From assembly GCA_035559815.1 (NCBI GenBank), contig DATMAT010000023.1:62001-126000 (forward strand): a DNA stretch of 64,000 nt. Reading direction: 5' to 3'. The translations under genes were made by a program, and so were the position numbers. The notes under the pieces were generated by a model. The model had not been told where the DNA came from. It was given only the letters and a program-made list of their open reading frames with translations, and searched no databases. Shown in pieces: positions 1-64,000 of this stretch. Numbering within the stretch: position 1 is the stretch's first letter; each line of letters starts with the position of its first letter. The DNA comes from Thermodesulfobacteriota bacterium (GTDB lineage Bacteria; Desulfobacterota_D; UBA1144; Nemesobacterales; CSP1-2).

Positions 1-71
1 ATCTATACTAACTAATTTTTTTCTTTTGTTGTCTTGCTAAGTACAATCTATCACTTAAATTTATTTGTCAC

Positions 72-719
72 ATGGATAGGGCTGTTTATAGAAAGCTCTG
101 GTCGAGTTACGAGGAAAAGCAGGGGATGATCGAAACTCGGCTGGGTGAATTCAGCGGTATATTGGAGAAGGGTGATGACTTAAAAATTTTTGAGGAGCTA
201 GTTTTTTGTATCTTTACGGCGGGAGCAAGCGCTAAGATGGGACTTAGGTCAGTAGAAGCGGTAAGAGATATTCTTGCGCATGCAAATAGAAAACAGCTAT
301 CCAGAAGGCTCCTGCACGTGCACCGGTTCCCAAATTCTAGGTCGAGGTACGTTGTACAAACCAGGGAGTATCTCAAGAGAGAATTCGATTTTAAATTGAA
401 GGACTTGATACTTTCTTTTGATGATCCTTTGGCGAGGAGGGATTTCTTTGCCTCCAAAGACATAATGGGTCTGGGCTACAAGGAGTCGAGTCATTTTCTC
501 AGGAACATTGGCCTTAGGGGATATGCCATATTGGATAAACACATATTGCGGTCGCTACACGAATTTGGGGTTATAGATAACCCTAAACCCCCAACAACCA
601 GGAATAAGTACCTGGACGTAGAGATTAAATTCAAGAGGTTCGCGGCTAAGCTGGGGATTGATTTTGATGAGATAGACCTCCTTCTCTGGAGTGAAAAAAC
701 CGGGGAGATACTGAAATAG
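72..719 (+). CDS. ogg: 8-oxoguanine DNA glycosylase/AP lyase, Ogg2 type (copy 1)
   Basis: This 215-residue protein matches the Ogg2 branch of the HhH-GPD DNA repair glycosylases, which excise 8-oxoguanine and nick the abasic site. The helix-hairpin-helix is at about residues 131-147 (MGLGYKESSHFLRN). Lys137 sits 18 residues before Asp155 (AILDKH), the spacing of the catalytic Lys/Asp pair in Nth and Ogg enzymes. The C-terminal LLLWSEKTG motif is typical of Ogg2. The ATG at 72 gives the usual family length. A paralogue of identical length follows on the same strand after 187 bases, so this is a tandem duplication. Copy 1 keeps the Schiff-base lysine and should be the active bifunctional enzyme; that is inference from motifs. 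Confidence 0.88.
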   Translation: MDRAVYRKLWSSYEEKQGMIETRLGEFSGILEKGDDLKIFEELVFCIFTAGASAKMGLRSVEAVRDILAHANRKQLSRRLLHVHRFPNSRSRYVVQTREYLKREFDFKLKDLILSFDDPLARRDFFASKDIMGLGYKESSHFLRNIGLRGYAILDKHILRSLHEFGVIDNPKPPTTRNKYLDVEIKFKRFAAKLGIDFDEIDLLLWSEKTGEILK

Positions 720-906
720 CTATATGCTTATACTACTAGTGTTTCTGGTCTTAGCGGAACGGTTTTATCATCAGTAACGCCAACCCCACCTAAACACTTT
801 TGTTTAAGGCAATTAGCTGAAGAAATAACCGGGTAAGTCAAAAGGATGTGGGGAAAGCCGTTAGTTCAGCTTGTTTGGGCCATGAGCTGTGCTAAAATCA
901 TTTGAA

Positions 907-1554
907 ATGAAGAACGGGGATTACGAGAGGCTGAGGTCAAGTTATTTAAAGAGGAAAGACCTAATCGGTGCACGGCTCGGGGAGTTTAAAGAGGTTTTTG
1001 AAAAAGGCGATGATAACAGAATATTCGAGGAGCTCGCATTTTGTTTGTTGACTTCGGCGGTTGGTCCTAAGATGGGTCAGAAATCGATAGATGCCATAAA
1101 GGATGTTTTGATCGAAGGCAGCGAGGAAGATATATATGAGAAGCTCATGAACGTGCACAAGTATCCGGAAAAGGCTAGCTTCGTAGTGCTGGCTCGAGAT
1201 TATTTAAAGAAAGAATTCGATTTCAAGCTAAAGGACCTGATACTTTCCATTGAAGATCCATTAGAGAGAAGGGATTTCTTCGCCTTGAATAAAAATATTA
1301 AGGGTATAGGCTTGGTTCAGGCAAGCCATTTCCTTAGAAATATCGGTTTTACCGAATACGCCATTCTGGATAAAAACATAGTGCTATCTCTTTACCAATT
1401 TGGGGTGATAGATAGTCCAAAGCCGCCCACCACCCGGAAAAAATATCTAGAGATAGAAGCTAAGCTAAAGGAGTTCGCCGAAGAATTAGAAATTGGAGTT
1501 GACGAGCTCGACCTCCTTCTCTGGAGCGAGAAGACCGGGCATATTCCTAGGTGA
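907..1554 (+). CDS. Ogg2-type DNA glycosylase paralogue lacking the catalytic lysine (copy 2)
   Basis: This tandem paralogue of the upstream glycosylase is also 215 residues if started at the ATG at 907, which aligns with copy 1 from its first residue; a GTG at 889 is the alternative. The HhH region reads GIGLVQASHFLRN, and the position of the Schiff-base lysine (137) is Val, while Asp155 in AILDKN and the C-terminal LLLWSEKTG are kept. In this superfamily the lysine makes the enzyme a bifunctional lyase. Its loss suggests a monofunctional glycosylase, altered substrate choice, or a DNA-binding protein without catalysis. The frame is intact and the rest is well conserved, so it is not an obvious pseudogene. 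Confidence 0.85.
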   Translation: MKNGDYERLRSSYLKRKDLIGARLGEFKEVFEKGDDNRIFEELAFCLLTSAVGPKMGQKSIDAIKDVLIEGSEEDIYEKLMNVHKYPEKASFVVLARDYLKKEFDFKLKDLILSIEDPLERRDFFALNKNIKGIGLVQASHFLRNIGFTEYAILDKNIVLSLYQFGVIDSPKPPTTRKKYLEIEAKLKEFAEELEIGVDELDLLLWSEKTGHIPR

Positions 1555-1565
1555 TGGAGGATAGC

Positions 1566-2243
1566 TTAAAGGGCTCTCGAAGATAACTCTAAAAATACCT
1601 CTGCATATTTCATCTCGGTAACGCCGCTCGTATTATTGAATACGGCCCTATATCTATTCAATCCAAGGATGCCTTCACTGTAGTCTTTATACTCAAGCTG
1701 GCTTTTATGGGCATTGATGGCCGCCTTTTTCTTGTCGATATAATCGGAAATGTCTTCGACCCGGTCATATCTCTCAAATGGTGTCCAGACCTCATAGCAC
1801 CACATTTTTTTCGGAATGAGGGATTGTTCCCTACCCATTTTATGCAGTACGTCTAGTAGGAGTTTCGATACGGTTTGATGGGTAGGGTGTTTGTCTATTG
1901 TCGGGTGTGTGGCGAATATCTCGGCTGGTTTGAAATAGCTAATAACCTCCTCTAGCTTTTCTCTCATCTCTTTTAGGTTGCCTGTGCTTTTTAGGTGAGG
2001 GAGGTTCCAAAAAAATAACTCGTTTATTCCAAGGATAAATGCCGCCTTCCTTGCTTCCATTCTTCTTATCGTTGCCACTTCGTCCTGGCTAAGGCCGGAG
2101 ACACTGGTACTCCTCCGGCCATCCGTGACTACGCAGGAGATTATGTTAAATCCACGGGCGATTAACTTGCATACGGTACCACCCATTCCGATTTCCATAT
2201 CGTCGGGATGAGGGGAAACTACCAGGATGTTTTCGTTACTCAT
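1566..2243 (-). CDS. PIG-L (LmbE-like) family deacetylase
   Basis: This 225-residue protein is a PIG-L family zinc-dependent N-deacetylase, a family acting on N-acetylglucosamine-containing substrates such as BshB and MshB intermediates or polysaccharide precursors. The N-terminal metal motif SPHPDDMEIGMGG lies at about residues 10-22, and a second His cluster (HPTIDKHPTHQ) near residue 112 supplies further ligands. No signal peptide is visible, so it is probably cytoplasmic. It is convergent with the glycosylase pair and divergent from gatB, and appears to be a single gene. No bacillithiol genes are nearby, so the substrate cannot be named. Confidence 0.85.
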   Translation of the reverse strand: MSNENILVVSPHPDDMEIGMGGTVCKLIARGFNIISCVVTDGRRSTSVSGLSQDEVATIRRMEARKAAFILGINELFFWNLPHLKSTGNLKEMREKLEEVISYFKPAEIFATHPTIDKHPTHQTVSKLLLDVLHKMGREQSLIPKKMWCYEVWTPFERYDRVEDISDYIDKKKAAINAHKSQLEYKDYSEGILGLNRYRAVFNNTSGVTEMKYAEVFLELSSRAL

Positions 2244-2316
2244 CTATGGGCATCCTCCTTGACAACGTTACTCCGATTAATCACCATTAAATTTAACATA
2301 CTGATGAGGTTAGAGA

Positions 2317-3753
2317 ATGGAATACGAATCCGTGATTGGATTAGAGGTTCACGCTCAACTTTTGACCGAATCTAAAATATTTTGCTCTTGCTCCACAAAA
2401 TTCGGGGCAAGACCAAACTCCCAGGTCTGTCCTATCTGTCTGGGGATGCCCGGGGTCCTGCCGGTATTGAACAGGAAAGCACTCGAATATGCCATTCGTG
2501 CTGCCCTGGCTACAAACTGTGAAATATCCTATAAATCCAGATTTGCCAGAAAAAATTATTTTTATCCCGATCTTCCCAAAGGGTATCAGATATCCCAATA
2601 TGAGGAGCCACTTTCGACTAACGGTTGGCTGGAGATCGAATCAAACGGCTCAAAGAAAAAAGTGAGGATAAGGAGGATTCATCTGGAGGAAGATGCTGGA
2701 AAGCTCATTCATGAAAACTCAAGAGATAGGAGCTTTGTGGACTTGAATCGAGCGGGTGTACCTCTAATCGAGATTGTAAGCGAGCCGGACATTTCCAGCT
2801 CCGAAGAGGCGGTTTCATATCTCAAGAAACTCCGCTCCATCCTCATTTATATCGGGATTTGCGACGGCAATATGGAGGAGGGCAGCCTCCGGTGCGATGC
2901 CAATGTGTCCGTTCGCCCTAAAGGGACTAAGGAATTGGGCACCAAGACCGAGATTAAGAACGTCAATTCCTTCAAATTTGTCCAGAAGGCACTGGAATAC
3001 GAACTGAGAAGGCAGATCTCTTTACTGGAGGGCGGAGAGAGGGTGAACCAGGAAACTAGGCTCTTCGATTCCGCACGCGGCGTCACGTTTTCCATGCGCT
3101 CAAAGGAGGAGGCCCATGACTATAGATATTTCCCCGACCCGGACCTGCTTCCGGTGCAGGTGGATGTTAAATTAACCGAGGAAATTAGAAATTCTCTTCC
3201 CGAGCTTCCCGATGCACGGCTTCGAAGATTCGTAGATGAATATAATATCCCCATTTATGATGCCGGCGTTCTCACCGCATCAAAGGATGTTGCCGATTAT
3301 TTCGAGGAATGTTTGAGGTATTATAATAAACCAAAGACTGTAAGCAACTGGATAATGAATGAGGTCCTGAGAGAGCTAAAGGGCGAGGAAGAGGGAATAA
3401 AGGCCTTTCCAGTCTCGCCGGATAAACTTGCCGAGCTGCTTAAGTCGATAGACGATGGCACGGTAAGCGGAAAGATGGCAAAGGACGTTTTCGCCGAAAT
3501 GGTCTCGACCAGAAAGGCTGCGGCGGAGATTATTGCAAAAAAAGGGGTCAAGCAGCTTAGCGACCATTCGGAGATCGAGAAGCTAGTCCATGACGTTATC
3601 GAGAAGAATCCGGAAGAGGTATCTAGATACCGGGCCGGGCAGGAGAAGCTGTTGGGCTTCTTTGTCGGAGAAATTATGAAGGCTACCGCGGGCAAGGCAA
3701 ATCCCAAGCTGGTCAACGAGGTGCTGAGGAAGAAGCTATCTCAGTCGGAATGA
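2317..3753 (+). CDS. gatB: Asp-tRNA(Asn)/Glu-tRNA(Gln) amidotransferase subunit B
   Basis: This 478-residue GatB is the tRNA-binding kinase subunit of GatCAB, which amidates misacylated Glu-tRNA(Gln) or Asp-tRNA(Asn). It opens with the canonical YESVIGLEVHAQLLT and has the paired CxC and CxxC zinc cysteines (FCSCSTKFG, CPICLGMPG), then LPKGYQISQ, DLNRAGVPLIEIV and EIKNVNSF. The C-terminal GatB/YqeY helical domain occupies about residues 330-478. The length is normal for the family. gatC and gatA lie together about 13.5 kb downstream, so the subunits are encoded at two loci. Presence of the trimer suggests indirect synthesis of Gln-tRNA and/or Asn-tRNA. Confidence 0.97.
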   Translation: MEYESVIGLEVHAQLLTESKIFCSCSTKFGARPNSQVCPICLGMPGVLPVLNRKALEYAIRAALATNCEISYKSRFARKNYFYPDLPKGYQISQYEEPLSTNGWLEIESNGSKKKVRIRRIHLEEDAGKLIHENSRDRSFVDLNRAGVPLIEIVSEPDISSSEEAVSYLKKLRSILIYIGICDGNMEEGSLRCDANVSVRPKGTKELGTKTEIKNVNSFKFVQKALEYELRRQISLLEGGERVNQETRLFDSARGVTFSMRSKEEAHDYRYFPDPDLLPVQVDVKLTEEIRNSLPELPDARLRRFVDEYNIPIYDAGVLTASKDVADYFEECLRYYNKPKTVSNWIMNEVLRELKGEEEGIKAFPVSPDKLAELLKSIDDGTVSGKMAKDVFAEMVSTRKAAAEIIAKKGVKQLSDHSEIEKLVHDVIEKNPEEVSRYRAGQEKLLGFFVGEIMKATAGKANPKLVNEVLRKKLSQSE

Positions 3754-3869
3754 AATTTAACTGCGTCAATTTTAAAATTATTTATTCTGAGATAAGAGTC
3801 GTAAGGAGAGTAAATCCATTAATAGAAATAATCGCTAACTTTTTGGATAACATCTTGCCCGTTTAAGGT

Positions 3870-4616
3870 TCATGCGGCTATTCTTTGTTTCCGGCAGGTG
3901 GTAATCTCTTCGTATAATTTCCTGATTTCGTTCATAATTTTGTCTCTAGCCCAGTTGATTTTCTGGTTCGAAGGGCATCTTTGATTTCCAAAGAAAAGTG
4001 GCTCGCCAAACTTAAGCCGTACTTTTGCCGGTTTTATAATCCTGCTCTTTCTGGGAAACGCTTCAAAGGTTCCCCTAATTGCCACCGGAATTACCGGATA
4101 TCCGGTTGTAATTGCGATTAGTGCGACACCCGATTTCCCCTCTCCTATGCTTCCATCCCTGGACCTCTGACCCTCTGGGAATATGCCCACGAGCCTGCCC
4201 TGGTGGAGCAGCTTTATTGTCTTGAGCAGGGCTATACGGTCGTTCTCATTTCTCTTTATAGGGATGCAGTTTACGGTATCACACATCATTCTAAAAAGTC
4301 GGTTTGAATAATAGATATCCGCTGCCGCCAGAAATACCACCGGTCTTCGCCTGGTATAAGCAGAGGCAGCGTTTATGAGCGGACCGTCGAGGTGGGAGGA
4401 GTGATTGGCGGCTATGATCGCCGGGCCGGTTTCCGGAATATTGTGGGCATCTATAAATTCTGCACCAAGGTAACTCTTAAGGATAATATTAGTGAAGACA
4501 CCTAGCCAATATCTTCCTTGAGTGGGCCTAACCTCTCCATGCGGATAGGCTCCCGGTCTCAGAATTTCGTTGCTTACATTAATTAACGTATCAGCAACTA
4601 AAGCCAGTCTGTTCAT
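3870..4616 (-). CDS. Lysophospholipid acyltransferase (PlsC family)
   Basis: This 248-residue protein is a 1-acyl-sn-glycerol-3-phosphate acyltransferase-like enzyme of the inner membrane. The catalytic HX4D motif is seen as NHSSHLDGP, and the acceptor-binding motif as FPEGQRSRDG, with IPVAIRG further on. This order and spacing are those of the PlsC/AGPAT superfamily. The N-terminus has a moderately hydrophobic membrane-associating segment. It is a single gene between gatB and an HD-GYP regulator on the same strand as the regulator, with no lipid genes next to it, so phosphatidate synthesis is likely but lipid A or ornithine-lipid acylation cannot be excluded. Confidence 0.85.
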   Translation of the reverse strand: MNRLALVADTLINVSNEILRPGAYPHGEVRPTQGRYWLGVFTNIILKSYLGAEFIDAHNIPETGPAIIAANHSSHLDGPLINAASAYTRRRPVVFLAAADIYYSNRLFRMMCDTVNCIPIKRNENDRIALLKTIKLLHQGRLVGIFPEGQRSRDGSIGEGKSGVALIAITTGYPVIPVAIRGTFEAFPRKSRIIKPAKVRLKFGEPLFFGNQRCPSNQKINWARDKIMNEIRKLYEEITTCRKQRIAA

Positions 4617-4746
4617 TCTTTGCTTTTATAGTATATGTTAGGTAATCGATTTCAACTATCCGGTAAGGGATCTTCGGAGGGAAATTATCGGGTATGAATG
4701 GCAAAAGGGGACGTAATCAAGACCTTTTGGTTTTCATACGGGGGGA

Positions 4747-5901
4747 TTATGCCTTACTCAGTTTATATAATAATTTCTTAAGGTATTCAGACCCGGAAGT
4801 CTCGATGCGATTTCTTATGCCCATCCAATCTCGGTCTGGGAATTCAAGAAACGCCTCCACTACATACGGGTCAAACTGTGAGCCGGATGCCTCGGCTATC
4901 TTCATTATCGCCTTATTGAAAGGAATCGCCTGTCGATATATACGGTTGCTGGTCATGGCATCCAGGGCGTCTACCACTGAGAATATCCTTGCGCCAATCG
5001 GAATATTTTCTCCGGAAAGGCCATGTGGATATCCGTTTCCATCATATCGTTCATGATGATTAAGCACTATTTCCGCCGCTTCTTCGAGAAAATGAATTTT
5101 CTTGAGAAGTTTGTATCCAAATATCGGGTGTTTCTTCATTATCTCCCATTCTTCGTCGGTAAGCTCATCCGGCTTGAGAAGGATATTGTCGGGGACGCCG
5201 ATCTTGCCGATATCGTGTAGAAGCGCTCCCTTTGCTATGTTGGACAAGTCTGAATCGGGTAGGCTCAGTCGTCTGGCCAGGGTGAGCGCATATTCGGTTA
5301 CCCGGTACGAGTGATAACCGGTTTCGTGCTCCCTTAAATCTAGTGACAGCACCAGTGCTTCCAGGGTATCGGAGTATAGACTAACTAGCTCCTGTGTTTG
5401 CTCTATTACCTTTTTCTCTAAATTCTGTTGATAGTCTTTGTTCTCCTTTATTAATTTAGCTCTTTCAATGCCGCGCCTTATTACCGTCTCCACTTCCTGG
5501 ACGTTAAATGGCTTAAATATATAATCATAAGCGCCCTCTTTGAGCGCCACCCTCACGTTTTCAATCTCCCTAGACGCTGAAACTATGATTATGGATATGT
5601 CGGGTGAGAGAGCCTTCAGTTTCTTGAGGGTCTCGATACCGTTTAACTTGGGCATTTGTACGTCTAAAAGCACTATGTCATAGTTGCTTTCCCCATTAAT
5701 CCTATCGAGGCATTCCAACCCGTTCTCGGCTACCTCGCATCTGTATCCAAGTTCTTCTAAGGTTTCTCTAAACAAGTTCCTAATAGACTCATCGTCGTCT
5801 ACTATTAGTATATTTCCCTTCTTCTCCACCTTGCTTACGGAAGTTCCTTCAAAACTATAGAGAGGCTTTTCTGAGTAGTTGTAGCTCTTTAGCTTATTCA
5901 A
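4747..5901 (-). CDS. Response regulator with HD-GYP phosphodiesterase domain
   Basis: This 384-residue two-domain regulator has a receiver domain at residues 30-150 (acidic pocket IVDDDES, phosphoacceptor Asp80 in LLDVQMP, Lys in YIFKPF). A short coiled linker leads to an HD-GYP domain with HD at 229-230 (ALLHDIGKIGVPD) and the HHERYDGNGYP signature at 282-292. Such proteins typically hydrolyse cyclic di-GMP or related dinucleotides after phosphorylation. No cognate kinase is adjacent. The link to the c-di-GMP riboswitch ahead of pilB in this window is suggestive, but only by pathway. Confidence 0.93.
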   Translation of the reverse strand: MNKLKSYNYSEKPLYSFEGTSVSKVEKKGNILIVDDDESIRNLFRETLEELGYRCEVAENGLECLDRINGESNYDIVLLDVQMPKLNGIETLKKLKALSPDISIIIVSASREIENVRVALKEGAYDYIFKPFNVQEVETVIRRGIERAKLIKENKDYQQNLEKKVIEQTQELVSLYSDTLEALVLSLDLREHETGYHSYRVTEYALTLARRLSLPDSDLSNIAKGALLHDIGKIGVPDNILLKPDELTDEEWEIMKKHPIFGYKLLKKIHFLEEAAEIVLNHHERYDGNGYPHGLSGENIPIGARIFSVVDALDAMTSNRIYRQAIPFNKAIMKIAEASGSQFDPYVVEAFLEFPDRDWMGIRNRIETSGSEYLKKLLYKLSKA

Positions 5902-6131
5902 TTTATTAGCCCCATCATAATACTAATTTCTCTTTATTTCAAGTAATAAATGATTTCCTACTCGCGAGTTTATCAAAGTAACAAGTTCTGTGCCATCAAT
6001 TTACAAAATGTTTACGGAGGCTTACACACTTTAACACCCCTAATCGCTGCCAATTTTTGACGTTTTAGGACAATTCGTGTCAACCCGAATTTGACAACAA
6101 ATGCAGTGAAGTGTATTTTCTCACTCGACCT

Positions 6132-7259
6132 ATGAAGAAGGCCATCTTGGTTTTAGAGGACGGGACGATTTTTGAGGGTAGAGGATTTGGAGCGGAAGGT
6201 GAGGTTTTCGGTGAGGTGGTATTCAATACTTCTATTTCCGGCTATCAGGAAATACTCACCGACCCATCTTATAATGGCCAGATCGTGGTTATGACCTACC
6301 CGGAGATAGGGAATTACGGGGTTAACTCGGACGATGTAGAGTCGAAAAGGCCATTTGTCAGGGGTTTTATCGTGAAAGAATCCTGGGCTCTACCCAGTAA
6401 CTGGCGCTCAGAAGAGGCTCTTTGGGAATATCTTGCCAGATACGGGATTATCGGGATGGAAGGAATCGATACGCGGGAGTTGACAAAGAGGATTCGCACG
6501 TATGGGGCACAGAGGGGTGTAATTTCCACGCTCGATTCTGACCCTCAAAGCTTACTCAGCAAGGTACGTACATCGCCGTCTATAGTGGGAATAGACCTGG
6601 TGACCGAGGTGAGTTGTGAAACGCCGTATAAATGGGAAATGGGAACCGACCAGTGGAGACCCATTTACGACCAAGAATCCACTGACCAAAGGCGGCTTAG
6701 GGTAATTGCTTACGACTTTGGTATAAAGCGCAATATTCTGAGAAGGCTAATTGATATGGGGTGCGAAGTCTGGGTTGTTCCTTCTCGAACACCTCCCCAC
6801 GATGTGCTTTCTATGAACCCGGATGGAATAGTCTTATCAAACGGGCCCGGGGACCCTGCGGCGGTTTCTTACGCAATAGAGAGCACCAGGACGCTTATCG
6901 GTAAAAAACCTATTTTTGGAATATGCCTCGGACATCAAATCATCGGTTGGGCTTTGGGCGGAAAAACCTACAAGCTAAAGTTTGGCCACAGGGGCGCTAA
7001 CCAGCCTGTCAAGAATCTGATTTCCGGTAAGGTCGAAATCACGTCGCAAAATCACGGGTTTGCAGTCGACCCCGATTCCCTCGGTAACGATGTAGAAATA
7101 ACCCATATTAATCTCAACGACGACACCGTGGAGGGGTTAAGACACAAAAAGCATCCGCTTTTTTCTGTCCAGTATCATCCGGAAGCCTCGCCGGGACCCC
7201 ACGACTCCGCTTATCTCTTTCATGATTTTATAAAGATGATGAAAGAAGCCGGGTCTTGA
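6132..7259 (+). CDS. carA: Carbamoyl-phosphate synthase small subunit
   Basis: CarA is the glutaminase subunit that supplies ammonia to CarB for carbamoyl phosphate used in pyrimidine and arginine synthesis. The ATG at 6132 gives 375 residues beginning [19 protein letters not shown], as in other CarA proteins; a GTG at 6111 would add seven unsupported residues. The class I glutamine amidotransferase domain shows LSNGPGDP, the nucleophile Cys in FGICLGHQ, and the His/Glu pair in [11 protein letters not shown]. carB is not adjacent; the gene is followed by a repeat-filled non-coding region, so it seems monocistronic here. Confidence 0.96.
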
Positions 7260-7431
7260 AATATGGCAAATCATCGGACTGAGTAACACACCACATCCCT
7301 ACTGGACACCCCTCCTTCGGCCAGGCTCAGGACAGGTCTCTAGAGGGGATTGATCCGAGACAAGCCAGATCTGAAGAATGCGTCAATCCCCAAGATAATT
7401 CCAACTCAAGAGTCTGCCAAGCCTATATAAG

Positions 7432-7449
7432 TCCCCTCTTGAGAGGGGA
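7432..7449. repeat. TTGA-looped hairpin repeat (copy A)
   Basis: TCCCCTC and GAGGGGA form a perfect 7-bp stem around a TTGA loop, followed by TTTAGGGGTGTG. A second hairpin with the same TTGA loop and a C/G stem is at 8601-8622, followed by a comparable G-rich tail. Together they look like members of one REP-like family. Confidence 0.75.
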
Positions 7450-7489
7450 TTTAGGGGTGTGTAAATGGAAATTCCAAGAAAAGCTTTTG

Positions 7490-7513
7490 GAAAAGGGGAC
7501 GTGTCCCCTTTTC
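7490..7513. repeat. Palindromic REP-like element with GGGGAC core
   Basis: GAAAAGGGGAC and its exact reverse complement are separated by two bases. AAAAGGGGACG half-copies occur near 4702 and 8669, also outside genes. The pattern resembles elements mobilised by REP-associated tyrosine transposases, but no such transposase lies in the window. Confidence 0.75.
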
Positions 7514-8062
7514 TAGTCCCTAGGAAATTATCCTCTTTTCTTTCTCCAGGCAAGGAATGTAGGGAACGTAGATCTGCGTTCCCTACGAGCTAACTTAATG
7601 CCAAGGCTGGTGGTTTACTATGGGTTATTAAAGATATCAAGTCACAATTTCACACCAATGATATTCCCTTCATAGACTTAGGACTATAGTTTTAAGCTAG
7701 GTTCTCCAGCTAGACTTGTTTCGCCCGCATAATCGAGTCTTGACCTTGTGGGTCGGATGTGAGGGACTGAAAGCTCAGATGGGTGTTACTCCTATGCAAA
7801 TAAAACACTACCTATCGCTTCCTTCACCAATGGCAAATCCTCCCGGAGAGGGGTTTTCTATCTTTACTCCACGGCTCTCAGAAGAATTTGGAATGAACCT
7901 TGCAACCCACCCACCTAGATAGCATAGACAACACACGATACAACCAAAGTTCACCCCCTTAGCGCATCAGGATTCTTGCGTCTCAGGGGAGTATTCAGCC
8001 CCCGCAATAAGTCCAGGCCAGACACACAAGCAGCACAAAAAAACAACTTAAGGAGGCATTCA

Positions 8063-8560
8063 ATGAGAAGGTTTATAGCCATCACAGCTTTAGCTTTAGC
8101 AGTATCAGCGTTGGGAGGGGCAAAGGCGTGGAGCGAGCCCACCTTCTTCAAGTCGTTCGGCTCAGTGGGATTTACCGACACTCAGATAGCCAAGGTAAAC
8201 GTAACTAACTTAAGCAGCATCCAAGCCCCGCCGGGCAAGACGTGTCAGGTGAGCGCGATATTCATGTACTCGGACGGCGCGATATTCTCGTCGGATGGGA
8301 GTCCGATTGGCCTCGGCGATGTATTCAATGGTTCCAGCGTGGACGTAGAGGCGGGAAAGACCGTTTCTTTTGACCTCAACTTGAACGGCATACTCAATGG
8401 CTCCACCCGCGCCCGGATAGTCCCGATGGTGCTTACGCTCGGCCCCTGCAGGAAGTCCCTGAGCCTAAGCCTTGAGGCGGTTGACAGCGCCAGCTCCAAG
8501 ACCCAGTTTGTCCTTTCGCCAGGTGACCCGTATATCCCGGCTCAGCCGTTTCAACCCTAG
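8063..8560 (+). CDS. Secreted protein of unknown function
   Basis: This 165-residue protein starts at the ATG at 8063, chosen because AAGGAGG lies just upstream and because the next residues form a clear signal peptide (MRRF then a hydrophobic ITALALAVSALGG stretch, cleavage probably after KAWS). A longer frame opening at 7976 lacks a ribosome-binding site. The mature part is beta-rich, has two cysteines (in KTCQVSAI and LGPCRKS) that may form a disulphide, and ends in a Pro-rich tail. I do not recognise the family. It stands alone between two repeat-rich gaps. Confidence 0.72.
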   Translation: MRRFIAITALALAVSALGGAKAWSEPTFFKSFGSVGFTDTQIAKVNVTNLSSIQAPPGKTCQVSAIFMYSDGAIFSSDGSPIGLGDVFNGSSVDVEAGKTVSFDLNLNGILNGSTRARIVPMVLTLGPCRKSLSLSLEAVDSASSKTQFVLSPGDPYIPAQPFQP

Positions 8561-8600
8561 CCCCATTTAATGAGTCTAGTATGTAACCCCCTGTCCTTTC

Positions 8601-8622
8601 TCCTCCCCCTTGAGGGGGAGGA
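8601..8622. repeat. TTGA-looped hairpin repeat (copy B)
   Basis: TCCTCCCCC and GGGGGAGGA form a 9-bp perfect stem around TTGA, followed by TTAAGGTGGGGGTG. It lies just downstream of the secreted-protein gene. There is no T-run, so it is not a standard terminator; it is better read as a member of the same repeat family as 7432-7449. Confidence 0.72.
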
Positions 8623-8733
8623 TTAAGGTGGGGGTGAAAACGGGGACCTGGGTTACAGAATCGAAAAAGGGGACGAAACCCTTTTTGGGTTACCAGTTAT
8701 AAGTTGATGGTTTAGTGAACCGCGTCAGCAAAG

Positions 8734-9228
8734 CTATACGCTCTTACCATAGAAGTCTTCAATAAACTTTCTCAAGGACCTCTCAGCATTCTCTCTATGC
8801 GTGCCTGCCCAGTAGATTCTGTTACAGGTATTACAGCGCTTGAATTCGTCCTGGGTTTTCCAAACGTAAGGAGGGACTTTTTCGGTGAGTAACTCCTTTT
8901 TAACCTCTTCCAGTAAAGTATTACATCGAATACACCTGGTAAAGGCACTTTGCAGTGTCCTTAGTTCAAAGACTTGAAGGAACTCGATGAGTTGCTCGTC
9001 CAAATGGTCGCTCCAGATTAAGAGACATTCATTTACTCCTTTCCTCTTTGCTATCGACCTGTCCCTGGTAAGTATTACCCGACCTTCTATAAGGGCCCGC
9101 CGGGTCAGCCAATCGTCATCTATATCTTTATCGTATTCTACGTCTATACCGGCTAGCCTGAGCCACTTGGCCAATTTACCTAGCATCGAGTCGGCGATGA
9201 AACGGGTTTCAGTAGCCTTTCTATTCAT
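8734..9228 (-). CDS. Mut7-C RNase domain protein
   Basis: This 164-residue protein matches the Mut7-C (formerly DUF82) family, a PIN-like nuclease fold fused to a zinc ribbon. The N-terminal part has the conserved acidic motifs (FIADSMLGKLAKWLRLAGIDV and VILTRDR). The C-terminal part carries two CxxC knuckles (CIRCNTLL and CNTCNRIYW), which should bind one zinc ion. RNase activity is proposed for the family from fold and from the MUT-7 protein; the substrate is unknown. It is a single gene flanked by repeat-rich gaps. Confidence 0.85.
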   Translation of the reverse strand: MNRKATETRFIADSMLGKLAKWLRLAGIDVEYDKDIDDDWLTRRALIEGRVILTRDRSIAKRKGVNECLLIWSDHLDEQLIEFLQVFELRTLQSAFTRCIRCNTLLEEVKKELLTEKVPPYVWKTQDEFKRCNTCNRIYWAGTHRENAERSLRKFIEDFYGKSV

Positions 9229-9350
9229 CTAACTTTTAGTTTTTGGCTGGATGCAGAAGTAAAAACAACTAAGTTAATATATTAAATCAAACTTATCCAA
9301 AATAAGAGATTGCTTCGCAGGGATGTGAGGAGAGCAGTAATTCCTGGGGT

Positions 9351-9451
9351 GTCATTGCGAGGAATCCTTCGGCAGGCTCAGGATAAATTCCATGACCAAG
9401 CAAACCCTTGAAAAAAACGAGATTGCTTTGCTATCGCTCGCAATGACATGG
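9351..9451. repeat. Inverted repeat element TGTCATTGCGAGG...CTCGCAATGACA
   Basis: TGTCATTGCGAGG at the left end and CGCTCGCAATGACA at the right end are inverted. The inside contains GAATCCTTCGGCAGGCTCAGGA and GAGATTGCTTTGC. A partial related arm (GAAGCAATCTG, then CGGAATGACACCCGAAGG) continues to about 9560. This fits a non-autonomous miniature repeat. Confidence 0.7.
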
Positions 9452-9576
9452 AAGGTAGGCAGGGGTAAATTCCACGACCGAAGCAATCTGACTCAAAGGT
9501 CATTCTGGAGAGCGGAATCTAAAGAAAGATTTCTCATTTTACTCGGAATGACACCCGAAGGAAAAGCCTGTTTATT

Positions 9577-9640
9577 GTAGGGGTGAACCTTGTGTTCACC
9601 CGTTAAAGAACCAGGACAAATACAGGATTTGTCCCTATAC
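9577..9640. repeat. Interspersed repeat family GTAGGGG (copy 1)
   Basis: The unit begins GTAGGGGTGAACCTTGTG and contains two small hairpins: GTGAAC/GTTCAC, then GGACAAAT/ATTTGTCC. The same two-hairpin architecture with different but self-complementary stems is at 19478-19535, so stem sequences have changed in a compensated way. Confidence 0.75.
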
Positions 9641-9666
9641 GATTGCGTGATCAAAAGCATGGTATC

Positions 9667-9694
9667 GTAGAGACGCATAGTAATGCGTCTCTAC
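9667..9694. repeat. 12-bp-arm palindrome
   Basis: GTAGAGACGCAT and ATGCGTCTCTAC flank a 4-base AGTA loop; the arms match perfectly. No T-run follows and the nearest gene end is over 200 bases away. It is probably another interspersed palindromic repeat. Confidence 0.75.
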
Positions 9695-9937
9695 ATTAGC
9701 TATATTATCCGGGGAATAGAAAGGTTATGTGAACTTAGGACAGAACTTGCATGGCAGACATAAAGCAGACATAAAAAAGAGGGGAGCCTGATTTTAAAAG
9801 GCGTTCTTATCTATAAAGGCATTGTTTTACTAGTTTTAACCTCTGGTTTCTTATTATTTTGGCCAGCAGCGACCGGAAGTTAGAATTTAAAAACTGAGGG
9901 TACATTGGCATTGGTGACTTGAAGTTATTACTCATAA

Positions 9938-11536
9938 TCAAGCAGCCTTTCCCGGTAAAACGTCGGCCGCCAGTTTTTCCGCCTTATCTATTCCATCAGT
10001 TGATGTTGAGATTAGCTTAAGCGATTCTTCCCCGACCTCCAGGGATAAATCGTAACCCTTCCTGTTGGCATGCTCAAATTCCACGAGCGGTGTAATTATG
10101 TTATCCAGGAACCTTCTCAAGGTTTCCATCGTCCTTCTCCTTACGTTTCCATACCCTTTTATCATCGCCCCGCTTTTGGCCACCAGGCATCCAATCTCAT
10201 AATCCCTCTCCATGAATTTTTCTACGGCCGTTTTGTATTTTCGGATTAAGGAGTGCTCCTTTTGGTAACGATAAGAATAAGGCCTGATTGGTTTTAGTTT
10301 TGCCAGGAGCCAAAGTCTTGAATAACCGGTAAAGGAGGTAGTGACCGGCTTTTGGCCAAAGGTTATTTTCTTTCTGGCTGGCCAGAGCTTCTTGAAAAGA
10401 CGGCTTTCGGTGAAGCGAATTATTGGGGACACTATGATATTGGGTAAAAGACCGTAGATTTCCTCGGCATCGGGTTTTAGGTAGTCTTCAACCCTAAATA
10501 TTTGGTCTTCTCTCAATCTAATCTCTTCCTTTATTCGCTTAAACCTCTCCGGTTTAATTTTTAGCTCGGCTACTCGTATTCCATCTTCGTAGCTCATCCA
10601 CAGGGCTAGGTTTTTGGCAAAGTGCTCGGTGATCCTGAATCCGCCTTTCATTTGTTTATCTAATTCGTAAACACTACTTAATTCATAGAGGTACTTTTCG
10701 GCATAGCCGAGGTTCTGGTAGTCAACCAGCCGGAAAAGCGCCTCAGCCAGAATTTCTCTCAGGCGGGGAGGATAATCCCTTTCTATTATGGCTATTAGTC
10801 GGAGGTATCCTTCTCTGATTTTGGGACCAAGTTTCTGGGCCCTTTCTTTCTTATACTCCTCCCATCTTCTCTGAAAATCTGACTTTGGCAGTAAATAGTT
10901 TCCGGTCTTGACGTGGTCCCAGCCCAGTCGGAAAGCCCTTAGATTATTTTTTACGGCGACATCCGTTTGCTCTATCGATTTTAGAAAGGTAGCTTCTCCC
11001 ACCGGTAGCACGTCGGAGGCGGCTAACGCTCCCAGTAAGATTGCATTTATTCCCAGCTCATCCAGGCCGTTCTCCTTAGCCAATTCCAGTGCATTAAAGC
11101 CAATGAAAAGAGAAGAGAAATTGGTGGCCAGTTTTCTTAAGTTCTCATTCGAGTATATTCCGCTAGTAAGGGGCATCTTCTCCGAAGTGGAATAAACCCG
11201 GTGGGTGCTGGAAACGATGACCGTTTTATCCGAGCCATATCCCTGCTCCAGCACCCTTCCCAACTCTAAGAACTCTTGAGCGAGTATGATATCAACCTCT
11301 CCCGGTACGGGGTATTGAGAAAAGATAACCGGTTTATGGCTTGAATCGGTCTTGGCTATGGCCTCGAGATAATAAACTGTCGAGCCAGCACGCTGAGAAA
11401 GGCCGGGAAGACTTATACCCTGAACCTCGAACCCCTCTATGAGAAAGGCCTGGACCAGCCACTCGGTGAGTACTCCACCCCCTTGCCCGCCGACGGCAGG
11501 GATTAAAATTTTAAGCAACTCACTTTTTCTTTCCAT
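9938..11536 (-). CDS. iorB: Indolepyruvate:ferredoxin oxidoreductase, beta subunit (long form)
   Basis: This 532-residue protein is the gamma-domain subunit of indolepyruvate ferredoxin oxidoreductase, which decarboxylates aryl-pyruvates to aryl-acetyl-CoA and reduces ferredoxin. The N-terminal POR-gamma domain is clear (ILIPAVGGQGGGVLTEWLV, then GISLPGLSQRAGSTVYY). Classical IorB is near 200 residues; here a long C-terminal extension of about 330 residues follows, as in the long bacterial beta-subunit family. It lies 80 bases downstream of the alpha subunit on the same strand and is presumably co-transcribed. The extension's role is unknown. Confidence 0.9.
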   Translation of the reverse strand: MERKSELLKILIPAVGGQGGGVLTEWLVQAFLIEGFEVQGISLPGLSQRAGSTVYYLEAIAKTDSSHKPVIFSQYPVPGEVDIILAQEFLELGRVLEQGYGSDKTVIVSSTHRVYSTSEKMPLTSGIYSNENLRKLATNFSSLFIGFNALELAKENGLDELGINAILLGALAASDVLPVGEATFLKSIEQTDVAVKNNLRAFRLGWDHVKTGNYLLPKSDFQRRWEEYKKERAQKLGPKIREGYLRLIAIIERDYPPRLREILAEALFRLVDYQNLGYAEKYLYELSSVYELDKQMKGGFRITEHFAKNLALWMSYEDGIRVAELKIKPERFKRIKEEIRLREDQIFRVEDYLKPDAEEIYGLLPNIIVSPIIRFTESRLFKKLWPARKKITFGQKPVTTSFTGYSRLWLLAKLKPIRPYSYRYQKEHSLIRKYKTAVEKFMERDYEIGCLVAKSGAMIKGYGNVRRRTMETLRRFLDNIITPLVEFEHANRKGYDLSLEVGEESLKLISTSTDGIDKAEKLAADVLPGKAA

Positions 11537-11616
11537 ATTCGATTATTGTATCCAAAAAGATATGCCAATGCAGATTAGCGATTAATTACTCGGAGTTTAC
11601 ATCTCGGAGTCAAAAA

Positions 11617-13752
11617 TTAAGTTGACCAACCATTTCCGGTGATTAGATGAAGGAAGAATCGGTTTATCTTGGCTCCTATCCTGTCAAAAAGGGAAGGATT
11701 GTTTATTATCTTCACATTGTAGAATGAAGGACATAGCACGGCGGCATGGGCAATTTCTCCACACAAACCGCAACCGACGCAGGATTGTTCGATGTGAGCG
11801 ATGGGGTCGTCTCTGAGAATAGTGGGGCTTTCTTTCAAAGTGAGAGAGGGACAGCCGTTATATCTCATACAAGAATGGTCCCCGGTGCATACCTCCGGGT
11901 CCACACCCAGCCTTGCCTGTACCACTCGTCTTCCCGACTCCAATCTTTTTTTCACTATTACTTTTTCTTTTCTACCTTTTTCCAGTTGGCACTCCCCACG
12001 GGAGATTATTACCCTTAGCCCTTTGTCGATTGCATAGGCTTCGCGAAGCGCATCCATCGATTCCCCGAGGTCGTACGGATTAACCCTTTTAATCCATCTG
12101 ACTCCCGCTCCTCTGAGTGCCTTTTCGATGTCCATCATGACCCCTTCTTGCCTCATGTTTTTTCCGGAAGCGGGGTTCTCGTGATGACCGGTCATGGACG
12201 TCCAGAAGTTCTCCAATATTATCAGTATGGCGTTCTGGTTGTTGTAAACCGCATTTGAAATGCTGGTGGTAAGCCCGCTGTGCCAGAAAGTGCCGTCGCC
12301 CATGAACGAGATTACTCTCTTGTTTGCCATCCTGGAAAGGGCCCCTGCCGATGCCAGCCCGATTCCCATTCCGGTAATCGAGTTGCTGAGGTCAAACGGC
12401 GGAAGCCCGCTCATGGAATAGCAGCCGATATCGGATGCGTAGTAAGATTTACCGTAGTCCTCTTCCAATATTTTAATCGCCGTAAAAATAGGTCTTTCCG
12501 GGCAGCCGGTACAAAATACCGGATTTCTCTTTATGACTGGTTCCTTCAGAAGGTTCGCCGCCTTTTCTTTGTGCTTTTCTATGTATTCGCTCTTCTCTCG
12601 TATTTTTTCTTTTTCATAACCGGGAGAGGTGTTTTTAAGGAGGAAACTGCCGATGCCCTTTATTATACTATCTGGAGTGTATTCTCCGGCGGGAGGAAGA
12701 ACGTCTTTGCCAAAAATTTCCCCATCAAACTTTGCTCTCTGAGCAATTGCCCTTATCGCTTCTTCGATTAGATTAGGCATTCCCTCTTCTACAATCAGGA
12801 CGGCCTTTTTCCCTTGGAGAAAGTTTGCTATTTCTTCTGGAACAAGTGGATGTGTTACATTGAGGTTAAGAATGGGAATTCCGCTTTCACCGTAGATGTT
12901 GGCTTCACCCAGTATATATAGGCATCTCATCAGAGAGTTAAATATCATCCCGTGGGTTATTATTCCCAGGTTGCGGTCATCTCCATTTATGGTTTCGTTT
13001 AGTTTTCTTTCCAAGATAAATTTTCTTGCCGCGGGTATCCTTTCCTCAAACTTTTTTCTGGATTGTTCAAGCGTAAATGGAGGAATAGGGATTTTTTCTA
13101 TGTCAGTAATTAAATTCCTCAAGGGATTGTTCATGCTTATTTTTGGCTCCGCGTTATCTTTACAGGTTATCTTGCTCCGTATATGTGCAATTCTGGTAGA
13201 TAAAAGGAACATAACCGGCATGTTCGAGTATTCAGAAAGCTCGAAGCCCGCTTCTACCATATTTGCTAGGTGTTGTAGGTCTCCTCTTGGGTCGATTACC
13301 CCCATAGTAGATTTGAGAGCGAAGGGAAACGCCCTCTCGGCGACTAATGTGCTGTCACAGCCGTAATCCTCACCCACCACTACCATGGCCCCGCCGGTGA
13401 CTCCAGATGAGCAGATATGGGATAAAGCATCCGACGCCACATTGGTTCCTACTATCTTCCAATTAACTGCTCCACGGATCGGGTAGCTGATGGAAGCGGA
13501 GAGAAGTGCCGCCGCCGCTGCTTCATTTCCGGAGCAATCGAAGTAGACTCCTTTGTCTTTTAGTATGGAATCGTAGGCATCGGATATGACATCGATTAGG
13601 CCAGCGGTGGGAGAACCAGGATAACCACCTAGGTAGCTGACACCCGATTGAAGAAAGGCCTTTAATATTACCAGAGGAGTATCACCGTATAGTATTTTCC
13701 CTTTACCGTAGTTTAACTGTTGCAGTATTTCTCCTGAGTAACCACCACCCAT
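11617..13752 (-). CDS. iorA: Indolepyruvate:ferredoxin oxidoreductase, alpha subunit
   Basis: This 711-residue catalytic subunit binds thiamine diphosphate and iron-sulfur clusters. An N-terminal pyrimidine-binding domain (YLGGYPGSPTAGLIDVI) is followed by a central linker and a TPP-binding domain with FCTGCPERP and the GDGTFWHSGLTT...ENFWTSMTGHHENP motif. The C-terminus has ferredoxin-like cysteines (CTGDHSCMRYNGCPSL and CVGCGLCGEIAHAAVLCPSF); the first set is less regular than usual. With iorB downstream it should form the complete enzyme for catabolism of aromatic amino acids, or work in the synthetic direction under reducing conditions. Confidence 0.95.
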   Translation of the reverse strand: MGGGYSGEILQQLNYGKGKILYGDTPLVILKAFLQSGVSYLGGYPGSPTAGLIDVISDAYDSILKDKGVYFDCSGNEAAAAALLSASISYPIRGAVNWKIVGTNVASDALSHICSSGVTGGAMVVVGEDYGCDSTLVAERAFPFALKSTMGVIDPRGDLQHLANMVEAGFELSEYSNMPVMFLLSTRIAHIRSKITCKDNAEPKISMNNPLRNLITDIEKIPIPPFTLEQSRKKFEERIPAARKFILERKLNETINGDDRNLGIITHGMIFNSLMRCLYILGEANIYGESGIPILNLNVTHPLVPEEIANFLQGKKAVLIVEEGMPNLIEEAIRAIAQRAKFDGEIFGKDVLPPAGEYTPDSIIKGIGSFLLKNTSPGYEKEKIREKSEYIEKHKEKAANLLKEPVIKRNPVFCTGCPERPIFTAIKILEEDYGKSYYASDIGCYSMSGLPPFDLSNSITGMGIGLASAGALSRMANKRVISFMGDGTFWHSGLTTSISNAVYNNQNAILIILENFWTSMTGHHENPASGKNMRQEGVMMDIEKALRGAGVRWIKRVNPYDLGESMDALREAYAIDKGLRVIISRGECQLEKGRKEKVIVKKRLESGRRVVQARLGVDPEVCTGDHSCMRYNGCPSLTLKESPTILRDDPIAHIEQSCVGCGLCGEIAHAAVLCPSFYNVKIINNPSLFDRIGAKINRFFLHLITGNGWST

Positions 13753-13846
13753 ATCTCCTCCGGAAAATGACGGGTTAGAAACTAATCTACCAGAAAACGA
13801 CCAGGGATACTAGATAAGATTCAGGCGTGGTTTGTATCGTATATTG

Positions 13847-14308
13847 TTAAATTCGCTGGTCTTCTTGGGTTAGCGTGTAGAAATATTCTCTCAAGGATTC
13901 TACCTGTTCCTGATTTACCATGTAGGTAGGTCTTCTTTCTCTTACCAGTTCCAGTGCTTTATCCGGGTCCGTGCCGAGGTAATGAATTAAGTAACTGGCA
14001 ATCATGAGGTTCGTCCTGCCCATGCCGGCATAGCAATGTACAGCTATGCCTTTACCTTCCCGGATCTTTGAATCGACGAATTCTACAAATTGGTCGAAGT
14101 CCTGAAGCCGGGGGGCTTTGAAATCACTTATAGGGATGTGCTTTACCTCAAATCCACTATATTCCCAGTAATCTTCTTCAAGATTTATTATCACCTCAAT
14201 CTTATTTTTCTTGAGAAATTCCAAATCCTCCTCAAGCTTGCGGAATAAACCCGGTCTTTCCATTCCGGCAAGCCTCCCTTCTATGATCCACGAAAATCTC
14301 TCGGGCAT
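13847..14308 (-). CDS. Dual-specificity protein phosphatase family protein
   Basis: This 153-residue cysteine phosphatase has the HCX5R signature in AVHCYAGMGRTNLMIASYLI, with Cys and Arg of the P-loop present. Upstream, the stretch VKHIPISDFKAPRLQDFDQF resembles the general-acid loop of atypical dual-specificity phosphatases. The length fits a single catalytic domain without a signal peptide. It lies 94 bases downstream of iorA on the same strand. Substrate could be phosphoprotein, phosphoinositide-like or RNA 5' phosphate; the sequence does not say. Confidence 0.85.
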   Translation of the reverse strand: MPERFSWIIEGRLAGMERPGLFRKLEEDLEFLKKNKIEVIINLEEDYWEYSGFEVKHIPISDFKAPRLQDFDQFVEFVDSKIREGKGIAVHCYAGMGRTNLMIASYLIHYLGTDPDKALELVRERRPTYMVNQEQVESLREYFYTLTQEDQRI

Positions 14309-14471
14309 GGGTATCAGTGTTTATGCCATTAACTTACCTGTTCAGTTATCTGGCAAATAAAATAAACCATGGCATCTAGGTAATTGTCTATACTCTATGT
14401 TTAAATAATAACCCTTAATTCAGTTTTTCGGTTGTTTTAGTAATGATAATGACAATGGAACCCGGCTTACA

Positions 14472-15182
14472 TCATTTGTAAGTACTTTTTAGCAGGGCAA
14501 CAAAGATGTCTGCCTGTCTAGTGGGTTCGGGAATTCTATAACCCCTGGTACAGGCTAGTGTAATCCTTACTGCGGTTCTCAAATCTATTTTATTCCCAAT
14601 GGAAACGAAGACCGGCTTTGTCCCCTTTTTAGTTCTTAGCACGGCACCGATGTTGCTCCCGTCACTCGATATCAACGGAGTCCATACCCCTTGGGTCTCA
14701 CCCGGTTCTTTATACCTTCCATAGAGCTTTTCTTTGGCCACTCCGATGGTCGGTATATCCAATAGGATCCCGACATGGCTGGCAATCCCCAGTCCTCGCG
14801 GATGGGCTATGCCCTGACCGTCGATCATGAGCAGGTCCGGTTTACTTCTTAGATTTTTAAAGGCCTCAATTATTGCCGGTCCTTCCCGGAAGGCCAGGAG
14901 TCCAGGGATATAGGGAAACTGTTCTTTTGCTACCGCGGAAACACGCTCGACCTCTTCAAGCCCGGGATAAGAGAAGACTATAATTCCACACACCAGCTTT
15001 TCCGCACCGGACAAGGGGGCTAAGTCTATACCGGCTATCGTTCTTATCTCTTTAAACTGATTATGAGTGATTACCCTTTTTTGAAGCTCCCTCTGTATGG
15101 CCTCGGCTTCTTGACGAGAGGGAGGGGTTTTGTAATCCAGGTAATTTGGTATTTTCCTTTCAGTGGAGTTTATAGATTTCAT
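14472..15182 (-). CDS. nfi: Endonuclease V (deoxyinosine 3' endonuclease)
   Basis: This 236-residue protein nicks DNA one base 3' to deoxyinosine. It contains the family motifs IRTIAGIDLAP (catalytic Asp), FPYIPGLLAFREGPAIIEA (with the PYIP wedge), DLLMIDGQGIAHPRGLGIASHVG (second acidic residue plus His) and VAKEKLYG. Length is typical. Its first 23 bases overlap the end of the small upstream gene at 15160-15411, so the two are probably translationally coupled. Confidence 0.95.
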   Translation of the reverse strand: MKSINSTERKIPNYLDYKTPPSRQEAEAIQRELQKRVITHNQFKEIRTIAGIDLAPLSGAEKLVCGIIVFSYPGLEEVERVSAVAKEQFPYIPGLLAFREGPAIIEAFKNLRSKPDLLMIDGQGIAHPRGLGIASHVGILLDIPTIGVAKEKLYGRYKEPGETQGVWTPLISSDGSNIGAVLRTKKGTKPVFVSIGNKIDLRTAVRITLACTRGYRIPEPTRQADIFVALLKSTYK

Positions 15183-15411
15183 TTATGATTCTTTTGAACC
15201 TGGGTGCATAAATTATTTCAAAGGCTACTTCCTTACCGGGAAAAAGTCTCAAGGCAAAGTCCTTTACTTTCATAAAATGTTCCATAGCTTCTTCCCTGGT
15301 CATCTTTCCCTGAGAGATGAGAGACATAGTAAGGTCGACCATTAACCTCAGCATTCGTATCTTCTTGTTCTCTTCAGCTATTTCTTGTGGGGTCGGTTTT
15401 AAGTTTGTCAT
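15160..15411 (-). CDS. Small conserved helical protein, function unknown
   Basis: From the ATG at 15411 this is an 83-residue, highly charged, mostly helical protein (MTNLKPTPQEIAEENKKIRM at the start, a hydrophobic LRLMVDLTMSLI helix, then GKMTREEAMEHFMKVKDFAL). A TTG at 15450 would add thirteen residues but is less likely. It overlaps the start of endonuclease V by 23 bases. It may be a small partner or regulator of the repair enzyme, or an unrelated operon mate; I do not recognise a named family. Confidence 0.7.
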   Translation of the reverse strand: MTNLKPTPQEIAEENKKIRMLRLMVDLTMSLISQGKMTREEAMEHFMKVKDFALRLFPGKEVAFEIIYAPRFKRIINEIYKLH

Positions 15412-15640
15412 AGTTGGATAAGTATATATGGTACGGAAATAGTAGTCCAAATATAAACCATAATTCTAGCCTTGAAGACTGACCGCACTGCTTTTAGAGC
15501 AGGATCTGTGTTGAACCAATTTGCAAGCCTAGCCCTCTTTGGTAAACTTCAAAAACAGGACGATTCCGCAGTCGTTACTGAGAGAAGTTAAGAATGAGGA
15601 TTTCCTTAATTATGTTATAAGGCAAGTTGATACCTAAGTA

Positions 15641-16075
15641 ATGAATTGGCTTCAAAGAGAAATTAATATATCCCCGAAACCACGCGGGTTTCATCTCATA
15701 ACCAGCGAAATCACAAGACAAATACCGGAAATTTCCGAGTTTACCGTGGGAATAGCCCACATCTTCATTTGCCATACCTCTGCTTCACTGACCATAAACG
15801 AGAATGCATCCCCGGATGTGCGTTTAGACTTTGAAAGCCATTTTAACAAAATGGTCCCGGAAAACGCACCTTATTATGAGCACAGGCTTGAAGGACCCGA
15901 TGATATGCCCGCACACATTAAGTCGTCACTACTGGGAAGCTCTATTACCGTGCCTGTCTTCAGAGGAAGGTTTAAAATGGGGACATGGCAGGGAATCTAT
16001 CTCTGCGAGCATCGTAACTATGGCGGGTCGCGAAAACTGATTGTGACCATACACGGAGAGAGAAGGGCCAGGTAA
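15641..16075 (+). CDS. yjbQ: YjbQ/UPF0047 family protein
   Basis: This 144-residue protein has the family pattern: CHTSASLTINENASPDVRLDFESHFNKMVP, then YEHRLEGPDDMPAHIKSSLLG, and a WQGIYLCEHRN segment near the end. Family members complement thiamine-phosphate synthase weakly and form trimers with a metal site made by the conserved His and Asp residues; the true physiological role is uncertain. It is a single gene in the gap between divergent endonuclease V and the glutathione synthase gene. Confidence 0.92.
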   Translation: MNWLQREINISPKPRGFHLITSEITRQIPEISEFTVGIAHIFICHTSASLTINENASPDVRLDFESHFNKMVPENAPYYEHRLEGPDDMPAHIKSSLLGSSITVPVFRGRFKMGTWQGIYLCEHRNYGGSRKLIVTIHGERRAR

Positions 16076-16242
16076 GTTTTGGGTTTACTACCCAACGGCT
16101 CGGGGTGAGCGGGTTAAAGAATCCTTCGGAAACCCGGTTAATCAGCTATCCCTAATAATATTTGGCCAAGGATTCATGATTGGATTATGGCCATTTTGTA
16201 TTTTCCTTGAACTAAGCGACTGTTTTGGATAGATTTAGAACC

Positions 16243-17220
16243 ATGAAGCTTAAGATGGCTTTCATCATGGACCCAATCCAGACGATTAATACAGACAAAG
16301 ACACTACCTTTGTGCTTATGCTCGAGTCGCAGTTAAGAGGACATGAGGTTTGGTATACTGAACTTAAAGATTTATTTGTACAAAATGGTAAGGCCTGGGC
16401 AAGTGTTTCAGAAATTAGTTTAAAGAGGGCTCACGACTATTACTCCTTTGGCAAGACGGACACTCTTCCACTCGAAGGTTTCGATGTTGTATGGATGCGG
16501 AAAGACCCTCCATTCAATTTGGACTACATATATTCAACTTATATTCTCGGTTTAATAGACTCTACAAAAACCCTGGTTATAAACAATCCCAAGGGGATCC
16601 GGGAGTCGAATGAAAAGCTATATACCTTGAATTTTCCTCAACTGATTCCCCTGACCATGGTAACTAAGGATATGGACAGGCTTAAAAAATTCCTTGCGGA
16701 AATAGGCGGAGAAATGGTGGTGAAACCCCTGGATGGCTGCGGGGGGGAGGGGATATTCTACGTCAAAGAGGGTGATAGAAATGCCAACGTTATATTGGAA
16801 ACGATAACTCAAGGTGGAAGCCGTTATGTCCTCGCTCAGAAGTTTATCGACAGGGTATCGGAGGGGGATAAAAGAATAATTCTCTTGAACGGAGAGCCGC
16901 TGGGTGCCGTGCTCAGGGTGGCCAAGCCCGGCGGAGAATTCAGGTGTAATTTCCATTCCGGGGGCAGCCCGGCTAAGACCGACCTTGAGGACAGGGATTT
17001 ATATATCTGCCGGGAATTAGCGCCAAGGCTTCGGGCAGACGGGCTTTATTTCGTGGGGATAGATGTCATAGGTGGATATCTTACCGAGGTTAATACCACC
17101 AGTCCGACCGGGGTTCAGGAAATAAACCGGCTATCCGGGACCCGCATAGAATCTCAGGTTGTAGATTTTGTTGAAGAAGTGCTCAGGGATTCAAGGATGA
17201 AGATCGGCTTTCAGAATTAG
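16243..17220 (+). CDS. gshB: Glutathione synthase
   Basis: GshB joins gamma-glutamylcysteine and glycine using ATP. The ATG at 16243 gives 325 residues opening KLKMAFIMDPIQTINTDKDTTF, the canonical start; a TTG at 16225 is the alternative. Signature segments are VVWMRKDPPFNLDYIYSTY, MVVKPLDGCGGEGIFYV (ATP-grasp loop), ANTTSP-like EVNTTSPTGVQEINRL at the C-terminus. Length is normal. gshA is not in the window. Presence of glutathione synthesis fits a proteobacterium-like organism. Confidence 0.95.
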   Translation: MKLKMAFIMDPIQTINTDKDTTFVLMLESQLRGHEVWYTELKDLFVQNGKAWASVSEISLKRAHDYYSFGKTDTLPLEGFDVVWMRKDPPFNLDYIYSTYILGLIDSTKTLVINNPKGIRESNEKLYTLNFPQLIPLTMVTKDMDRLKKFLAEIGGEMVVKPLDGCGGEGIFYVKEGDRNANVILETITQGGSRYVLAQKFIDRVSEGDKRIILLNGEPLGAVLRVAKPGGEFRCNFHSGGSPAKTDLEDRDLYICRELAPRLRADGLYFVGIDVIGGYLTEVNTTSPTGVQEINRLSGTRIESQVVDFVEEVLRDSRMKIGFQN

Positions 17221-17258
17221 TAGCGTCGGAAGCCTGTTTCCGGATGGATAACTTTCGA

Positions 17259-17295
17259 GAATTCGGTTATCTTCTTTCATCGAATTCTTTTTAAT
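17259..17295 (+). terminator. Possible weak terminator after gshB
   Basis: GAATTCG (17259-17265) and CGAATTC (17281-17287) pair across a 15-base loop and are followed by TTTTTAATA. The stem is AT-rich and the loop long, so it may be weak or only structural. Confidence 0.3.
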
Positions 17296-17312
17296 AATAG
17301 AGGATTGGGACA

Positions 17313-17603
17313 ATGAAAATTTCAAGAGACGCTGTGCGCCGTGTAGCCGAGCTTGCCAGGTTGGAGTTTAAAGAAGAGGAGCTTGAGAAATTTACCGAGC
17401 AGCTAGGAAATATATTAGAGCATATAGACGAGCTGAATGAACTCGATACCTCTCATGTAGAGCCTACTTTTCATGTCCTCGATATCTCGACGCCGGTTAG
17501 GGAGGATGAGGTAAAGCCGTGGCTGAGCCCGGACGAGGCTCTGGAGAACGCCCCCCATAGAGAGGATGATTTTTTCTCGGTGCCTAAGGTTATCGAAGAT
17601 TGA
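17313..17603 (+). CDS. gatC: Asp-tRNA(Asn)/Glu-tRNA(Gln) amidotransferase subunit C
   Basis: This 96-residue GatC is the belt that holds GatA and GatB together. It shows the standard pattern: VRRVAELARLEFKEEELEKFTEQL, then LDTSHVEPTFHVLD and a C-terminal LSPDEALENAPHREDDFFSVPKVIE. It sits 78 bases ahead of gatA, in the usual C-A order, while gatB is elsewhere. Confidence 0.95.
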   Translation: MKISRDAVRRVAELARLEFKEEELEKFTEQLGNILEHIDELNELDTSHVEPTFHVLDISTPVREDEVKPWLSPDEALENAPHREDDFFSVPKVIED

Positions 17604-17681
17604 CTTTATTTTCCTAGTTTGATTCTTGATAACCAAGTTGAAACAAGTATCTCGCATCGAGATGCAAAAAAGGAGACATAA

Positions 17682-19142
17682 ATGGATTTACCGTTTCATA
17701 CGATCAGGGAAATTTCAGACTTGATCCAGAAAAAAGAGGTATCCCCGGTCGAGCTGGCCGAAGCGGTCATAAAAAGAATAGAAGAGGTTGATATTAGGGT
17801 AAATTCCTATATAACCACACTCAAGGATGAGGCCATAAGTTCGGCGAAGGAAGCAGAGGATCTCATTTCCTCGGGTAAATATAAAGGACCGCTCCATGGA
17901 GTTCCGATTGGACTCAAGGACATCTTTTGCATGAAAGGAGTAAAAACAACGTGCGGCTCTAAAATTCTGGAGAACTTCATCTCTCCTTATGATGCCACGG
18001 TCACTCAGAAACTTAAAGAAGCGGGGGCGGTAATTCTAGGAAAAAACAACATGGATGAGTTTGCTATGGGCTCATCAACGGAAAACTCCTATTTCGGGCC
18101 CACCAGAAATCCCTGGGACCTAGAGCGGGTTCCCGGTGGTTCAAGCGGCGGTTCTGCCGCGGCGGTTTCTTCCTCTCTTTGTTTCGCATCTATCGGAACC
18201 GATACCGGCGGTTCCATAAGACAGCCGGCGGCACTCTGCGGGATCGTTGGAATCAAGCCTACCTACGGAAGAGTAAGCAGGTTTGGGATGATCGCATTTG
18301 CCTCTTCCCTAGACCAGGCTGGCCCCTTGACTAAGACCGTAGAGGATGCTGCTCTTATCCTGAACGTGATATCGGGAAAAGATTCTAGAGATTCAACTTC
18401 TGTTAATATTCCGGTCCCTGATTACACTACGCATATAAGGGATGATATCAAGGGTGTTAAGGTCGGCGTTCCCAAGGAGTATTTTATAGAGGGGATTGAT
18501 GCCGAGATAGAGAAAGAGGTGCGAAAGGCAATTGCTCTCATCGAGGATTTGGGCGCGAAAGTGGAGGAAATTTCTCTTCCTCACACCCGATATGCCGTCT
18601 CTGCTTATTACATACTTGCTCCCTCTGAGGCCAGCTCAAATTTGGCCCGGTATGACGGGGTGAAGTACGGCTTTCGGGTCTCCGATGCCCGGTCTCTCAT
18701 GGATATGTACGTCAGAACTAGGGCTCGGGGTTTTGGCAACGAGGTTAAAAGGAGGATAATGATCGGGACCTATGCCCTTTCTTCGGGATATTATGATGCG
18801 TATTATCTAAAAGCTCAGAGGGTGAGAACGTTGATCAGGAGGGATTTTGAGGAGGCTTTTAAGAGGGTAGATGTGATTGTGACCCCGACGTCGCCAGAAG
18901 CCGCTTTCAAAATCGGTGAGAAATCAGATGACCCGCTTAAGATGTATCTTTCAGACATTTTCACAATACCGTGCAATCTGGCTGGTCTTCCCGGTATCTC
19001 CATTCCTTGCGGGTTTACTTCCGGCGGATTGCCAATAGGCCTTCAGATTCTGGGAAAGCCATTTGATGAAGAAACAATTCTTAGAGTAGCCTATAATTAT
19101 GAGCTTCATACGAATTGGAAGGAAAAAAGACCCCCGATTTAA
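17682..19142 (+). CDS. gatA: Asp-tRNA(Asn)/Glu-tRNA(Gln) amidotransferase subunit A
   Basis: GatA is the amidase subunit that releases ammonia from glutamine. The 486 residues show the amidase signature: catalytic Lys in [27 protein letters not shown], and the Ser-cis-Ser/Lys triad region [15 protein letters not shown] with [16 protein letters not shown]. The ATG has AAGGAG eleven bases upstream. Together with gatC just before it and gatB at 2317 it completes the trimer. Confidence 0.97.
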
Positions 19143-19157
19143 AGCTGGATGGATGAT

Positions 19158-19225
19158 GCAGGATACAAGATGCAAGTAACAACTTCATGAATCGTGCGTC
19201 ATGTATGATGCGTCGTTTTATTCGT
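19158..19225. repeat. Interspersed repeat GATACAAGATGCAA (copy 1)
   Basis: The run starting GATACAAGATGCAA and continuing through ATCGTGCGTCATGTAT to CGTTTTATTCGTGT is repeated with point changes at about 20427-20490. In the second copy the ends pair (GGATACAAGATGCA with TGCATCATGTATCC). The two copies bracket the stretch holding the small zinc protein gene and rsmI. Confidence 0.72.
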
Positions 19226-19239
19226 GTAAATTAGTGTTT

Positions 19240-19271
19240 ACCCCATGAGATGGTATAAAACTATCTCATGG
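19240..19271. repeat. Perfect hairpin ahead of small zinc protein gene
   Basis: CCCCATGAGAT and ATCTCATGGGG form an 11-bp stem extended by three further pairs (one G-T), leaving a 5-base loop. It lies about 35 bases upstream of the ATG at 19308 and could be a leader structure or another repeat. Confidence 0.6.
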
Positions 19272-19307
19272 GGTGAATTCGTGGCTAAGTGTTTATTGGG
19301 AGGAAGC

Positions 19308-19481
19308 ATGTCAGAGAAAAAGAGAGTTTGCATGATTTGTGGAAAACCTTCGGAGGTCTCGATTTGCGATTCCTGCAAGGCCCAGATCCAGGGCGAGGCG
19401 ATTGAAAAGAAGCAAAAGATTGAGAGAGAAGTAAGAATCGGCCCAGAGATGGAGAAAGAGAAGAAAAAAAAGAAAGAGTAG
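19308..19481 (+). CDS. Small zinc-ribbon-like protein
   Basis: This 57-residue protein starts at the ATG at 19308, which has GGGAGGAAG just upstream; a longer frame from 19245 reads through the hairpin and is unlikely. Two CxxC motifs (CMICGKPSE and ICDSCKAQ) should bind one zinc ion; the tail is a charged helix ending in a Lys/Glu run. The stop codon lies at the edge of an interspersed repeat (19478-19535). Similar small zinc proteins are common in deltaproteobacterial genomes but have no assigned function. Confidence 0.7.
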   Translation: MSEKKRVCMICGKPSEVSICDSCKAQIQGEAIEKKQKIEREVRIGPEMEKEKKKKKE

Positions 19482-19535
19482 GGGCAACCCTTGTGATTGC
19501 CCATTGAAGGGCAAATACCAAAGATTTGCCCTTAC
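19478..19535. repeat. Interspersed repeat family GTAGGGG (copy 2)
   Basis: GTAGGGGCAACCCTTGTGATT begins the unit, which has two hairpins (GGGCAA/TTGCCC-type and GGGCAAAT/ATTTGCCC). It matches 9577-9640 in order, spacing and loop positions. The stop of the small zinc protein gene (TAG) is made by its first bases, and its right end touches the rsmI stop. Confidence 0.75.
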
Positions 19536-20375
19536 TCAAACTTTCCCCCAAACCTTAAGCGCTTCCTTGTAAACCTTGCTTTTAGAAACCTTACATTTTT
19601 GTGAGACTTCTTTGACAGAATCCTTTAAGGTGAATCCTTTATCTTTACAGGTTTTAAGCTGATCTTTTATAATGTCGGAAGAGGCTTCTTTTTCTTCATC
19701 GCTTCTACCCTCTACCACAATCGTAAATTCCCCTTTTAATTTATTCCTTTCCTCTAGTATCTTGACCACCTTACTAATACTTCCCTTCACCGATTCCTCA
19801 AACATCTTGGTAAGCTCCCGGCTTACGGAGACCTGTCTGTCTCCTAGAACTTCGAGGATACCCTTTAGAGTTTCTAGGATTCTATTAGGAGATTCATAGA
19901 ATATGAGTGTCTCCGTGTGTTCCCGGATCTCTTCCAGGAATTCCCTTCTTTTTTTGCTAGATTTAGGAAGAAATCCGAAAAAGGCAAAGCTTGATGTGGG
20001 AAGCCCAGACACGCTAAGCGCGGCTATTGCTGCCGATGGGCCGGGCACCGGAATTACCTCGATGCCCTTTTCCGAGGCGAGCTTTACCAGTCTATATCCC
20101 GGGTCTGAAACCCCCGGCGTTCCGGCGTCTGAGACCAAAGCGACGTTTTTCCCGGATTCTAAGAGCGCTACAAGTTCCTCTGCCTTTTCTATCTCGTTAT
20201 GCTCGTGATAGCTGGTCAGCGGCTTCAGTATTTGATGATGGAAAATGAGCTTTTTTGTAACCCTAGTATCCTCGCAAGCGATAATGTCCACTTCCCTTAA
20301 AATCCTCAGCGCTCGGAATGTTATATCCTCAAGGTTGCCTATAGGGGTAGATACGATATAAAGTTTGCCTTTCAT
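19536..20375 (-). CDS. rsmI: 16S rRNA (cytidine(1402)-2'-O)-methyltransferase
   Basis: RsmI methylates the ribose of C1402 in the decoding centre of 16S rRNA with SAM. The 279 residues begin GKLYIVSTPIGNLEDITFRAL and continue IIACEDTRVTKKL, ALVSDAGTPGVSDPGYRLV and IPVPGPSAAIAALSVSGLP, the tetrapyrrole-methylase-fold motifs of this family. The C-terminal 45 residues form a helical, KSKVYKEAL-containing tail as in other RsmI. It is a single gene bracketed by repeat elements. Confidence 0.96.
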   Translation of the reverse strand: MKGKLYIVSTPIGNLEDITFRALRILREVDIIACEDTRVTKKLIFHHQILKPLTSYHEHNEIEKAEELVALLESGKNVALVSDAGTPGVSDPGYRLVKLASEKGIEVIPVPGPSAAIAALSVSGLPTSSFAFFGFLPKSSKKRREFLEEIREHTETLIFYESPNRILETLKGILEVLGDRQVSVSRELTKMFEESVKGSISKVVKILEERNKLKGEFTIVVEGRSDEEKEASSDIIKDQLKTCKDKGFTLKDSVKEVSQKCKVSKSKVYKEALKVWGKV

Positions 20376-20426
20376 TTGTTGAAATGATTAGCCACGAGAG
20401 TAAACAAACATAAATCAATATAGTAA

Positions 20427-20490
20427 GGATACAAGATGCAAAATAGTCATGCATCGTGCATCATGTATCCTGTATCGTTTTATTCACGTT
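20427..20490. repeat. Interspersed repeat GATACAAGATGCAA (copy 2)
   Basis: This is the second copy of the element at 19158. It is nested inside a wider inverted pair: TTAGCCACGA near 20390 and TTCGCGGCTTAA near 20492. The outer arm type (GCCACGAAG-like) recurs between traL and traE at 57732. Confidence 0.7.
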
Positions 20491-20540
20491 CATTCGCGGC
20501 TTAAAGGTAGAAGCTTAGAAAATAGACCTATTTTAAAAGC

Positions 20541-20626
<86 letters not shown>

Positions 20627-20929
20627 GTAACCAGAACTTTAGCATTTTACTCAAATAAGGGATTACGGCTACATCCGGGTAAAGATAATTCTACACCAGC
20701 CCCTATGAGGCTTCAAGGAAAGCACCATTTGAGCCAAGCTTAAAATCCAATATTTATTCTTTGTTTATGTGGGTAGCTTTACTTATTGGGTGTTACCCGG
20801 AGAGTCGGAGTTTAAACGTTTTGGCTGGAGGATAAAAATTAAAAACCTGCCCTCCCTTCTTTTATTCAATAAAAAAGCAAATAGCAATACGTTTGCTTTT
20901 GAAGATTACTTGTGCTCTGTACTCGAATC
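20627..20929. other. Intergenic stretch holding a minus-strand terminator
   Basis: About 300 bases between tRNA-Ser and a small minus-strand gene. Apart from the tRNA upstream region and the terminator at 20871-20900 nothing recognisable is present. A frame of 91 codons across 20769-21044 runs through the terminator and antisense to the small gene and is rejected. Confidence 0.6.
20871..20900 (-). terminator. Rho-independent terminator of the small gene
   Basis: On the minus strand AAAAGCAAA and TTTGCTTTT pair over a 10-base loop and the transcript continues with further T residues (six T in a row ending the stem). It lies 30 bases after the stop of the 57-residue gene. Confidence 0.6.
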
Positions 20930-21103
20930 TCAGTTGCTGTGGGGATGCTTCCTGGTAACTATGCTTCTGGTTAGCAGGATTTCATTCTCTTGGAGGTCCT
21001 CATCCATTTCTTCTGAAGTACCCTTCTCGAAGGATTTGTCGTAATCGACAAAAGTAAGATAATGATCCCATAATCTGGTATCAATATCGTTATTATCTAT
21101 CAT
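20930..21103 (-). CDS. Small acidic protein, function unknown
   Basis: A 57-codon gene starting at the ATG at 21103 and reading MIDNNDIDTRLWDHYLTFVD at the N-terminus, with an acidic middle (EEMDEDLQEN) and a basic end (RKHPHSN). A strong GAGAGGGGGTGAAG ribosome-binding site, a TATAAT -10 box and a downstream terminator all sit in the right places. I do not recognise the family. The concerted signals make expression likely despite the short length. Confidence 0.7.
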   Translation of the reverse strand: MIDNNDIDTRLWDHYLTFVDYDKSFEKGTSEEMDEDLQENEILLTRSIVTRKHPHSN

Positions 21104-21139
21104 TTTACTTCACCCCCTCTCCGCTGATTCCCTGCTTCT

Positions 21140-21169
21140 ATTATATCATTTGTCGATCACCAATTCCAA
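21140..21169 (-). promoter_or_regulatory. Sigma-70-type promoter for the small acidic protein
   Basis: On the minus strand TTGGAA (21164-21169) is followed after 18 bases by a consensus TATAAT (21140-21145), about 37 bases ahead of the ATG. Confidence 0.55.
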
Positions 21170-21298
21170 CTAATTTTTACAATAAGAGGGCGAAAGTGAA
21201 GATTGTGATAGTTCAATTGTCTAAGTGGTTTTAGAACTTGCTTTTTTCTTATTTTCTTATATTTTTATTGCCTTTATTAAAAATCTGAGGAGATAGAG

Positions 21299-21511
21299 AT
21301 GGAAGAGGAAATAGTGCTATACTGCACCCGGTGCGGAAAGCTGTTCAATGTATCCCAGGTAGAGAACAAGAACTTGAGGCAGTCGATATGCGATAGTATC
21401 TGGGAAGTAACCGATTTTGCCAAGCACTTTAAGTGCTGGCATTGCTTACAAATAAGAGAACTTGACCCATATGAAAGGCCTGATCGATTTGAGGTAGATA
21501 GCAATGTCTAA
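21299..21511 (+). CDS. Small zinc-knuckle protein
   Basis: This 70-residue protein has two CxxC pairs (YCTRCGKLF near the start and FKCWHCLQI in the middle) which together can bind one zinc ion, an acidic N-terminus and an Asp/Glu-rich C-terminus. The ATG has GAGGAG about eight bases upstream. It resembles conserved short zinc proteins of unknown role. It is divergent from the 57-residue acidic gene. Confidence 0.7.
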   Translation: MEEEIVLYCTRCGKLFNVSQVENKNLRQSICDSIWEVTDFAKHFKCWHCLQIRELDPYERPDRFEVDSNV

Positions 21512-21943
21512 CTAAGGTTTTATTAAATGCTTAATACCAAAGTAGTAGAAATTCCTGAAGAATTAGCTTTTTTTCGTCCCAAAAATCAACCTTGACTTGG
21601 CGTCAGTAATTTGATTTCATTATGAATAGTATCAAGGATTCCTCATCCTCCACGACCCTTTCTCTCTGAGGGAAGATCGACAGCCGTCGATCTTCCCTCT
21701 TTATATTTTTACAGGGTTGTTTTTACTAAATAAAGTTGTTAAATCTCTAAGAAAGAAACCAGATAAATTACATTCTAGATTTTTCTTTTTCCGGGCTTGA
21801 TTTAAGCGAGAACGAGCGGGATTTTTGTAATGATTGAAAGAGTACAGGCATGAGATTGCCGGGTATGGTAACTTGAAATGCGGTTTTTTTTATGTTATCT
21901 AAATCTAGTTTAACCGAATTTTAATAAGAGCCAGGAGGGATTG
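21512..21943. other. Gap ahead of rpsB with a strong terminator
   Basis: About 430 bases. It contains the terminator at 21668-21711; downstream of it is the AT-rich promoter and leader region of the rpsB operon, where I cannot pick a convincing -35/-10 pair or a known ribosomal-protein leader structure. Confidence 0.6.
21668..21711 (+). terminator. Strong rho-independent terminator
   Basis: GAGGGAAGATCGAC and GTCGATCTTCCCTC form a perfect 14-bp stem over an AGCC loop, followed by TTTATATTTTT. It should end the transcript of the small zinc-knuckle gene and insulate the rpsB operon. Confidence 0.88.
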
Positions 21944-22839
21944 ATGGCGGAAGAAACTCAAGTTAGTGAAGTTATAAGCATGAAACAACTGCTCGAAGCG
22001 GGCGTTCACTTTGGGCATCAGGTAAGTCACTGGAATCCCAGAATGAAACCATACATATTCGGGAGCAGGAATGGAATCCATATAATAGACCTTCAACAGA
22101 CTGTGACCTTTTTTAAGAAGGCTTATAACTTCGCTAGGGACATTGTTGCCGATGGCGGGGAAGTTTTATTCGTGGGGACAAAAAAGCAAGCTCAAGGGAT
22201 CATTGCCGAAGAAGCAATCAGATGCGGGATGCCCTTCGTCAATACCAGATGGTTGGGTGGTACACTCACCAATTTCAATACGATAAGAGGGAGGGTTGAC
22301 TATCTCCTCGAACTGAAGAAATTGGAGGAGGAGGGGCAGATGGACCTTCTGCCGAAAAACGAAGCCAAGGGGCTAAAGAGGCAGATTCAAAAATTGGAGT
22401 ATCTGTTGAATGGGATAGTCAATATGAGAAGATACCCGGAGGCAATGTTCATCGTCGATGCCAAAAAAGAATATATAGCCGTCAGGGAAGCCAGAAAACT
22501 GGGGATTCCGATCATAGCGGTGATAGACACTAATTGCGACCCGTCCAATGCCGATTTTATAATACCCAGTAATGATGATGCTATAAGGGCGATTAAGTTA
22601 TTTGCTTCACGCATTGCTGACGCCTGTATAGAAGGGAAACATATATATGAACAGAGGGTGTTGGCCGGAGAGATAGCTAAGCCAGAGGCGGAACAGGCTC
22701 CATTGATCGTGGAGAGAAAGGTATTCGTGTTCAAGGAATACGGGGAGGATGAGAAGGACAAGGAGTCAACATCGGTGGCGGTATCCGAGGGCCCATCAGA
22801 AGCCGACTACCAGGAGACTTTCGAGGAGGAATCTGAATA

Positions 22840-22840
<1 letters not shown>
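21944..22840 (+). CDS. rpsB: 30S ribosomal protein S2
   Basis: RpsB opens [20 protein letters not shown] and has the signature [34 protein letters not shown] and [15 protein letters not shown]. At 298 residues it is longer than usual because of an acidic C-terminal tail after about residue 235. GGAGGG precedes the ATG at 21944, which is preferred over the TTG three bases earlier. It heads the classic rpsB-tsf-pyrH-frr operon; its stop overlaps the tsf start by one base. Confidence 0.98.
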
Positions 22841-24185
<1,345 letters not shown>

Positions 24186-24189
24186 GGAG

Positions 24190-24762
24190 ATGAGCGAGGA
24201 CAAAAGCATTAATGATATTCTGGAAGATGCAAAAAAAAGGATGGCTAAGTCCATAAGCGTACTCGAGTCGGAACTAGCTAAGGTGAGAACGGGTAGAGCC
24301 TCTACCGCGCTTGTCGATCATATAAAAGTTGATTACTATGGGACGCAAACACCTGTAAGTCAAATGGCCACCGTTTCTGTCCCGGAATCTAGGACTATAG
24401 TAATTCAACCTTGGGACATCAGTGCGATACCCAATATCGAAAAGGCGATCAGGCAATCTGACCTGGGTATAAATCCGTCCAACGACGGAAAAGTGATAAG
24501 AATAATCATACCGGTGCTCACCGAAGAGAGAAGAAGAGAGTTGGTAAAATACGTGGGTAAGGTAGCCGAAGAGTATAGGATAACTATAAGACAGATAAGG
24601 AAAGACACTAATAATCTAATTAAAGAATTGGAAAAGGAGAAGAAAGTCCCGGAAGACGAAGTAAAAAGAAGCCTCAACAAGATCCAAGAAACTACGGATA
24701 ACTATATTAAAAAGGTAAATGAGATTCTGGAAAGAAAAGAGAAAGAAATCATGGAGTTTTAA
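24190..24762 (+). CDS. frr: Ribosome recycling factor
   Basis: RRF splits post-termination ribosomes with EF-G. The ATG at 24190 (GGTGAGGAG just upstream) gives 190 residues; a GTG at 24178 overlapping pyrH is the alternative. Typical motifs: DAKKRMAKSISVLESELAKVRTGRAS, YYGTQTPVSQMATVSVPESRTIVIQPWD and PVLTEERRRELVKYVGKVAEE. It closes the operon. Confidence 0.97.
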   Translation: MSEDKSINDILEDAKKRMAKSISVLESELAKVRTGRASTALVDHIKVDYYGTQTPVSQMATVSVPESRTIVIQPWDISAIPNIEKAIRQSDLGINPSNDGKVIRIIIPVLTEERRRELVKYVGKVAEEYRITIRQIRKDTNNLIKELEKEKKVPEDEVKRSLNKIQETTDNYIKKVNEILERKEKEIMEF

Positions 24763-24866
24763 TCCCCCTATATTTCTGCATCCCTTGCTAGTATTGCTTT
24801 TGTCTTTTCTAAAATAACCAGTTTTAACTTTTTGTGCTAGAATTAATCAAAAAACCGAGGTAAAAC

Positions 24867-25112
24867 ATGAGAAGTTCCATTGCCAACTTTTTCTCTTACC
24901 TCTTTATGGCATCCGCTTTCGTTTTTTTGATTTCGGCTATTTGCCTACTGGTCATTGTGTTGAGATATTATGGAACTAGTGTGAGCCCTACAGAAATAGA
25001 AGTTGCTTATTACCTGCTTATGTTGCTCATAATAGCTATTATTCTAGGACCTATATCACTTTATATTTCCAATAAGTTAGGCCATTTCACTGGCCGTAAA
25101 GAAGAAGTCTGA
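24867..25112 (+). CDS. Small membrane protein with two transmembrane helices
   Basis: This 81-residue protein has two hydrophobic segments (about residues 11-33 and 45-66) joined by a short polar loop with SPTEIEVAY, and a positively charged end (GRKEEV after KLGHFT). No ribosome-binding site beyond CCGAGG is evident. I do not recognise a family. It lies between frr and the convergent ppdK gene. Confidence 0.65.
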   Translation: MRSSIANFFSYLFMASAFVFLISAICLLVIVLRYYGTSVSPTEIEVAYYLLMLLIIAIILGPISLYISNKLGHFTGRKEEV

Positions 25113-25116
25113 TTGC

Positions 25117-25133
25117 GGCGGTTTCGCCTTTTT
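25117..25133 (+). terminator. Possible short terminator after small membrane protein gene
   Basis: GGCG and CGCC pair over GTTT and are followed by five T. The stem is only four to five bases, so this is tentative. Confidence 0.3.
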
Positions 25134-25199
25134 CATAAATACGAATGCCCTAGCTTGTTCATTATTAGCTCAGGGCTCGAAGAGAGGGTTAAAAGTCAA

Positions 25200-27983
25200 T
25201 CAGGGCTTCCGCTTTAGGGCTGCTCTTGCCGCGGAAAGCCTGGCGATCGGGACGCGGTAGGGCGAGCAACTCACGTAGTCCATACCTACACTTTGGCAGA
25301 ATTCTATAGAGGCGGGATCGCCCCCATGTTCCCCGCAGATACCAACCTTGAGATTATGTCTGGTTTTTTTCCCCCTCTCTATGGCGATCCGGATAAACTC
25401 TCCGACTCCTTTTAAGTCTATGGTGGAGAAAGGATCTTTATCTAGAATCTCTACCTGTTTCCCATTCAGGGTGGTTTTCGTTTCTAGATAGACCTTTATG
25501 AATTTACCCGCATCGTCCCGGGAAAAGGCAAAGGTGGTTTGGGTAAGGTCATTGGTTCCAAAGGAGAAGAATTCCGCTTCGGTGGCTATCTCGTCTGCCG
25601 TTACGGTGGCTCTGGGAACCTCAATCATGGTTCCGACATAGTATTTAATCTTCTTTTTGTACCTCTTCATAACCTCCTCTGCCACATCGACGATTATGTC
25701 CTTCTGGGCTTTAATTTCGGTAAGCATCCCGACGAGAGGAACCATGACCTCCGGTATTACTTTTATTCCCTCGTCGGCGACCTCACATGCGGCCTCCATG
25801 ATGGCGCACGTCTGCATACGGCTGATCTCCGGCATGAGAATGCCCAGTCTACAACCTCGGAGTCCAAGCATGGGGTTAAATTCGTGTAGCTCCTCTACCC
25901 TGGCCAGGAGCCTCCTTTTTTCTTCCACGAGATTTGCATCTCCGTTGGTGAGTTCCAGCTCTCTTATTTCTACCATTAGGTCCTCACGCCTGGGGAGGAA
26001 CTCATGGAGCGGAGGGTCGAGAAGCCTTATGGTTACGGGGTATCCATTCATCTCTCGGAAAAGCCCCTTGAAGTCCTCTTTCTGCATGGGAAGGAGCTTT
26101 TCTAAAAACTCTTCTCTTTCTTTGCTTGTCTTAGCCAGTATCATTCCCTGCATGAGAGGGATTCGATCCTCTGCAAAGAACATGTGCTCGGTACGGCAAA
26201 GACCGATTCCCTGGGCGCCAAATTTTAAGGCTACCTTGGCATCACTGGGTATGTCGGCATTTGTCCTGATGCCCAGTTTTTTGGCTTTATCGGCCCAGCC
26301 AAGAATAGTAGAGAAAATGACATACTTCTCAGAATGCTCTGGCTTGATAGTTCCCTGAATAACTTGAATAACCTCGGAGGGGATTACCGGTATATCGCCG
26401 GCGTACACTTGCCCTTCGAACCCGTCTATGGATATATAATCTCCTTCCTTAACCACAATGTCGTCGACGTGAAAACTTCTATCCTCTTCATTCACGATTA
26501 TTTCCTCTGCTCCTACTATGCAGACCTTGCCCATCTGCCTGCCCACTACGGCCGCATGGCTGGTGCGTCCTCCTCTTGCCGTAAGCACACCCTGGGAAAC
26601 AGCCATGCCGTGAATGTCGTCGGGACTGGTTTCTTTCCTCACCAGGATGACCCGGTCACCGTTTCTGTTCATCTCCACTGCCTTCTCCGCATCCATGGCT
26701 ACACGCCCGGCAGCCGCACCGGGAGAGGCGGCGAGTCCCTTTGCTATATGTCTATAGTTCTTCTTCTGGTTGGGGTCGAATATGGGGAATAGAAACTGCT
26801 CCAGGTGTTCCGGTTCTACCCGGAGGAGAGCTTCTTCTCTCGTAATCAGTTTCTCCCTTACCATGTCGTAAGCTATCTTTCCAGATGCAATGCCCGTTCT
26901 TTTTCCGGACCTGGTCTGGAGCAGGTAGAGTTTTCCGTCTTCGATAGTGAACTCAAAGTCCTGCATATCTCTAAAGTGCTTCTCCAGCATCTTAGCGGTT
27001 CGGGCCAGCTCTTTGTATGTCTTGGGCATTTCACGTTCTAGCGAGTCTATTTGTTTGGGCGTTCTGATCCCGGCAACAACGTCCTCGCCCTGAGCATTCA
27101 TTAGATATTCTGCGTATAGAGTCTTTTCCCCAGTCGCCGGGTCTCTGGTAAAACCGACCCCAGTTCCGGAATTCTCGCCTTTATTACCGAATACCATAGC
27201 TTGTACGTTTACTGCTGTACCCAGGTCGTGGGAAATGCCGTACTGCTTTCTATAAAAAATCGCCCTTGGATTATTCCAAGAGAGAAAAACGGCGTTTATG
27301 GCCATGTCAAGCTGGGCCCGGGGATCTTGCGGGAAATCCCTTTTCGTTTTTTCTTTGACCAGTTGTTTGTACTTGGCTACTACCTCTTTAAGGGCTTCCA
27401 CTCCCAGGTCGATATCCTGTTTAGCTCCGCGCTCTTTTTTGGTCTTGTATAAGATCTTTTCAAAATCCTCTTTCTCGACCTTTAAAACGACGTCGCTAAA
27501 CATTTGAATGAATCTTCTGTAAGCATCCCAGGCGAATCTTGGGTTTCCGGTTTTATCGGCGAGTCCTTGCACGCTCGTATCGTTAAGCCCCAGGTTTAGT
27601 ATGGTGTCCATCATCCCGGGCATGGAGAACCTGGCTCCGGAACGTACCGAGACTAAAAGCGGGTCACCTGTATCCCCGAATTTTTTTCCAGTTATTTTCT
27701 CGAGCTTTCTCAGATTTTCAGCGATTGATTTATTGATATGACCGGGAATTTGCTTTTTATTCTCGTAAAAAATTCGGCAAACCTCGGTCGAGATTGTAAA
27801 ACCCGGAGGAACGGGAATACCGATTCTGGTCATCTCGGCGAGTCCTGCCCCTTTCCCACCAAGCACGTCTTTCATGTTACCTTTGCCGTCTGCTTTTCCA
27901 CTACCGAAGAAATAGACGTACTTCCTGGATATTCCCTTTTTAGTCACAGCTTTACTATTTTCCCTTCGTATAACCTTAGCCAT
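25200..27983 (-). CDS. ppdK: Pyruvate, phosphate dikinase
   Basis: PPDK interconverts pyruvate, ATP and phosphate with PEP, AMP and diphosphate, serving gluconeogenesis or PPi-linked glycolysis. The 927 residues show the N-terminal ATP-grasp domain (GGKGAGLAEMTRIGIPVPPGF, SVRSGARFSMPGMMDTILNLG), the phosphohistidine domain (GGRTSHAAVVGRQMGKVCIVG) and the C-terminal TIM barrel ending GICGEHGGDP and the catalytic Cys in YVSCSPYRVPIARL. Length is normal with a short N-terminal extension. It is 24 bases downstream of glyS, at the end of a trmFO-glyQ-glyS-ppdK run. Confidence 0.98.
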   Translation of the reverse strand: MAKVIRRENSKAVTKKGISRKYVYFFGSGKADGKGNMKDVLGGKGAGLAEMTRIGIPVPPGFTISTEVCRIFYENKKQIPGHINKSIAENLRKLEKITGKKFGDTGDPLLVSVRSGARFSMPGMMDTILNLGLNDTSVQGLADKTGNPRFAWDAYRRFIQMFSDVVLKVEKEDFEKILYKTKKERGAKQDIDLGVEALKEVVAKYKQLVKEKTKRDFPQDPRAQLDMAINAVFLSWNNPRAIFYRKQYGISHDLGTAVNVQAMVFGNKGENSGTGVGFTRDPATGEKTLYAEYLMNAQGEDVVAGIRTPKQIDSLEREMPKTYKELARTAKMLEKHFRDMQDFEFTIEDGKLYLLQTRSGKRTGIASGKIAYDMVREKLITREEALLRVEPEHLEQFLFPIFDPNQKKNYRHIAKGLAASPGAAAGRVAMDAEKAVEMNRNGDRVILVRKETSPDDIHGMAVSQGVLTARGGRTSHAAVVGRQMGKVCIVGAEEIIVNEEDRSFHVDDIVVKEGDYISIDGFEGQVYAGDIPVIPSEVIQVIQGTIKPEHSEKYVIFSTILGWADKAKKLGIRTNADIPSDAKVALKFGAQGIGLCRTEHMFFAEDRIPLMQGMILAKTSKEREEFLEKLLPMQKEDFKGLFREMNGYPVTIRLLDPPLHEFLPRREDLMVEIRELELTNGDANLVEEKRRLLARVEELHEFNPMLGLRGCRLGILMPEISRMQTCAIMEAACEVADEGIKVIPEVMVPLVGMLTEIKAQKDIIVDVAEEVMKRYKKKIKYYVGTMIEVPRATVTADEIATEAEFFSFGTNDLTQTTFAFSRDDAGKFIKVYLETKTTLNGKQVEILDKDPFSTIDLKGVGEFIRIAIERGKKTRHNLKVGICGEHGGDPASIEFCQSVGMDYVSCSPYRVPIARLSAARAALKRKP

Positions 27984-28007
27984 AACCCGAGTTTTCCTCC
28001 TTAACTG

Positions 28008-30122
28008 TTAGGTGACAATTTTGGAGAAGTCAGCCACTATGAAGAATAAATCTCTAATTTCCCAGAGCGTGGAGAGACGGTTTTGTCTTATTTTTTCATC
28101 TTTGTCCATAACCAGTACTTGCTCAAAGTAGTTGTCGATAGGCTCTTTGAGGTTTTTCATCAGGGAAAGCGCCATCCGGTAGTTCTTCTCCGATATACTT
28201 TTTTCGACTTCTTCCCTAACATTTGAATAATCTTGGTAAAGCTGCCGTTCCGCTGGCTCAATCAATAATCCTGTATCAACCGTACCTCTAGGCTGTGCCT
28301 TAACTATATTTACCACACGTTTAAATGCGATTGCAAGTGGCTCAAAATCAGGAGCTTGCCGGAACTCGGTCAGAGCTTCGATTTTCCTTTTGGTCTCCAC
28401 CAAATCGTCGCAATTTGCAGAAATCACTGCGTCGACAACATCTTGTGGAAACCCGTCAGACACCATTAGGTTTCTGAGTCTTTCCACGACGAAGTCCATT
28501 ATTTCGTCTAGCAGCGGGGATGAAGATGGGTCTTCTGATGGAGCGGGGAAATCCGGTTTAGCCTCGTGAAGTTGCCACCAAATCCGATTCAAGCCATAAT
28601 TGAAAACTTCTTTTATATCTAAATGAAATTTCCTATTGAGTATGATATTTATGATTCCTATTGCCTGCCTTCTAAGAGCGTAGGGGTCCGATGTACCGGT
28701 CGGTGTAAGCCCTGAGATAAAGCAAGCACAAATATTATCGATTTTATCGGCTATGCTAAGTATGGCTCCAAATTCGGTTTCAGGTAACTTAGCCTCGCGC
28801 GATGTGGGCATATACTGTTCTTCTAGTGCTATGGCAATCTCATCTTTCTCCCCCGAAATTAATGCGTAGTATTTCCCCATGGTTCCCTGAAGCTCGGGGA
28901 ACTCGAAAACCATCTGAGTGGCAAGGTCGGCCTTTGAGAGCGTTGCGGCTCGTCGGAGGTCTTTGGCTGAATTCTGCAAGCCAAGTCCAAGGCCAATAAA
29001 CCCGACCAAGCTCTCCATTCTCTCAGTTTTGTCAAAGTAGGTGCCGAGGTCGGAGAGAAAGACCATGCTCCTTAGCTTGGTCAGTTTTTCGGAAAGGTGT
29101 GTCTTGGTGTCTTCCCTGTAAAAAAACTGAGCATCTCTGAATCTGGCTTTAATAACTCTTTCATTTCCCTTGATAACTATCTCCGGGTTTTCTACTGGGG
29201 TCCCGGAGACAAAGATAAAATGAGGAAGTAGTAGTCCTCCATTTTGGGAATTCGAAAATACGGGGAAATATTTTTGATGGTTCTTCATCACGCTTATCAG
29301 AACTTCCTTGGGGAGTTCGAGAAACTCTTGGTCAAAGTTCCCTTTTAACACCACCGGATATTCAACTAGATGGGTTACCGTTTCTAATAATTCTTCATCT
29401 TCGAGTGGAATTCCCTCGATTTCTTTTGCCATTTCCTGGATTTCAATTTTTATGATTTGTTTTCTTTTAGCCTGGTCCAAAATCACGTATCCCTTTTCCA
29501 GGCTGCTCGCATATTCTTCCCAGCTTGATACTGAAAAAGGTTTGGGTGATATAAAACGGTGTCCCCGTGTTTTAGAACCGCTTTTTATACCACCAAGTTT
29601 AAATTGGATTGTCTTGCCCTCGTAAATTGCGAGAATCCATCGTATGGGCCTAGCAAATGTTACGTCTTCATCTCCCCACCTCATGGATTTCCGGAACGGT
29701 ATAGAGAGTATTATCCGGGGGAGAAGGTGCTTTAAAACCTTATCCGTCTTTTCTCCGGTGATTTTCCTCCTTACCGCTAGCACTTCCCCTCTTTCACCCT
29801 CTACCATTACCAGGTCTTTTACATCTACACCCTGGGCTTTGGCGAATCCAAGCGCCGCCTTGGTTGGCGCACCATTCTCATCAAACGCTATTCTACTGGG
29901 GGGACCCAGGGTCTCCACTATTCTATCTTCCTGTTTGTTGGAAAGTCCTTTGACATTTAATGTGAGTCTTCGGGGTGTACCAAAGGTGTTTATGCTTTCG
30001 TAAGATAAAGAGTTTTCCTCAAATTCCCTCTGGGCAATAAGCCCCAGGTTCTTTATTGCCTCTTCTAAAAATCCTGCCGGGATTTCTTCCGTGCCTATTT
30101 CCAGTATTAGCTCTTTTTCCAT
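28008..30122 (-). CDS. glyS: Glycyl-tRNA synthetase beta subunit
   Basis: The beta subunit of the bacterial alpha2-beta2 glycyl-tRNA synthetase, needed for tRNA recognition. The 704 residues open [19 protein letters not shown] and contain [20 protein letters not shown] and [20 protein letters not shown]. Length matches the family. It overlaps glyQ by 16 bases. Confidence 0.98.
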
Positions 30123-30994
30123 GGGCTGTTTTTAAGAAGAGGGAATCCCATTTCCTCTCGTTCTCTCAGGTAGGCTTCGGCGCACAGCTTAGCCAAATTT
30201 CTTACCTTTCCTATGTAACTTGCCCGCTCGGCTACCCCAATCGCACCGCGTGCATCCAGGAGATTAAAGGTATGTGAACACTTTAGACAATAGTCATAAG
30301 CGGGAAGGGGAAGCTTGTTATCGATAAGCTTTTCGCATTCCACTCTGAATTTCTCGAATAGGTCTCTCAACATCTCCGGGTTTGATTCTTCAAAATTGTA
30401 TCTGGAGAATTCCACTTCATCTTGATGGTGAATCTCGCCGTAGGTCACGCCATTTGTCCATTCTAGGTCAAACACGCTTTCCACACCCTGAAGATACATG
30501 GCGATTCTCTCCGTACCGTAGGTGATTTCGGCAGATACCGGTTTTAAATCGAACCCTCCGGCCTGTTGAAAATATGTAAACTGGGTTATTTCCATCCCGT
30601 CGAGCCAAACTTCCCAGCCCAATCCCCAGGCTCCGAGAGTAGGAGACTCCCAGTCGTCCTCTACAAACCTTATATCGTGCCTAAGCGGGTCTATTCCGAA
30701 CGTCTTGAGGCTATTCAGGTATAACTCCTGTATGTTTATTGGGGAGGGCTTTATTATCACCTGGAATTGATAGTAGTGCTGGAGTCTATTAGGATTTTCC
30801 CCGTACCTGCCATCTGTAGGCCTTCTCGAAGGCTCTACATAAGCGGTTCGCCAGGGTTCCGGACCCAAACACCTGAGAAAAGTTGCCGGGTGAAAGGTCC
30901 CTGCACCCTTTTCTATATCGTATGGTTGAACGATTATACAGCCTTGCTTTGACCAGAAGCTCTGCAGTGCAAGGATTAATTCCTGAAAGGTCAT
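30107..30994 (-). CDS. glyQ: Glycyl-tRNA synthetase alpha subunit
   Basis: The catalytic alpha subunit, 295 residues, with signature [40 protein letters not shown] and the [28 protein letters not shown] segment, and [22 protein letters not shown]. The 3' end overlaps the glyS start by 16 bases, so translation is coupled and subunit stoichiometry easily kept. Confidence 0.98.
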
Positions 30995-31127
30995 ACCTAT
31001 TTTTGTGTTATTGGGATATAGAATAATACCATTATTTCTAGGAAATCAAATTTTTGACCCATATGTAGTGGTTAAATATCGTTTTGTCGTCTTTTTCGTG
31101 TTACGCCTTACAATTTCTTAGTATAGC

Positions 31128-32456
31128 TTATTCAGGAAGCAAGGCTTTAAAATCTGCAATTAAAGCCAATGCCCTTTCTGCAATGAACTGCTTTTTCTTA
31201 GACTTCGGCACATCGTTGATTGAAGGAAATAGCCCAAAATTTATATTCATAGGCTGGAATTCCCTTATATTCTCGTCTGTGATGTATCTTATCAGCGCTC
31301 CGATCGCGGTCTGAGGGGGCGGGATTATTGGGTTTGCCTCCATTGAAACCCGGGCCGCATTTATTCCTGCCAGTACCCCCATCGCTGCAGATTCTACGTA
31401 GCCTTCAACCCCAACAATCTGTCCGGCAAAGAAAATAAGTTCTTTTCCCTTAAGTTGAAGGGTAGGATGAAGAAGCTTGGGCGAATTTATGTATGTGTTT
31501 CTGTGTATGCTACCATATCTCATGAATTCTGCCTTTTCTAGACCGGGTATCATCCGGAGAATCCTCCGTTGTTCCGGGTACTTGAGCTTCGTTTGGAATC
31601 CGACCATGTTGTACATAGTTCCGTTTTTATTTTCCATCCTTAGCTGGACCACTGCAAAAGGTGTTTTCCCGGTGCGAGGGTCAGTTATGCCCATAGGTCT
31701 CATCGGACCGAAACGAAGGGTATCTTTTCCTCTCTCTGCCATTACCTCTATGGGGAGGCATGCCTCGAAATAGTGAGCTTGCTCGAAATAGTGCGTTTCC
31801 ACCTTCTCTGCGTTGAGAAGTTCTTCTATAAACCTGTAATACTCATCCTTAGTCAGTGGACAGTTTAGGTAATCACCCTCTTCTTCTTGTCCCCTACCGT
31901 ATCTCGAAGCCCGAAAAGCAACGGAGTAATCTATGCTATCAGCGTCAAGGATTGGGGAGATGGCATCATAAAAATAGAGATGAGAGGAGCCAGTCTTCTT
32001 TCTAATCTCCTCTGAGAGTGATTCTGAAGTCAACGGTCCAGTTGCAATTATGACGGGGCCGTCTTTTGATTCAGGGATTTCTTTTACCTCCTCTCTGACT
32101 ACTTCGATTAAAGGATGTTCTTCAATCTTTTTAGTCATATAGCTGGAAAAATTCTTCCGGTCGACTGCTAGAGCTTTTCCAGCTGGTAACCTAGTTTGGT
32201 CTGCAGCTTCAATCACAATGGAGCCCAATATCCGCATTTCCTCTTTTAGAATTCCACTAGCATTATCGAGCGCATCGGATTTAAGAGAGTTACTGCAAAC
32301 CAGTTCGGCCAAGTCTCCAGTCTTGTGGGCCGGGGTAGAGTTTTTTGGTCTCATCTCAAAGACCCTGGCCCTGAGTCCAAAGCGTGCCACTTGAAAAGCT
32401 GCTTCAGAACCAGCTAGGCCTCCACCAATAACGCTAACCACTCTTTCTTTGGGCAT
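31128..32456 (-). CDS. trmFO: Methylenetetrahydrofolate-tRNA-(uracil-5-)-methyltransferase TrmFO
   Basis: TrmFO makes ribothymidine at U54 of tRNA using methylenetetrahydrofolate and FAD. The ATG at 32456 (442 residues) is preferred over a TTG two codons earlier. The FAD-binding GGGLAGSEAAFQVARFG, the LAELVCSNSLKSD motif carrying the functional Cys, and NFGLFPSI near the C-terminus are characteristic. TrmFO replaces TrmA in many non-gammaproteobacterial lineages. It leads into glyQ-glyS-ppdK with a 133-base gap. Confidence 0.97.
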   Translation of the reverse strand: MPKERVVSVIGGGLAGSEAAFQVARFGLRARVFEMRPKNSTPAHKTGDLAELVCSNSLKSDALDNASGILKEEMRILGSIVIEAADQTRLPAGKALAVDRKNFSSYMTKKIEEHPLIEVVREEVKEIPESKDGPVIIATGPLTSESLSEEIRKKTGSSHLYFYDAISPILDADSIDYSVAFRASRYGRGQEEEGDYLNCPLTKDEYYRFIEELLNAEKVETHYFEQAHYFEACLPIEVMAERGKDTLRFGPMRPMGITDPRTGKTPFAVVQLRMENKNGTMYNMVGFQTKLKYPEQRRILRMIPGLEKAEFMRYGSIHRNTYINSPKLLHPTLQLKGKELIFFAGQIVGVEGYVESAAMGVLAGINAARVSMEANPIIPPPQTAIGALIRYITDENIREFQPMNINFGLFPSINDVPKSKKKQFIAERALALIADFKALLPE

Positions 32457-32704
32457 TGTCAAAAGATATTACATGATGTTCGGTTCGGCTCCAAAATTCT
32501 GGAATTTTCGCTCGGTAAAAAAGATTCTAAGGAAAATAATTGTTTAAATCCATAAACCTAAGGTGAGCAAAGACGACAAAATTTGTAATCTTTAACGATA
32601 AAACGTCACGACGGTGCAGTTCTTTATTATTGGGGTATTGCTTTTTGGTCAGGAATTTCGTGTGTTGTCAATGAATTATACATTTCTGAATTGAATTTGT
32701 CTTC

Positions 32705-32720
32705 TGGCATATATATTGCA
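32705..32720 (+). promoter_or_regulatory. Sigma-54 (-24/-12) promoter of the pil operon
   Basis: TGGCAT, five bases, then TTGCA matches the TGGCAC-N5-TTGCW consensus with one change and the exact ten-base GG to GC spacing. Transcription would start near 32732, about 60 bases ahead of the riboswitch. The operon encodes PilR, a sigma-54 activator. Confidence 0.75.
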
Positions 32721-32794
32721 AAATTCGTGGGTTAAAATCTTAGTTGACTTTAAGAAAAAATGGAGGTATAAAGAGGTGGACAAAACTTTATGGA

Positions 32795-32900
32795 AAATGG
32801 CAAACTACTTGAAAAAGTAGGACCGCAAAGCTACTGGCCTAAGTTGCTTGTCGGAAAATGTAGTCATGGTATTCAAGCAATAGGGCAGCAGGGTTGCCCA
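32795..32900 (+). ncRNA. Cyclic-di-GMP-I (GEMM-I) riboswitch aptamer
   Basis: The conserved GEMM-I landmarks occur in order: GGCAAAC, a CTACTT/AAGTAG hairpin closed by a GAAA tetraloop (32805-32820), GGACCGCAAAGC (consensus GGACGCAAAGC, one extra C), GGCCTAA (the tetraloop receptor side), a TTGCTTG/CAAGCAA stem (32844-32850 with 32874-32880), and GGGCAGCAGGGTTGCCC. The base equivalent to G20 of the V. cholerae Vc2 aptamer is G, which favours c-di-GMP over cyclic AMP-GMP. It lies about 150 bases upstream of pilB. A TTCCCC at 32912-32917 could pair with the GGGGAA ribosome-binding site at 33041-33046 as a translational switch (inference). Confidence 0.87.
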
Positions 32901-33048
32901 ACTGAGTATGGTTCCCCCTCGGAAATACTTCCTTCATTCCTAAGGTCTTTGCGGTTGGCAAATACTGATTCGGCAAGTAAACAACATAGTTCTCACGGAG
33001 AACCGCTGGCGTTGATTTTCATAGCAAAAAATCTAAAGGTGGGGAAAT

Positions 33049-34803
33049 ATGAAGGAACAGAACATAAGTAACCGTATAGGGGATATCTTAATCAAAGAAG
33101 ACGTTATCAGCCTTGATCAACTTAAGAATGCTATCGAGGAGCAAAAACATTCGGGAAAGAGGTTAGGAGAGACCCTTCTTAACTTAGGTTATATAGATGA
33201 AAATCAACTGGTTGCCTACTTGAGCAAGCAATACGGCGTCCCGGCTATCGACCTTGACCAGTTTGAAGTAATGCCCGAAATCCTGAAGGTAGTTCCCAGG
33301 GAATCGGCTATTAAACATAAACTTATCCCAATTAACCGTTCTGGGTCTACCCTGGTTGTAGCTATGTCTGACCCCTCTAATATATTTGCCATTGACGACC
33401 TTAAATTTGCTACGGGTAAAAACATCGAAGTGGTAGTTACATCAGAGAGAGCCATTCAAAATGCAATCGAAAAGTACTATGGTTCTCAAAGGGACTGGGA
33501 GGAAAAAGTAAAGGCAGAACAGAGCATGGGTGCGGTGGACAAGCTTTTTGGCGAATTGGAAGATTATGCTCTGGATGTCATCGGGGAAGAAGAGATAAAT
33601 GTTGGAGAGCTGGAAAGGGCCTCGGAAGAAGCTCCGGTTATAAAGCTTGTTAATCACATACTGCTAGATGCCATGAGACGAGGGGCAAGCGACATTCATA
33701 TCGAACCGTATGAGAAGGATTATAGAGTTAGATACCGAATCGATGGTGTACTGTATGACACCATGCGGCCACCCTCAAAACTTAAAAATGCGGTTTCTTC
33801 GAGAGTCAAGATTATGGCTAACCTGGACATCGCCGAGAGGAGACTCCCTCAAGACGGCCGTATAAAAATCCAGGTTGGTCACGGAAGAAACATGGAATAC
33901 CGCGTTTCTGTGATCCCTACTCTATTCGGAGAAAAGGTGGTAATGAGACTTCTGGATAAGGAGTCTCTGCAACTTGACCTGACTAAGCTTGGTTTCGAAG
34001 AGGACCAACTGAGAGGATTTAGAGATTCTATTTACAAGCCCTACGGAATGGTCTTGATAACCGGCCCTACCGGAAGTGGAAAAACTACCACACTATATTC
34101 CAGTTTAATGGAACTGAATCGTCAGGATGTCAATATATCCACTGCCGAAGACCCGGTTGAGTACAGTCTGCCCGGCGTGAACCAGGTGCAGATTCATGAG
34201 GAAATCGGGCTTACTTTTGCGGCAGCGCTAAGGTCATTTTTAAGACAAGACCCGGACATAATACTGGTTGGAGAAATCCGAGACTATGAGACTGCAGAAA
34301 TTGCAATCAAGGCCGCTCTCACTGGTCACCTTGTGCTCTCTACCCTTCATACGAACGACGCTCCTTCCACAGTTACCCGTCTTCTTAACATGGGTGTAGA
34401 GCCTTTCCTAGTAACCGCATCGTTGAACTCTATAGTGGCCCAGAGACTTATGAGGAAGATTTGTCCTGATTGTAGAGAAGAAGTAGAAGTCTCTCCTCAA
34501 GTGTTAATCGACCTAGGAGTGTCACCAAAAGAGGTGTCCGACTATATAATATACAAAGGAAGAGGTGACGGCTGTAAAACCTGCCTGGGTACGGGGTACA
34601 AGGGAAGGGTGGCCGTATATGAGGTTATGTTACTCACCGAGGAGTTAAAGGAGTTTATCCTGAGCGGAGCGTCGGCATTGGAGCTCAAGCGCGAAGCGAT
34701 AAGACAGGGAATGAAGACACTCAGGCACAGCGCTATAAATAAGCTCAAACAGGGTGTAACAACCGTCGAAGAAGTTGTGAGAACCACATCGTCGGATAGC
34801 TAG
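33049..34803 (+). CDS. pilB: Type IV pilus assembly ATPase PilB
   Basis: PilB powers pilus extension at the inner membrane. The 584 residues begin with an MshEN-type domain: two copies of the RLGxxLxxxG...LxxxLxxQ motif at 9-32 (RIGDILIKED, the Gly replaced by Asp) and 38-61 (RLGETLLNLG). Such domains bind c-di-GMP in MshE and some PilB proteins. The motor has the Walker A GPTGSGKTTT, Asp box, Walker B and His box (EIRDYETAEIAI, HLVLSTLHTND), and a CxxC...CxxC zinc element (CPDCREEV, CKTCLGTG). It is first in the pilB-T-C-S-R operon and lies behind a c-di-GMP riboswitch. Confidence 0.96.
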   Translation: MKEQNISNRIGDILIKEDVISLDQLKNAIEEQKHSGKRLGETLLNLGYIDENQLVAYLSKQYGVPAIDLDQFEVMPEILKVVPRESAIKHKLIPINRSGSTLVVAMSDPSNIFAIDDLKFATGKNIEVVVTSERAIQNAIEKYYGSQRDWEEKVKAEQSMGAVDKLFGELEDYALDVIGEEEINVGELERASEEAPVIKLVNHILLDAMRRGASDIHIEPYEKDYRVRYRIDGVLYDTMRPPSKLKNAVSSRVKIMANLDIAERRLPQDGRIKIQVGHGRNMEYRVSVIPTLFGEKVVMRLLDKESLQLDLTKLGFEEDQLRGFRDSIYKPYGMVLITGPTGSGKTTTLYSSLMELNRQDVNISTAEDPVEYSLPGVNQVQIHEEIGLTFAAALRSFLRQDPDIILVGEIRDYETAEIAIKAALTGHLVLSTLHTNDAPSTVTRLLNMGVEPFLVTASLNSIVAQRLMRKICPDCREEVEVSPQVLIDLGVSPKEVSDYIIYKGRGDGCKTCLGTGYKGRVAVYEVMLLTEELKEFILSGASALELKREAIRQGMKTLRHSAINKLKQGVTTVEEVVRTTSSDS

Positions 34804-34813
34804 GAGGGAAAGT

Positions 34814-35908
34814 ATGGCAGTTCCAATATATGAACTACTAAAAGTAATGGTGGATAATAACGCGTCGGATCTTCATATTACCGCCGGTGCTCCACCTATG
34901 CTTAGGATCGATGGCAAGCTAGTCCCGGTTAAGCATCCCCCACTTACTCCACCGGAAACAAAGGATTTATGCTACAGCGTGCTCACTGATACACAGAAAC
35001 ACAAGTTTGAGGAGAATTGGGAGCTCGACTTTTCTTTCGGGGTTGAGGGTCTGGGTAGATTTCGCGGGAATGTTTATACGCAAAGAGGTGCGGTTGGAGC
35101 GGCTTTTCGTATGATACCTTTTAAAATAAGAGGCATTCATGAGCTGGGGTTGCCCCCAGTTGTCTCCGATCTCATAAAAAAACCGAGAGGACTTATACTG
35201 GTTACAGGTCCCACCGGGTCCGGAAAGACAACGACTCTAGCCGCTATGATCGACCAGATAAACCAGGATCGCCACGAACACATCGTGACAATCGAAGACC
35301 CCATAGAATACGTTTATGGACATAAGAGTTGTATAGTGAATCAAAGAGAGGTAGGAAGCGACACGAAAAGTTTCCATAACGCTTTGAGAAGCGTGCTTCG
35401 GGAAGATCCGGATGTCATTTTGATTGGAGAAATGAGAGACCTTGAAACCATTAAGATAGCCCTTACCCTCTCTGAAACGGGTCATTTGACATTTGGCACA
35501 CTTCACACGAACACCGCTGTACAGACCATAAACCGCGTCATAGACGTTTTTCCCCCGCACGAACAAGCGCAGGTGAGGGCACAGTTATCATTTGTCTTGG
35601 AGGGAATATTGTGTCAATCGCTGATGCCTAGGATTGGCGGAGGAAGGGTGCTCGCCGTGGAGGTATTAGTTCCTAATCCAGCCATAAGAAACCTTATCCG
35701 GGAGGATAAGGTGCATCAAATCTACTCCCAACAGCAGATAGGGCAAGAGAAGTGGCAAATGCAGACTCTTAATCAGTGTCTGGCTGATTTATATCTGAAG
35801 AAGCTTATAACATACGAAGACGCAATCGGAAAAAGCCAAGAACCAGAGGAATTGAAGAGACTTATCTCTGTCCCCACCGCTAAAATGGGGCAGGCAATTA
35901 GACGATAA
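34814..35908 (+). CDS. pilT: Type IV pilus retraction ATPase PilT
   Basis: PilT drives pilus retraction and twitching. The 364 residues show NNASDLHITAGAPPMLRIDG, Walker A GPTGSGKTTTLAA, VTIEDPIEYVY, and the AIRAGVL-like EMRDLETIKIALTLSETGHL with His box FGTLHTN. Length is standard. It starts ten bases after pilB with GGAGGG in front, so it shares pilB's control. Confidence 0.97.
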   Translation: MAVPIYELLKVMVDNNASDLHITAGAPPMLRIDGKLVPVKHPPLTPPETKDLCYSVLTDTQKHKFEENWELDFSFGVEGLGRFRGNVYTQRGAVGAAFRMIPFKIRGIHELGLPPVVSDLIKKPRGLILVTGPTGSGKTTTLAAMIDQINQDRHEHIVTIEDPIEYVYGHKSCIVNQREVGSDTKSFHNALRSVLREDPDVILIGEMRDLETIKIALTLSETGHLTFGTLHTNTAVQTINRVIDVFPPHEQAQVRAQLSFVLEGILCQSLMPRIGGGRVLAVEVLVPNPAIRNLIREDKVHQIYSQQQIGQEKWQMQTLNQCLADLYLKKLITYEDAIGKSQEPEELKRLISVPTAKMGQAIRR

Positions 35909-35932
35909 AACAACTATTAGAAGGAGTCAGAA

Positions 35933-37147
35933 ATGCCTGTATACGTTTGGGAGGGAAGGGTAAGAGGCAAAATCCAGAAAGGAGAGATCGAGGCTCCTAA
36001 TAAATCGGCAGTGTTGGCGCGCCTCAGGCAGATGCAAGTTCAGCCGATTCCGGACAAGGTCAAGGAAAAGGGAAAACTCTTCGATTTTAAATTCCAGTTC
36101 GGCGGCGTTTCCAGTAAAGACCTGGTTGTTTTCACCAGACAGATGTCAACCATGATTGATGCGGGTCTTCCTTTAGTCCGGTCGTTGGACATTCTGGCCT
36201 CCCAGCAGGATAATGCCAAGTTCAAGGTCATTCTTACCCAGGTCAAGGAGACCGTTGAAGGGGGGTCGACTTTTGCTGATGCCTTAGCCAAGCATCCAAG
36301 CGTTTTTAATGCGTTATATGTGCAATTGGTGAGAGCCGGAGAGTCGGGCGGAGTTTTAGACGTCATTCTCCAGAGATTGGCTGTTTATCTGGAGAAAATA
36401 GAAAGCATAAAAAGAAAGATCAAAGGAGCAATGATTTATCCCGCTATTGTTATATCCGTGGCAATCATAGTTCTTTCTATAGTGATGATATTCGTCGTTC
36501 CCACCTTTGCCGAGATGTTTAAAGACATGGGGACTACCCTGCCGGCCCTTACTCAGCTTGTCGTGGATATAAGCACGTTTCTTAAAAACAACATTATCTA
36601 CATACTTATTGCCATTGCTATACTTGCCTTCTCTATAGTTGTTACTTACCGGCGGTCGGAGAAAGCCAGAAGGCTTTATGATGCATTTTTACTCAAGCTC
36701 TGGCTGGTAGGGGACCTACTCCTAAAAACGGTTATTGCCAGATTTTGCCGGACCCTGGCAACCCTCACGGCAGGAGGTATTCCTATACTTGACGGACTGG
36801 AGATTACAGCAAAGGCATCTGGCAATAAAGTGACGGAGGAAGCTATCCTGGAGGCAAGAAAAGAAGTGAGTGAGGGTAAAACACTGGCTGAACCGCTTGC
36901 CGCTAAGCCCAAAATATTTCCGCCCATGGTGGTTCAAATGATAGCGGTTGGGGAACAGACCGGAGCTTTAGATGACATGCTCAATAAAATAGCCGATTTC
37001 TATGAAGATGAAGTAGATGCCGCTGTAGCGGCTTTGTTGTCGGCGCTCGAACCTTTGATGATTGCCTTTCTGGGAGCGACTGTGGGGGTGATAGTTGTGG
37101 CAATGTACCTGCCGATGTTCAAGCTTATATCGACTATGGCCGGATAA
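35933..37147 (+). CDS. pilC: Type IV pilus inner-membrane platform protein PilC
   Basis: PilC is the membrane platform between motor ATPases and pilin. The 404 residues have two repeats of the GspF domain (around 70-190 and 270-395) with FTRQMSTMIDAGLPLVRSLDIL and FCRTLATLTAGGIPILDGLEI, and three strongly hydrophobic segments near residues 165-190, 215-238 and 375-400. The gene follows pilT by 24 bases with AGAAGGAG before the ATG. Confidence 0.97.
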   Translation: MPVYVWEGRVRGKIQKGEIEAPNKSAVLARLRQMQVQPIPDKVKEKGKLFDFKFQFGGVSSKDLVVFTRQMSTMIDAGLPLVRSLDILASQQDNAKFKVILTQVKETVEGGSTFADALAKHPSVFNALYVQLVRAGESGGVLDVILQRLAVYLEKIESIKRKIKGAMIYPAIVISVAIIVLSIVMIFVVPTFAEMFKDMGTTLPALTQLVVDISTFLKNNIIYILIAIAILAFSIVVTYRRSEKARRLYDAFLLKLWLVGDLLLKTVIARFCRTLATLTAGGIPILDGLEITAKASGNKVTEEAILEARKEVSEGKTLAEPLAAKPKIFPPMVVQMIAVGEQTGALDDMLNKIADFYEDEVDAAVAALLSALEPLMIAFLGATVGVIVVAMYLPMFKLISTMAG

Positions 37148-37238
37148 TAGGTGGACGTATTTGAGATAGTGCTTGTAGCCTTTCAAATAATCTACCCTGA
37201 TACTTCGGATAGATTTATACTTATAATATCTCGACAAA

Positions 37239-38867
37239 ATGAAATGGATAAGCGGAATTGACTTAGGGCCTAGGAGTGTCGTAGTTCTCAGGACGGTGCT
37301 AGCAACGGTACTTTTAGGTTCTGGCGTATTGATTTATTTTGCAAACGGTTACGAAAAAGAAGCTTTCTTTATAGTTTTGGTATTAGCATTAACCTATTTT
37401 CTTAGTTTGCTTTATTTGTTACTAAACCCTCTTTTCCTTAATCATCTCAACTTATTCAAAGGAATGCAACTCGGTTTTGATTTGGTGCTTGCCTCCGCTG
37501 TTATTTATATAACCGGTGGAAAATCGAGTCCGTTCATTTTTCTCTATGCTCTTTTAATAATATTTGCCGGAATGATATTGAATAGAACCGCCAGTTATAT
37601 TACGGCCGCGGCATCAGGATTGATATACCTTATTATGGAGCTATATCAATTTAACCTTGATTCTGGTCGGTTAGCCATCCTATCGACTAGCACTTGGGAT
37701 GAAAAGGGAATTGTTTATGCCTACTTCAACCTATCTGGCTTTCTGCTGATAGCAATACTGGTTGGGTACTTGTCTGAACGAATAATCACAACTAGAAAAG
37801 AGCTTGGGGAGAGCGCCAAGAGTTTTCAGATCCTTAAAAACCTGCATGAGAAAATTCTGCAAAGTCTGACCAGTGGTGTTATTACCCTCGATCTTCGGGG
37901 GAGTATTATATCTATCAATCGGGCGGGTCTTGAAATTCTAGAAATTAGTGGGGAAGATAAACTATTGAGAAACAGCATAAACTCTATTATGCCCGATGTC
38001 AGGATCGAGGAGATCTTATCCAAAAAAAGGGAAGAGATGTCGTACACCACACCCGGGGGTAGGGGGATTACTTTAGGCTTTTCATCATCGGTTCTCAGGG
38101 ATGAGGAAGGGACGATGAAAGGATATATCATAATTTTTCAGGACCTCACCGAGGTCAAGGAGCTGGAGGGCCGTTTGCAAACTTCCGAAAAAATGGCGCT
38201 TCTGGGCCAACTTTCTGCGGGTCTTGCTCACGAAATAAGAAACCCGCTCTCGGCGATAAGCGGTGCGGTTGAAGTTTTGAGCGATGAAGTTAAGCCGACT
38301 GAGAATAATCTTAGGCTAATTAAGGTAGTAGCCCAGGAGGTGGAGAGATTAAATTTGTTGGTTGAGGACTTTCTTCTCCTCACCATGCCCATTCAAGCTT
38401 TAGCCGCGCCGGTGGATGTGGGGTTAGTTATTAAAGAGACAGTTGAATCTTTTGGAAAAACCGTTCGTAGAGCCGGGCTGGAAATAGAAACGGATTTACA
38501 AAGGGGTACTTACGTACAAGCCGACTCCTACCGGCTAAAACAGGCAATTTGGAATCTTTTACATAACGCAGTGCAGGCTATGCCCAACGGGGGCAAAATT
38601 GCCATAGAGTCTTACCTGGAGGGAGATAGCGTGGGAATCAAGATATCGGATAGTGGTTGCGGCATAGATGAGAACATACTTTCTAGAATATTCGAGCCTT
38701 TCTTTACTACTAAAAACCTGGGTACAGGACTTGGTCTGGCAATTGTGCAAAAGGTGATAGAGAGTTATAATGGGAAAATAGAGGTTAAGACTGCTGAGGG
38801 TAAGGGAACAACATTTTTAATGACTTTACCCAAGGCCAAAAAGCTGGCTGAAGAGGTCAAACATTGA
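37239..38867 (+). CDS. pilS: Sensor histidine kinase PilS
   Basis: PilS is the membrane kinase that phosphorylates PilR. The 542 residues have about six transmembrane helices in the first 190 residues (the PilS-type MASE-like sensor), a PAS domain (about 205-320), then HisKA with His331 in GLAHEIRNPLSAISGAVE and the ATPase domain with NLLHNAVQAMPNGG, DSGCGIDENI and GTGLGLAIVQKV. In Pseudomonas PilS senses the pilin itself. It follows pilC by 91 bases and precedes pilR by 22. Confidence 0.95.
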   Translation: MKWISGIDLGPRSVVVLRTVLATVLLGSGVLIYFANGYEKEAFFIVLVLALTYFLSLLYLLLNPLFLNHLNLFKGMQLGFDLVLASAVIYITGGKSSPFIFLYALLIIFAGMILNRTASYITAAASGLIYLIMELYQFNLDSGRLAILSTSTWDEKGIVYAYFNLSGFLLIAILVGYLSERIITTRKELGESAKSFQILKNLHEKILQSLTSGVITLDLRGSIISINRAGLEILEISGEDKLLRNSINSIMPDVRIEEILSKKREEMSYTTPGGRGITLGFSSSVLRDEEGTMKGYIIIFQDLTEVKELEGRLQTSEKMALLGQLSAGLAHEIRNPLSAISGAVEVLSDEVKPTENNLRLIKVVAQEVERLNLLVEDFLLLTMPIQALAAPVDVGLVIKETVESFGKTVRRAGLEIETDLQRGTYVQADSYRLKQAIWNLLHNAVQAMPNGGKIAIESYLEGDSVGIKISDSGCGIDENILSRIFEPFFTTKNLGTGLGLAIVQKVIESYNGKIEVKTAEGKGTTFLMTLPKAKKLAEEVKH

Positions 38868-38889
38868 TGGTATATAAGAGAGGTGATTG

Positions 38890-40317
38890 ATGGGGCAGGA
38901 AAAGAGTAAGATCTTGGTCGTTGATGATGAGCCGGGAATGAGGGAATTTTTAGAGATAATGCTCCAGAAGGACAACTACGTCGTCGAGACTGCTTCGGAT
39001 GGTTCAGAGGCTATACATAAAATCGAGGGCGACCTTTTTGACCTGGCTGTGGTAGATGTCCAGATGCCGGTGATGAATGGAATTGAGGTTCTAAAAAGAG
39101 TTAACGAGAAAAGCCCGGAGACAACGGTAATAATGATTACCGCATTTGCGTCTCATGAGACGGCTATCGAGGCTATGAAGCTGGGAGCCTACGATTACAT
39201 AACAAAACCCTTCAAGATCGATGAAATAAAACTGGTCATAAAAAAAGCTTTAGATAAAAAGAGGCTCGAACGCGAGAATTCGAGGCTTAGAAAAGAGCTG
39301 GAGACAAAATACGGTTTTGGCAATATTATTGGAAGAAGCCCATCCATAGTGAAGGTTTTTGAGTTAATTAAAAGGGTGTCTGAACTTAAAGTAAATGTGT
39401 TGATCACCGGGGAAAGCGGAACCGGTAAAGAACTGGTGGCGCGTGCAATCCACTACAGTGGGACCAGACACGAGGGCCCTTTTGTTCCGGTAAATTGCGG
39501 GGCTATCCCGGAGACACTCATGGAGAGTGAGCTATTCGGCTACAGGAGGGGTGCCTTTACCGGAGCGATAAGGGATAAGAAGGGGCTATTTGAAGAAGCC
39601 AGCAACGGGACGATTTTTCTGGATGAGATTGCCGACCTCCCCCTCCATCTCCAGGTGAAGCTGCTGAGGGTTATAGAAGAAAAGTCGATTCGGCCGTTAG
39701 GCAGCTCGGAACCCATACCCGTGGATGTTCGTGTAATAGCCGCCACCAATAAGAAACTGGAAGAGGAGGTCTCAAAAGGTAGATTTCGTGAGGACCTTTT
39801 TTATCGTCTAAATGTGATAAAAATAGTGCTGCCACCTCTTAGAGAACGAAAGGAGGATATTTCACCACTGGCCATACATTTCATCGGCAAATACTCACGG
39901 GAGATGGGAAAGGATATTCGTGGAATTTCTCCAAAGGCACTGGAGATTCTGGAGAGTTACCATTATCCGGGAAACGTTAGAGAGCTGGAAAATATAATTG
40001 CCCGGTGTGTCGCTTTGGAAACCTTGAACGTGATTCGCCAAGAAACCCTCCCCCAACTGGTGAGTGGTAAGGATTATCTAGACTTGGAGACCAGCTTTTC
40101 CTCGACTGCCAGTTTGGATACTTTGCTCGGGAATGTGGAAAAGAAGATGATAGAGAAAGCGCTTAGGTCAACTGGGGGGAATAAAACTGAAGCGGCAAAG
40201 CTTTTGGGCATTACCCTCCGTTCACTGCGATATAGATTGGCAAAACACGGGCTTTATGAAGAAGCTGGGGATGAAGATGAGATAGGCGAGGAAGAAATCA
40301 AGGAAGAGATTAGTTGA
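38890..40317 (+). CDS. pilR: Sigma-54-dependent response regulator PilR
   Basis: PilR activates sigma-54 promoters of pilus genes. From the ATG at 38890 there are 475 residues: receiver domain (Asp56 in VVDVQMPVMNG), AAA+ domain with Walker A GESGTGKE, the GAFTGA loop that contacts sigma-54, Walker B IFLDEIADLP, and a Fis-type HTH (GNKTEAAKLLGITLRSLRYRL). A TTG three bases earlier is a less likely start. The operon's own sigma-54 promoter at 32705 suggests autoregulation. Confidence 0.96.
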   Translation: MGQEKSKILVVDDEPGMREFLEIMLQKDNYVVETASDGSEAIHKIEGDLFDLAVVDVQMPVMNGIEVLKRVNEKSPETTVIMITAFASHETAIEAMKLGAYDYITKPFKIDEIKLVIKKALDKKRLERENSRLRKELETKYGFGNIIGRSPSIVKVFELIKRVSELKVNVLITGESGTGKELVARAIHYSGTRHEGPFVPVNCGAIPETLMESELFGYRRGAFTGAIRDKKGLFEEASNGTIFLDEIADLPLHLQVKLLRVIEEKSIRPLGSSEPIPVDVRVIAATNKKLEEEVSKGRFREDLFYRLNVIKIVLPPLRERKEDISPLAIHFIGKYSREMGKDIRGISPKALEILESYHYPGNVRELENIIARCVALETLNVIRQETLPQLVSGKDYLDLETSFSSTASLDTLLGNVEKKMIEKALRSTGGNKTEAAKLLGITLRSLRYRLAKHGLYEEAGDEDEIGEEEIKEEIS

Positions 40318-40503
40318 AGTATTAGGCCAGTAAGACTAGAATTTATTAAAAGTTTGATTAATCTAATCTACCAAATGACGTTTCAAATATATCATGATTG
40401 AAGCCAAAATACCGGGCATCTTCTATTAAAAGACTAGACATTTGATGGAAAATAATGTTATAAATATTCGGTAAATTAAACTGCTGCTTAATGGAGGTGG
40501 AGG

Positions 40504-40839
40504 ATGAGGGATCTTATTGTTTCTCTGTTTATATTTTCCGTCTTTGTTGTTTGTATAGGTGCACATGCCGAAGAATATGCCCCTACGGCGGCCCAAAGGC
40601 ATTTTACAGCTATTGTAAGAGGGCTACCGGGTGTGGTCAGCACCGAATGGGAGTCTCCGATTTCACTCTGGGTAAAGGCCTCATCAAAGGCAGTCGGTTC
40701 ACCGCCTAGGCCCCAGCAGGCACAGCAACTGTCGAATATACTTGCGGAAAGGGGTAGAACCGCTCTTATGCAGCCTTTCTGTGTTTATATATACCAGACA
40801 AAAGACAACCCGCTTGCCAGGACCTGCGTGTACTATTGA
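40504..40839 (+). CDS. Exported protein of unknown function
   Basis: This 111-residue protein has an N-terminal signal peptide (LIVSLFIFSVFVVCIGAHA, cleavage likely before EEYAPT), and a mature part with a conserved-looking PRPQQAQQLSNILAERGRTAL stretch and two cysteines near the end. GGAGGTGGAGG lies just before the ATG at 40504. I do not recognise the family. It is 24 bases ahead of an OmpA-like lipoprotein and probably co-expressed, pointing to the envelope. Confidence 0.72.
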   Translation: MRDLIVSLFIFSVFVVCIGAHAEEYAPTAAQRHFTAIVRGLPGVVSTEWESPISLWVKASSKAVGSPPRPQQAQQLSNILAERGRTALMQPFCVYIYQTKDNPLARTCVYY

Positions 40840-40863
40840 TTCCGGTCGGAGGAGAGTGAATAA

Positions 40864-41862
40864 ATGAGAAATTTCAGGAGAAAATTTCTATTTTCTTCAC
40901 TGTTACTTTTTTTCTTGGCGAGTTGCGTAGGCGAGGTTCCTATAGAGCCGCCTAAAAGGGGTTTCTATAAAAACGAACCGGTCGTTTTCAAGTCATCTTA
41001 CGACGAAGTATGGTCAGCTATTATCATGGCAGTCGGGGAACTGGGTTGGGATGTTGAAAAGGCGGATAAAGAGAAAGGGGAGATAGAACTTATCACTTCA
41101 TACGTATACAACAGCTATTTTGAGAAATATGAAAGGCTATATGTAGAGCCAACAAACGTGCAACTAGAAAAATCAAGGGTTAGTCCTTATTTAAGGAAGA
41201 TTTCCTACTACGAAAAGATCACCCCGCCCCCTGCCCCGCCGAATCCTAAGTTTGTGAAAGAAAATCTTGGGATTAAGGTTACCAGTCTATCCCCTATGGA
41301 GACTGAGGTTAAAGTCAATTATAAAATTGCACCCTATTACGATTATAAGATAGGATATCTCGGAACGGTGAGGTCCAACGGTCGCTTCGAGAAAGACCTT
41401 TTCAAGAGGATTAATGAGATTTTAACTGAGGAAGAGGTACCACCGCCTCCCCCACAACCAGTCGAGGTGGAGGTAAAACTTACCGACATATTTTTTGATT
41501 TTGACAGATATGATATCAGGCCCGACGCCGTGCCTGTGCTTCAGGAAAACGCCGAAGTGCTCAAGAATAATCCTGAGCTCACTATTCTGATCGAGGGCTA
41601 TGCTGATATAAGAGGTACAGACGAGTATAACCTGAGGCTGGGACAGAGGAGAGCGGATTCAGCAAAAGCTTATCTTGTAAGTCTGGGCGTTGATCCGGCT
41701 AGAATACAAACCGTAAGCAAAGGCGAGACGACCAAATTTGCCGTAGGGACAACGGAAGAGGCTTACCAACTGAATAGGAGAGCTCACTTTCTCCCGGTTA
41801 GACCGGGCCTTGCCCCTGGCGCAAGAATAATGCTCAAAAAGAAGAGCCAACCCTCTTTGTAA
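40864..41862 (+). CDS. OmpA-family lipoprotein
   Basis: This 332-residue lipoprotein has a lipobox LASC (Cys21), a BamC-like or NlpB-like middle region (SYDEVWSAIIMAVGELGWDVEKADKEKGEIEL), a Pro-rich linker (EEVPPPPPQPVEVEV) and a C-terminal OmpA peptidoglycan-binding domain (FFDFDRYDIRPDAVPVLQEN, EGYADIRGTDEYNLRLGQRRA). It should anchor the outer membrane to peptidoglycan. The combination of a DUF-type lipoprotein half with OmpA differs from short Pal proteins. It lies after the exported protein and is convergent with dcd. Confidence 0.88.
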   Translation: MRNFRRKFLFSSLLLFFLASCVGEVPIEPPKRGFYKNEPVVFKSSYDEVWSAIIMAVGELGWDVEKADKEKGEIELITSYVYNSYFEKYERLYVEPTNVQLEKSRVSPYLRKISYYEKITPPPAPPNPKFVKENLGIKVTSLSPMETEVKVNYKIAPYYDYKIGYLGTVRSNGRFEKDLFKRINEILTEEEVPPPPPQPVEVEVKLTDIFFDFDRYDIRPDAVPVLQENAEVLKNNPELTILIEGYADIRGTDEYNLRLGQRRADSAKAYLVSLGVDPARIQTVSKGETTKFAVGTTEEAYQLNRRAHFLPVRPGLAPGARIMLKKKSQPSL

Positions 41863-41971
41863 CATCGCCATATGCCAACGACGACACAGTTGTGGATATT
41901 ATTCCACTTTATGTGGATGGCATCCGCGGTTTCCGGTGACTACTAATAATAAAAGCTTGTCGTCCGATTAC

Positions 41972-42490
41972 TCAAAAGTTGTCCTCATTTTGCTCTTTGA
42001 ACCGGCCTTGGTATATCGCTTCACCGAGCGTTTTCTGGAATATAAACTGGCATATCGCTGTCCCCGGGTGCAAGGCAATGGGCATTGGGCTGAAATTTAT
42101 TATCTCCAAGCACTGCTTGTTGCTGATCCCTGGTTGCATAAAACTGGTAGATATGTGCACTAGAAGTCCGAGTCTGGCGAATCTGCTCCTGCCCTCTAGC
42201 CAGCCGCATATGCTAGGAGAAAGGGTTATTTTTTCTATGGTGATTCCAAGTACCATCTCCCCGGGCATCAGTATTAGGTGGTCATCGATCTTGATTTTCT
42301 CGGTAACACCCTCATAGTTAGCATTTTCTCTTATCTCGACCACCCTCCTTATGTTCTTGAAAATCCTAAACTCGTTACTCAGGTGTAGATCAACCGAGGC
42401 CGGCCCCACTAGTTCTATGGTGAACGGTTCAATCTTGATGTTACCCTGCCTTATCTCATTCAATATCTCATCTCGGGTAAGTATGCTCAT
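41972..42490 (-). CDS. dcd: dCTP deaminase
   Basis: Dcd turns dCTP into dUTP (or, in bifunctional forms, directly into dUMP) for thymidylate synthesis. The ATG at 42490, with GGGAG upstream, gives 172 residues starting MSILTRDEILNEIRQG; a longer frame from 42562 is unlikely. Motifs are GPASVDLHLSNEF, GWLEGRSRFARLGLLVH and the catalytic Glu in QCLEIINFS. The usual PGF(x)G is PGISNK here, a mild divergence. Whether it releases dUTP or dUMP cannot be told. Confidence 0.9.
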   Translation of the reverse strand: MSILTRDEILNEIRQGNIKIEPFTIELVGPASVDLHLSNEFRIFKNIRRVVEIRENANYEGVTEKIKIDDHLILMPGEMVLGITIEKITLSPSICGWLEGRSRFARLGLLVHISTSFMQPGISNKQCLEIINFSPMPIALHPGTAICQFIFQKTLGEAIYQGRFKEQNEDNF

Positions 42491-42662
42491 AATGGACTCC
42501 CTGTTTTTTGAATAAAATAGTTTAACCTCTGATAAGAAGTGGCGGAAAAGTGGTCGGGTCAAAGAAAGGATTGCTTTTCAAAGGTGATATTGGAGGATTT
42601 TGGCAGAAAAGTGAAGAGTGGATATAAAGAGTGTTTGAAGACTAAATATTCCGCCCAATACA

Positions 42663-42920
42663 TTATCTACGGCCCTTGACGAAGGGAATGCATATGGATA
42701 GCTCGTCTCTTGAGCTATCCGTCCTGAGGTTAATTTCTATGTTGCTTAAGTTAAATTGAGGATATTTCTGAAAAATATGTATAAGGTCTTTTTGTAGCTC
42801 TTCGGTGAAGTTATTGGGAAGATCTCTCCTCTCGTAGGAAAGCACCATCGTCAGTCTTTCTCTGGCAATGTTGGCTGATTTATTCCTTTTCAAAAATCCA
42901 AACATATCGAATATAGACAT
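42663..42920 (-). CDS. minE: Cell division topological specificity factor MinE
   Basis: MinE, 85 residues, drives MinD off the membrane and makes the MinCD pole-to-pole gradient. The N-terminal membrane and MinD-contact helix (SIFDMFGFLKRNKSANIARERLTMVLSYERR) and the beta-rich dimerisation part are in place. It begins two bases after minD on the same strand. Confidence 0.95.
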   Translation of the reverse strand: MSIFDMFGFLKRNKSANIARERLTMVLSYERRDLPNNFTEELQKDLIHIFQKYPQFNLSNIEINLRTDSSRDELSICIPFVKGRR

Positions 42921-42922
42921 TA

Positions 42923-43705
42923 TTATCCCCCCAAAATTCGACTTAGTAAGCTCTTTTTCTCGTCAAGCTCGGTAAAGGGTATATCGTTACCTTCTAGTCT
43001 TCTGGCGACGTTCATCAGGGCCTTTCCGGCTCGCGAATTTTCTGAGAGTACGATAGGTTCACCCTTGTTCGTGTAGTCAACCATCTTTTCTTCATCAGGC
43101 ACGATTCCAATCTTCGGGATGTGGAGAATTTCCTCAACATCTTCGACCGATAACATCTCGCCTTTTTTTACTTGATGAAGCTTTATCCTGTTTATAATCA
43201 ACTTTATATTTTCTTTCCCCATGGATTCCATCAGCCCGATCACTCTATCGGCATCCCTTACCGAAGATACTTCCGGGTTTACGACTACAAGCACCTCAGA
43301 TGCCGGGGCAGCCGCCGTCTTGAAGCCTCCCTCTATGCCTGCCGGGGAATCAATTAGTATATAATCGAAGTTCCATTGAACTTTCTCGACAATATCAACC
43401 ATTTGTTCCGGCTTGACCGAATCTTTGTTCTTTGTTTGAGCTGCGGGTAGAAGATATAGGGAAAAGCCTCTCTTATCCCTCACAAAGGCCTTCTCTGGGG
43501 CTACTGCGCCCTCAACGACGTCGACCACGTCATACACTATCCTGTTTTCTAGGCCCAAGATCATGTCCAGATTTCTAAGCCCAATATCCGCGTCTATGGT
43601 CAGGACTCTCCTTCCGATCGAGGACAGGGCCGTTCCCAAATTAGCGGTTAAAGTAGTTTTTCCAACCCCACCTTTTCCCGATGTGACAACAATAACTCTA
43701 GCCAT
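42923..43705 (-). CDS. minD: Septum site-determining ATPase MinD
   Basis: MinD, 260 residues, is the membrane-cycling ATPase that recruits MinC. The deviant Walker A KGGVGKTTLTANLG near the N-terminus, RVLTIDADIGLRNLDMILGLE and VVVNPEVSSVRDADRVIGL are typical, and the C-terminal amphipathic helix (DEKKSLLSRILGG) is the membrane anchor. It is between minC and minE. Confidence 0.97.
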   Translation of the reverse strand: MARVIVVTSGKGGVGKTTLTANLGTALSSIGRRVLTIDADIGLRNLDMILGLENRIVYDVVDVVEGAVAPEKAFVRDKRGFSLYLLPAAQTKNKDSVKPEQMVDIVEKVQWNFDYILIDSPAGIEGGFKTAAAPASEVLVVVNPEVSSVRDADRVIGLMESMGKENIKLIINRIKLHQVKKGEMLSVEDVEEILHIPKIGIVPDEEKMVDYTNKGEPIVLSENSRAGKALMNVARRLEGNDIPFTELDEKKSLLSRILGG

Positions 43706-43718
43706 AATCCTTTACCCC

Positions 43719-44330
43719 TTATGTCTGTATTTTTTCTATATATATCTGGTGTTCCCGGACAAAAGCCTTTTCCGGATATTCCGGAAGTTCGATATTATCT
43801 GGCGACCTGGTGAAAAAGCTGCCAATTCTAAGCTGCTGCGGTCTTAATTTTAACGCCATGACGATGGCCGTCTCGTCTCCGCTTGCCCCGGCGTGAACTA
43901 TCCCCCTGGCTGTTCCCATTATAATTATGTTCCCGGAGGCGATTACGTATGCATCTGGGTTTACATCGCCTATTATCAACACGTCACCGTCGTACTCGAC
44001 TCTCTGACCTCCCCGGAGTGTTTTATTCACTACCTGTAATGACTTCTTCTCTTTTATATCATCGAGGGTTTTTCGCTCTTCTTTTTCCTTGTTGTCAGAC
44101 GACCTATATCCTAAAAACTTCGTATTACATTTTTTGAGTGTTTCCTCGAATCTTTTTTTATCCTCGTCGCTTATTTCAAAATCACTATAATCGATAACCA
44201 CCATAGAGCCTTTAAAAAAGGCGGAGGATAACTTATCTTCGAGCTCGGACAAGTTTTCTTCCACGGTCTTATCTTTGTCTAGCTTGACCATTAATGCCGG
44301 GACTGTCACGCCCTTGATAATTATTCCCAT
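43719..44330 (-). CDS. minC: Septum site-determining protein MinC
   Basis: MinC inhibits FtsZ assembly away from midcell. The 203 residues have a divergent N-terminal domain and a linker, then the conserved C-terminal beta-helix (LRGGQRVEYDGDVLIIGDVNPDAYVIASGNIIIMG and GIVHAGASGD) that binds MinD and dimerises. It heads minC-minD-minE, spaced 13 and 2 bases. Confidence 0.94.
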   Translation of the reverse strand: MGIIIKGVTVPALMVKLDKDKTVEENLSELEDKLSSAFFKGSMVVIDYSDFEISDEDKKRFEETLKKCNTKFLGYRSSDNKEKEERKTLDDIKEKKSLQVVNKTLRGGQRVEYDGDVLIIGDVNPDAYVIASGNIIIMGTARGIVHAGASGDETAIVMALKLRPQQLRIGSFFTRSPDNIELPEYPEKAFVREHQIYIEKIQT

Positions 44331-44489
44331 CTACTTGTAGCTTATTTGTTTGTGGATTTTAGCAGTTTAAAAAAAGCGGATATAACTTATCATATATTGT
44401 GGCGCAAAACAAGCAAATAAAGCATCCGTTGATGCTATGCTCATGATTGAATAACGGTGCAAAGTTCTATTGCTTAAACCGCTCCCCTG

Positions 44490-44518
44490 TGGATAGATCA
44501 AATTCAGCATGATATAAT
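44490..44518 (+). promoter_or_regulatory. Candidate promoter of tRNA-Thr
   Basis: A consensus TATAAT at 44513-44518 is preceded after 17 bases by TGGATA (four of six matches to TTGACA). The tRNA begins 58 bases after the -10 box. Confidence 0.5.
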
Positions 44519-44575
44519 CATTCTTCACTAGAATTAAACTGGATTTGTTAGGTATATATGCTTCTCTAAACATAT

Positions 44576-44650
<75 letters not shown>

Positions 44651-44677
44651 ATGATTTCATGTAGTTACGACAGTTTT

Positions 44678-45772
44678 TCATTTTCCAAAATTTTCATTGC
44701 TACGGAAATTGCTACGGATTTGATTGAAATTCGCCAAAATTTCTACTGCTTCTTTAACACTTTCCTCTGGATGGGAATACCTCTCGGTAACTTTCACTGT
44801 TGAATGTCCTAATAACTTTGTAATGGCATGAAGAGGAATTCTAGATTCTACTAGACGAGTTGCGGCTGTATGTCTTAGGTCGTGAAATCTTAGATTCTCT
44901 ATGCTAGCTTTCTTACAAGCTGTCTTGAAAGAGTGCTTGAGCCAGTTTAAATGGCTGTCTATTCCTTTAGGGCTTGGAAACACAAATTCACTTCCTCCTG
45001 ATGTCAGTTTACGTTCTATTAAAATAGTTCTCACAACTGGATTGACCGGAATCTTCCTTGTCTTTTTGCTCTTGGTGTTAGTTTGGGGCAGGGTAATAAT
45101 GTTATGTTCAAAATCTATCCACTCCCATTTGAGCCCCAGTATCTCACCTTGGCGCATCCCGGTATTTAAAGCAATCCGAATAACGTCATGTAGATATGTA
45201 GGACTAGTTTTAAGCAACCGTTCTTCTTCCTCAGGGGTTAGGATTCTCTCTACTAGGTTGTGCACCTCCAACATTCCTGATAGGGTTACCGGATTCCTCC
45301 CAAAGAATTTACCTTTTCTATAGGCAAGGTTAAAAAGATTTTTCACTACCGATAACTCACGATTTACTGTAGCCGGTTTAGCATCCTGGTTTAACCGGAG
45401 CTTTTTATAAGCGTCTATATCATCAGAACTGATTTCATTTAGCTTCCTACCATTAAAAAGTTTATTAAAGTGGTCTAACGCTTGTCTAGTTCTCCTAAAT
45501 GAACGGTTTTGTTTTACGTCTCTGATATGCTCAATGTACTCTTGAGTAAATTCCGATAGCGTAGGAATGCGGTTAGTTATCATATCCAATTCCCCTAACC
45601 GTACCTGACGTTTCTTTTCTTCAAGCCTAACTTGAGCGGCAGCTTTTGTTATCATCCCCACTTTGCCTACGGATTCCCATTTTTCCTTACCGTTCCCCAA
45701 AGAATAACGAATGTACCAATAAGCAGTCTTCGAACCGTCTTTGTTCTTTATCCAGCGTTTAAATACTCCCAT
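44678..45772 (-). CDS. int: Tyrosine recombinase (integrase of the element)
   Basis: This 364-residue integrase has an N-terminal SAM-like core-binding domain (about 70-155) and a C-terminal catalytic domain with the Arg of ALNTGMRQGEILGLKW, the HxxR of RFHDLRHTAATRLV, the later His in LLGHSTVKVTERYSHP and the tyrosine in that RYSHP motif. The N-terminal KDGSKTAYWYIRYSL fits an arm-binding domain. Its 3' end lies 28 bases from tRNA-Thr, as in elements that integrate at tRNA 3' ends. Confidence 0.95.
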   Translation of the reverse strand: MGVFKRWIKNKDGSKTAYWYIRYSLGNGKEKWESVGKVGMITKAAAQVRLEEKKRQVRLGELDMITNRIPTLSEFTQEYIEHIRDVKQNRSFRRTRQALDHFNKLFNGRKLNEISSDDIDAYKKLRLNQDAKPATVNRELSVVKNLFNLAYRKGKFFGRNPVTLSGMLEVHNLVERILTPEEEERLLKTSPTYLHDVIRIALNTGMRQGEILGLKWEWIDFEHNIITLPQTNTKSKKTRKIPVNPVVRTILIERKLTSGGSEFVFPSPKGIDSHLNWLKHSFKTACKKASIENLRFHDLRHTAATRLVESRIPLHAITKLLGHSTVKVTERYSHPEESVKEAVEILANFNQIRSNFRSNENFGK

Positions 45773-45883
45773 AGTTATTCCCTCCCTTTCTTAAGATTTT
45801 TTACTTTTTCTTTTTTTCTACTTTGTTATTAGTAATTGACCCATCTTCTTGGAGACTGTTGCAGTCACTTCACTGAATTTTGG

Positions 45884-46627
45884 TCATACATTTTTAATCT
45901 CAATCACCTTTACTATCCGACCTACTATTCTCAATTCCTCTCTCTCAATTACTTCTAATGGATATTCCTTTTCTTTGTATACCGGGTTATCCGCCTTTAG
46001 AATAAGCTTGTTATACTCTACGAAAACTCTTTTCACTGTAGCACCGATGTATGGTATCTCGATAGCGTATAATTTCCCGTCAATAATCTTTTTTTGATTC
46101 ATATCAACAAGTACAACAGAGCCATCAGAAATAGTAGGTGCCATGCTGTCTCCTATTACCTTGATTCCAAGTACATGTTCCTGAATCCAATCAACTTTGA
46201 TCGGGACATAATCTATTGGTTCCAGAGACCTATGGTTTCTTTCAGCGTTCCCAGCATCCACTTCGTTGTAAACAGGAAAAAGCACGTATTCACCCTTGCT
46301 ATATTGTTCGCCTGGGTCCCAAACACCTTTGAATTTCCATGGAAGTAAATCGGTTTCCTTAGGCACCGATAATTTTGTTCCTACTTGCTTTCTTGGTTCC
46401 TCAAAAAACATTTCCCCTTCACCCTTCCGCAGCCACATAGGATTGACACCATAGGTTTGCTCTATGAGCTTAAAAAGCCTTTCAGTTGGCGGCACTTTCT
46501 CATTCTCTATTTCTGAATAATAACTCTGACTAAATCCTATTTCTTGAGCGAAATCCTTTTGAGATAACCCCAAGTGTGCTCTAAGAACCTTTAATCTATC
46601 GTGTAACGATTTAGTTTCCTTTATCAA
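45884..46627 (-). CDS. XRE-family S24 repressor (CI/LexA-like)
   Basis: This 247-residue repressor has an N-terminal Cro/CI helix-turn-helix (LRAHLGLSQKDFAQEIGFSQSYYSEIENEKVPP) and a C-terminal S24 peptidase domain with the nucleophile Ser in IGDSMAPTISDG and the Lys in GATVKRVFVE, so RecA-stimulated self-cleavage is likely. It is divergent from the excisionase-like gene, and inverted TGAC-N-ATAAT-type sites lie between them. It probably keeps the element silent until DNA damage, as CI/SetR-type repressors do. Confidence 0.92.
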   Translation of the reverse strand: MIKETKSLHDRLKVLRAHLGLSQKDFAQEIGFSQSYYSEIENEKVPPTERLFKLIEQTYGVNPMWLRKGEGEMFFEEPRKQVGTKLSVPKETDLLPWKFKGVWDPGEQYSKGEYVLFPVYNEVDAGNAERNHRSLEPIDYVPIKVDWIQEHVLGIKVIGDSMAPTISDGSVVLVDMNQKKIIDGKLYAIEIPYIGATVKRVFVEYNKLILKADNPVYKEKEYPLEVIEREELRIVGRIVKVIEIKNV

Positions 46628-46636
46628 TTAATTACC

Positions 46637-46702
46637 CCCTTGACAATTAATCTTACAGTACCATAATTCGATATTCAATGTCAATTATTGGTCAACAATA
46701 AT
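46637..46702. promoter_or_regulatory. Divergent operator/promoter of the element
   Basis: TTGACA (46640-46645) and CATAAT (46662-46667), 16 bases apart, form a plus-strand promoter. TGACAATTAAT (46641-46651) is repeated inverted as TGACCAATAAT (46684-46694), and ATTATTG/CAATAAT (46684-46702) forms a perfect 7-bp dyad with a 5-base spacer. These are good candidates for repressor sites covering both promoters. Confidence 0.65.
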
Positions 46703-46767
46703 GAATAGCATAGTAGAATTCGTCGCAGACAACCCAGACATATAACTCAAAATAGGAGTGGTAGCAA

Positions 46768-46974
46768 ATGGAAGTTATTAAGATAGGACCAGAGAAAAAA
46801 GAACTCTTGACCCTTGGAGAACTTGCCGAGCGGTTTTCCATCCCGCTTTGGACTCTTCGTACCTATGCTTCTCAGCGTAAGTTTCCCATCGTTAAGCTGG
46901 GCAGAAGAATCTACGTAAATCCGAATGAGTTCAGGCAGTGGCTAGATCAATTCAGAGTCAAGCCAATAGGATGA
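46768..46974 (+). CDS. Excisionase-like helix-turn-helix protein
   Basis: This 68-residue protein is a winged-helix MerR/AlpA-type HTH (LLTLGELAERFSIPLWTLRTYASQRKFPIVKLGRRIYVNPNEFRQWL), the fold shared by excisionases. It is divergent from the repressor and first in the rightward operon, so it may be the recombination directionality factor or an early activator. A ribosome-binding site AGGAGTGG precedes the ATG. It overlaps the next small gene by ATGA. Confidence 0.8.
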   Translation: MEVIKIGPEKKELLTLGELAERFSIPLWTLRTYASQRKFPIVKLGRRIYVNPNEFRQWLDQFRVKPIG

Positions 46975-47090
46975 TAAAAGATAGATTCGCACAGAATGCC
47001 CTCGCAGTTTTCATTGATGCCCTGTGGTCGCTATTTGTCCTTAGAAAAGGTTTGATTTTAGGAGTTGCGGGTATTGGAGTGGTGATATGA
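46971..47090 (+). CDS. Tiny coupled membrane peptide (39 aa)
   Basis: A 39-codon gene lies between the excisionase-like and ParB-like genes. Its ATG overlaps the upstream stop (ATGA, 46971-46974) and its stop overlaps the downstream ATG (ATGA, 47087-47090), so it would be translated by coupling on both sides. The peptide has a charged start (MIKDRFAQN) and one hydrophobic segment (about residues 10-39) with an internal Arg-Lys. The protein is not recognised. The exact double overlap argues against chance. Confidence 0.6.
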   Translation: MIKDRFAQNALAVFIDALWSLFVLRKGLILGVAGIGVVI

Positions 47091-49441
47091 AAGAAGAAAT
47101 AAAGAAGATAATCCAAAGAGGTTATTTCAAATGCACTCTCAGCAAGTCTGATGTCGGTGTTAAGAGGTGCATTGAGTTTCAGGACGAAAAGTTTTGTTCA
47201 TGCGAGCTTGGAGAAGCAATTAAACGGGAGCGGGAAGCAGTAGAAGAAAGATTTGACTTCGTCGGAAAAAGAAAACCAAGAACCCCAAAGAATGCAAAGC
47301 CTGTAGAGATTAACCCTAGAAGCATCGTCTTTATTCCCACTGACAAACCCAGGTCTTTACCTGAGAAGATTATCGTATACGACACTCCTTATGGCTACTT
47401 TTCATACGACAAGAGAGCGGTAGATACCAAAAAAGGAAAAATCCAGGCGGTCCTTGTGGCTGTAAGGAGCTTTGAAAAAAGCCAAAAATTCTTGAAGGAG
47501 ATAAATGCTATGGAATATAGAGAAATTCCAATTAGAGAAATCCTACCCTGCCACTTTCAAAAGAGGCGAAATATTTTTAAAGACCTCGATAGCCTTGTCG
47601 ACGATATAAAGCGAAACGGCGTGATTGAACCTATCATTGTCCGTCCAATGAAACTAGGAAATCAAAAGTGGGAGTTGATATGCGGAGAAAGAAGGCTGGA
47701 AGCTGCTAAGAAGGCCGGACTCAAACTAATCCCCGCTCGAATTGTAGAAGCAGACAATATCCAGGCAAGGCTTATGCATCTTAGCGAGAATCTCCACAGA
47801 AAGGACCTCACCCCGACAGAACGCACAGAGGCTATAGCGGACTTCCTGGATACCATTCTTCGAGCCGATCCTGAAGTGGGAAAAGAATACAAAGGGTTAG
47901 GGAAGGATTATGTGGAAAGGGTAAAACGGGTTTTGTCTACACTAGATAACGTGAGGAGAAGTAAAGAACGTGGATACAAAGTTAATCCAGATTTAGAGAA
48001 GACGTCCCACAAATTTGTGGGACGAGTTGAAAAGGCTTTTTCCCAACTTTCCCGTCCTATTGATTGGCGGAGCTTTTATGTACATGACCTGCCTCTTATT
48101 ACCGAAGTAGACCCGGATGTGCAAGAACTGGCAATAGAATCCAAGCTCTCCGGGTCTCAAATTAAGGCTCTCGATAAAGTAAAAAAGGAAGCTCCTCAAA
48201 TCTATGAAGAAATCAAAGGAAAAATTAAAGAATCTCCTAAGGAACTAAGCGCGGAACAGCTCCGTGCTGTAGTCGAAAAGGAATTGGCCAAGAAGGAATT
48301 CCCTAAACATTCTCTAACTAATCTTGAGCCTGAGGAATTTGCCCTTGTAAAACGAGAGCTGGGTGAGAAGTGGAAAGATCTGAGTAGTGAGCAGTCTGAG
48401 ACACTGCTCAGATCCTCAGGTGATAAAGAGACCTTTAAAGCCTCACTCGGTTCCATAAAAGAAGGAATCGAAGAACAAGAAGAATATGGGGTTTTTGAAT
48501 ACGAACCGGAGAAGACCAGGCAAAGAAAACCGACCTTTGATCCTGTCGAGGACGTTAGGAAGAAACTAGATGAGATAGAAGGAGAAATGAAAAATGCTCT
48601 TTCTCTATTCAGGAAGGATGAAGATGACCTCGAAGGATTCATGAATTCCCTAGGAAAGCTAGTTCTAACCGCTACACGCATTAAAAAATCGATAGAAGAA
48701 GAGGCTTATGAGTCTCTGGCAAAGATTTCATCCAACGGACATGGGGAAAAGGTGAGGGAATACCCCTGGGCAAAAAAGATTCTTGAGGCACGGGAAAAGG
48801 GCCCGGACCCACGGGTGAAACACATTAAGGATGCTTACACAAGACTCTATATCCAAAACTTCAAGGAAAATCCTACCGAGCCGGACGGCAAGATTGGAAG
48901 CCTCTCAAAACAGCTTCTTGCTAAGACAGAAGAGGAAGAAATCATAGAGAGCCTTCAATTTTATTTATCTCATGAGAAAAAGGAAGTTCCACAAAAAGAC
49001 CGAAGAATTTACGAAAAGCCCAGGACATTCGGCAAATTCTTTAGCTGCTTTGCCCAGATACGCGAGCACATGAGAACTCTAAAGAGTGAACCGCCTGAAG
49101 TAGGAGAACTCACCCGCTGGTATGTGGATGAGGTTTGGGAAGGAAATCCACCAGAAGATAGCGCTTTAGTCAGGGAATGCTGGAGGGAGTTACTGCCCAA
49201 AGCAGAAAAGAAATCCAAAAGCCCTATAGAGTTTCTCAAAGAGGTTTATATATGGTGGAAAAACGTAAATGAAACCGAAATCGAGCAAGAAAAGAGGTGG
49301 ATTACTCGAGGAGATGCAACAAGAGATATCAAAGGTTTTCACCGGAAGTTCCATGAAATATTATCTACAAAGCAGGGATCAACCAAATGGAGCTTTAAGA
49401 ATGCCGACTACACCTTACCCGAAGAGTGGAAAAAAGAATGA
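47087..49441 (+). CDS. Large ParB-domain protein
   Basis: This 784-residue protein has a Cys-rich start (Cys16, 28, 37, 39), a ParB/Srx N-terminal nuclease-like domain at about 143-240 with GERRLEAAKKAGLKLIP (GERR at 200-203) and ENLHRKDLTPTERTEAI, then a possible KorB/HTH region, and a long charged, partly coiled C-terminal half ending in a Trp-rich domain. It is far longer than classical ParB (about 300 residues); no ParA is nearby. A DnaC-like gene follows 21 bases later, so a replication or partition role for the excised element is plausible. Its coding sequence contains two notable inverted repeats (48003-48024 and 48377-48414). Confidence 0.8.
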   Translation: MKEEIKKIIQRGYFKCTLSKSDVGVKRCIEFQDEKFCSCELGEAIKREREAVEERFDFVGKRKPRTPKNAKPVEINPRSIVFIPTDKPRSLPEKIIVYDTPYGYFSYDKRAVDTKKGKIQAVLVAVRSFEKSQKFLKEINAMEYREIPIREILPCHFQKRRNIFKDLDSLVDDIKRNGVIEPIIVRPMKLGNQKWELICGERRLEAAKKAGLKLIPARIVEADNIQARLMHLSENLHRKDLTPTERTEAIADFLDTILRADPEVGKEYKGLGKDYVERVKRVLSTLDNVRRSKERGYKVNPDLEKTSHKFVGRVEKAFSQLSRPIDWRSFYVHDLPLITEVDPDVQELAIESKLSGSQIKALDKVKKEAPQIYEEIKGKIKESPKELSAEQLRAVVEKELAKKEFPKHSLTNLEPEEFALVKRELGEKWKDLSSEQSETLLRSSGDKETFKASLGSIKEGIEEQEEYGVFEYEPEKTRQRKPTFDPVEDVRKKLDEIEGEMKNALSLFRKDEDDLEGFMNSLGKLVLTATRIKKSIEEEAYESLAKISSNGHGEKVREYPWAKKILEAREKGPDPRVKHIKDAYTRLYIQNFKENPTEPDGKIGSLSKQLLAKTEEEEIIESLQFYLSHEKKEVPQKDRRIYEKPRTFGKFFSCFAQIREHMRTLKSEPPEVGELTRWYVDEVWEGNPPEDSALVRECWRELLPKAEKKSKSPIEFLKEVYIWWKNVNETEIEQEKRWITRGDATRDIKGFHRKFHEILSTKQGSTKWSFKNADYTLPEEWKKE
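48003..48024. repeat. Perfect 22-bp palindrome inside the ParB-like gene
   Basis: CGTCCCACAAA is followed directly by its exact reverse complement, with no spacer. Size and symmetry resemble partition or operator sites such as parS, and its place inside a parB-like gene fits; that role is inference. Confidence 0.75.
48377..48414. repeat. Imperfect 13-bp inverted repeat inside the ParB-like gene
   Basis: GATCTGAGTAGTG and CACTGCTCAGATC pair with one mismatch over a 12-base loop. It encodes part of the linker (LSSEQSETLLRSS). Confidence 0.6.
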
Positions 49442-49462
49442 GAAGGGGAGGGAGATAAAACA

Positions 49463-50323
49463 ATGGAGCTTAGAGAGAGCATTGAGCAGATTGTTCACAA
49501 GTTTGCAAATGAAAAAACCGAACTGCTTGGAGAAGAGCGGGTTTGTCCCGATCATGGAGCGCACGAATCATACAACCTGACCTATTTAGGAAAAACTGTT
49601 ACGGTTAATTCCTGCCCCAAGTGTATTGACGGAAGAATCAGCAGTTGGAAAGAGAGGGTTCAAGGAAAATTTATAGAAACAGCAGAAAAGCTAATTCAAA
49701 AGACCGTTCCCAAAAGGTTCTGGACTGCAAGCATAGAATCATTCCAAGCAACGATACCCCATATGGAAGAGATCAAAACAAAGGTCTTGGAGTTTATATC
49801 CAATCCTGAAGGGAAAAGCCTGGTAATGATAGGAAAACCGGGTACAGGAAAGACTCACCTGGGATACGCAATATACAAGTATTTTTTGATTTGGAGTCTC
49901 GCTGAAAATTCACAAAACCCCTCACAAAAGCCTATTTTTACTACAGCTCTTGATATTATTCGGAGTTTCAAGGAGTGCTGGAGGCAGTATCCGGTGGATG
50001 AAGATCAATACCGTCCTCTTTTTATCTCGGAAAGAGAAGCCCTTATCCATTATGGCAATGCGTCCATGCTCATTATGGATGAGATCGGAGTCCAGTTCCA
50101 ATCCGATACGGAACGGCTCATTCTTACAGAGATAATAAATTACCGCTACGAAAGGATGCTTCCCATAGTGGTTATATCGAATCTTAAGCCTTCGCAACTG
50201 ACGGCCGTTCTGGGAGAGAGGGTTATAGACCGATTAAAGGAGGGAGAATTTCTCATATTCGACTGGGATAGCTGGAGAGGGAAAGGAAATTCGTATCACC
50301 CAAATTCTAAGGGTAAGGATTAG
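49463..50323 (+). CDS. DnaC-like AAA+ ATPase (helicase loader family)
   Basis: This 286-residue protein has an N-terminal zinc-binding region (Cys28, His31, Cys51, Cys54) and an AAA+ module with Walker A GKPGTGKTH (124-132), Walker B LIMDE (203-207), sensor 1 SN (239-240) and the DnaC/IstB-type GERVIDRL (251-258). This fits helicase loaders such as DnaC/DnaI and IS21 IstB. No transposase is nearby, and the ParB-like gene precedes it, so helicase loading for element replication is favoured. Confidence 0.85.
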   Translation: MELRESIEQIVHKFANEKTELLGEERVCPDHGAHESYNLTYLGKTVTVNSCPKCIDGRISSWKERVQGKFIETAEKLIQKTVPKRFWTASIESFQATIPHMEEIKTKVLEFISNPEGKSLVMIGKPGTGKTHLGYAIYKYFLIWSLAENSQNPSQKPIFTTALDIIRSFKECWRQYPVDEDQYRPLFISEREALIHYGNASMLIMDEIGVQFQSDTERLILTEIINYRYERMLPIVVISNLKPSQLTAVLGERVIDRLKEGEFLIFDWDSWRGKGNSYHPNSKGKD

Positions 50324-50449
50324 GGAAAAGCTGATTAAAGAATATAGAGAGAAAAGTAGAGAAAAAGGAGGCACAAGGAAAATAAGGAAAGAAAAATTGA
50401 TTTTATTCTCAACTTAGAAAAAAAAATACTCTGAAAGGAGGAAAACTGC

Positions 50450-50764
50450 ATGCCCGAGCTTAAACCACTAGAAACCTTTCGTATAAACCAAGAACAGACG
50501 GAGTTTTTGGATCAAGAGCTGCTTACAGAGCTTTATGAGATTGAAAAGGAAATAGCTGAATCAAGGAGAGAACGGGACGAAGTTGCTAGACCTGTCCACA
50601 AGTGTTGTACGCCCATATCAGAGGAAGGAGATAAACTAGATAACCTTATTCACAAGCATTGCTCTGTCATGAGAAAACTCAGAATTTTATGGACTCACAA
50701 TATATTGGAAAAAACCATGTTTTACAGGCTATACGGGGGTGTAGAATTGAAAATAACGGATTAA
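50450..50764 (+). CDS. Coiled-coil hypothetical protein of the element
   Basis: This 104-residue protein has a strong GAAAGGAGG ribosome-binding site before the ATG. The first two thirds are a charged helix (DQELLTELYEIEKEIAESRR) and it holds three cysteines (HKCCTPI, KHCSVM). I do not recognise a family. It is the last gene before the cassette region. Confidence 0.65.
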   Translation: MPELKPLETFRINQEQTEFLDQELLTELYEIEKEIAESRRERDEVARPVHKCCTPISEEGDKLDNLIHKHCSVMRKLRILWTHNILEKTMFYRLYGGVELKITD

Positions 50765-51157
50765 ACCACCAAAAGGAGGAGAGCAGACACCAGCTTTTTT
50801 GTGGCAAGATCAACCAAAAATGTCTCGACCTCGGTATTGCCCATTTGCAGCGGATGGCGCTTTAGATTCGACGTTAGACAGGCTCATGGCTCACAACAGG
50901 GTTGTAGAAAAAGATATATCGCTTGATTCAGTAGATGTAAGTTTCCTCAGTGCGCTTTGTAGTTTTTTCGGTGGTAGCTTCACGTACGAGGACAAGAAGC
51001 CTCGTTTTTGCATTTTTCCATGCTCTTCTTCTACGTATTGACTAGAAATTTCATTTGTCGTAGTATCAGTTACAACGGCAAATCGCAGTATAACACCCCT
51101 ATTTGGGAATTATATTGCATTTTTTCCAGTCTAATTATTAGTTATGTCGGCACAGCC
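50765..51157. other. Non-coding stretch ahead of the first cassette gene
   Basis: About 390 bases without a convincing gene. GTTAGAC at 50873-50879 fits the GTTRRRY core of an attC site, and TGTCTCGA about 50 bases earlier could be a decayed partner arm, so the left cassette boundary may lie here. Frames of 68 and 80 codons run through but have no domain or good start. Confidence 0.45.
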
Positions 51158-51949
51158 ATGAACACGGAAAATCTCACCCAATGGACCAGCCTCAGGTTTG
51201 ACTATTACCTGGCCGGGCGTACTCTACTCTTTACCAATCAGATGCAGTCAGGCGTTCTCATGCTTGGTTATGCGATAGAGGCCCACTTCAAACACCTCAT
51301 TAGTTCCGATGGAAGCATAGAGAGAAAGTACAGCTTTGGGCACGACTTTTCCGGAACGTTCAATGTGCTGCGGAATGCGGGCTATCTCCAAGACGTGGAT
51401 GTGAGTTCAGATTTTCTGGATTTTGTTGAGGATAACTTTGATCGAAGATATCCGAGTCAAACGAATCGAACGATCAAAAGGGCAAATTCAAGGGGGCGGG
51501 CCGTTTCGATGGCTCCCGACGTGATCATTCCCTACGACGATTTCATTCTACAGCTGGATCTGTCACTGACAAACGTATTCGGCACGCCCGAAGCGTCAGT
51601 ATTGATGCTGGGAATTCAAAACATTGATTGCACCGGCGGTCACTTTTTCTTTCATTGCAACTATGCGGCAGTAGCGAGACTAGATATGGGGTTGGATCTC
51701 TGTGAGCAGCATTTGGAGTTACTGAAACAGCGAGAACCTGGGATCTATCAAATCAACCTTGACGCTCACCGGACACGCAAGAAACTCCTTGAAGACCGAG
51801 AAGAACTACTAAACTCGTCGAAGTCGAGTATACGTGTCAGGCCCCATGGTGGTTTTGATGCGGCTCTCAAAGCTGCGGCATCTTTCGTGTACCCAGGGAA
51901 AATGGTACGACTGAGCGACGGTACGGCAATTCATGTATCTAAGTACTGA
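51158..51949 (+). CDS. HEPN-like protein in a gene cassette
   Basis: From the ATG at 51158 this is a 263-residue protein; a longer frame from 51008 adds a hydrophobic N-terminus of uncertain reality. The N-terminal helical part (WTSLRFDYYLAGRTLLFTNQMQSGVLMLGYAIEAHFKHLI, then GHDFSGTFNVLRNAGYL) resembles HEPN-type domains, often found in toxins and defence proteins; the classical RxxxxH motif is not clear. It ends four bases before an attC site in the same orientation, the layout of an integron cassette. No strong ribosome-binding site is visible. Function is unknown. Confidence 0.65.
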   Translation: MNTENLTQWTSLRFDYYLAGRTLLFTNQMQSGVLMLGYAIEAHFKHLISSDGSIERKYSFGHDFSGTFNVLRNAGYLQDVDVSSDFLDFVEDNFDRRYPSQTNRTIKRANSRGRAVSMAPDVIIPYDDFILQLDLSLTNVFGTPEASVLMLGIQNIDCTGGHFFFHCNYAAVARLDMGLDLCEQHLELLKQREPGIYQINLDAHRTRKKLLEDREELLNSSKSSIRVRPHGGFDAALKAAASFVYPGKMVRLSDGTAIHVSKY

Positions 51950-51952
51950 ATG

Positions 51953-52076
51953 GCATAACACGCGTTGAAGTTCGCTAGGGCGCTTCGCACCCTCCGCCCG
52001 ACTACAAAAAGCGTCACGCCTTTTGCGTTCACAAAAGCTGCGCCTCTTTTTGTAGCAGCTTAGCGCGTCGTTAGGT
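51953..52076 (+). other. attC: Integron attC site 1
   Basis: The left core GCATAAC and right core GTTAGGT bracket a 124-base imperfect palindrome. L'' CGCGTTGAAG pairs with L' CTTAGCGCG leaving an unpaired G, the usual extrahelical base. The inner part has CTACAAAAAG/CTTTTTGTAG and CTTTTG/CAAAAG stems. Length and structure fit a long attC; it follows the HEPN-like gene directly. Confidence 0.8.
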
Positions 52077-52107
52077 GTCGCAATGCAGATGTAGAGCGGA
52101 GTAAGAG

Positions 52108-54126
52108 ATGCCACTCAGCCCCCAACAAATACAGGCAGCTGAAAACCTCCAACATACTGCCGCACACGATACGAGCAATCAGATAAGGTTGATTGCCGGA
52201 CCTGGAACAGGAAAATCTTTTGCAATCGAGGAGAGAGTCTACTGGTTGCTGAGAAACCAGGTGAGGCCCAGTAGAATATTCGCGGTGTCGTTTACCAGGG
52301 CATCCGCTCGCGATCTTAAGAATCGGATCGAGGGGTACTGCACGGCAAGGGGAATCCAGACAGCTTCATCTGTTAGTGTTACCACGCTCCATTCACTTGC
52401 CTTGCGTATCCTACATGCAGCAGGACTTCTTACTTACCCGAGTGATCCTATGGTTATGGATAGGTGGGAACTCAAGGAAATATTTGATGCTGAGTTCTCT
52501 CATACCAGCGGAATCAGGCCGCTAAGATGTGAAGAGATAAGGCGTGAACATGAAGCATTTTGGAGCACTGGCCAATGGGGACCACCGAACTACATTCCTC
52601 CAAATCCACCAATAAATCAAAATGAACGGAATATCTTTTCCCAATTCCATACTCCTAGGACTCAGACGTACTCTTGTGTGCTACCTGGTGAAATCGTTCG
52701 TCAATGTGTGAGTAACATAGCCAGTGGCGTGCTTGATCCTGTCAATCAGTTAAGTATTCAATATCTAATTGTTGACGAATTTCAAGATTTGAATCCTTGT
52801 GATCTGGAATTCGTCGATCATTTGATACAACGTGGTGTGGTCACTTTTGTTGCTGGTGACGATGATCAAAGCATTTACTCTTTTCGTTTTGCCTCACCGG
52901 AAGGCTTACAGCGTTTTACAACTCAATATGCCGCAGCTGGTGACTATAGAATTAGCGACTGCTTCAGATGTACTCCCTCTGTAGTACAGGCCGCCAGTTC
53001 CGTGATAGGCGGTCATCCCCTCCCAAATCGTATTCCTAAGACATTGAACTCGCTTTATTCAAATGCAGCACCGCCTGTTCAAGGTTTAGTAGAGCGCTGG
53101 AACTTCCCAAGTGGTATTGCGGAAGCTCAAGCCTTCGCAGACTCTTGCCGTGACCTTATTCAGGCGGGAATGCCACCTCGCGAGATTCTCATTTTGTTGA
53201 GTAACACACGCGTGTTGGAGCGTGACCTTACAGCCGCCTTAGATGCATTACAAGTGCCGCACGAACGGCCAAAGACCGCCAGTTACATCGAATCTCCCGA
53301 GGGAAGACTTGCTCTGACTTTACTAAGGATCGCTTGCAACCAGAATGACCACGTGGCCCATCGTAGTCTCTTAGGCTTACTTCCCGGCGTCGGCGTCCGA
53401 ACTTGTAACAACATTGCGGATAAGGTCGTATTGAACAATTTAAGCTTCGTGAACCTTTTCTATTATCCTTTGCCAGCAGGGGTTTTCTCTGGACGCGAGT
53501 CAAACGCTCTCAATAATGCACAGAGTATGACCGCAGCCGTTACTGCATGGCAGACCTCAGACACGCTTTCTCAGCGTGATCCAGACATTCGGACTATCCT
53601 TGGGAACCACCAAGGACCTATTTCACAACAAGCGTGGTCTGACGCTACATCCCACTTGCCACAAGATATCACCCCAGAAGAACTTAGGGATTACTTATGG
53701 GCAGACACAGATGAACAGGAAGCAGCCATTTTGGAGAGCGTCTATCAAAGACTTGGACTCCCTATTCCCCCACATGGCGTACTTCCACAGGGAGTCAGAA
53801 TAATGACGATGCATGGGGCTAAAGGCCTCAGTGCGAGGGTTGTATTTATACCGGGCCTCGAGGAGGAAATATTCCCTGGTCAATGGCGAATACCCTACCC
53901 CGGCCTAGTACTCGAAGCTGCTAGGTTACTCTATGTCTCTGTTTCACGTGCTCGCGTAGCATGTATTTTGAGCTACGCAAGGAATCGAATCATTTACGGA
54001 CGTCATCGTAGGCATACTCCTTCTCGTTTTACGCGTTCCTTGGGCGGCGCTTTCACTTTTAGGCAAAGTGGAGGATTGTCAGCGAACCAAATAAATCACA
54101 TTGTGTGGGAATGTTCTCAACTGTAG
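52108..54126 (+). CDS. UvrD/Rep-family superfamily 1 helicase in a gene cassette
   Basis: This 672-residue SF1A helicase has motif I AGPGTGKSFAIEERV, motif Ia AVSFTRASARDLKNRI, motif II LIVDEFQDLNP, motif III VAGDDDQSIYSFRFA, motif IV CFRCTPSVVQAA, motif V MTMHGAKGLSARVVFIPGLEE and motif VI RLLYVSVSRARV. It starts 38 bases after the cassette junction of attC 1 and ends 40 bases before attC 2, so it is the gene of a cassette of about 2.2 kb, unusually large. Stand-alone UvrD-like helicases often take part in anti-phage systems; here that is only inference. Confidence 0.9.
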   Translation: MPLSPQQIQAAENLQHTAAHDTSNQIRLIAGPGTGKSFAIEERVYWLLRNQVRPSRIFAVSFTRASARDLKNRIEGYCTARGIQTASSVSVTTLHSLALRILHAAGLLTYPSDPMVMDRWELKEIFDAEFSHTSGIRPLRCEEIRREHEAFWSTGQWGPPNYIPPNPPINQNERNIFSQFHTPRTQTYSCVLPGEIVRQCVSNIASGVLDPVNQLSIQYLIVDEFQDLNPCDLEFVDHLIQRGVVTFVAGDDDQSIYSFRFASPEGLQRFTTQYAAAGDYRISDCFRCTPSVVQAASSVIGGHPLPNRIPKTLNSLYSNAAPPVQGLVERWNFPSGIAEAQAFADSCRDLIQAGMPPREILILLSNTRVLERDLTAALDALQVPHERPKTASYIESPEGRLALTLLRIACNQNDHVAHRSLLGLLPGVGVRTCNNIADKVVLNNLSFVNLFYYPLPAGVFSGRESNALNNAQSMTAAVTAWQTSDTLSQRDPDIRTILGNHQGPISQQAWSDATSHLPQDITPEELRDYLWADTDEQEAAILESVYQRLGLPIPPHGVLPQGVRIMTMHGAKGLSARVVFIPGLEEEIFPGQWRIPYPGLVLEAARLLYVSVSRARVACILSYARNRIIYGRHRRHTPSRFTRSLGGAFTFRQSGGLSANQINHIVWECSQL

Positions 54127-54166
54127 TGTGTGGAAACGGGGTGGGGTCTTGACATGAGATGTTTTC

Positions 54167-54239
54167 ACCTAACCACCGGGTGAAGCTGACGACGAACAGC
54201 TTCGCTGTTTCGCCCGCAGCTTATCCGGGGCGTTAGGGG
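54167..54239 (+). other. attC: Integron attC site 2
   Basis: ACCTAAC (54167-54173) and GTTAGGG (54232-54238) are the outer cores. CCGGGTGAAGCTG pairs with CAGCTTATCCGG with an unpaired G (extrahelical base), and AACAGC/GCTGTT closes the terminal hairpin over TTC. This is a textbook attC of about 73 bases, in the same orientation as site 1. Confidence 0.92.
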
Positions 54240-54336
54240 TTTCCGAAAAGACGATTAAAGTGGCTCGAAGCGAAGACGTTTTATGAAATCGGGTCAGGCA
54301 TACATATGGATTTAAATTTTAGAATAGTAAAGCGAG

Positions 54337-54354
54337 GTCTTTAAAAGTAAAGAC
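54337..54354. repeat. Inverted repeat GTCTTTA/TAAAGAC
   Basis: A perfect 7-bp inverted repeat with a 4-base AAAG spacer in the gap upstream of the transfer operon. Confidence 0.6.
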
Positions 54355-54403
54355 AGTATTTTTAGAGCGTAATATAGTAGAAAGACCCACTTTTTCCATA
54401 TTT

Positions 54404-54442
54404 GTAAACTAGAGGTTACATTTATTGTTACCTTTAGTTTAC
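54404..54442. repeat. 16-bp imperfect inverted repeat
   Basis: GTAAACTAGAGGTTAC and GTTACCTTTAGTTTAC are inverted with few mismatches over a 7-base ATTTATT spacer. Candidate operator or oriT arm. Confidence 0.6.
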
Positions 54443-54905
54443 GATTTTTAACTGATCAATGTTAGATACCAATTTTGATTCTATTTATGCATAAAGCGCT
54501 TAGGTAGAGCTTATAATCTTTTGAAATGCAGCCGCAATAGAATCTACTTTTTGCCGGGTCTTTTCCTTTACTGGGTCACACAATAGTAGAAATAACTAGA
54601 TACACACCTAGAGTATTTCCTTCTTAAAAACTATTTACTAATTAAAACTGTAATTAAGAAATTTTCCTTATTCCTTAACATGCTCTTTTTTCCTACTCAA
54701 TAAAGAAAGCAGAAAAATACCCATAGAAAAATAGGCCCAAAACCTCCGTAACAGGCTTTTTGAACCATTCTGGCCATAATAGAAATTCATCCCTGCAATT
54801 TCCCTCAAGAATTTCTACAAAAAGGGGCAAGTATAGAGCCTTAATTTGCCGAATTTAACAACTAGTTTTCTACCCCCAAAGGAGTAAATTGAAGTTCATT
54901 ACTAA

Positions 54906-55121
54906 ATGAAACCGATTCTTCTTTGCATCCTTCTGGGAATGAACCCAGCTTATGTAGCAAAAATTCCCTACGTGTTTAAGTCTCAGTCTGTAGAGTTTGC
55001 TCGTGGACATATCTTTGCTTGTGTAAAAGACAAAGTAGAAAAGCCTGAGCTGCTCATAGAAAAAGACTTAAGCAATGGAACGGATGCCGTGAAGAAGAAA
55101 AAACAAGAAGGAGGTAATTGA
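54906..55121 (+). CDS. Small possibly exported protein at the head of the tra operon
   Basis: This 71-residue frame begins with a hydrophobic segment (MKPILLCILLGMNPAYVAKI) and ends in a Lys-rich tail (AVKKKKQEGGN). The ribosome-binding candidate AAAGGAG is 20 bases from the ATG, further than usual, so the start is uncertain. Its stop (TGA) overlaps the next ATG region closely (AATTGAATG), which supports it as the first gene of the operon. Family unknown. Confidence 0.5.
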   Translation: MKPILLCILLGMNPAYVAKIPYVFKSQSVEFARGHIFACVKDKVEKPELLIEKDLSNGTDAVKKKKQEGGN

Positions 55122-56231
55122 ATGAATTTTAAAGTTTATGCGTTTCTTATTTCGTTTCTTATCTCCATTGCCTCTCTATTTTCCTGCACAGGGAGCGGAG
55201 GAGGTAGTCCTGACGGGATAGCAAAGAGTGAAATCATAGAAATCAATTCTTCCGTCTCAGAGACTCTAGGCCAGACCGTGAACTCTTCCCAAGTTCAGGA
55301 AACTCTGGCTTCAGGCAATGTTCAGCAAAACATAGAAGAGATCGGAAAAGGCGATGGAGCTCAGACAACCTTCTCAAAAATCCTCTCGGCCTCTCCTGTT
55401 GTTCAGGGAAGCGTAAAAGTCCTGGTTGAAGGCACCAATATAACCGGCCAGGACGATGGAAGCGGGAATCTAGACGGCACAGGGCTGAGTGGAAGCATTG
55501 ATTACAGTTCAGGAGTAATAGTCGTCAATCTCACAGACCCTGCTCCGATGGATGCGAGCGTGGTTACGTCCTATAAGAGTTCATTCTCAAACAGCGGGTC
55601 AAAAGTCCTCCAGAATAAGCCCCAGCCCGGAACTCTTGAGATCTCAGACGGAACGCAGACCCTAGAAGATGATGGAATGGGTGAGCTCACAGGTGAGGGA
55701 TCCGGGACGGTGGATTATTCAAGCGGTTTTGTTACCTGGAATTTTAATTCTTTCCCCTCGGGTGACGTCATTGCGATATACGAGGCCTCAGACCTGAAAT
55801 CGTTTACATACATGCTCTCTTCTACTCCGGTTATTCCCAACACGTTACAAATCACAATCGGAAATCTTTCCCTTGAGGATGACGGAAGCGGCAACCTCAC
55901 AGGCGATGGCTCGGGAACGATTAGTTATGAGTCAGGATTTCTTAAATTCAGTGTAAATGAGTCTCTTTCAGATGGATTAGACATCGTTGCCTTTTACCAG
56001 AAAGACGTTCGGGAATTTTCCTACACTGTATCTTCCCCTCCGGTAGAAGAAGGGACTGTCCTAATTCAAAGCGGCAATCTAGTGCTTGCAGACGATGGCG
56101 AGGGGAAGCTTGACGGCGACGGCTCCGGGACGGTGGATTACGAAACCGGAGTAATTAATTTCACTTTCTCCTCTGTACCTGCAGAGGACATAGAAGTGCT
56201 TTATACATCATTGGAAAAAGGAGGTGATTGA
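55122..56231 (+). CDS. Repeat lipoprotein with four DDGxG beta-repeats
   Basis: This 369-residue protein has a signal segment and a probable lipid-modified Cys22 (LFSC, slightly atypical lipobox), a Ser/Gln/Asn-rich spacer and four repeats of about 70 residues at 77-152, 155-222, 225-293 and 296-362. Each contains a variant of DDGSGNLTGDGSGTIDY followed by a hydrophobic strand. Such repeats occur in phage tail and baseplate-like proteins and surface proteins; here it precedes pilin and transfer genes, so a role in mating contact or at the cell surface is possible. GGAGG sits before the ATG. Confidence 0.75.
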   Translation: MNFKVYAFLISFLISIASLFSCTGSGGGSPDGIAKSEIIEINSSVSETLGQTVNSSQVQETLASGNVQQNIEEIGKGDGAQTTFSKILSASPVVQGSVKVLVEGTNITGQDDGSGNLDGTGLSGSIDYSSGVIVVNLTDPAPMDASVVTSYKSSFSNSGSKVLQNKPQPGTLEISDGTQTLEDDGMGELTGEGSGTVDYSSGFVTWNFNSFPSGDVIAIYEASDLKSFTYMLSSTPVIPNTLQITIGNLSLEDDGSGNLTGDGSGTISYESGFLKFSVNESLSDGLDIVAFYQKDVREFSYTVSSPPVEEGTVLIQSGNLVLADDGEGKLDGDGSGTVDYETGVINFTFSSVPAEDIEVLYTSLEKGGD

Positions 56232-56792
56232 ATGAGAAAGTTTTTATGTTTAATCGTTTTTTCTATATTTCTTGCTTCTGTCTTAAGCTCAAATGAGGCA
56301 AATGCTCTCGGCTACAAATACGGTCTCTTTGGAGGGTACAACTACACGAATTTCGGATTTGGAGAGCTTCCGGAGGGGCTTAGCGCAAATGGAAACGGTG
56401 GTTACGTTGGTCTCGAAGGAGGCGTATTTCTGTCGGGAAGGTTTTTTAGACCTGGGATAGAAATATCACCTGCCTATGTAATCTCTCATGTGAATCAAGA
56501 AGGGGAAAGCTCAAGAAACATACATAGTATTCTTGTTCCTGCTTATCTGACTTTTTCCTTTGGTGAGCGGAATCCATTTGTTGATGTAGGTGTAGGAGCG
56601 GGGCCTCTTTTTCTGGATCTATCGGAGAACACAAATACGGATTTGGGAATATTTGCAAAAGTATCCCCTGTAGTTGAAGTATCGCGGAGTATTTATTTAG
56701 GCCCTCATATCCAGTTCTTCTGGGATGTGACAGCACCCAGCGATACAAATATATGGGGAATCCTCGCAGGAATAAGTCTTGAAATCTATTAA
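56232..56792 (+). CDS. Putative outer-membrane beta-barrel protein
   Basis: This 186-residue protein has a signal peptide (FLCLIVFSIFLASVLSSNEANA) and a mature part with alternating polar/hydrophobic, Gly- and aromatic-rich strands (YKYGLFGGYNYTNFGFG, NPFVDVGVGAGPLFLDL) ending in an aromatic residue (LEIY), features of small outer-membrane barrels. AAAGGAGGTGATTG immediately precedes the start and the upstream stop overlaps. It does not match a standard Tra protein. Confidence 0.7.
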   Translation: MRKFLCLIVFSIFLASVLSSNEANALGYKYGLFGGYNYTNFGFGELPEGLSANGNGGYVGLEGGVFLSGRFFRPGIEISPAYVISHVNQEGESSRNIHSILVPAYLTFSFGERNPFVDVGVGAGPLFLDLSENTNTDLGIFAKVSPVVEVSRSIYLGPHIQFFWDVTAPSDTNIWGILAGISLEIY

Positions 56793-56807
56793 AAAAGGAG
56801 GTGATAA

Positions 56808-57158
56808 ATGATGAGAAGGTACGTAGCTCAATACTCTAAATTTATACCGGCTCTCTATGGCAGGACAAAGAGAGATAAAGCGCTCATTGCTCTCTTTGCT
56901 CTTATTTCGATGATTGTCCTGGCGGGCAACAGTTATGCGGGAACAACCGGGACAGAATTCCAGGGCGCATATGCTCTAATATCAGGCTGGACAACGGGTT
57001 TCCTGGGGAGAATAATAGCGCTTGCAACGTTCCTGGTCGGCCTTGCCGGCACGATAATACGTCAGAATCTTTATCCGGTTGTAGTTGGGCTTGCCGTAGC
57101 CCTAACGGTGGCGCTTGGTCCCTCGATCATAGAGGCGATAGCTACTGCAACATTCTAG
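56808..57158 (+). CDS. traA: TraA-like conjugative pilin
   Basis: This 116-residue protein has a long basic leader (MMRRYVAQYSKFIPALYGRTKRD), a hydrophobic segment ending SYAG at about residue 45 that is a likely signal-peptidase site, and a mature part of about 70 residues with two hydrophobic helices (GRIIALATFLVGLAGTI and VVVGLAVALTVALGPSIIEAI). This is the architecture of F-type TraA prepilins. AGGAGGTG lies four bases from the ATG. It precedes traL as in F-type operons. Confidence 0.8.
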   Translation: MMRRYVAQYSKFIPALYGRTKRDKALIALFALISMIVLAGNSYAGTTGTEFQGAYALISGWTTGFLGRIIALATFLVGLAGTIIRQNLYPVVVGLAVALTVALGPSIIEAIATATF

Positions 57159-57169
57159 TTCCGAGCCGG

Positions 57170-57463
57170 ATGAGGATAAAGAAGGAGGTTTTAACAGTGT
57201 TTGAAGGGAAAATTAAAGTATTGGAAATAGAAAAGATCGACCATCCAAAGATAGCAGGGATTACCACAATATATCTCCAGGACATAGGCAAGATTTCGGG
57301 GATAAAAATAGTTCATATAAACGGTGAAGTAAAATGCGAGCCGCCTAACCGCAGTTTTGTGGATAATGGAATAAGAAAATGGCAAAACGTTTTCTCTTTT
57401 GAAAGGGACCTCTGGGATAAAATCCAGGAAAAAATAGTTAAGGAGTGGCAGAAATGCAGGTAA
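57170..57463 (+). CDS. SpoVG-like small protein in the tra operon
   Basis: This 97-residue protein has a beta-rich core (KIKVLEIEKIDHPKIAGITTIYLQDIGKISGIKIVHING) followed by a charged helix (LWDKIQEKIVKEWQK), similar in layout to SpoVG-type nucleic-acid-binding proteins, which share I...I..D.......I.. patterning and an IxxxI helix at the end. The match is only by eye. It lies between traA and traL, where F-type operons normally have nothing. Its end overlaps traL by ten bases. Confidence 0.55.
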   Translation: MRIKKEVLTVFEGKIKVLEIEKIDHPKIAGITTIYLQDIGKISGIKIVHINGEVKCEPPNRSFVDNGIRKWQNVFSFERDLWDKIQEKIVKEWQKCR

Positions 57464-57720
57464 GGATTCCCAGGTATATAGACGATCTTCCCCAAATCCT
57501 CTGGTGGGAGATTGACGAAGTTTGCCTGTTTGCGGGACTTTTTGGAATTGGAATCATTCTGGGATCAACGGCAATTGGGCTTGTTTCAGGGATTTCAGCT
57601 ACCTATCTTCTCCAAAAGCTAAAAGCAGGCCGGGGAGCGGAGTATCTAATGCACTGGGGATATTGGCATGGATTAATCGGGCTCAAGCCTGAAAGCTACC
57701 ATGAGGAGTTTATAGAATAG
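57454..57720 (+). CDS. traL: TraL conjugation protein
   Basis: From the ATG at 57454 (AGGAG eight bases upstream), 88 residues open RIPRYIDDLPQILWWEIDEV and carry two hydrophobic segments (LFAGLFGIGIILG, TAIGLVSGISATYLL), then the short LKAGRGAEYLMHWGYWHGL end. This is the TraL pattern of the F-type inner-membrane pilus assembly complex. traE follows after a repeat. Confidence 0.88.
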   Translation: MQVRIPRYIDDLPQILWWEIDEVCLFAGLFGIGIILGSTAIGLVSGISATYLLQKLKAGRGAEYLMHWGYWHGLIGLKPESYHEEFIE

Positions 57721-57731
57721 GAGGTAAATTA

Positions 57732-57805
57732 GCCACGAAGACACCAAGACACCAAGAGAAACCAAAATTTAAATTTCTTTCTTAGTGCCTTCGTGCCTTA
57801 GTGGC
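57732..57805. repeat. Imperfect inverted repeat between traL and traE
   Basis: GCCACGAAGACACCAAGA (57732 on) and a right arm ending TTAGTGGC (57805) pair over about 28 bases with several mismatches, each arm built of three 10-base GNNACNAAG units. The centre is an AT palindrome. It is of the GCCACGAAG type also seen near 20390. Confidence 0.75.
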
Positions 57806-57816
57806 AAAAAATAAAA

Positions 57817-58380
57817 ATGAGAATAAGGGTATTCAGAGAAAGATGGGAAAACCTGGAAAAAGAAAACGGACTGCTCCGGTTCTTCATACTTTTACTAATT
57901 ATCGGAATTCTAACTGAAGGGGTTTTTATGCTTATTTCTTTAAGGAAGACCACAGTCAATATTTATGTGCCTGAGTATCTGGAAAAGGATTTTTCCGTAA
58001 AAAACGGGTTGCCTTCTGAGGATTATTTCGAGCAGTGGGCGCTATCTCTCATTCCCTACATCGCTTCTTTCACTCCGGAAAGCGTTGACTTCAACATAAG
58101 GACGTTTCTCTCATACGTTCATCCCAATAACTACGGTTTGATCGAAAATAAACTTATAAGTCTAGGGGATGAGATAAAAAGTGTTGGAATTTCTCAGGCG
58201 TTCTTCTCCCAGGAGGTTTCCACATCCGGCAAAGAGGTAAGCGTCATGGGAAGACAGGTGCGGTTTGTGGGGAAAACTCCGACAAGCGATGAGATAGTAC
58301 GCTATATCTTTTCCTTCAAAGTTGAAGGGGGAAAACCCTTGATAGAGAACATTAATGTCACTACGGATTCCGGAAGGTGA
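57817..58380 (+). CDS. traE: TraE conjugation protein
   Basis: This 187-residue inner-membrane protein has one N-terminal transmembrane helix (LLRFFILLLIIGILTEGVFML) and a periplasmic domain with TVNIYVPEYLEKDFSV and FTPESVDFNIRTFLSYVHP, matching the TraE/VirB5-like F-type assembly factor. Order traL-traE-traK is conserved. Confidence 0.9.
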   Translation: MRIRVFRERWENLEKENGLLRFFILLLIIGILTEGVFMLISLRKTTVNIYVPEYLEKDFSVKNGLPSEDYFEQWALSLIPYIASFTPESVDFNIRTFLSYVHPNNYGLIENKLISLGDEIKSVGISQAFFSQEVSTSGKEVSVMGRQVRFVGKTPTSDEIVRYIFSFKVEGGKPLIENINVTTDSGR

Positions 58381-58387
58381 AAGCAAG

Positions 58388-59086
58388 ATGAGAATGAATA
58401 GTATTAAGCTAGTAGTTATGGTTGTGAGTATTTTTCTCTTAGCAAATAAAGTTTGGGCTACAACCGTAATCGAAGCAATCGACGAAGATAAAAGCATATT
58501 CGTAACAGTGTCAAGCCGGGACATAAACCGTATAGAAATGCCCGAGCCTGTAATTGAGGCTCTATCATCCAAGGCTATAGATGTAAAAATCAAGGAGCGA
58601 AATATATTTGTAAAAGTTCCCGATTCACATCCTGCCGAGCTTTTTATCTCTACAAAGAAAAAAAACATTTCTCTAATCCTGGTTCCCAAAGACATTCCTG
58701 CTGAAACAATCGTGGTAAGAGATACAAAAGATGGCCTTTCTACCTCTAGCTGGAATTTCGTAGAAGATAATTCCTATGAAGGGACAATAAAAAAGATCAT
58801 GCTCTTCCTCTTTAAGAGAAGCGCCCCTTCCGGATATATAGCCAGTTATCCAAAAGATGAAGGCTGGATGCTAAACGGAGTTAGTTTAAGAAAGGCTTAT
58901 GTGATTGAGGGACCCGTATTTCAAGGGGAGTTGTATGAAATCAAAAATATAAGCTCAGTCGAAGTAAATCTGAGCGAAGAGATGTTCTACCAAAAAGGAA
59001 TCATGGCAATAAGCATTGATAAATATGATCTTGCCACAGGTGAAACCTGCAAATTATTCATCGTAAAGAGGTCGCGACATGATTAA
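58388..59086 (+). CDS. traK: TraK conjugation protein (outer-core secretin-like)
   Basis: From the ATG at 58388 there are 232 residues with a signal peptide (KLVVMVVSIFLLANKVWA) and a beta-rich body (VTVSSRDINRIEMP, VKIKERNIFVKVPDSHPAELFIS, LILVPKDIPAETIVV) like TraK/VirB9-type outer-core proteins. Another ATG eleven codons earlier overlaps traE. TraK contacts TraB and TraV. Confidence 0.88.
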   Translation: MRMNSIKLVVMVVSIFLLANKVWATTVIEAIDEDKSIFVTVSSRDINRIEMPEPVIEALSSKAIDVKIKERNIFVKVPDSHPAELFISTKKKNISLILVPKDIPAETIVVRDTKDGLSTSSWNFVEDNSYEGTIKKIMLFLFKRSAPSGYIASYPKDEGWMLNGVSLRKAYVIEGPVFQGELYEIKNISSVEVNLSEEMFYQKGIMAISIDKYDLATGETCKLFIVKRSRHD

Positions 59087-60509
59087 TCGGAGATTAAAAG
59101 GAAGACGGGGAAAGGTCCTTGGTATAGGTCTTATACTGCTGGGGACTATTGTAGTTATAGCACTTCTCACATCGGATGAAGAAGAAGGGGCGCGTAAAAG
59201 AGAGCAAGAAAAGACCAGGGTTTTAAAAACGGCTGATTTAGAGAAGGAAAAATGGCGTGCCTCTGCCGAGAAGGAAATAGACAAACTGAGAAACTCCCAA
59301 AAAGAACTCCTTAAGGAAATCAAATCCCTTAAAGAGAAGCTCTCGGCAAAAGAAGAAAAAGAAAGCTCCCCACCGCTGCCGCCTTTATCGCCTGGAAAGA
59401 ATGTATTTTCTCCGCCTCCCCCACCACCACCGCCAAGCTTTGAAAATGGAAAAGGAACGCTTGAAAAGATTCCCTCTCAAATCCGGGTATTTTCTCCTGA
59501 GACTGCATCCATAGTTTCAGGCCAGGCTCAAATCAGTCCCCAAAAAGAAGAGTCTACTCTAGGCAAAGGAAATTGGATACCATCCGGAAGCTTTGTGAAG
59601 GGAATACTGCTTAGTGGTCTCGATGCGCCTACAGGGGTTCAGGCAAGGGGTAACCCCTATCCGGTGCTGATTCGTTTATCAGAGCCGGCTAACCTTCCAA
59701 ATCTAAGAAGACTCGATGTAAAAGAGTGTTTTGCCACAGGCGGCGGATACGGTGATTTAGCCTCAGAACGGGCATACATAAGACTTGAGACTATCTCCTG
59801 TGTTCTTAAGTCCGGGAAGGTAATCGATACCCAGGTAAAAGGGTACGTTGCGGGAGAGGACGGAAAAGTAGGGATTCGCGGAAGGCTTATTTCCAAGCAG
59901 GGTCAGTTTTTATCCCGAGCACTTCTTGCCGGGTTTGCCAGCGGAATAGGACAGGCGTTTAGCTCCTTTAGTACCGTTACCAGTATCGGCGCCGGGGGCA
60001 CGGTAACGGTAGGACCCGATGAATTAAAGGATATCGGCCTTGTGGCGGCGGGAGGAGGCGTCTCAAGGGCTGCTGAGAAACTGGCAGATTACTACCTAAA
60101 ACTTGCGGATGAGGTCTTTCCGGTCGTGGAAATAGATTCGGGCAGGACTGTAGACGTCGTGGTGCTTGAAGGAAAAGAGCTAACTCCCAGAGGGAGGCTT
60201 ATTTCTGGCGAGGCCAGAGACTCAATTCCAGAAGATACCACTACTTCTTTCTATGAATCGGATGAAAAAACGGAGCCTTCGGAGATAGATATATCCGCTT
60301 TCCCCAATCTTCCCCAGGAAAATTTGCCTGATTCTATCGGTAGTGACGTGAAACCAAAAAAACTGGGTGTTTTTCAGGAAGGAAACATTACTAAAAAACC
60401 GGATGAGGAAAAATCAAAAGAGAGGAGTTTTCTTAAGGAAGATAAACAAGGAAAAAGTAGGAACCTGGAGTTAGAAATTCTAAAAAAGCTAGAAGAAGGG
60501 AAAAGATGA
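59079..60509 (+). CDS. traB: TraB conjugation protein (VirB10-like)
   Basis: TraB spans both membranes in the F-type core complex. The 476 residues have one transmembrane helix (about 14-31), a coiled-coil (38-90), a Pro-rich linker with a run of PPPPPPPP (about 95-120), then the VirB10-type barrel: WIPSGSFVKGILLSGLDAPTG, ECFATGGGYGDLASERAYIRLE and GIRGRLISKQG. A charged tail follows the core, longer than usual. The gene overlaps traK by eight bases. Confidence 0.93.
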   Translation: MINRRLKGRRGKVLGIGLILLGTIVVIALLTSDEEEGARKREQEKTRVLKTADLEKEKWRASAEKEIDKLRNSQKELLKEIKSLKEKLSAKEEKESSPPLPPLSPGKNVFSPPPPPPPPSFENGKGTLEKIPSQIRVFSPETASIVSGQAQISPQKEESTLGKGNWIPSGSFVKGILLSGLDAPTGVQARGNPYPVLIRLSEPANLPNLRRLDVKECFATGGGYGDLASERAYIRLETISCVLKSGKVIDTQVKGYVAGEDGKVGIRGRLISKQGQFLSRALLAGFASGIGQAFSSFSTVTSIGAGGTVTVGPDELKDIGLVAAGGGVSRAAEKLADYYLKLADEVFPVVEIDSGRTVDVVVLEGKELTPRGRLISGEARDSIPEDTTTSFYESDEKTEPSEIDISAFPNLPQENLPDSIGSDVKPKKLGVFQEGNITKKPDEEKSKERSFLKEDKQGKSRNLELEILKKLEEGKR

Positions 60510-61048
60510 AAACTAAATTAGCATTTTTTATCACTTTAGCTCTTTCAATTTTAATTTTTCAGGCCTGTGGAGGACCAAAATACGGGTGTTCCTACGGTGA
60601 GGGGGTATCTTGCGAAAGTGTATCCACCGTATATAAAGATTCGCTTTCCGGTGAATTAGAGAAGAAAAAGGAAGAAGAGAGAAATCTGAGAGAACTGGAA
60701 AAGGAAAAAAGACCGAGAAAATTAGGGACTGGTGAAATTTCATATGTAAAAACTAAAGGAAAAAACTGGAGCAGCTCACAAGCTTCAAGCTCGTCAGCCA
60801 GTACCGCCATTAGCTTTAATCCTGGTCTGAAATCTGATGAACCCAATGTAGTTCCCCTTCGCACTCCACCGGATGTGCTGAGGGTCTGGGTCGCTCCCTG
60901 GGAAGATAAAAACGGAGCGCTCCACGGAGGAAACTACATCTATCTCGTCGTGAATTCCGGAAGATGGATTTTTGGAAATAAAGAAGTTGAAGAGTCAGGA
61001 AATATTATACCTTTGGAGAGTGTAACCGATGGGAATACAGCAGAATAA
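60506..61048 (+). CDS. traV: TraV lipoprotein
   Basis: TraV is the outer-membrane lipoprotein of the F-type core (VirB7-like). The 180 residues have a lipobox FQAC (Cys21) followed by the TraV cysteine pattern (CGGPKYGCSYGEGVSCESV), a charged coiled stretch and a C-terminal LRVWVAPWEDKNGALHGGNYIYLVV segment typical of TraV. It overlaps traB by four bases and traC by twenty. Confidence 0.92.
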   Translation: MKTKLAFFITLALSILIFQACGGPKYGCSYGEGVSCESVSTVYKDSLSGELEKKKEEERNLRELEKEKRPRKLGTGEISYVKTKGKNWSSSQASSSSASTAISFNPGLKSDEPNVVPLRTPPDVLRVWVAPWEDKNGALHGGNYIYLVVNSGRWIFGNKEVEESGNIIPLESVTDGNTAE

Positions 61049-63479
61049 GCTTAAGGAGGGAATTAAGCGTGAACCCCTTTCGGACTGGCTTCCCTATATA
61101 GCCTACGAAGAGGGTCTTTATCTACTCATGGACGGATCTCTTGGATTCATATTTGAGATAAACCCGCTTCTTGAAGCAGGCTCCGATACTCACAAGATTA
61201 TTTCAAGACTCTACAACTCAGAGTTTTTTCCCACAAATTCAACTATCCAGTGGCATGTTTTTGCATCTGAACGGATTTTTCCGCAGCTCGAGATCTGGAA
61301 GATGAGCCGTTCGGCCAATTTTAAAAGATTTACCGAGGAAAGAGCAAAGCTTTATACGGATAACATTAAGGATATTTTGGGCCATCCGGTAAGAGATTTC
61401 AGATTCCTGGTCTCTATAAAAATCCCCCATCCTTTGAAAAAGAAAGGGTTTCTTCATGAAGAGGACATAGACCTTAGCCGCTGGGATGGATACACAGAAG
61501 AGGTGAACAAAATCAGAGAATCTGTTCAGGGAATACTTGAGAGCGCATTTCTTCTACCCCGTGACATTCCGCCTGAGTCTCTAATTCCTCTTTTAGTGGA
61601 GCTTTTTAATCCCGGGCATCCTGAAGACAGTCTTTCATGGGACAGGTATGAGAAGAATGAAGAAATCAGGCATCAGATCATAGATTATGAAACAAAGATA
61701 AGAATCACAGAAAGAGGGATTTTCCTTAATCATTACGAGCTAAAGAGCCTTAGCCCAAGAATCTATCCGGAAGTCTGGGATATGTACAGCTTCCACGAGC
61801 TCTTCGGAGATTCAATTCAATCGATGAGGCAAATTCCTTCTTATTTTCTCCTTAGCGCAAACTTTATAATGTTGGATAAGAACAAATCAAAGTCGGCTCT
61901 TACAGCAAAAGCATCTATTGTGAAGCATCAGTCGTTTGGGTTTATTACACATTTTATTCCTCGCCTGAGACGGAAGGCCGAGAACTTTGATATTATCATG
62001 CAGGAGTTCGAAAACGGGGAAACGGCGATAAAAGGATATTTGAACCTCTTTGTTCGTGGAAAAACCCCGAAAGAAACAGAGAAATTAAAAGAAGTAGCAG
62101 GAGGAATCTGGAGGGCTAAAAACTTTGAAATCCAGGAAGACCCTTACATTATGCTCCCACTTCTACTCCAGAGCCTGCCGCTGGGGCTTGAGCCTTTCCA
62201 GGACAAGCTTATCAAAAGAGCAAAAACAATACCGAGCTCGGCGGGAGCCGCTCTTACCCCGGTAGCTATCGACTGGAAGGGATCGAGAGGAGGACCGCTT
62301 ATTTTTATCTCAAGACGTGGACAGATTATGCAGGTGGACTTCTTTAAATCCTCTTCGAATTACAACTGTGTGATGTTTGCCCAGAGCGGGTCGGGAAAAT
62401 CCTTTCTTACCTCCGATATTATCTCCGGCTACCTTGCAGAAGGTGCCCAGGTATTTGTTGTGGATATCGGGCGGTCATACGAGAAGCTCTGTAAGTATAT
62501 AGGAGGGGATTTCATAGTATTTAGTGAGGATTCTAATATCTCGCTTAACCCCTTCTCGAACGTTGTAAATATAAAAGAGGACATGGAGCTTCTAAAACCC
62601 CTCCTTTGCCAGATGGCCAGTCCCTCAAAAGTCCTCTCAGACCTTGAAAAATCCTATGTGGAGAAAGCAATAAAGGAATCGTGGAATGAAAAGGGACAAG
62701 AGGCTGAAATTGATGATGTGGTGAGAAGGCTCGAAGCCATGGAAGACCCTTATCACCGGGCAAAAGACCTGGCCAGGATGCTCTATCCGTTCTCAGAGCA
62801 TGGACAATACGGAAGGTTCTTTACCGGAAAAGCAAGCATATCATTCGGAAACTCCCTTACCCTCATAGAGCTCGAAGAGCTAAAGGGAAAGCCCGAGCTC
62901 CAGAGCGCAATGCTTCTACTTATCATCTATCACATATCGCGGGCGATGTATCTCGGAGAAAGAGGAAGAAAGAAGCTTGCGGTGATAGATGAGGCCTGGG
63001 ACCTGCTGGGAGGGAAAATGGCCGCAGAATTTATCTCTCATGGTTACCGGAGGGCAAGAAAATACGGAGGGAGCTTTATTTCAATCACTCAGAGTCTTCT
63101 CGATTTCTATAGAGTGGGTTCGGTAGGGGAAGCTATAACAGAGAATTCCGCCTGGATGCTGATGCTGAGACAAAAGGGGGAAAGTCTTGAGGAGATAAAG
63201 AAGGGACGAAAGCTAATGCTTTCATCATATTTCTTGAATCTAGTCGAGAGTCTTACCACAGTTCCGGGGAGATATTCGGAGGTTTTCATCTACAATAGCG
63301 AAAGGGGAATGGGCCTCGGAAGATTTGTAGTAGACCCTTTCTCATACTGGCTCTACACAACCAAGCCGGATGAGGTTGCGCTTCTTAACAGATTGATCCG
63401 GGATGGATTAAGACTCGAGGAAGCAATTGGGAAATGTATTGAGGCCACAACGGATGAAAGGCAAAAGAGACAAGGGTAA
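61029..63479 (+). CDS. traC: TraC conjugation ATPase (VirB4-like)
   Basis: TraC energises pilus assembly. The 816 residues open SDWLPYIAYEEGLYLLMDGSLGFIFEINPL and contain Walker A FAQSGSGKSF at about residues 450-459 and Walker B KLAVIDEAWDLLGGKMAAEF near 650. FITITQS-like FISITQSLLDFY follows. Length is right for TraC. The start overlaps traV by 20 bases. Confidence 0.95.
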   Translation: MGIQQNKLKEGIKREPLSDWLPYIAYEEGLYLLMDGSLGFIFEINPLLEAGSDTHKIISRLYNSEFFPTNSTIQWHVFASERIFPQLEIWKMSRSANFKRFTEERAKLYTDNIKDILGHPVRDFRFLVSIKIPHPLKKKGFLHEEDIDLSRWDGYTEEVNKIRESVQGILESAFLLPRDIPPESLIPLLVELFNPGHPEDSLSWDRYEKNEEIRHQIIDYETKIRITERGIFLNHYELKSLSPRIYPEVWDMYSFHELFGDSIQSMRQIPSYFLLSANFIMLDKNKSKSALTAKASIVKHQSFGFITHFIPRLRRKAENFDIIMQEFENGETAIKGYLNLFVRGKTPKETEKLKEVAGGIWRAKNFEIQEDPYIMLPLLLQSLPLGLEPFQDKLIKRAKTIPSSAGAALTPVAIDWKGSRGGPLIFISRRGQIMQVDFFKSSSNYNCVMFAQSGSGKSFLTSDIISGYLAEGAQVFVVDIGRSYEKLCKYIGGDFIVFSEDSNISLNPFSNVVNIKEDMELLKPLLCQMASPSKVLSDLEKSYVEKAIKESWNEKGQEAEIDDVVRRLEAMEDPYHRAKDLARMLYPFSEHGQYGRFFTGKASISFGNSLTLIELEELKGKPELQSAMLLLIIYHISRAMYLGERGRKKLAVIDEAWDLLGGKMAAEFISHGYRRARKYGGSFISITQSLLDFYRVGSVGEAITENSAWMLMLRQKGESLEEIKKGRKLMLSSYFLNLVESLTTVPGRYSEVFIYNSERGMGLGRFVVDPFSYWLYTTKPDEVALLNRLIRDGLRLEEAIGKCIEATTDERQKRQG

Positions 63480-63497
63480 ATATGCTGAGGTAAGACC

Positions 63498-63824
63498 ATG
63501 TTAAAAAGTATTCTTTCGGGATTCTTAGGAGCAGTCATTGGGGGTGCTGTTGTTGCGGGATGGCTCTACTTTTTCTCACCAGAGCTCTATATCCTCGACA
63601 TAAAGGGAATTATTGACTCTGAAAGAGAGAAAATCGTGAAAGAGATGCAAGATGAGACTATTTCTCAGGAAGAAGCAGGAAAGGAAATAAATGCCTTCTT
63701 CGATGAATTTAATAGCGTACTGAAAGAGTACAGAAAAAAGGGACAGTTAATTATGGTTAAAGATGCCGTTCTTTCAGGGGGGAAAGACATCAGCGATGAA
63801 TTTAAAGGAAAGCTTGAAGAATGA
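63498..63824 (+). CDS. trbI: TrbI-like conjugation protein
   Basis: This 108-residue protein has one N-terminal transmembrane helix (ILSGFLGAVIGGAVVAGWLYFF) and a periplasmic helical part starting YILDIKGIIDSEREKIVKEM. Size, topology, ILDIKGI segment and position after traC match F-type TrbI, thought to act in pilus retraction. It overlaps the next gene by 29 bases. Confidence 0.7.
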   Translation: MLKSILSGFLGAVIGGAVVAGWLYFFSPELYILDIKGIIDSEREKIVKEMQDETISQEEAGKEINAFFDEFNSVLKEYRKKGQLIMVKDAVLSGGKDISDEFKGKLEE

Positions 63825-64000
63825 GTTCTATGAGCTGAAACTCTCTTATTATTTTATGCCCCGGTGGCTTTGGATTACGCTTGGGGGAGTGGTTTTCTTT
63901 TTTGTCCTTCTCCCCCGCCTGGGAGTTACTTTTGCGGTGAACGCTTCCCCTTCTATTGATTATAAAGTATTCGCTATTATTAAAGGGACTGAGCCTCAAT
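63796..64000 (+). CDS. TraF/TrhF-like S26 signal peptidase, partial
   Basis: The first 68 residues are in the window and the gene runs off the end. A hydrophobic helix (WITLGGVVFFFVLLPRLGV) is followed by NASPSIDYKVFAIIKG, which fits the active-site Ser region of conjugative S26 peptidases (TraF/TrhF) that follow traC in F-type operons. The catalytic Lys would lie beyond the window, so the call is provisional. Confidence 0.6.
   Translation, partial: MNLKESLKNEFYELKLSYYFMPRWLWITLGGVVFFFVLLPRLGVTFAVNASPSIDYKVFAIIKGTEPQ

Follow-up and report, generated by a model that had tools for sequence, protein, structure and literature searches.

What is a perfect palindrome doing in the middle of a protein-coding gene? 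The question is raised by a locus in the 64,000-nt stretch of DNA analysed here (hereafter the window), for which a sequence-only reading had reported a 22-bp palindrome without spacer inside a ParB-like gene, noted the ParB GERR motif in the encoded protein, and proposed a candidate parS. The three observations were borne out: positions 48003-48024 read CGTCCCACAAATTTGTGGGACG, identical to its own reverse complement, and fall within a 784-aa open reading frame (47087-49441, + strand) whose product matches Pfam ParB_N with an E-value of 1.8e-18 and has the GERR motif in common with plasmid ParBs. From comparison of sequences, we consider it highly probable that the palindrome is the specific binding (loading) site of the ParB-like protein encoded by the same gene, i.e., a candidate site of the parS type. 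The gene and its parts are as follows (in motifs, a slash marks the centre of a palindrome).

47087..49441, + strand: ParB-like fusion protein, 784 aa; N-terminal ~140 aa, ParB CTPase-fold domain, linker and HTH, then ~390 aa without known domain
47516..47797, + strand: residues 144-237, ParB_N domain; shares the conserved GERR and ENLHR motifs of plasmid ParBs
48003..48024, no strand: perfect 22-bp palindrome, candidate ParB loading site; centre between codons K309 and F310 (TSHK/FVGR)
48077..48088, + strand: residues 331-334, the YVHD tetrad of the recognition helix; H333 is at the aligned position that varies with palindrome base -4, here C at 48010

Two ParB-type parts of the protein, the CTPase-fold domain and the linker-HTH, are alignable, and the codons around the palindrome's centre are TCC CAC AAA/TTT GTG GGA. 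AlphaFold2 without an alignment gave a low-confidence model (mean pLDDT 38). No full-length homologue of the 784-aa fusion was found among the genomes searched: residues 305-784 had no close homologues in 57 genomes of the phylum, no relative of the whole protein was present in IMG/VR, and one partial homologue (G001) covers the first 77 residues, after which its contig ends. A search of 386 relatives returned two weak partial matches besides the window; one led to a Meiothermus plasmid gene (L059), and the other (G330) is in an unrelated locus.

The palindrome had also been called very unlikely by chance. For the window this stood: it is the only perfect palindrome there with an arm of at least 8, and arms of at least 11 arose at 0.02 per 64 kb (2 in 100 simulations) in Markov-1 sequences of equal composition. 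Genome-wide, the claim was overstated, as composition alone predicts roughly one such palindrome per 4-Mb genome; since about one is expected in a genome of this size, chance by itself is not decisive against the palindrome. Its place in the gene is more telling. When codons were shuffled within the gene with the protein held fixed, an arm of at least 11 appeared anywhere in the gene in 0.115% of 20,000 shuffles and at the K309/F310 boundary in 0.05% of 2,000, a probability of 0.0005 given the protein. Considering also that the palindrome sits at a codon boundary homologous to that of related genes and obeys their helix-base rule (both described below), a chance origin is very improbable.

The same palindrome was sought elsewhere in the element that carries the gene: no further copy exists, the next best match (15/22) equals chance expectation, and the window holds no second site with up to 3 mismatches. 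Its core, CCCACAAATTTGTGGG, occurs once in the 3.97-Mb genome, and the exact core was not found in IMG/VR. The palindrome is absent from the genome's matches to canonical parS (TGTTTCACGTGAAACA-like) with up to 2 mismatches; one exact canonical parS lies elsewhere in the host genome (C63:46318). Eight other palindromes with an arm of at least 9 were counted in 464 kb of this genome; by inspection, these are 5 members of two repeat families, 1 canonical chromosomal parS, and 2 singletons.

Some further repeats of this genome were recorded. The best partial match to the palindrome (15/22), an exact single half-site TTTGTGGGACG, lies near the element's right end (C23:214361-214382), such matches being no more numerous than chance. 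Repeated long palindromes, in families around GGAACGCATATATGCGTTCC and GTAG(A/G)GACGCA, occur at 7490-9694 of the window and in L045, L048, L052, L054, and L056, and are probably a dispersed host-genome repeat. Within the ParB-like gene itself, 48377-48414 is an imperfect inverted repeat, GATCTGAGTAGTG / CACTGCTCAGATC, with a 12-nt spacer.

The sequence-only reading had proposed looking for the palindrome in homologous genes, and here the result was favourable, since distant homologues mostly hold a palindrome at the homologous codon boundary. The ParB core of the window protein resembles Thermus plasmid ParBs (31-33% identity) and a Meiothermus plasmid gene, and appears to be part of a subfamily that occurs on plasmids of Thermus, Meiothermus, and cyanobacteria; its kinship to the subfamily is distant, with at most 34% identity, a very long branch, and a profile E-value of 3e-32 obtained with the window itself as a row of that profile. 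In these relatives the site lies in the linker between the CTPase-fold part and the HTH, at homologous codons. A first set of 66 genes was made up mostly of Thermus/Meiothermus relatives plus 15 plasmid loci hand-picked for spread, with two duplicates dropped; an arm of at least 8 fell exactly at the aligned boundary in 48 of these 66 distinct genes. The final set of 67 was drawn from 77 by removing 4 duplicates and 6 genes without a recognisable helix, and 51 of the 67 distinct genes have a perfect palindrome with an arm of 8-14 within the linker stretch of parB. Two other loci, L207 and L210, had no usable frame. The centre is nearly always 19-23 codons before the helix, with one exception at 38. 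The window gene fits with an arm of 11 at the aligned linker boundary before the HTH; the boundary residues are usually N/V in the relatives and K309/F310 in the window. One relative (L201) carries TCCCACAACGTTGTGGGA, which differs from the window core in the centre only.

A perfect site is missing from 16 of the 67 genes. Near-palindromes, with 9-10 of 11 pairs, were seen in nine genes read singly, one of which (from the HB8 plasmid) is outside the 67, while no embedded palindrome was found in the Deinococcus-like L097, L205, L206, L208, and L209, nor in L094, L102, and L216. As a control, the same stretch was scanned in viral ParB-like genes (76 of 80 scannable), where two had an arm of 8, both at a different position. 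A second control comprised 17 further matches, none with an arm of at least 7; 16 of them look like canonical ParBs (0/16), and the remaining one (L236) was scanned in an unrelated frame.

Several of the genes surveyed have peculiarities of their own. Two parB fragments, L211 (G360:C56:2500-3600) and L212 (G437:C24:35900-37000), retain a perfect embedded palindrome, like second copies of the site, and L108 (Nostoc edaphicum pNe_1) has an enlarged linker with tandem site copies, THN/VMG at residues 184 and 211 plus another. Among the viral genes, L136 and L115 have palindromes (TATTTCACGTGAAATA and ATCACGCGCGTGAT) 60-61 codons past ENxxR, in the same codon phase and a similar peptide context. 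Five others (L134, L158, L176, L135, and L174) have palindromes of the form GTGCAG(A/G)CG(T/C)CTGCAC at a CT-containing motif (GAD/VCT or SAG/ACT), perhaps another embedded site; an arm of at least 8 was present in 2 of 9 matches to the CTxC pattern, outside which L134, L158, and L176 fall.

Codons -1/+1, -2/+2, and -3/+3 change jointly as reverse complements, even where both amino acids are altered: CAT with ATG (H..M), CAC with GTG (H..V), CAA with TTG (Q..L), CGC with GCG (R..A), CCC with GGG (P..G), and AAT with ATT (N..I). Further residue pairs related in this way are R..T, R..S, and D..I, and the centres are N/V, D/V, S/A, and K/F. Owing to this covariation of the flanking codons, the palindrome is kept in the DNA when amino acids change. 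The boundary was aligned in 58 of the 67 genes, and in these 509 of 522 bases were complementary, versus a mean of 363 and a maximum of 386 after right halves were exchanged between genes. With the protein and codon use of each gene held as they are, the expected number of genes reaching an arm of 8 is 1.1 of 51, a figure computed on the 51 selected genes only.

Variation of the site also follows the protein. The recognition helix has the pattern SF-x0-x1-x2-x3-LPL, and the residue at x2 goes with palindrome base -4: N with T, H with C, and A, V, S, or T with A. This rule holds in 47/47 genes and 19/19 distinct combinations, and was matched in 0 of 200,000 permutations; in addition, R at x1 accompanies G at -5 (5/5). 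Apart from nine later genes, the genes that obey the rule are also those from which it was derived; its S and T assignments had been read from the tabulated data before the held-out genes were fetched. In eight genes fetched after the rule was noted, the five perfect palindromes and both near-palindromes fit, and one gene has no site; one of the eight, L213, was read by eye (SY motif) and is included in the final count, which, with one further gene taken from a genome (L223), stands at 51/51. On a tree built with linker and helix excluded, each trait changes 15 times. All branches together give 13 independent pairs, and starred branches alone give 5; these 5 all point in the same direction, five being too few for a sign test to reach significance. 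Judged by position in the motif, our alignment places x2 opposite N178 of Caulobacter ParB, which contacts parS in the co-crystal and is described as conserved between ParB and Noc (PMC7383237).

The window follows the rule, with H333 at x2 and C at base -4, an agreement which for the window alone is one base with about 1 chance in 4. The window departs from its relatives in its centre (AA/TT vs AC/GT elsewhere) and in its helix, YVHD, in which no R follows the H. Since centre and helix differ and the branch is long, we rely for the window on the combination of position, perfect symmetry, helix, and -4 base.

The surroundings of the gene indicate in what context such a site would act. The ParB-like gene is part of an integrated conjugative element of ~114 kb, with the following features.

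44576..44650, + strand: tRNA-Thr, left attachment site; imperfect copy of its 3' end at C23:221086-221132, ~114.5 kb away
44678..45772, - strand: tyrosine integrase, left end of element
45884..46627, - strand: XRE-HTH and S24 peptidase repressor
46768..46974, + strand: excisionase-like HTH protein
49463..50323, + strand: DnaC-like helicase loader, directly 3' of the ParB-like gene
56808..63824, + strand: F-type conjugation genes (TraL, TraE, TraK, TrbI-like/TraB, TraV, TraC, TrbI_Ftype)

With a repressor gene nearby, the palindrome might be the operator of another regulator (the S24 repressor), or else an RNA hairpin, as it folds in RNA form into a 9-pair stem (z -2.5). A similar site between repressor and excisionase was looked for and none was found; moreover, covariation with the recognition helix of ParB is not expected of either a hairpin or a foreign operator, and we find this explanation scarcely credible.

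No ParA-type ATPase lies between the element's ends, the genome's seven AAA_31 matches all falling outside; by our interpretation these include the host ParA on contig C11, which also encodes the host's own ParB, and a MinD-like protein just beyond the element's left end. Near the right end, there is a gene for a ParM-like actin (L043:11668-12651, equal to C23:217668-218651 of the same genome; ALP_N E 8e-14, PDB ParM chains E 3e-10). It overlaps an 86-aa gene that, judging by this arrangement, could encode the DNA-binding partner of the actin, so that the two may form a type II partition pair. A partition centromere proper, in which the complex of protein and palindrome segregates the excised element by means of a borrowed motor (host ParA on C11 or the element's ParM-like actin), finds some support in these potential motors, and in most plasmid-derived relatives an annotated ParA gene adjoins parB. 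However, the element lacks ParA, and if the small overlapping gene encodes the usual partner of the ParM-like actin, the latter would not need ParB. With no ParA in the element and a ParM-like gene at hand, we do not put segregation by this ParB first, and we judge it unlikely. The candidate parS of the sequence-only reading is thus supported as a parS-type site by its homologous position, its covarying halves, and the tracking of base -4 by the helix; as a partition centromere it fared less well, in an element without ParA and with a ParM-like gene of its own.

In phages, the origin is found within the initiator gene, and the palindrome could by the same token be the origin site of the element, with the ParB-like protein as initiator. 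The gene is immediately upstream of the DnaC-like loader, and in genome G260 a relative of the loader follows what we interpret as an initiator-like gene. However, no iterons or repeated binding sites were found adjoining the palindrome, and relatives of the ParB core adjoin ParA, not DnaC; an origin at this site is accordingly quite doubtful.

The reading that we favour is a loading site for the encoded protein. The palindrome would sit in the linker codons before the HTH, where related plasmid parB genes hold theirs, and a dimer would read one half-site with each of its recognition helices, H333 reading the C:G pair at -4/+4. The GERR and ENxxR motifs have a role in nucleotide binding. Their conservation here suggests that loading as a clamp would involve nucleotide, as in ParB. 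What probably follows can be modelled on ParB, Noc, and KorB: closure of the protein into a nucleotide-gated clamp that slides over the neighbouring xis-parB-dnaC region. Its role is probably in control or in replication/transfer of the element rather than in ParA-driven partition, and may consist in early-operon regulation, replication with the DnaC-like loader, or transfer; a ParB that activates conjugation genes has been described for NAH7 (PMC12421886). For the subfamily as a whole, we tentatively suggest, as a possibility somewhat short of even, that the parB gene is a self-contained, reprogrammable centromere cassette, with the site in linker codons and one or two co-evolving recognition-helix residues, such that a new specificity could arise and travel within one gene. 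In the present conjugative element, this cassette would work without ParA, fused to a new domain and beside a helicase loader, as a clamp that serves the element's control or replication.

These results yield parS candidates and a testable residue-to-base rule for many plasmids, as well as for an element whose orphan ParB is a fusion protein. They also provide an unusually clear example of a DNA site dictating protein sequence, the flanking amino acids changing as reverse-complement codons, and suggest how plasmids could switch incompatibility specificity within one gene.

That parS can lie inside parB is already known from Thermus pTT27 and Streptomyces SCP2; in the open-licence literature, we found no published report of a codon-locked, co-evolving site across phyla. 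In Caulobacter ParB/parS and Noc/NBS, as in the present case, the recognition helix reads a palindrome, with N178 contacting parS; there, however, residue 178 is conserved without switching, and a gene-embedded site is not among the features described in the available text (Jalal et al., 2020, PMC7383237). Orphan proteins of the ParB-CTPase fold are likewise known without ParA, with lineage-specific domain fusions and on mobile elements, although embedded sites and the present fusion do not figure in the accessible part of that survey (Kaljevic et al., 2025, PMC12704722). ParT-parS of Streptomyces SCP2 is similar in having the binding site inside the binding protein's own gene, an 18-bp inverted repeat within the coding sequence of a ParB-like protein, identified by ChIP-seq and BLI (2025, PMC12260392). 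It differs in that ParT is CTP-independent and accompanied by ParA, and the available account does not describe a family-wide codon position or covariation (PMC12260392). Also comparable is ParABSm of the Thermus thermophilus HB27 megaplasmid, whose ParBm is a plasmid ParB of the same subfamily as the window's ParB core. Its parS was reported inside parBm, with EMSA (Li et al., 2015, PMC4409726; also PMC10085754), and ParBm is described as forming foci in E. coli without any other parS (PMC4409726). This system differs from the window in having ParA and, according to the published description, a site, AAGGACGCGTCCTT, at other codons (PMC4409726). That site is absent from the near-identical gene L091, and at the linker position HB27 has a near-palindrome, TTAGGGACAAC/GTTGTTCCTAC, with 9 of 11 pairs, which obeys the -4 rule. 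Our comparison leads us to ask if the main site of the Thermus megaplasmid is indeed the published one.

Follow-up and report, generated by a model that had tools for sequence, protein, structure and literature searches.

The window analysed here is a 64,000-nt stretch of a draft genome (positions 62001-126000 of contig C23; 3.97 Mb in 79 contigs), and coordinates given without a contig or locus name refer to it. In a gap between a small gene of an F-type ICE, which ends at 50764, and the next ICE gene, which begins at 55122, lie two consecutive genes in the same orientation, each placed before a candidate attC site, as a preliminary description of this DNA had it. Gene 1 (51161-51949, plus strand) would encode a 262-aa protein of no recognisable family, and gene 2 (52108-54126, plus strand) a 672-aa helicase, of the UvrD/Rep type by family match. 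The corresponding cassettes, also read on the plus strand, would run from 51142 to 52070 (boundaries drawn from an upstream attI and the first attC candidate) and from 52071 to 54232 (boundaries drawn from the attC cores). The locus thus appears to hold attC-bounded cassettes in line with an attI, the second of the bounding sites being certain and the first probable.

The downstream site (site 2; 72 nt, 54167-54238, plus strand) was confirmed as a real attC by every test. Its R″ (ACCTAAC) and R′ (GTTAGGG) boxes pair at 6 of 7 positions, its L arms are GGGTGAAGC/GCTTATCC, with one extra base, and crossover is expected between G54232 and T54233. It is the only match of the structural attC finder in the 64-kb window that does not look like chance, apart from the minus-strand reading of the same palindrome; none of 4000 shuffles equalled its arm score, and single-stranded DNA folding gave z-scores against shuffles of -4.3 for the bottom strand and -4.9 for the top strand. 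Two covariance models recognise it: R1 with 33.0 bits (E = 3e-5 for a 191-kb search space and 6.7e-4 for the whole 4-Mb genome) and R2 with 28.1 bits (E = 1.7e-4), the E-values of both coming from shortened calibrations. R1 was seeded with 15 attC sites, of which integrons on plasmids supplied 11, other contigs of this genome three, and locus L013, discussed below, one; R2 was built for long attC sites, as a fair test of the upstream site, and has one seed from the same genome. Neither seed set includes a site from the window. A strict initial version of the structural finder recovered neither of the two sites and was replaced, and a plasmid search with the DNA of the two sites gave no match.

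The upstream site (site 1; 124 nt, 51953-52076, plus strand) begins 3 nt past the stop codon of gene 1, and from its sequence is probably, if not provably, a long attC. Its R″/R′ boxes (GCATAAC/GTTAGGT) contain the TAAC and GTTA cores, and the alignment of its middle with the dfrA1 attC (GTCACGCCTTTT..CAAAAGC.GCGCC) is better than that of any of 300 shuffles. Neither covariance model finds it, R2 not even when run without filters, and 80 of 4000 shuffles (2%) equal its arm score. Of the two attC sites originally claimed, then, the downstream one stands and the upstream one is weaker than was said. In the predicted bottom-strand fold, the central spacer between the R and L boxes of site 1 is largely paired (ACGCG with CGCGT); since recombination is lower in VCR mutants whose central spacer is paired (PMC2727003), low activity is predicted for this site, and the junction between cassettes 1 and 2 would recombine poorly. 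Both sites have their extrahelical G on the top strand, that is, a C on the recombining bottom strand, where the canonical base is G. In VCR, a G-to-C change at the extrahelical base cost only about 2.7-fold.

It might be supposed that both hairpins are terminators, REP-like repeats or chance palindromes that lie after two genes, and are not attC sites at all. What was found for site 1, taken alone, would be compatible with this. The pair as a whole is not at model background, however: site 1 goes unrecognised, but site 2 scores between 28 and 33 bits under the two attC models, and no other match in 64 kb is better than chance. With an attI and an intI remnant upstream as well (see below), such an explanation is scarcely credible.

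No homologue of gene 1 was found in Pfam, PADLOC, NCBIfam, PDB sequences, plasmids, viral contigs or the phylum, and its predicted structure (pLDDT 37) was unusable. Gene 2 has relatives of 41-72% identity in Deltaproteobacteria, Myxococcota and Chloroflexota. The two genes are not always found together, which favours their being cassettes. A Desulfobacteraceae copy of the helicase gene (L013) has an attC directly after it (3208-3275; 32 bits with R1, of which this site was a seed), while by inspection the closest relative (L010, 72%) has none in that position; the helicase family is therefore found both as a cassette and otherwise. Membership of gene 2 in a Gabija system was considered and rejected: GajB models match it, but gene 1 matches no PADLOC model.

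The preliminary description was wrong in seeing neither intI nor attI in the window: upstream of the cassettes, an intI remnant and an attI lie at 50783-51144. The former is a 5′ remnant on the minus strand (50783-51021), corresponding to about IntI residues 1-65 and interrupted by stops, frameshifts and an insertion. IntI-like peptides occur in it in the correct order (KRHPLQMGNTEVETFLVDLATKK at 50862-50794 and YIY*IKRYIFFYN at 50939-50901). The protein-level match to IntI is weak taken alone (E about 0.05), and the identification rests on DNA homology to sibling loci. On the minus strand, the remnant matches the 5′ ends of the intI genes on contigs C19 and C51 of the same genome with z-scores of 15.5 and 12.6 (0 of 500 shuffles), and together with the attI it is 73% identical over 314 nt to the 5′ part of intI plus attI in genome G005. 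An R′-like GTTAGAC at 50873-50879, examined as an extra cassette boundary, falls within the remnant and was set aside. The earlier reading holds to the extent that the window has no functional integrase, this 5′ remnant being all there is of intI.

The attI (51085-51144, plus strand; expected crossover between G51141 and T51142) is likewise identified by homology to sites adjacent to intI. It matches the C19 stretch between intI and the first cassette (z = 10.7, 0 of 500 shuffles) and other copies, on C51 (z = 23) and on C47 (z = 22). The decisive result comes from a search across the family, in which window positions 50900-51160 are 78-82% identical to sequences in G004, G003 and G005, representing three other genera (E = 1e-48 to 1e-51). 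When the copies are aligned, the conserved attI is seen to be about 60 bp long and to end in TAG/TTA, with TGCAGTATAA repeats in both orientations. Between the start of intI and the attI is a candidate cassette promoter, TTGACT-17-TAGTAT (51038-51066, plus strand). Promoter-like pairs are no more numerous in this region than in shuffles; the TTGACN-17-TAGTAT-like pair has the same 17-nt spacing in 8 of the 11 aligned attI copies of the family.

The order of features is thus a truncated intI, a candidate promoter, attI, cassette 1, a probable attC, the UvrD-helicase cassette and a second attC. This has consequences for the original interpretation, a bare attC cluster (CALIN). There is indeed no functional intI nearby, and one of the two sites, where a CALIN has at least two attC, passes the covariance models used; the label understates the locus, which keeps a remnant and an attI. 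A true CALIN would mean that a remote IntI put the cassettes at a chance secondary site in the ICE where no integron platform had ever been. That CALINs can arise by off-target insertion is recognised (PMC8618304), and two cassettes in a window with no functional intI are what it would leave, but what lies directly upstream, in canonical order and orientation (the 5′ remnant of intI, the promoter-like pair and the attI), is not accounted for; we regard this reading as very improbable. Because of these three features, all of them homologous to intI-attI regions elsewhere in this genome and in sibling genomes, the locus is better read as an integron that has lost its integrase.

The surrounding element is confirmed by its gene content and ends as an F-type ICE, in agreement with the preliminary description. 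A tyrosine integrase gene (44678-45772, minus strand), which is not an IntI (its 52 bits lie below the TIGR02249 cut-off of 265), abuts a tRNA-Thr gene (44576-44650, plus strand) identified as the attachment site: the 25 nt at its 3′ end (44625-44649) recur just once more in the genome when up to 3 mismatches are allowed, in a copy with one mismatch that lies outside the window at a distance of 114.5 kb along the same contig (C23:221105-221129). F-type transfer genes (TraE, TraK, TraB/TrbI, TraV, TraC and TrbI by family matches) occupy 57817-63824 on the plus strand, and elsewhere between the attachment repeats are TraG, TraH, TraU and a TraD-like coupling protein, next to which an HD-domain protein is encoded. 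A search for a TraI_2 relaxase was negative; this HD-domain protein is a candidate for the role. The ICE has a DnaC-like gene that was not found in relatives, so that there was no empty site for comparison. For insertion of the whole integron by a transposon, which was also considered, no shared border repeats of 9 nt or more were seen.

Other parts of the ICE, outside the window, include a BREX-type defence cluster (C23:159889-171866, L044/L045; BrxC by Pfam, its neighbours by size and order), a catabolic block that splits the transfer region (C23:127530-147369; aldehyde dehydrogenase, CoA-transferase and dehydrogenases by eye), and very large ORFs that by eye resemble toxin-complex or Rhs-type proteins (C23:191754-210833). 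Outside the ICE, the window also has a c-di-GMP-I riboswitch (32789-32901) upstream of a gene at 33049.

Taken together, these features very probably represent a decayed integron within the transfer region of an F-type ICE 114.5 kb in length. Both cassettes would have been captured at this attI while an integrase was active, after which truncation of intI would have frozen the array. The predicted promoter between the start of intI and attI may transcribe both cassette genes. The array would now move as a block with the ICE, and single cassettes would be mobile only where an intact IntI acts in trans.

The search for intI in the rest of the genome, which the preliminary description had proposed, yielded two long TIGR02249 matches, on C51 and C19, both broken: the first (444 bits) has three in-frame stops (one TGA, two TAG), and the second is truncated. 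Since every intI found in the genome is broken, cassette movement would require an integrase supplied in trans. Cell-to-cell shuttling of the cassettes by the ICE, as first suggested, would follow from their location; shuttling between integrons would need an intact IntI, which was found neither in this genome nor in the family genomes examined, although a draft in 79 contigs could miss one.

The two broken genes belong to integron loci of their own. That on C51 (L017: 6590-7540 minus strand, 13139-13198, 13769-13827 and 14443-14494) consists of the broken intI, a restriction-type gene block with an attC, and then a second attI, whose cassette looks RibD/DHFR-like by eye and is followed by a very short attC. 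On C19 (L018), the truncated intI (8340-9000, minus strand) is followed by an attI and three attC-bounded cassettes (attC at 9542, 10571 and 12448), one of whose genes is ADP-ribosylglycohydrolase-like by eye. A dispersed repeat of about 200 bp lies on both sides of the second C51 attI unit (L017:13569-13730 and 14506-14669), and also in the right half of the ICE (L045:9282-9480 and 14335-14425), with a further copy at L018:13559-13636.

Among 40 relatives, only G005 has another intI match, without about the first 95 residues; here the 3′ two thirds of the gene lie beside a REP-associated transposase on C104 (L019:7242-8006), and the 5′ side is represented by a part of the gene on contig C73. 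attI copies are more widespread, with about 12-14 over six genomes, several of them without any trace of intI. In the sibling genera, copies adjoin intI remnants of differing extent, one stopping at about residue 33, another at about 62 and a third, within an open frame of 133 aa, at about 119, and have attC sites downstream on the same strand. attC sites occur in five of seven family genomes, with up to 15 in one, and nine attI copies have an attC (E of at most 0.05) 0.4-6.4 kb downstream on the same strand, as paired by eye from tables. Cargo at the sibling loci, as named from a reading of the translations, includes a methyltransferase (L064), a cyclase-domain protein (L063) and, in L065, about 6 kb of DNA that includes a helicase/nuclease fusion.

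This distribution suggests another possibility, that the promoter-attI-cassette-attC arrangement is itself the dispersing unit, and that copies lacking intI have spread in the family (by IntI acting in trans, ICEs or dispersed repeats), one of them into this ICE. The number of attI copies, the absence of intI traces from several, the nine with a same-strand attC at such distances and the dispersed repeat on both sides of one copy would all fit. However, the copy in the ICE retains an intI remnant, which points to its derivation from an ordinary integron; the copies without intI could be integrons that have decayed further, and no defined left end was found. As an account of this locus it is unlikely, and the decay of an ordinary integron is preferred.

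Decayed integrons as such are already known, and so are arrays without an integrase that are carried by conjugative plasmids. The literature covers inactivated integrons with stable arrays well (PMC2426708, PMC12444791): some one third of intI genes are pseudogenes (PMC2426708), and inactivation of intI is widespread within the genus Xanthomonas (PMC12444791). The present loci resemble these in their independent intI lesions, attI-side platform and frozen arrays; in contrast to the chromosomal integrons of Xanthomonas (PMC12444791) and to intI pseudogenes in general (PMC2426708), the platform here is within an ICE, and there are many attI per genome, with one or two cassettes and often no intI. 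CALINs, which are regarded as degraded integrons, share with this locus attC-bounded cassettes without an integrase (PMC9024848), but the locus also keeps an attI and an intI remnant, features of which the CALIN definition takes no account, and only one of its two attC sites is certain. On conjugative elements, a CALIN has been reported from a plasmid in Xanthomonas campestris (PMC12444791). A cassette site is likewise found on an F-type element in p345-185 of Vibrio harveyi (a MOBH/MPF-F plasmid with a VCR-type attC), although that site is VCR-type, on a plasmid and in another phylum.

Less ordinary is the recurrence, in sibling genomes of this little-studied family, of promoter-attI-cargo units without an intact intI, the gene being broken at different points or absent. 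No description was found in the literature of a family with many promoter-attI-cassette units, several without a trace of intI, and no intact integrase. We would tentatively suggest that integrons in this family are mainly dispersed integrase-free units, each with a promoter, an attI, one or two cargo blocks of up to about 6 kb (including restriction-modification and helicase-type genes) and one attC. These might serve as fixed expression slots and as substrates for the integrases of other cells, with the ICE carrying one between cells. The suggestion is kept tentative because it draws on draft assemblies of seven genomes and units with no defined left boundary.

An apparent attC cluster can conceal an attI and an intI remnant, which standard tools do not seek; some elements classed as CALINs are therefore integrons that have lost intI. 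The present case puts a platform of this kind on an ICE, in a phylum represented in this analysis by 58 species genomes of a single class. It can now be asked if loss of the integrase is under selection, and if platforms without one still find use in trans; the family itself points to repeated breakage of intI while attI, promoter and cassettes persist.
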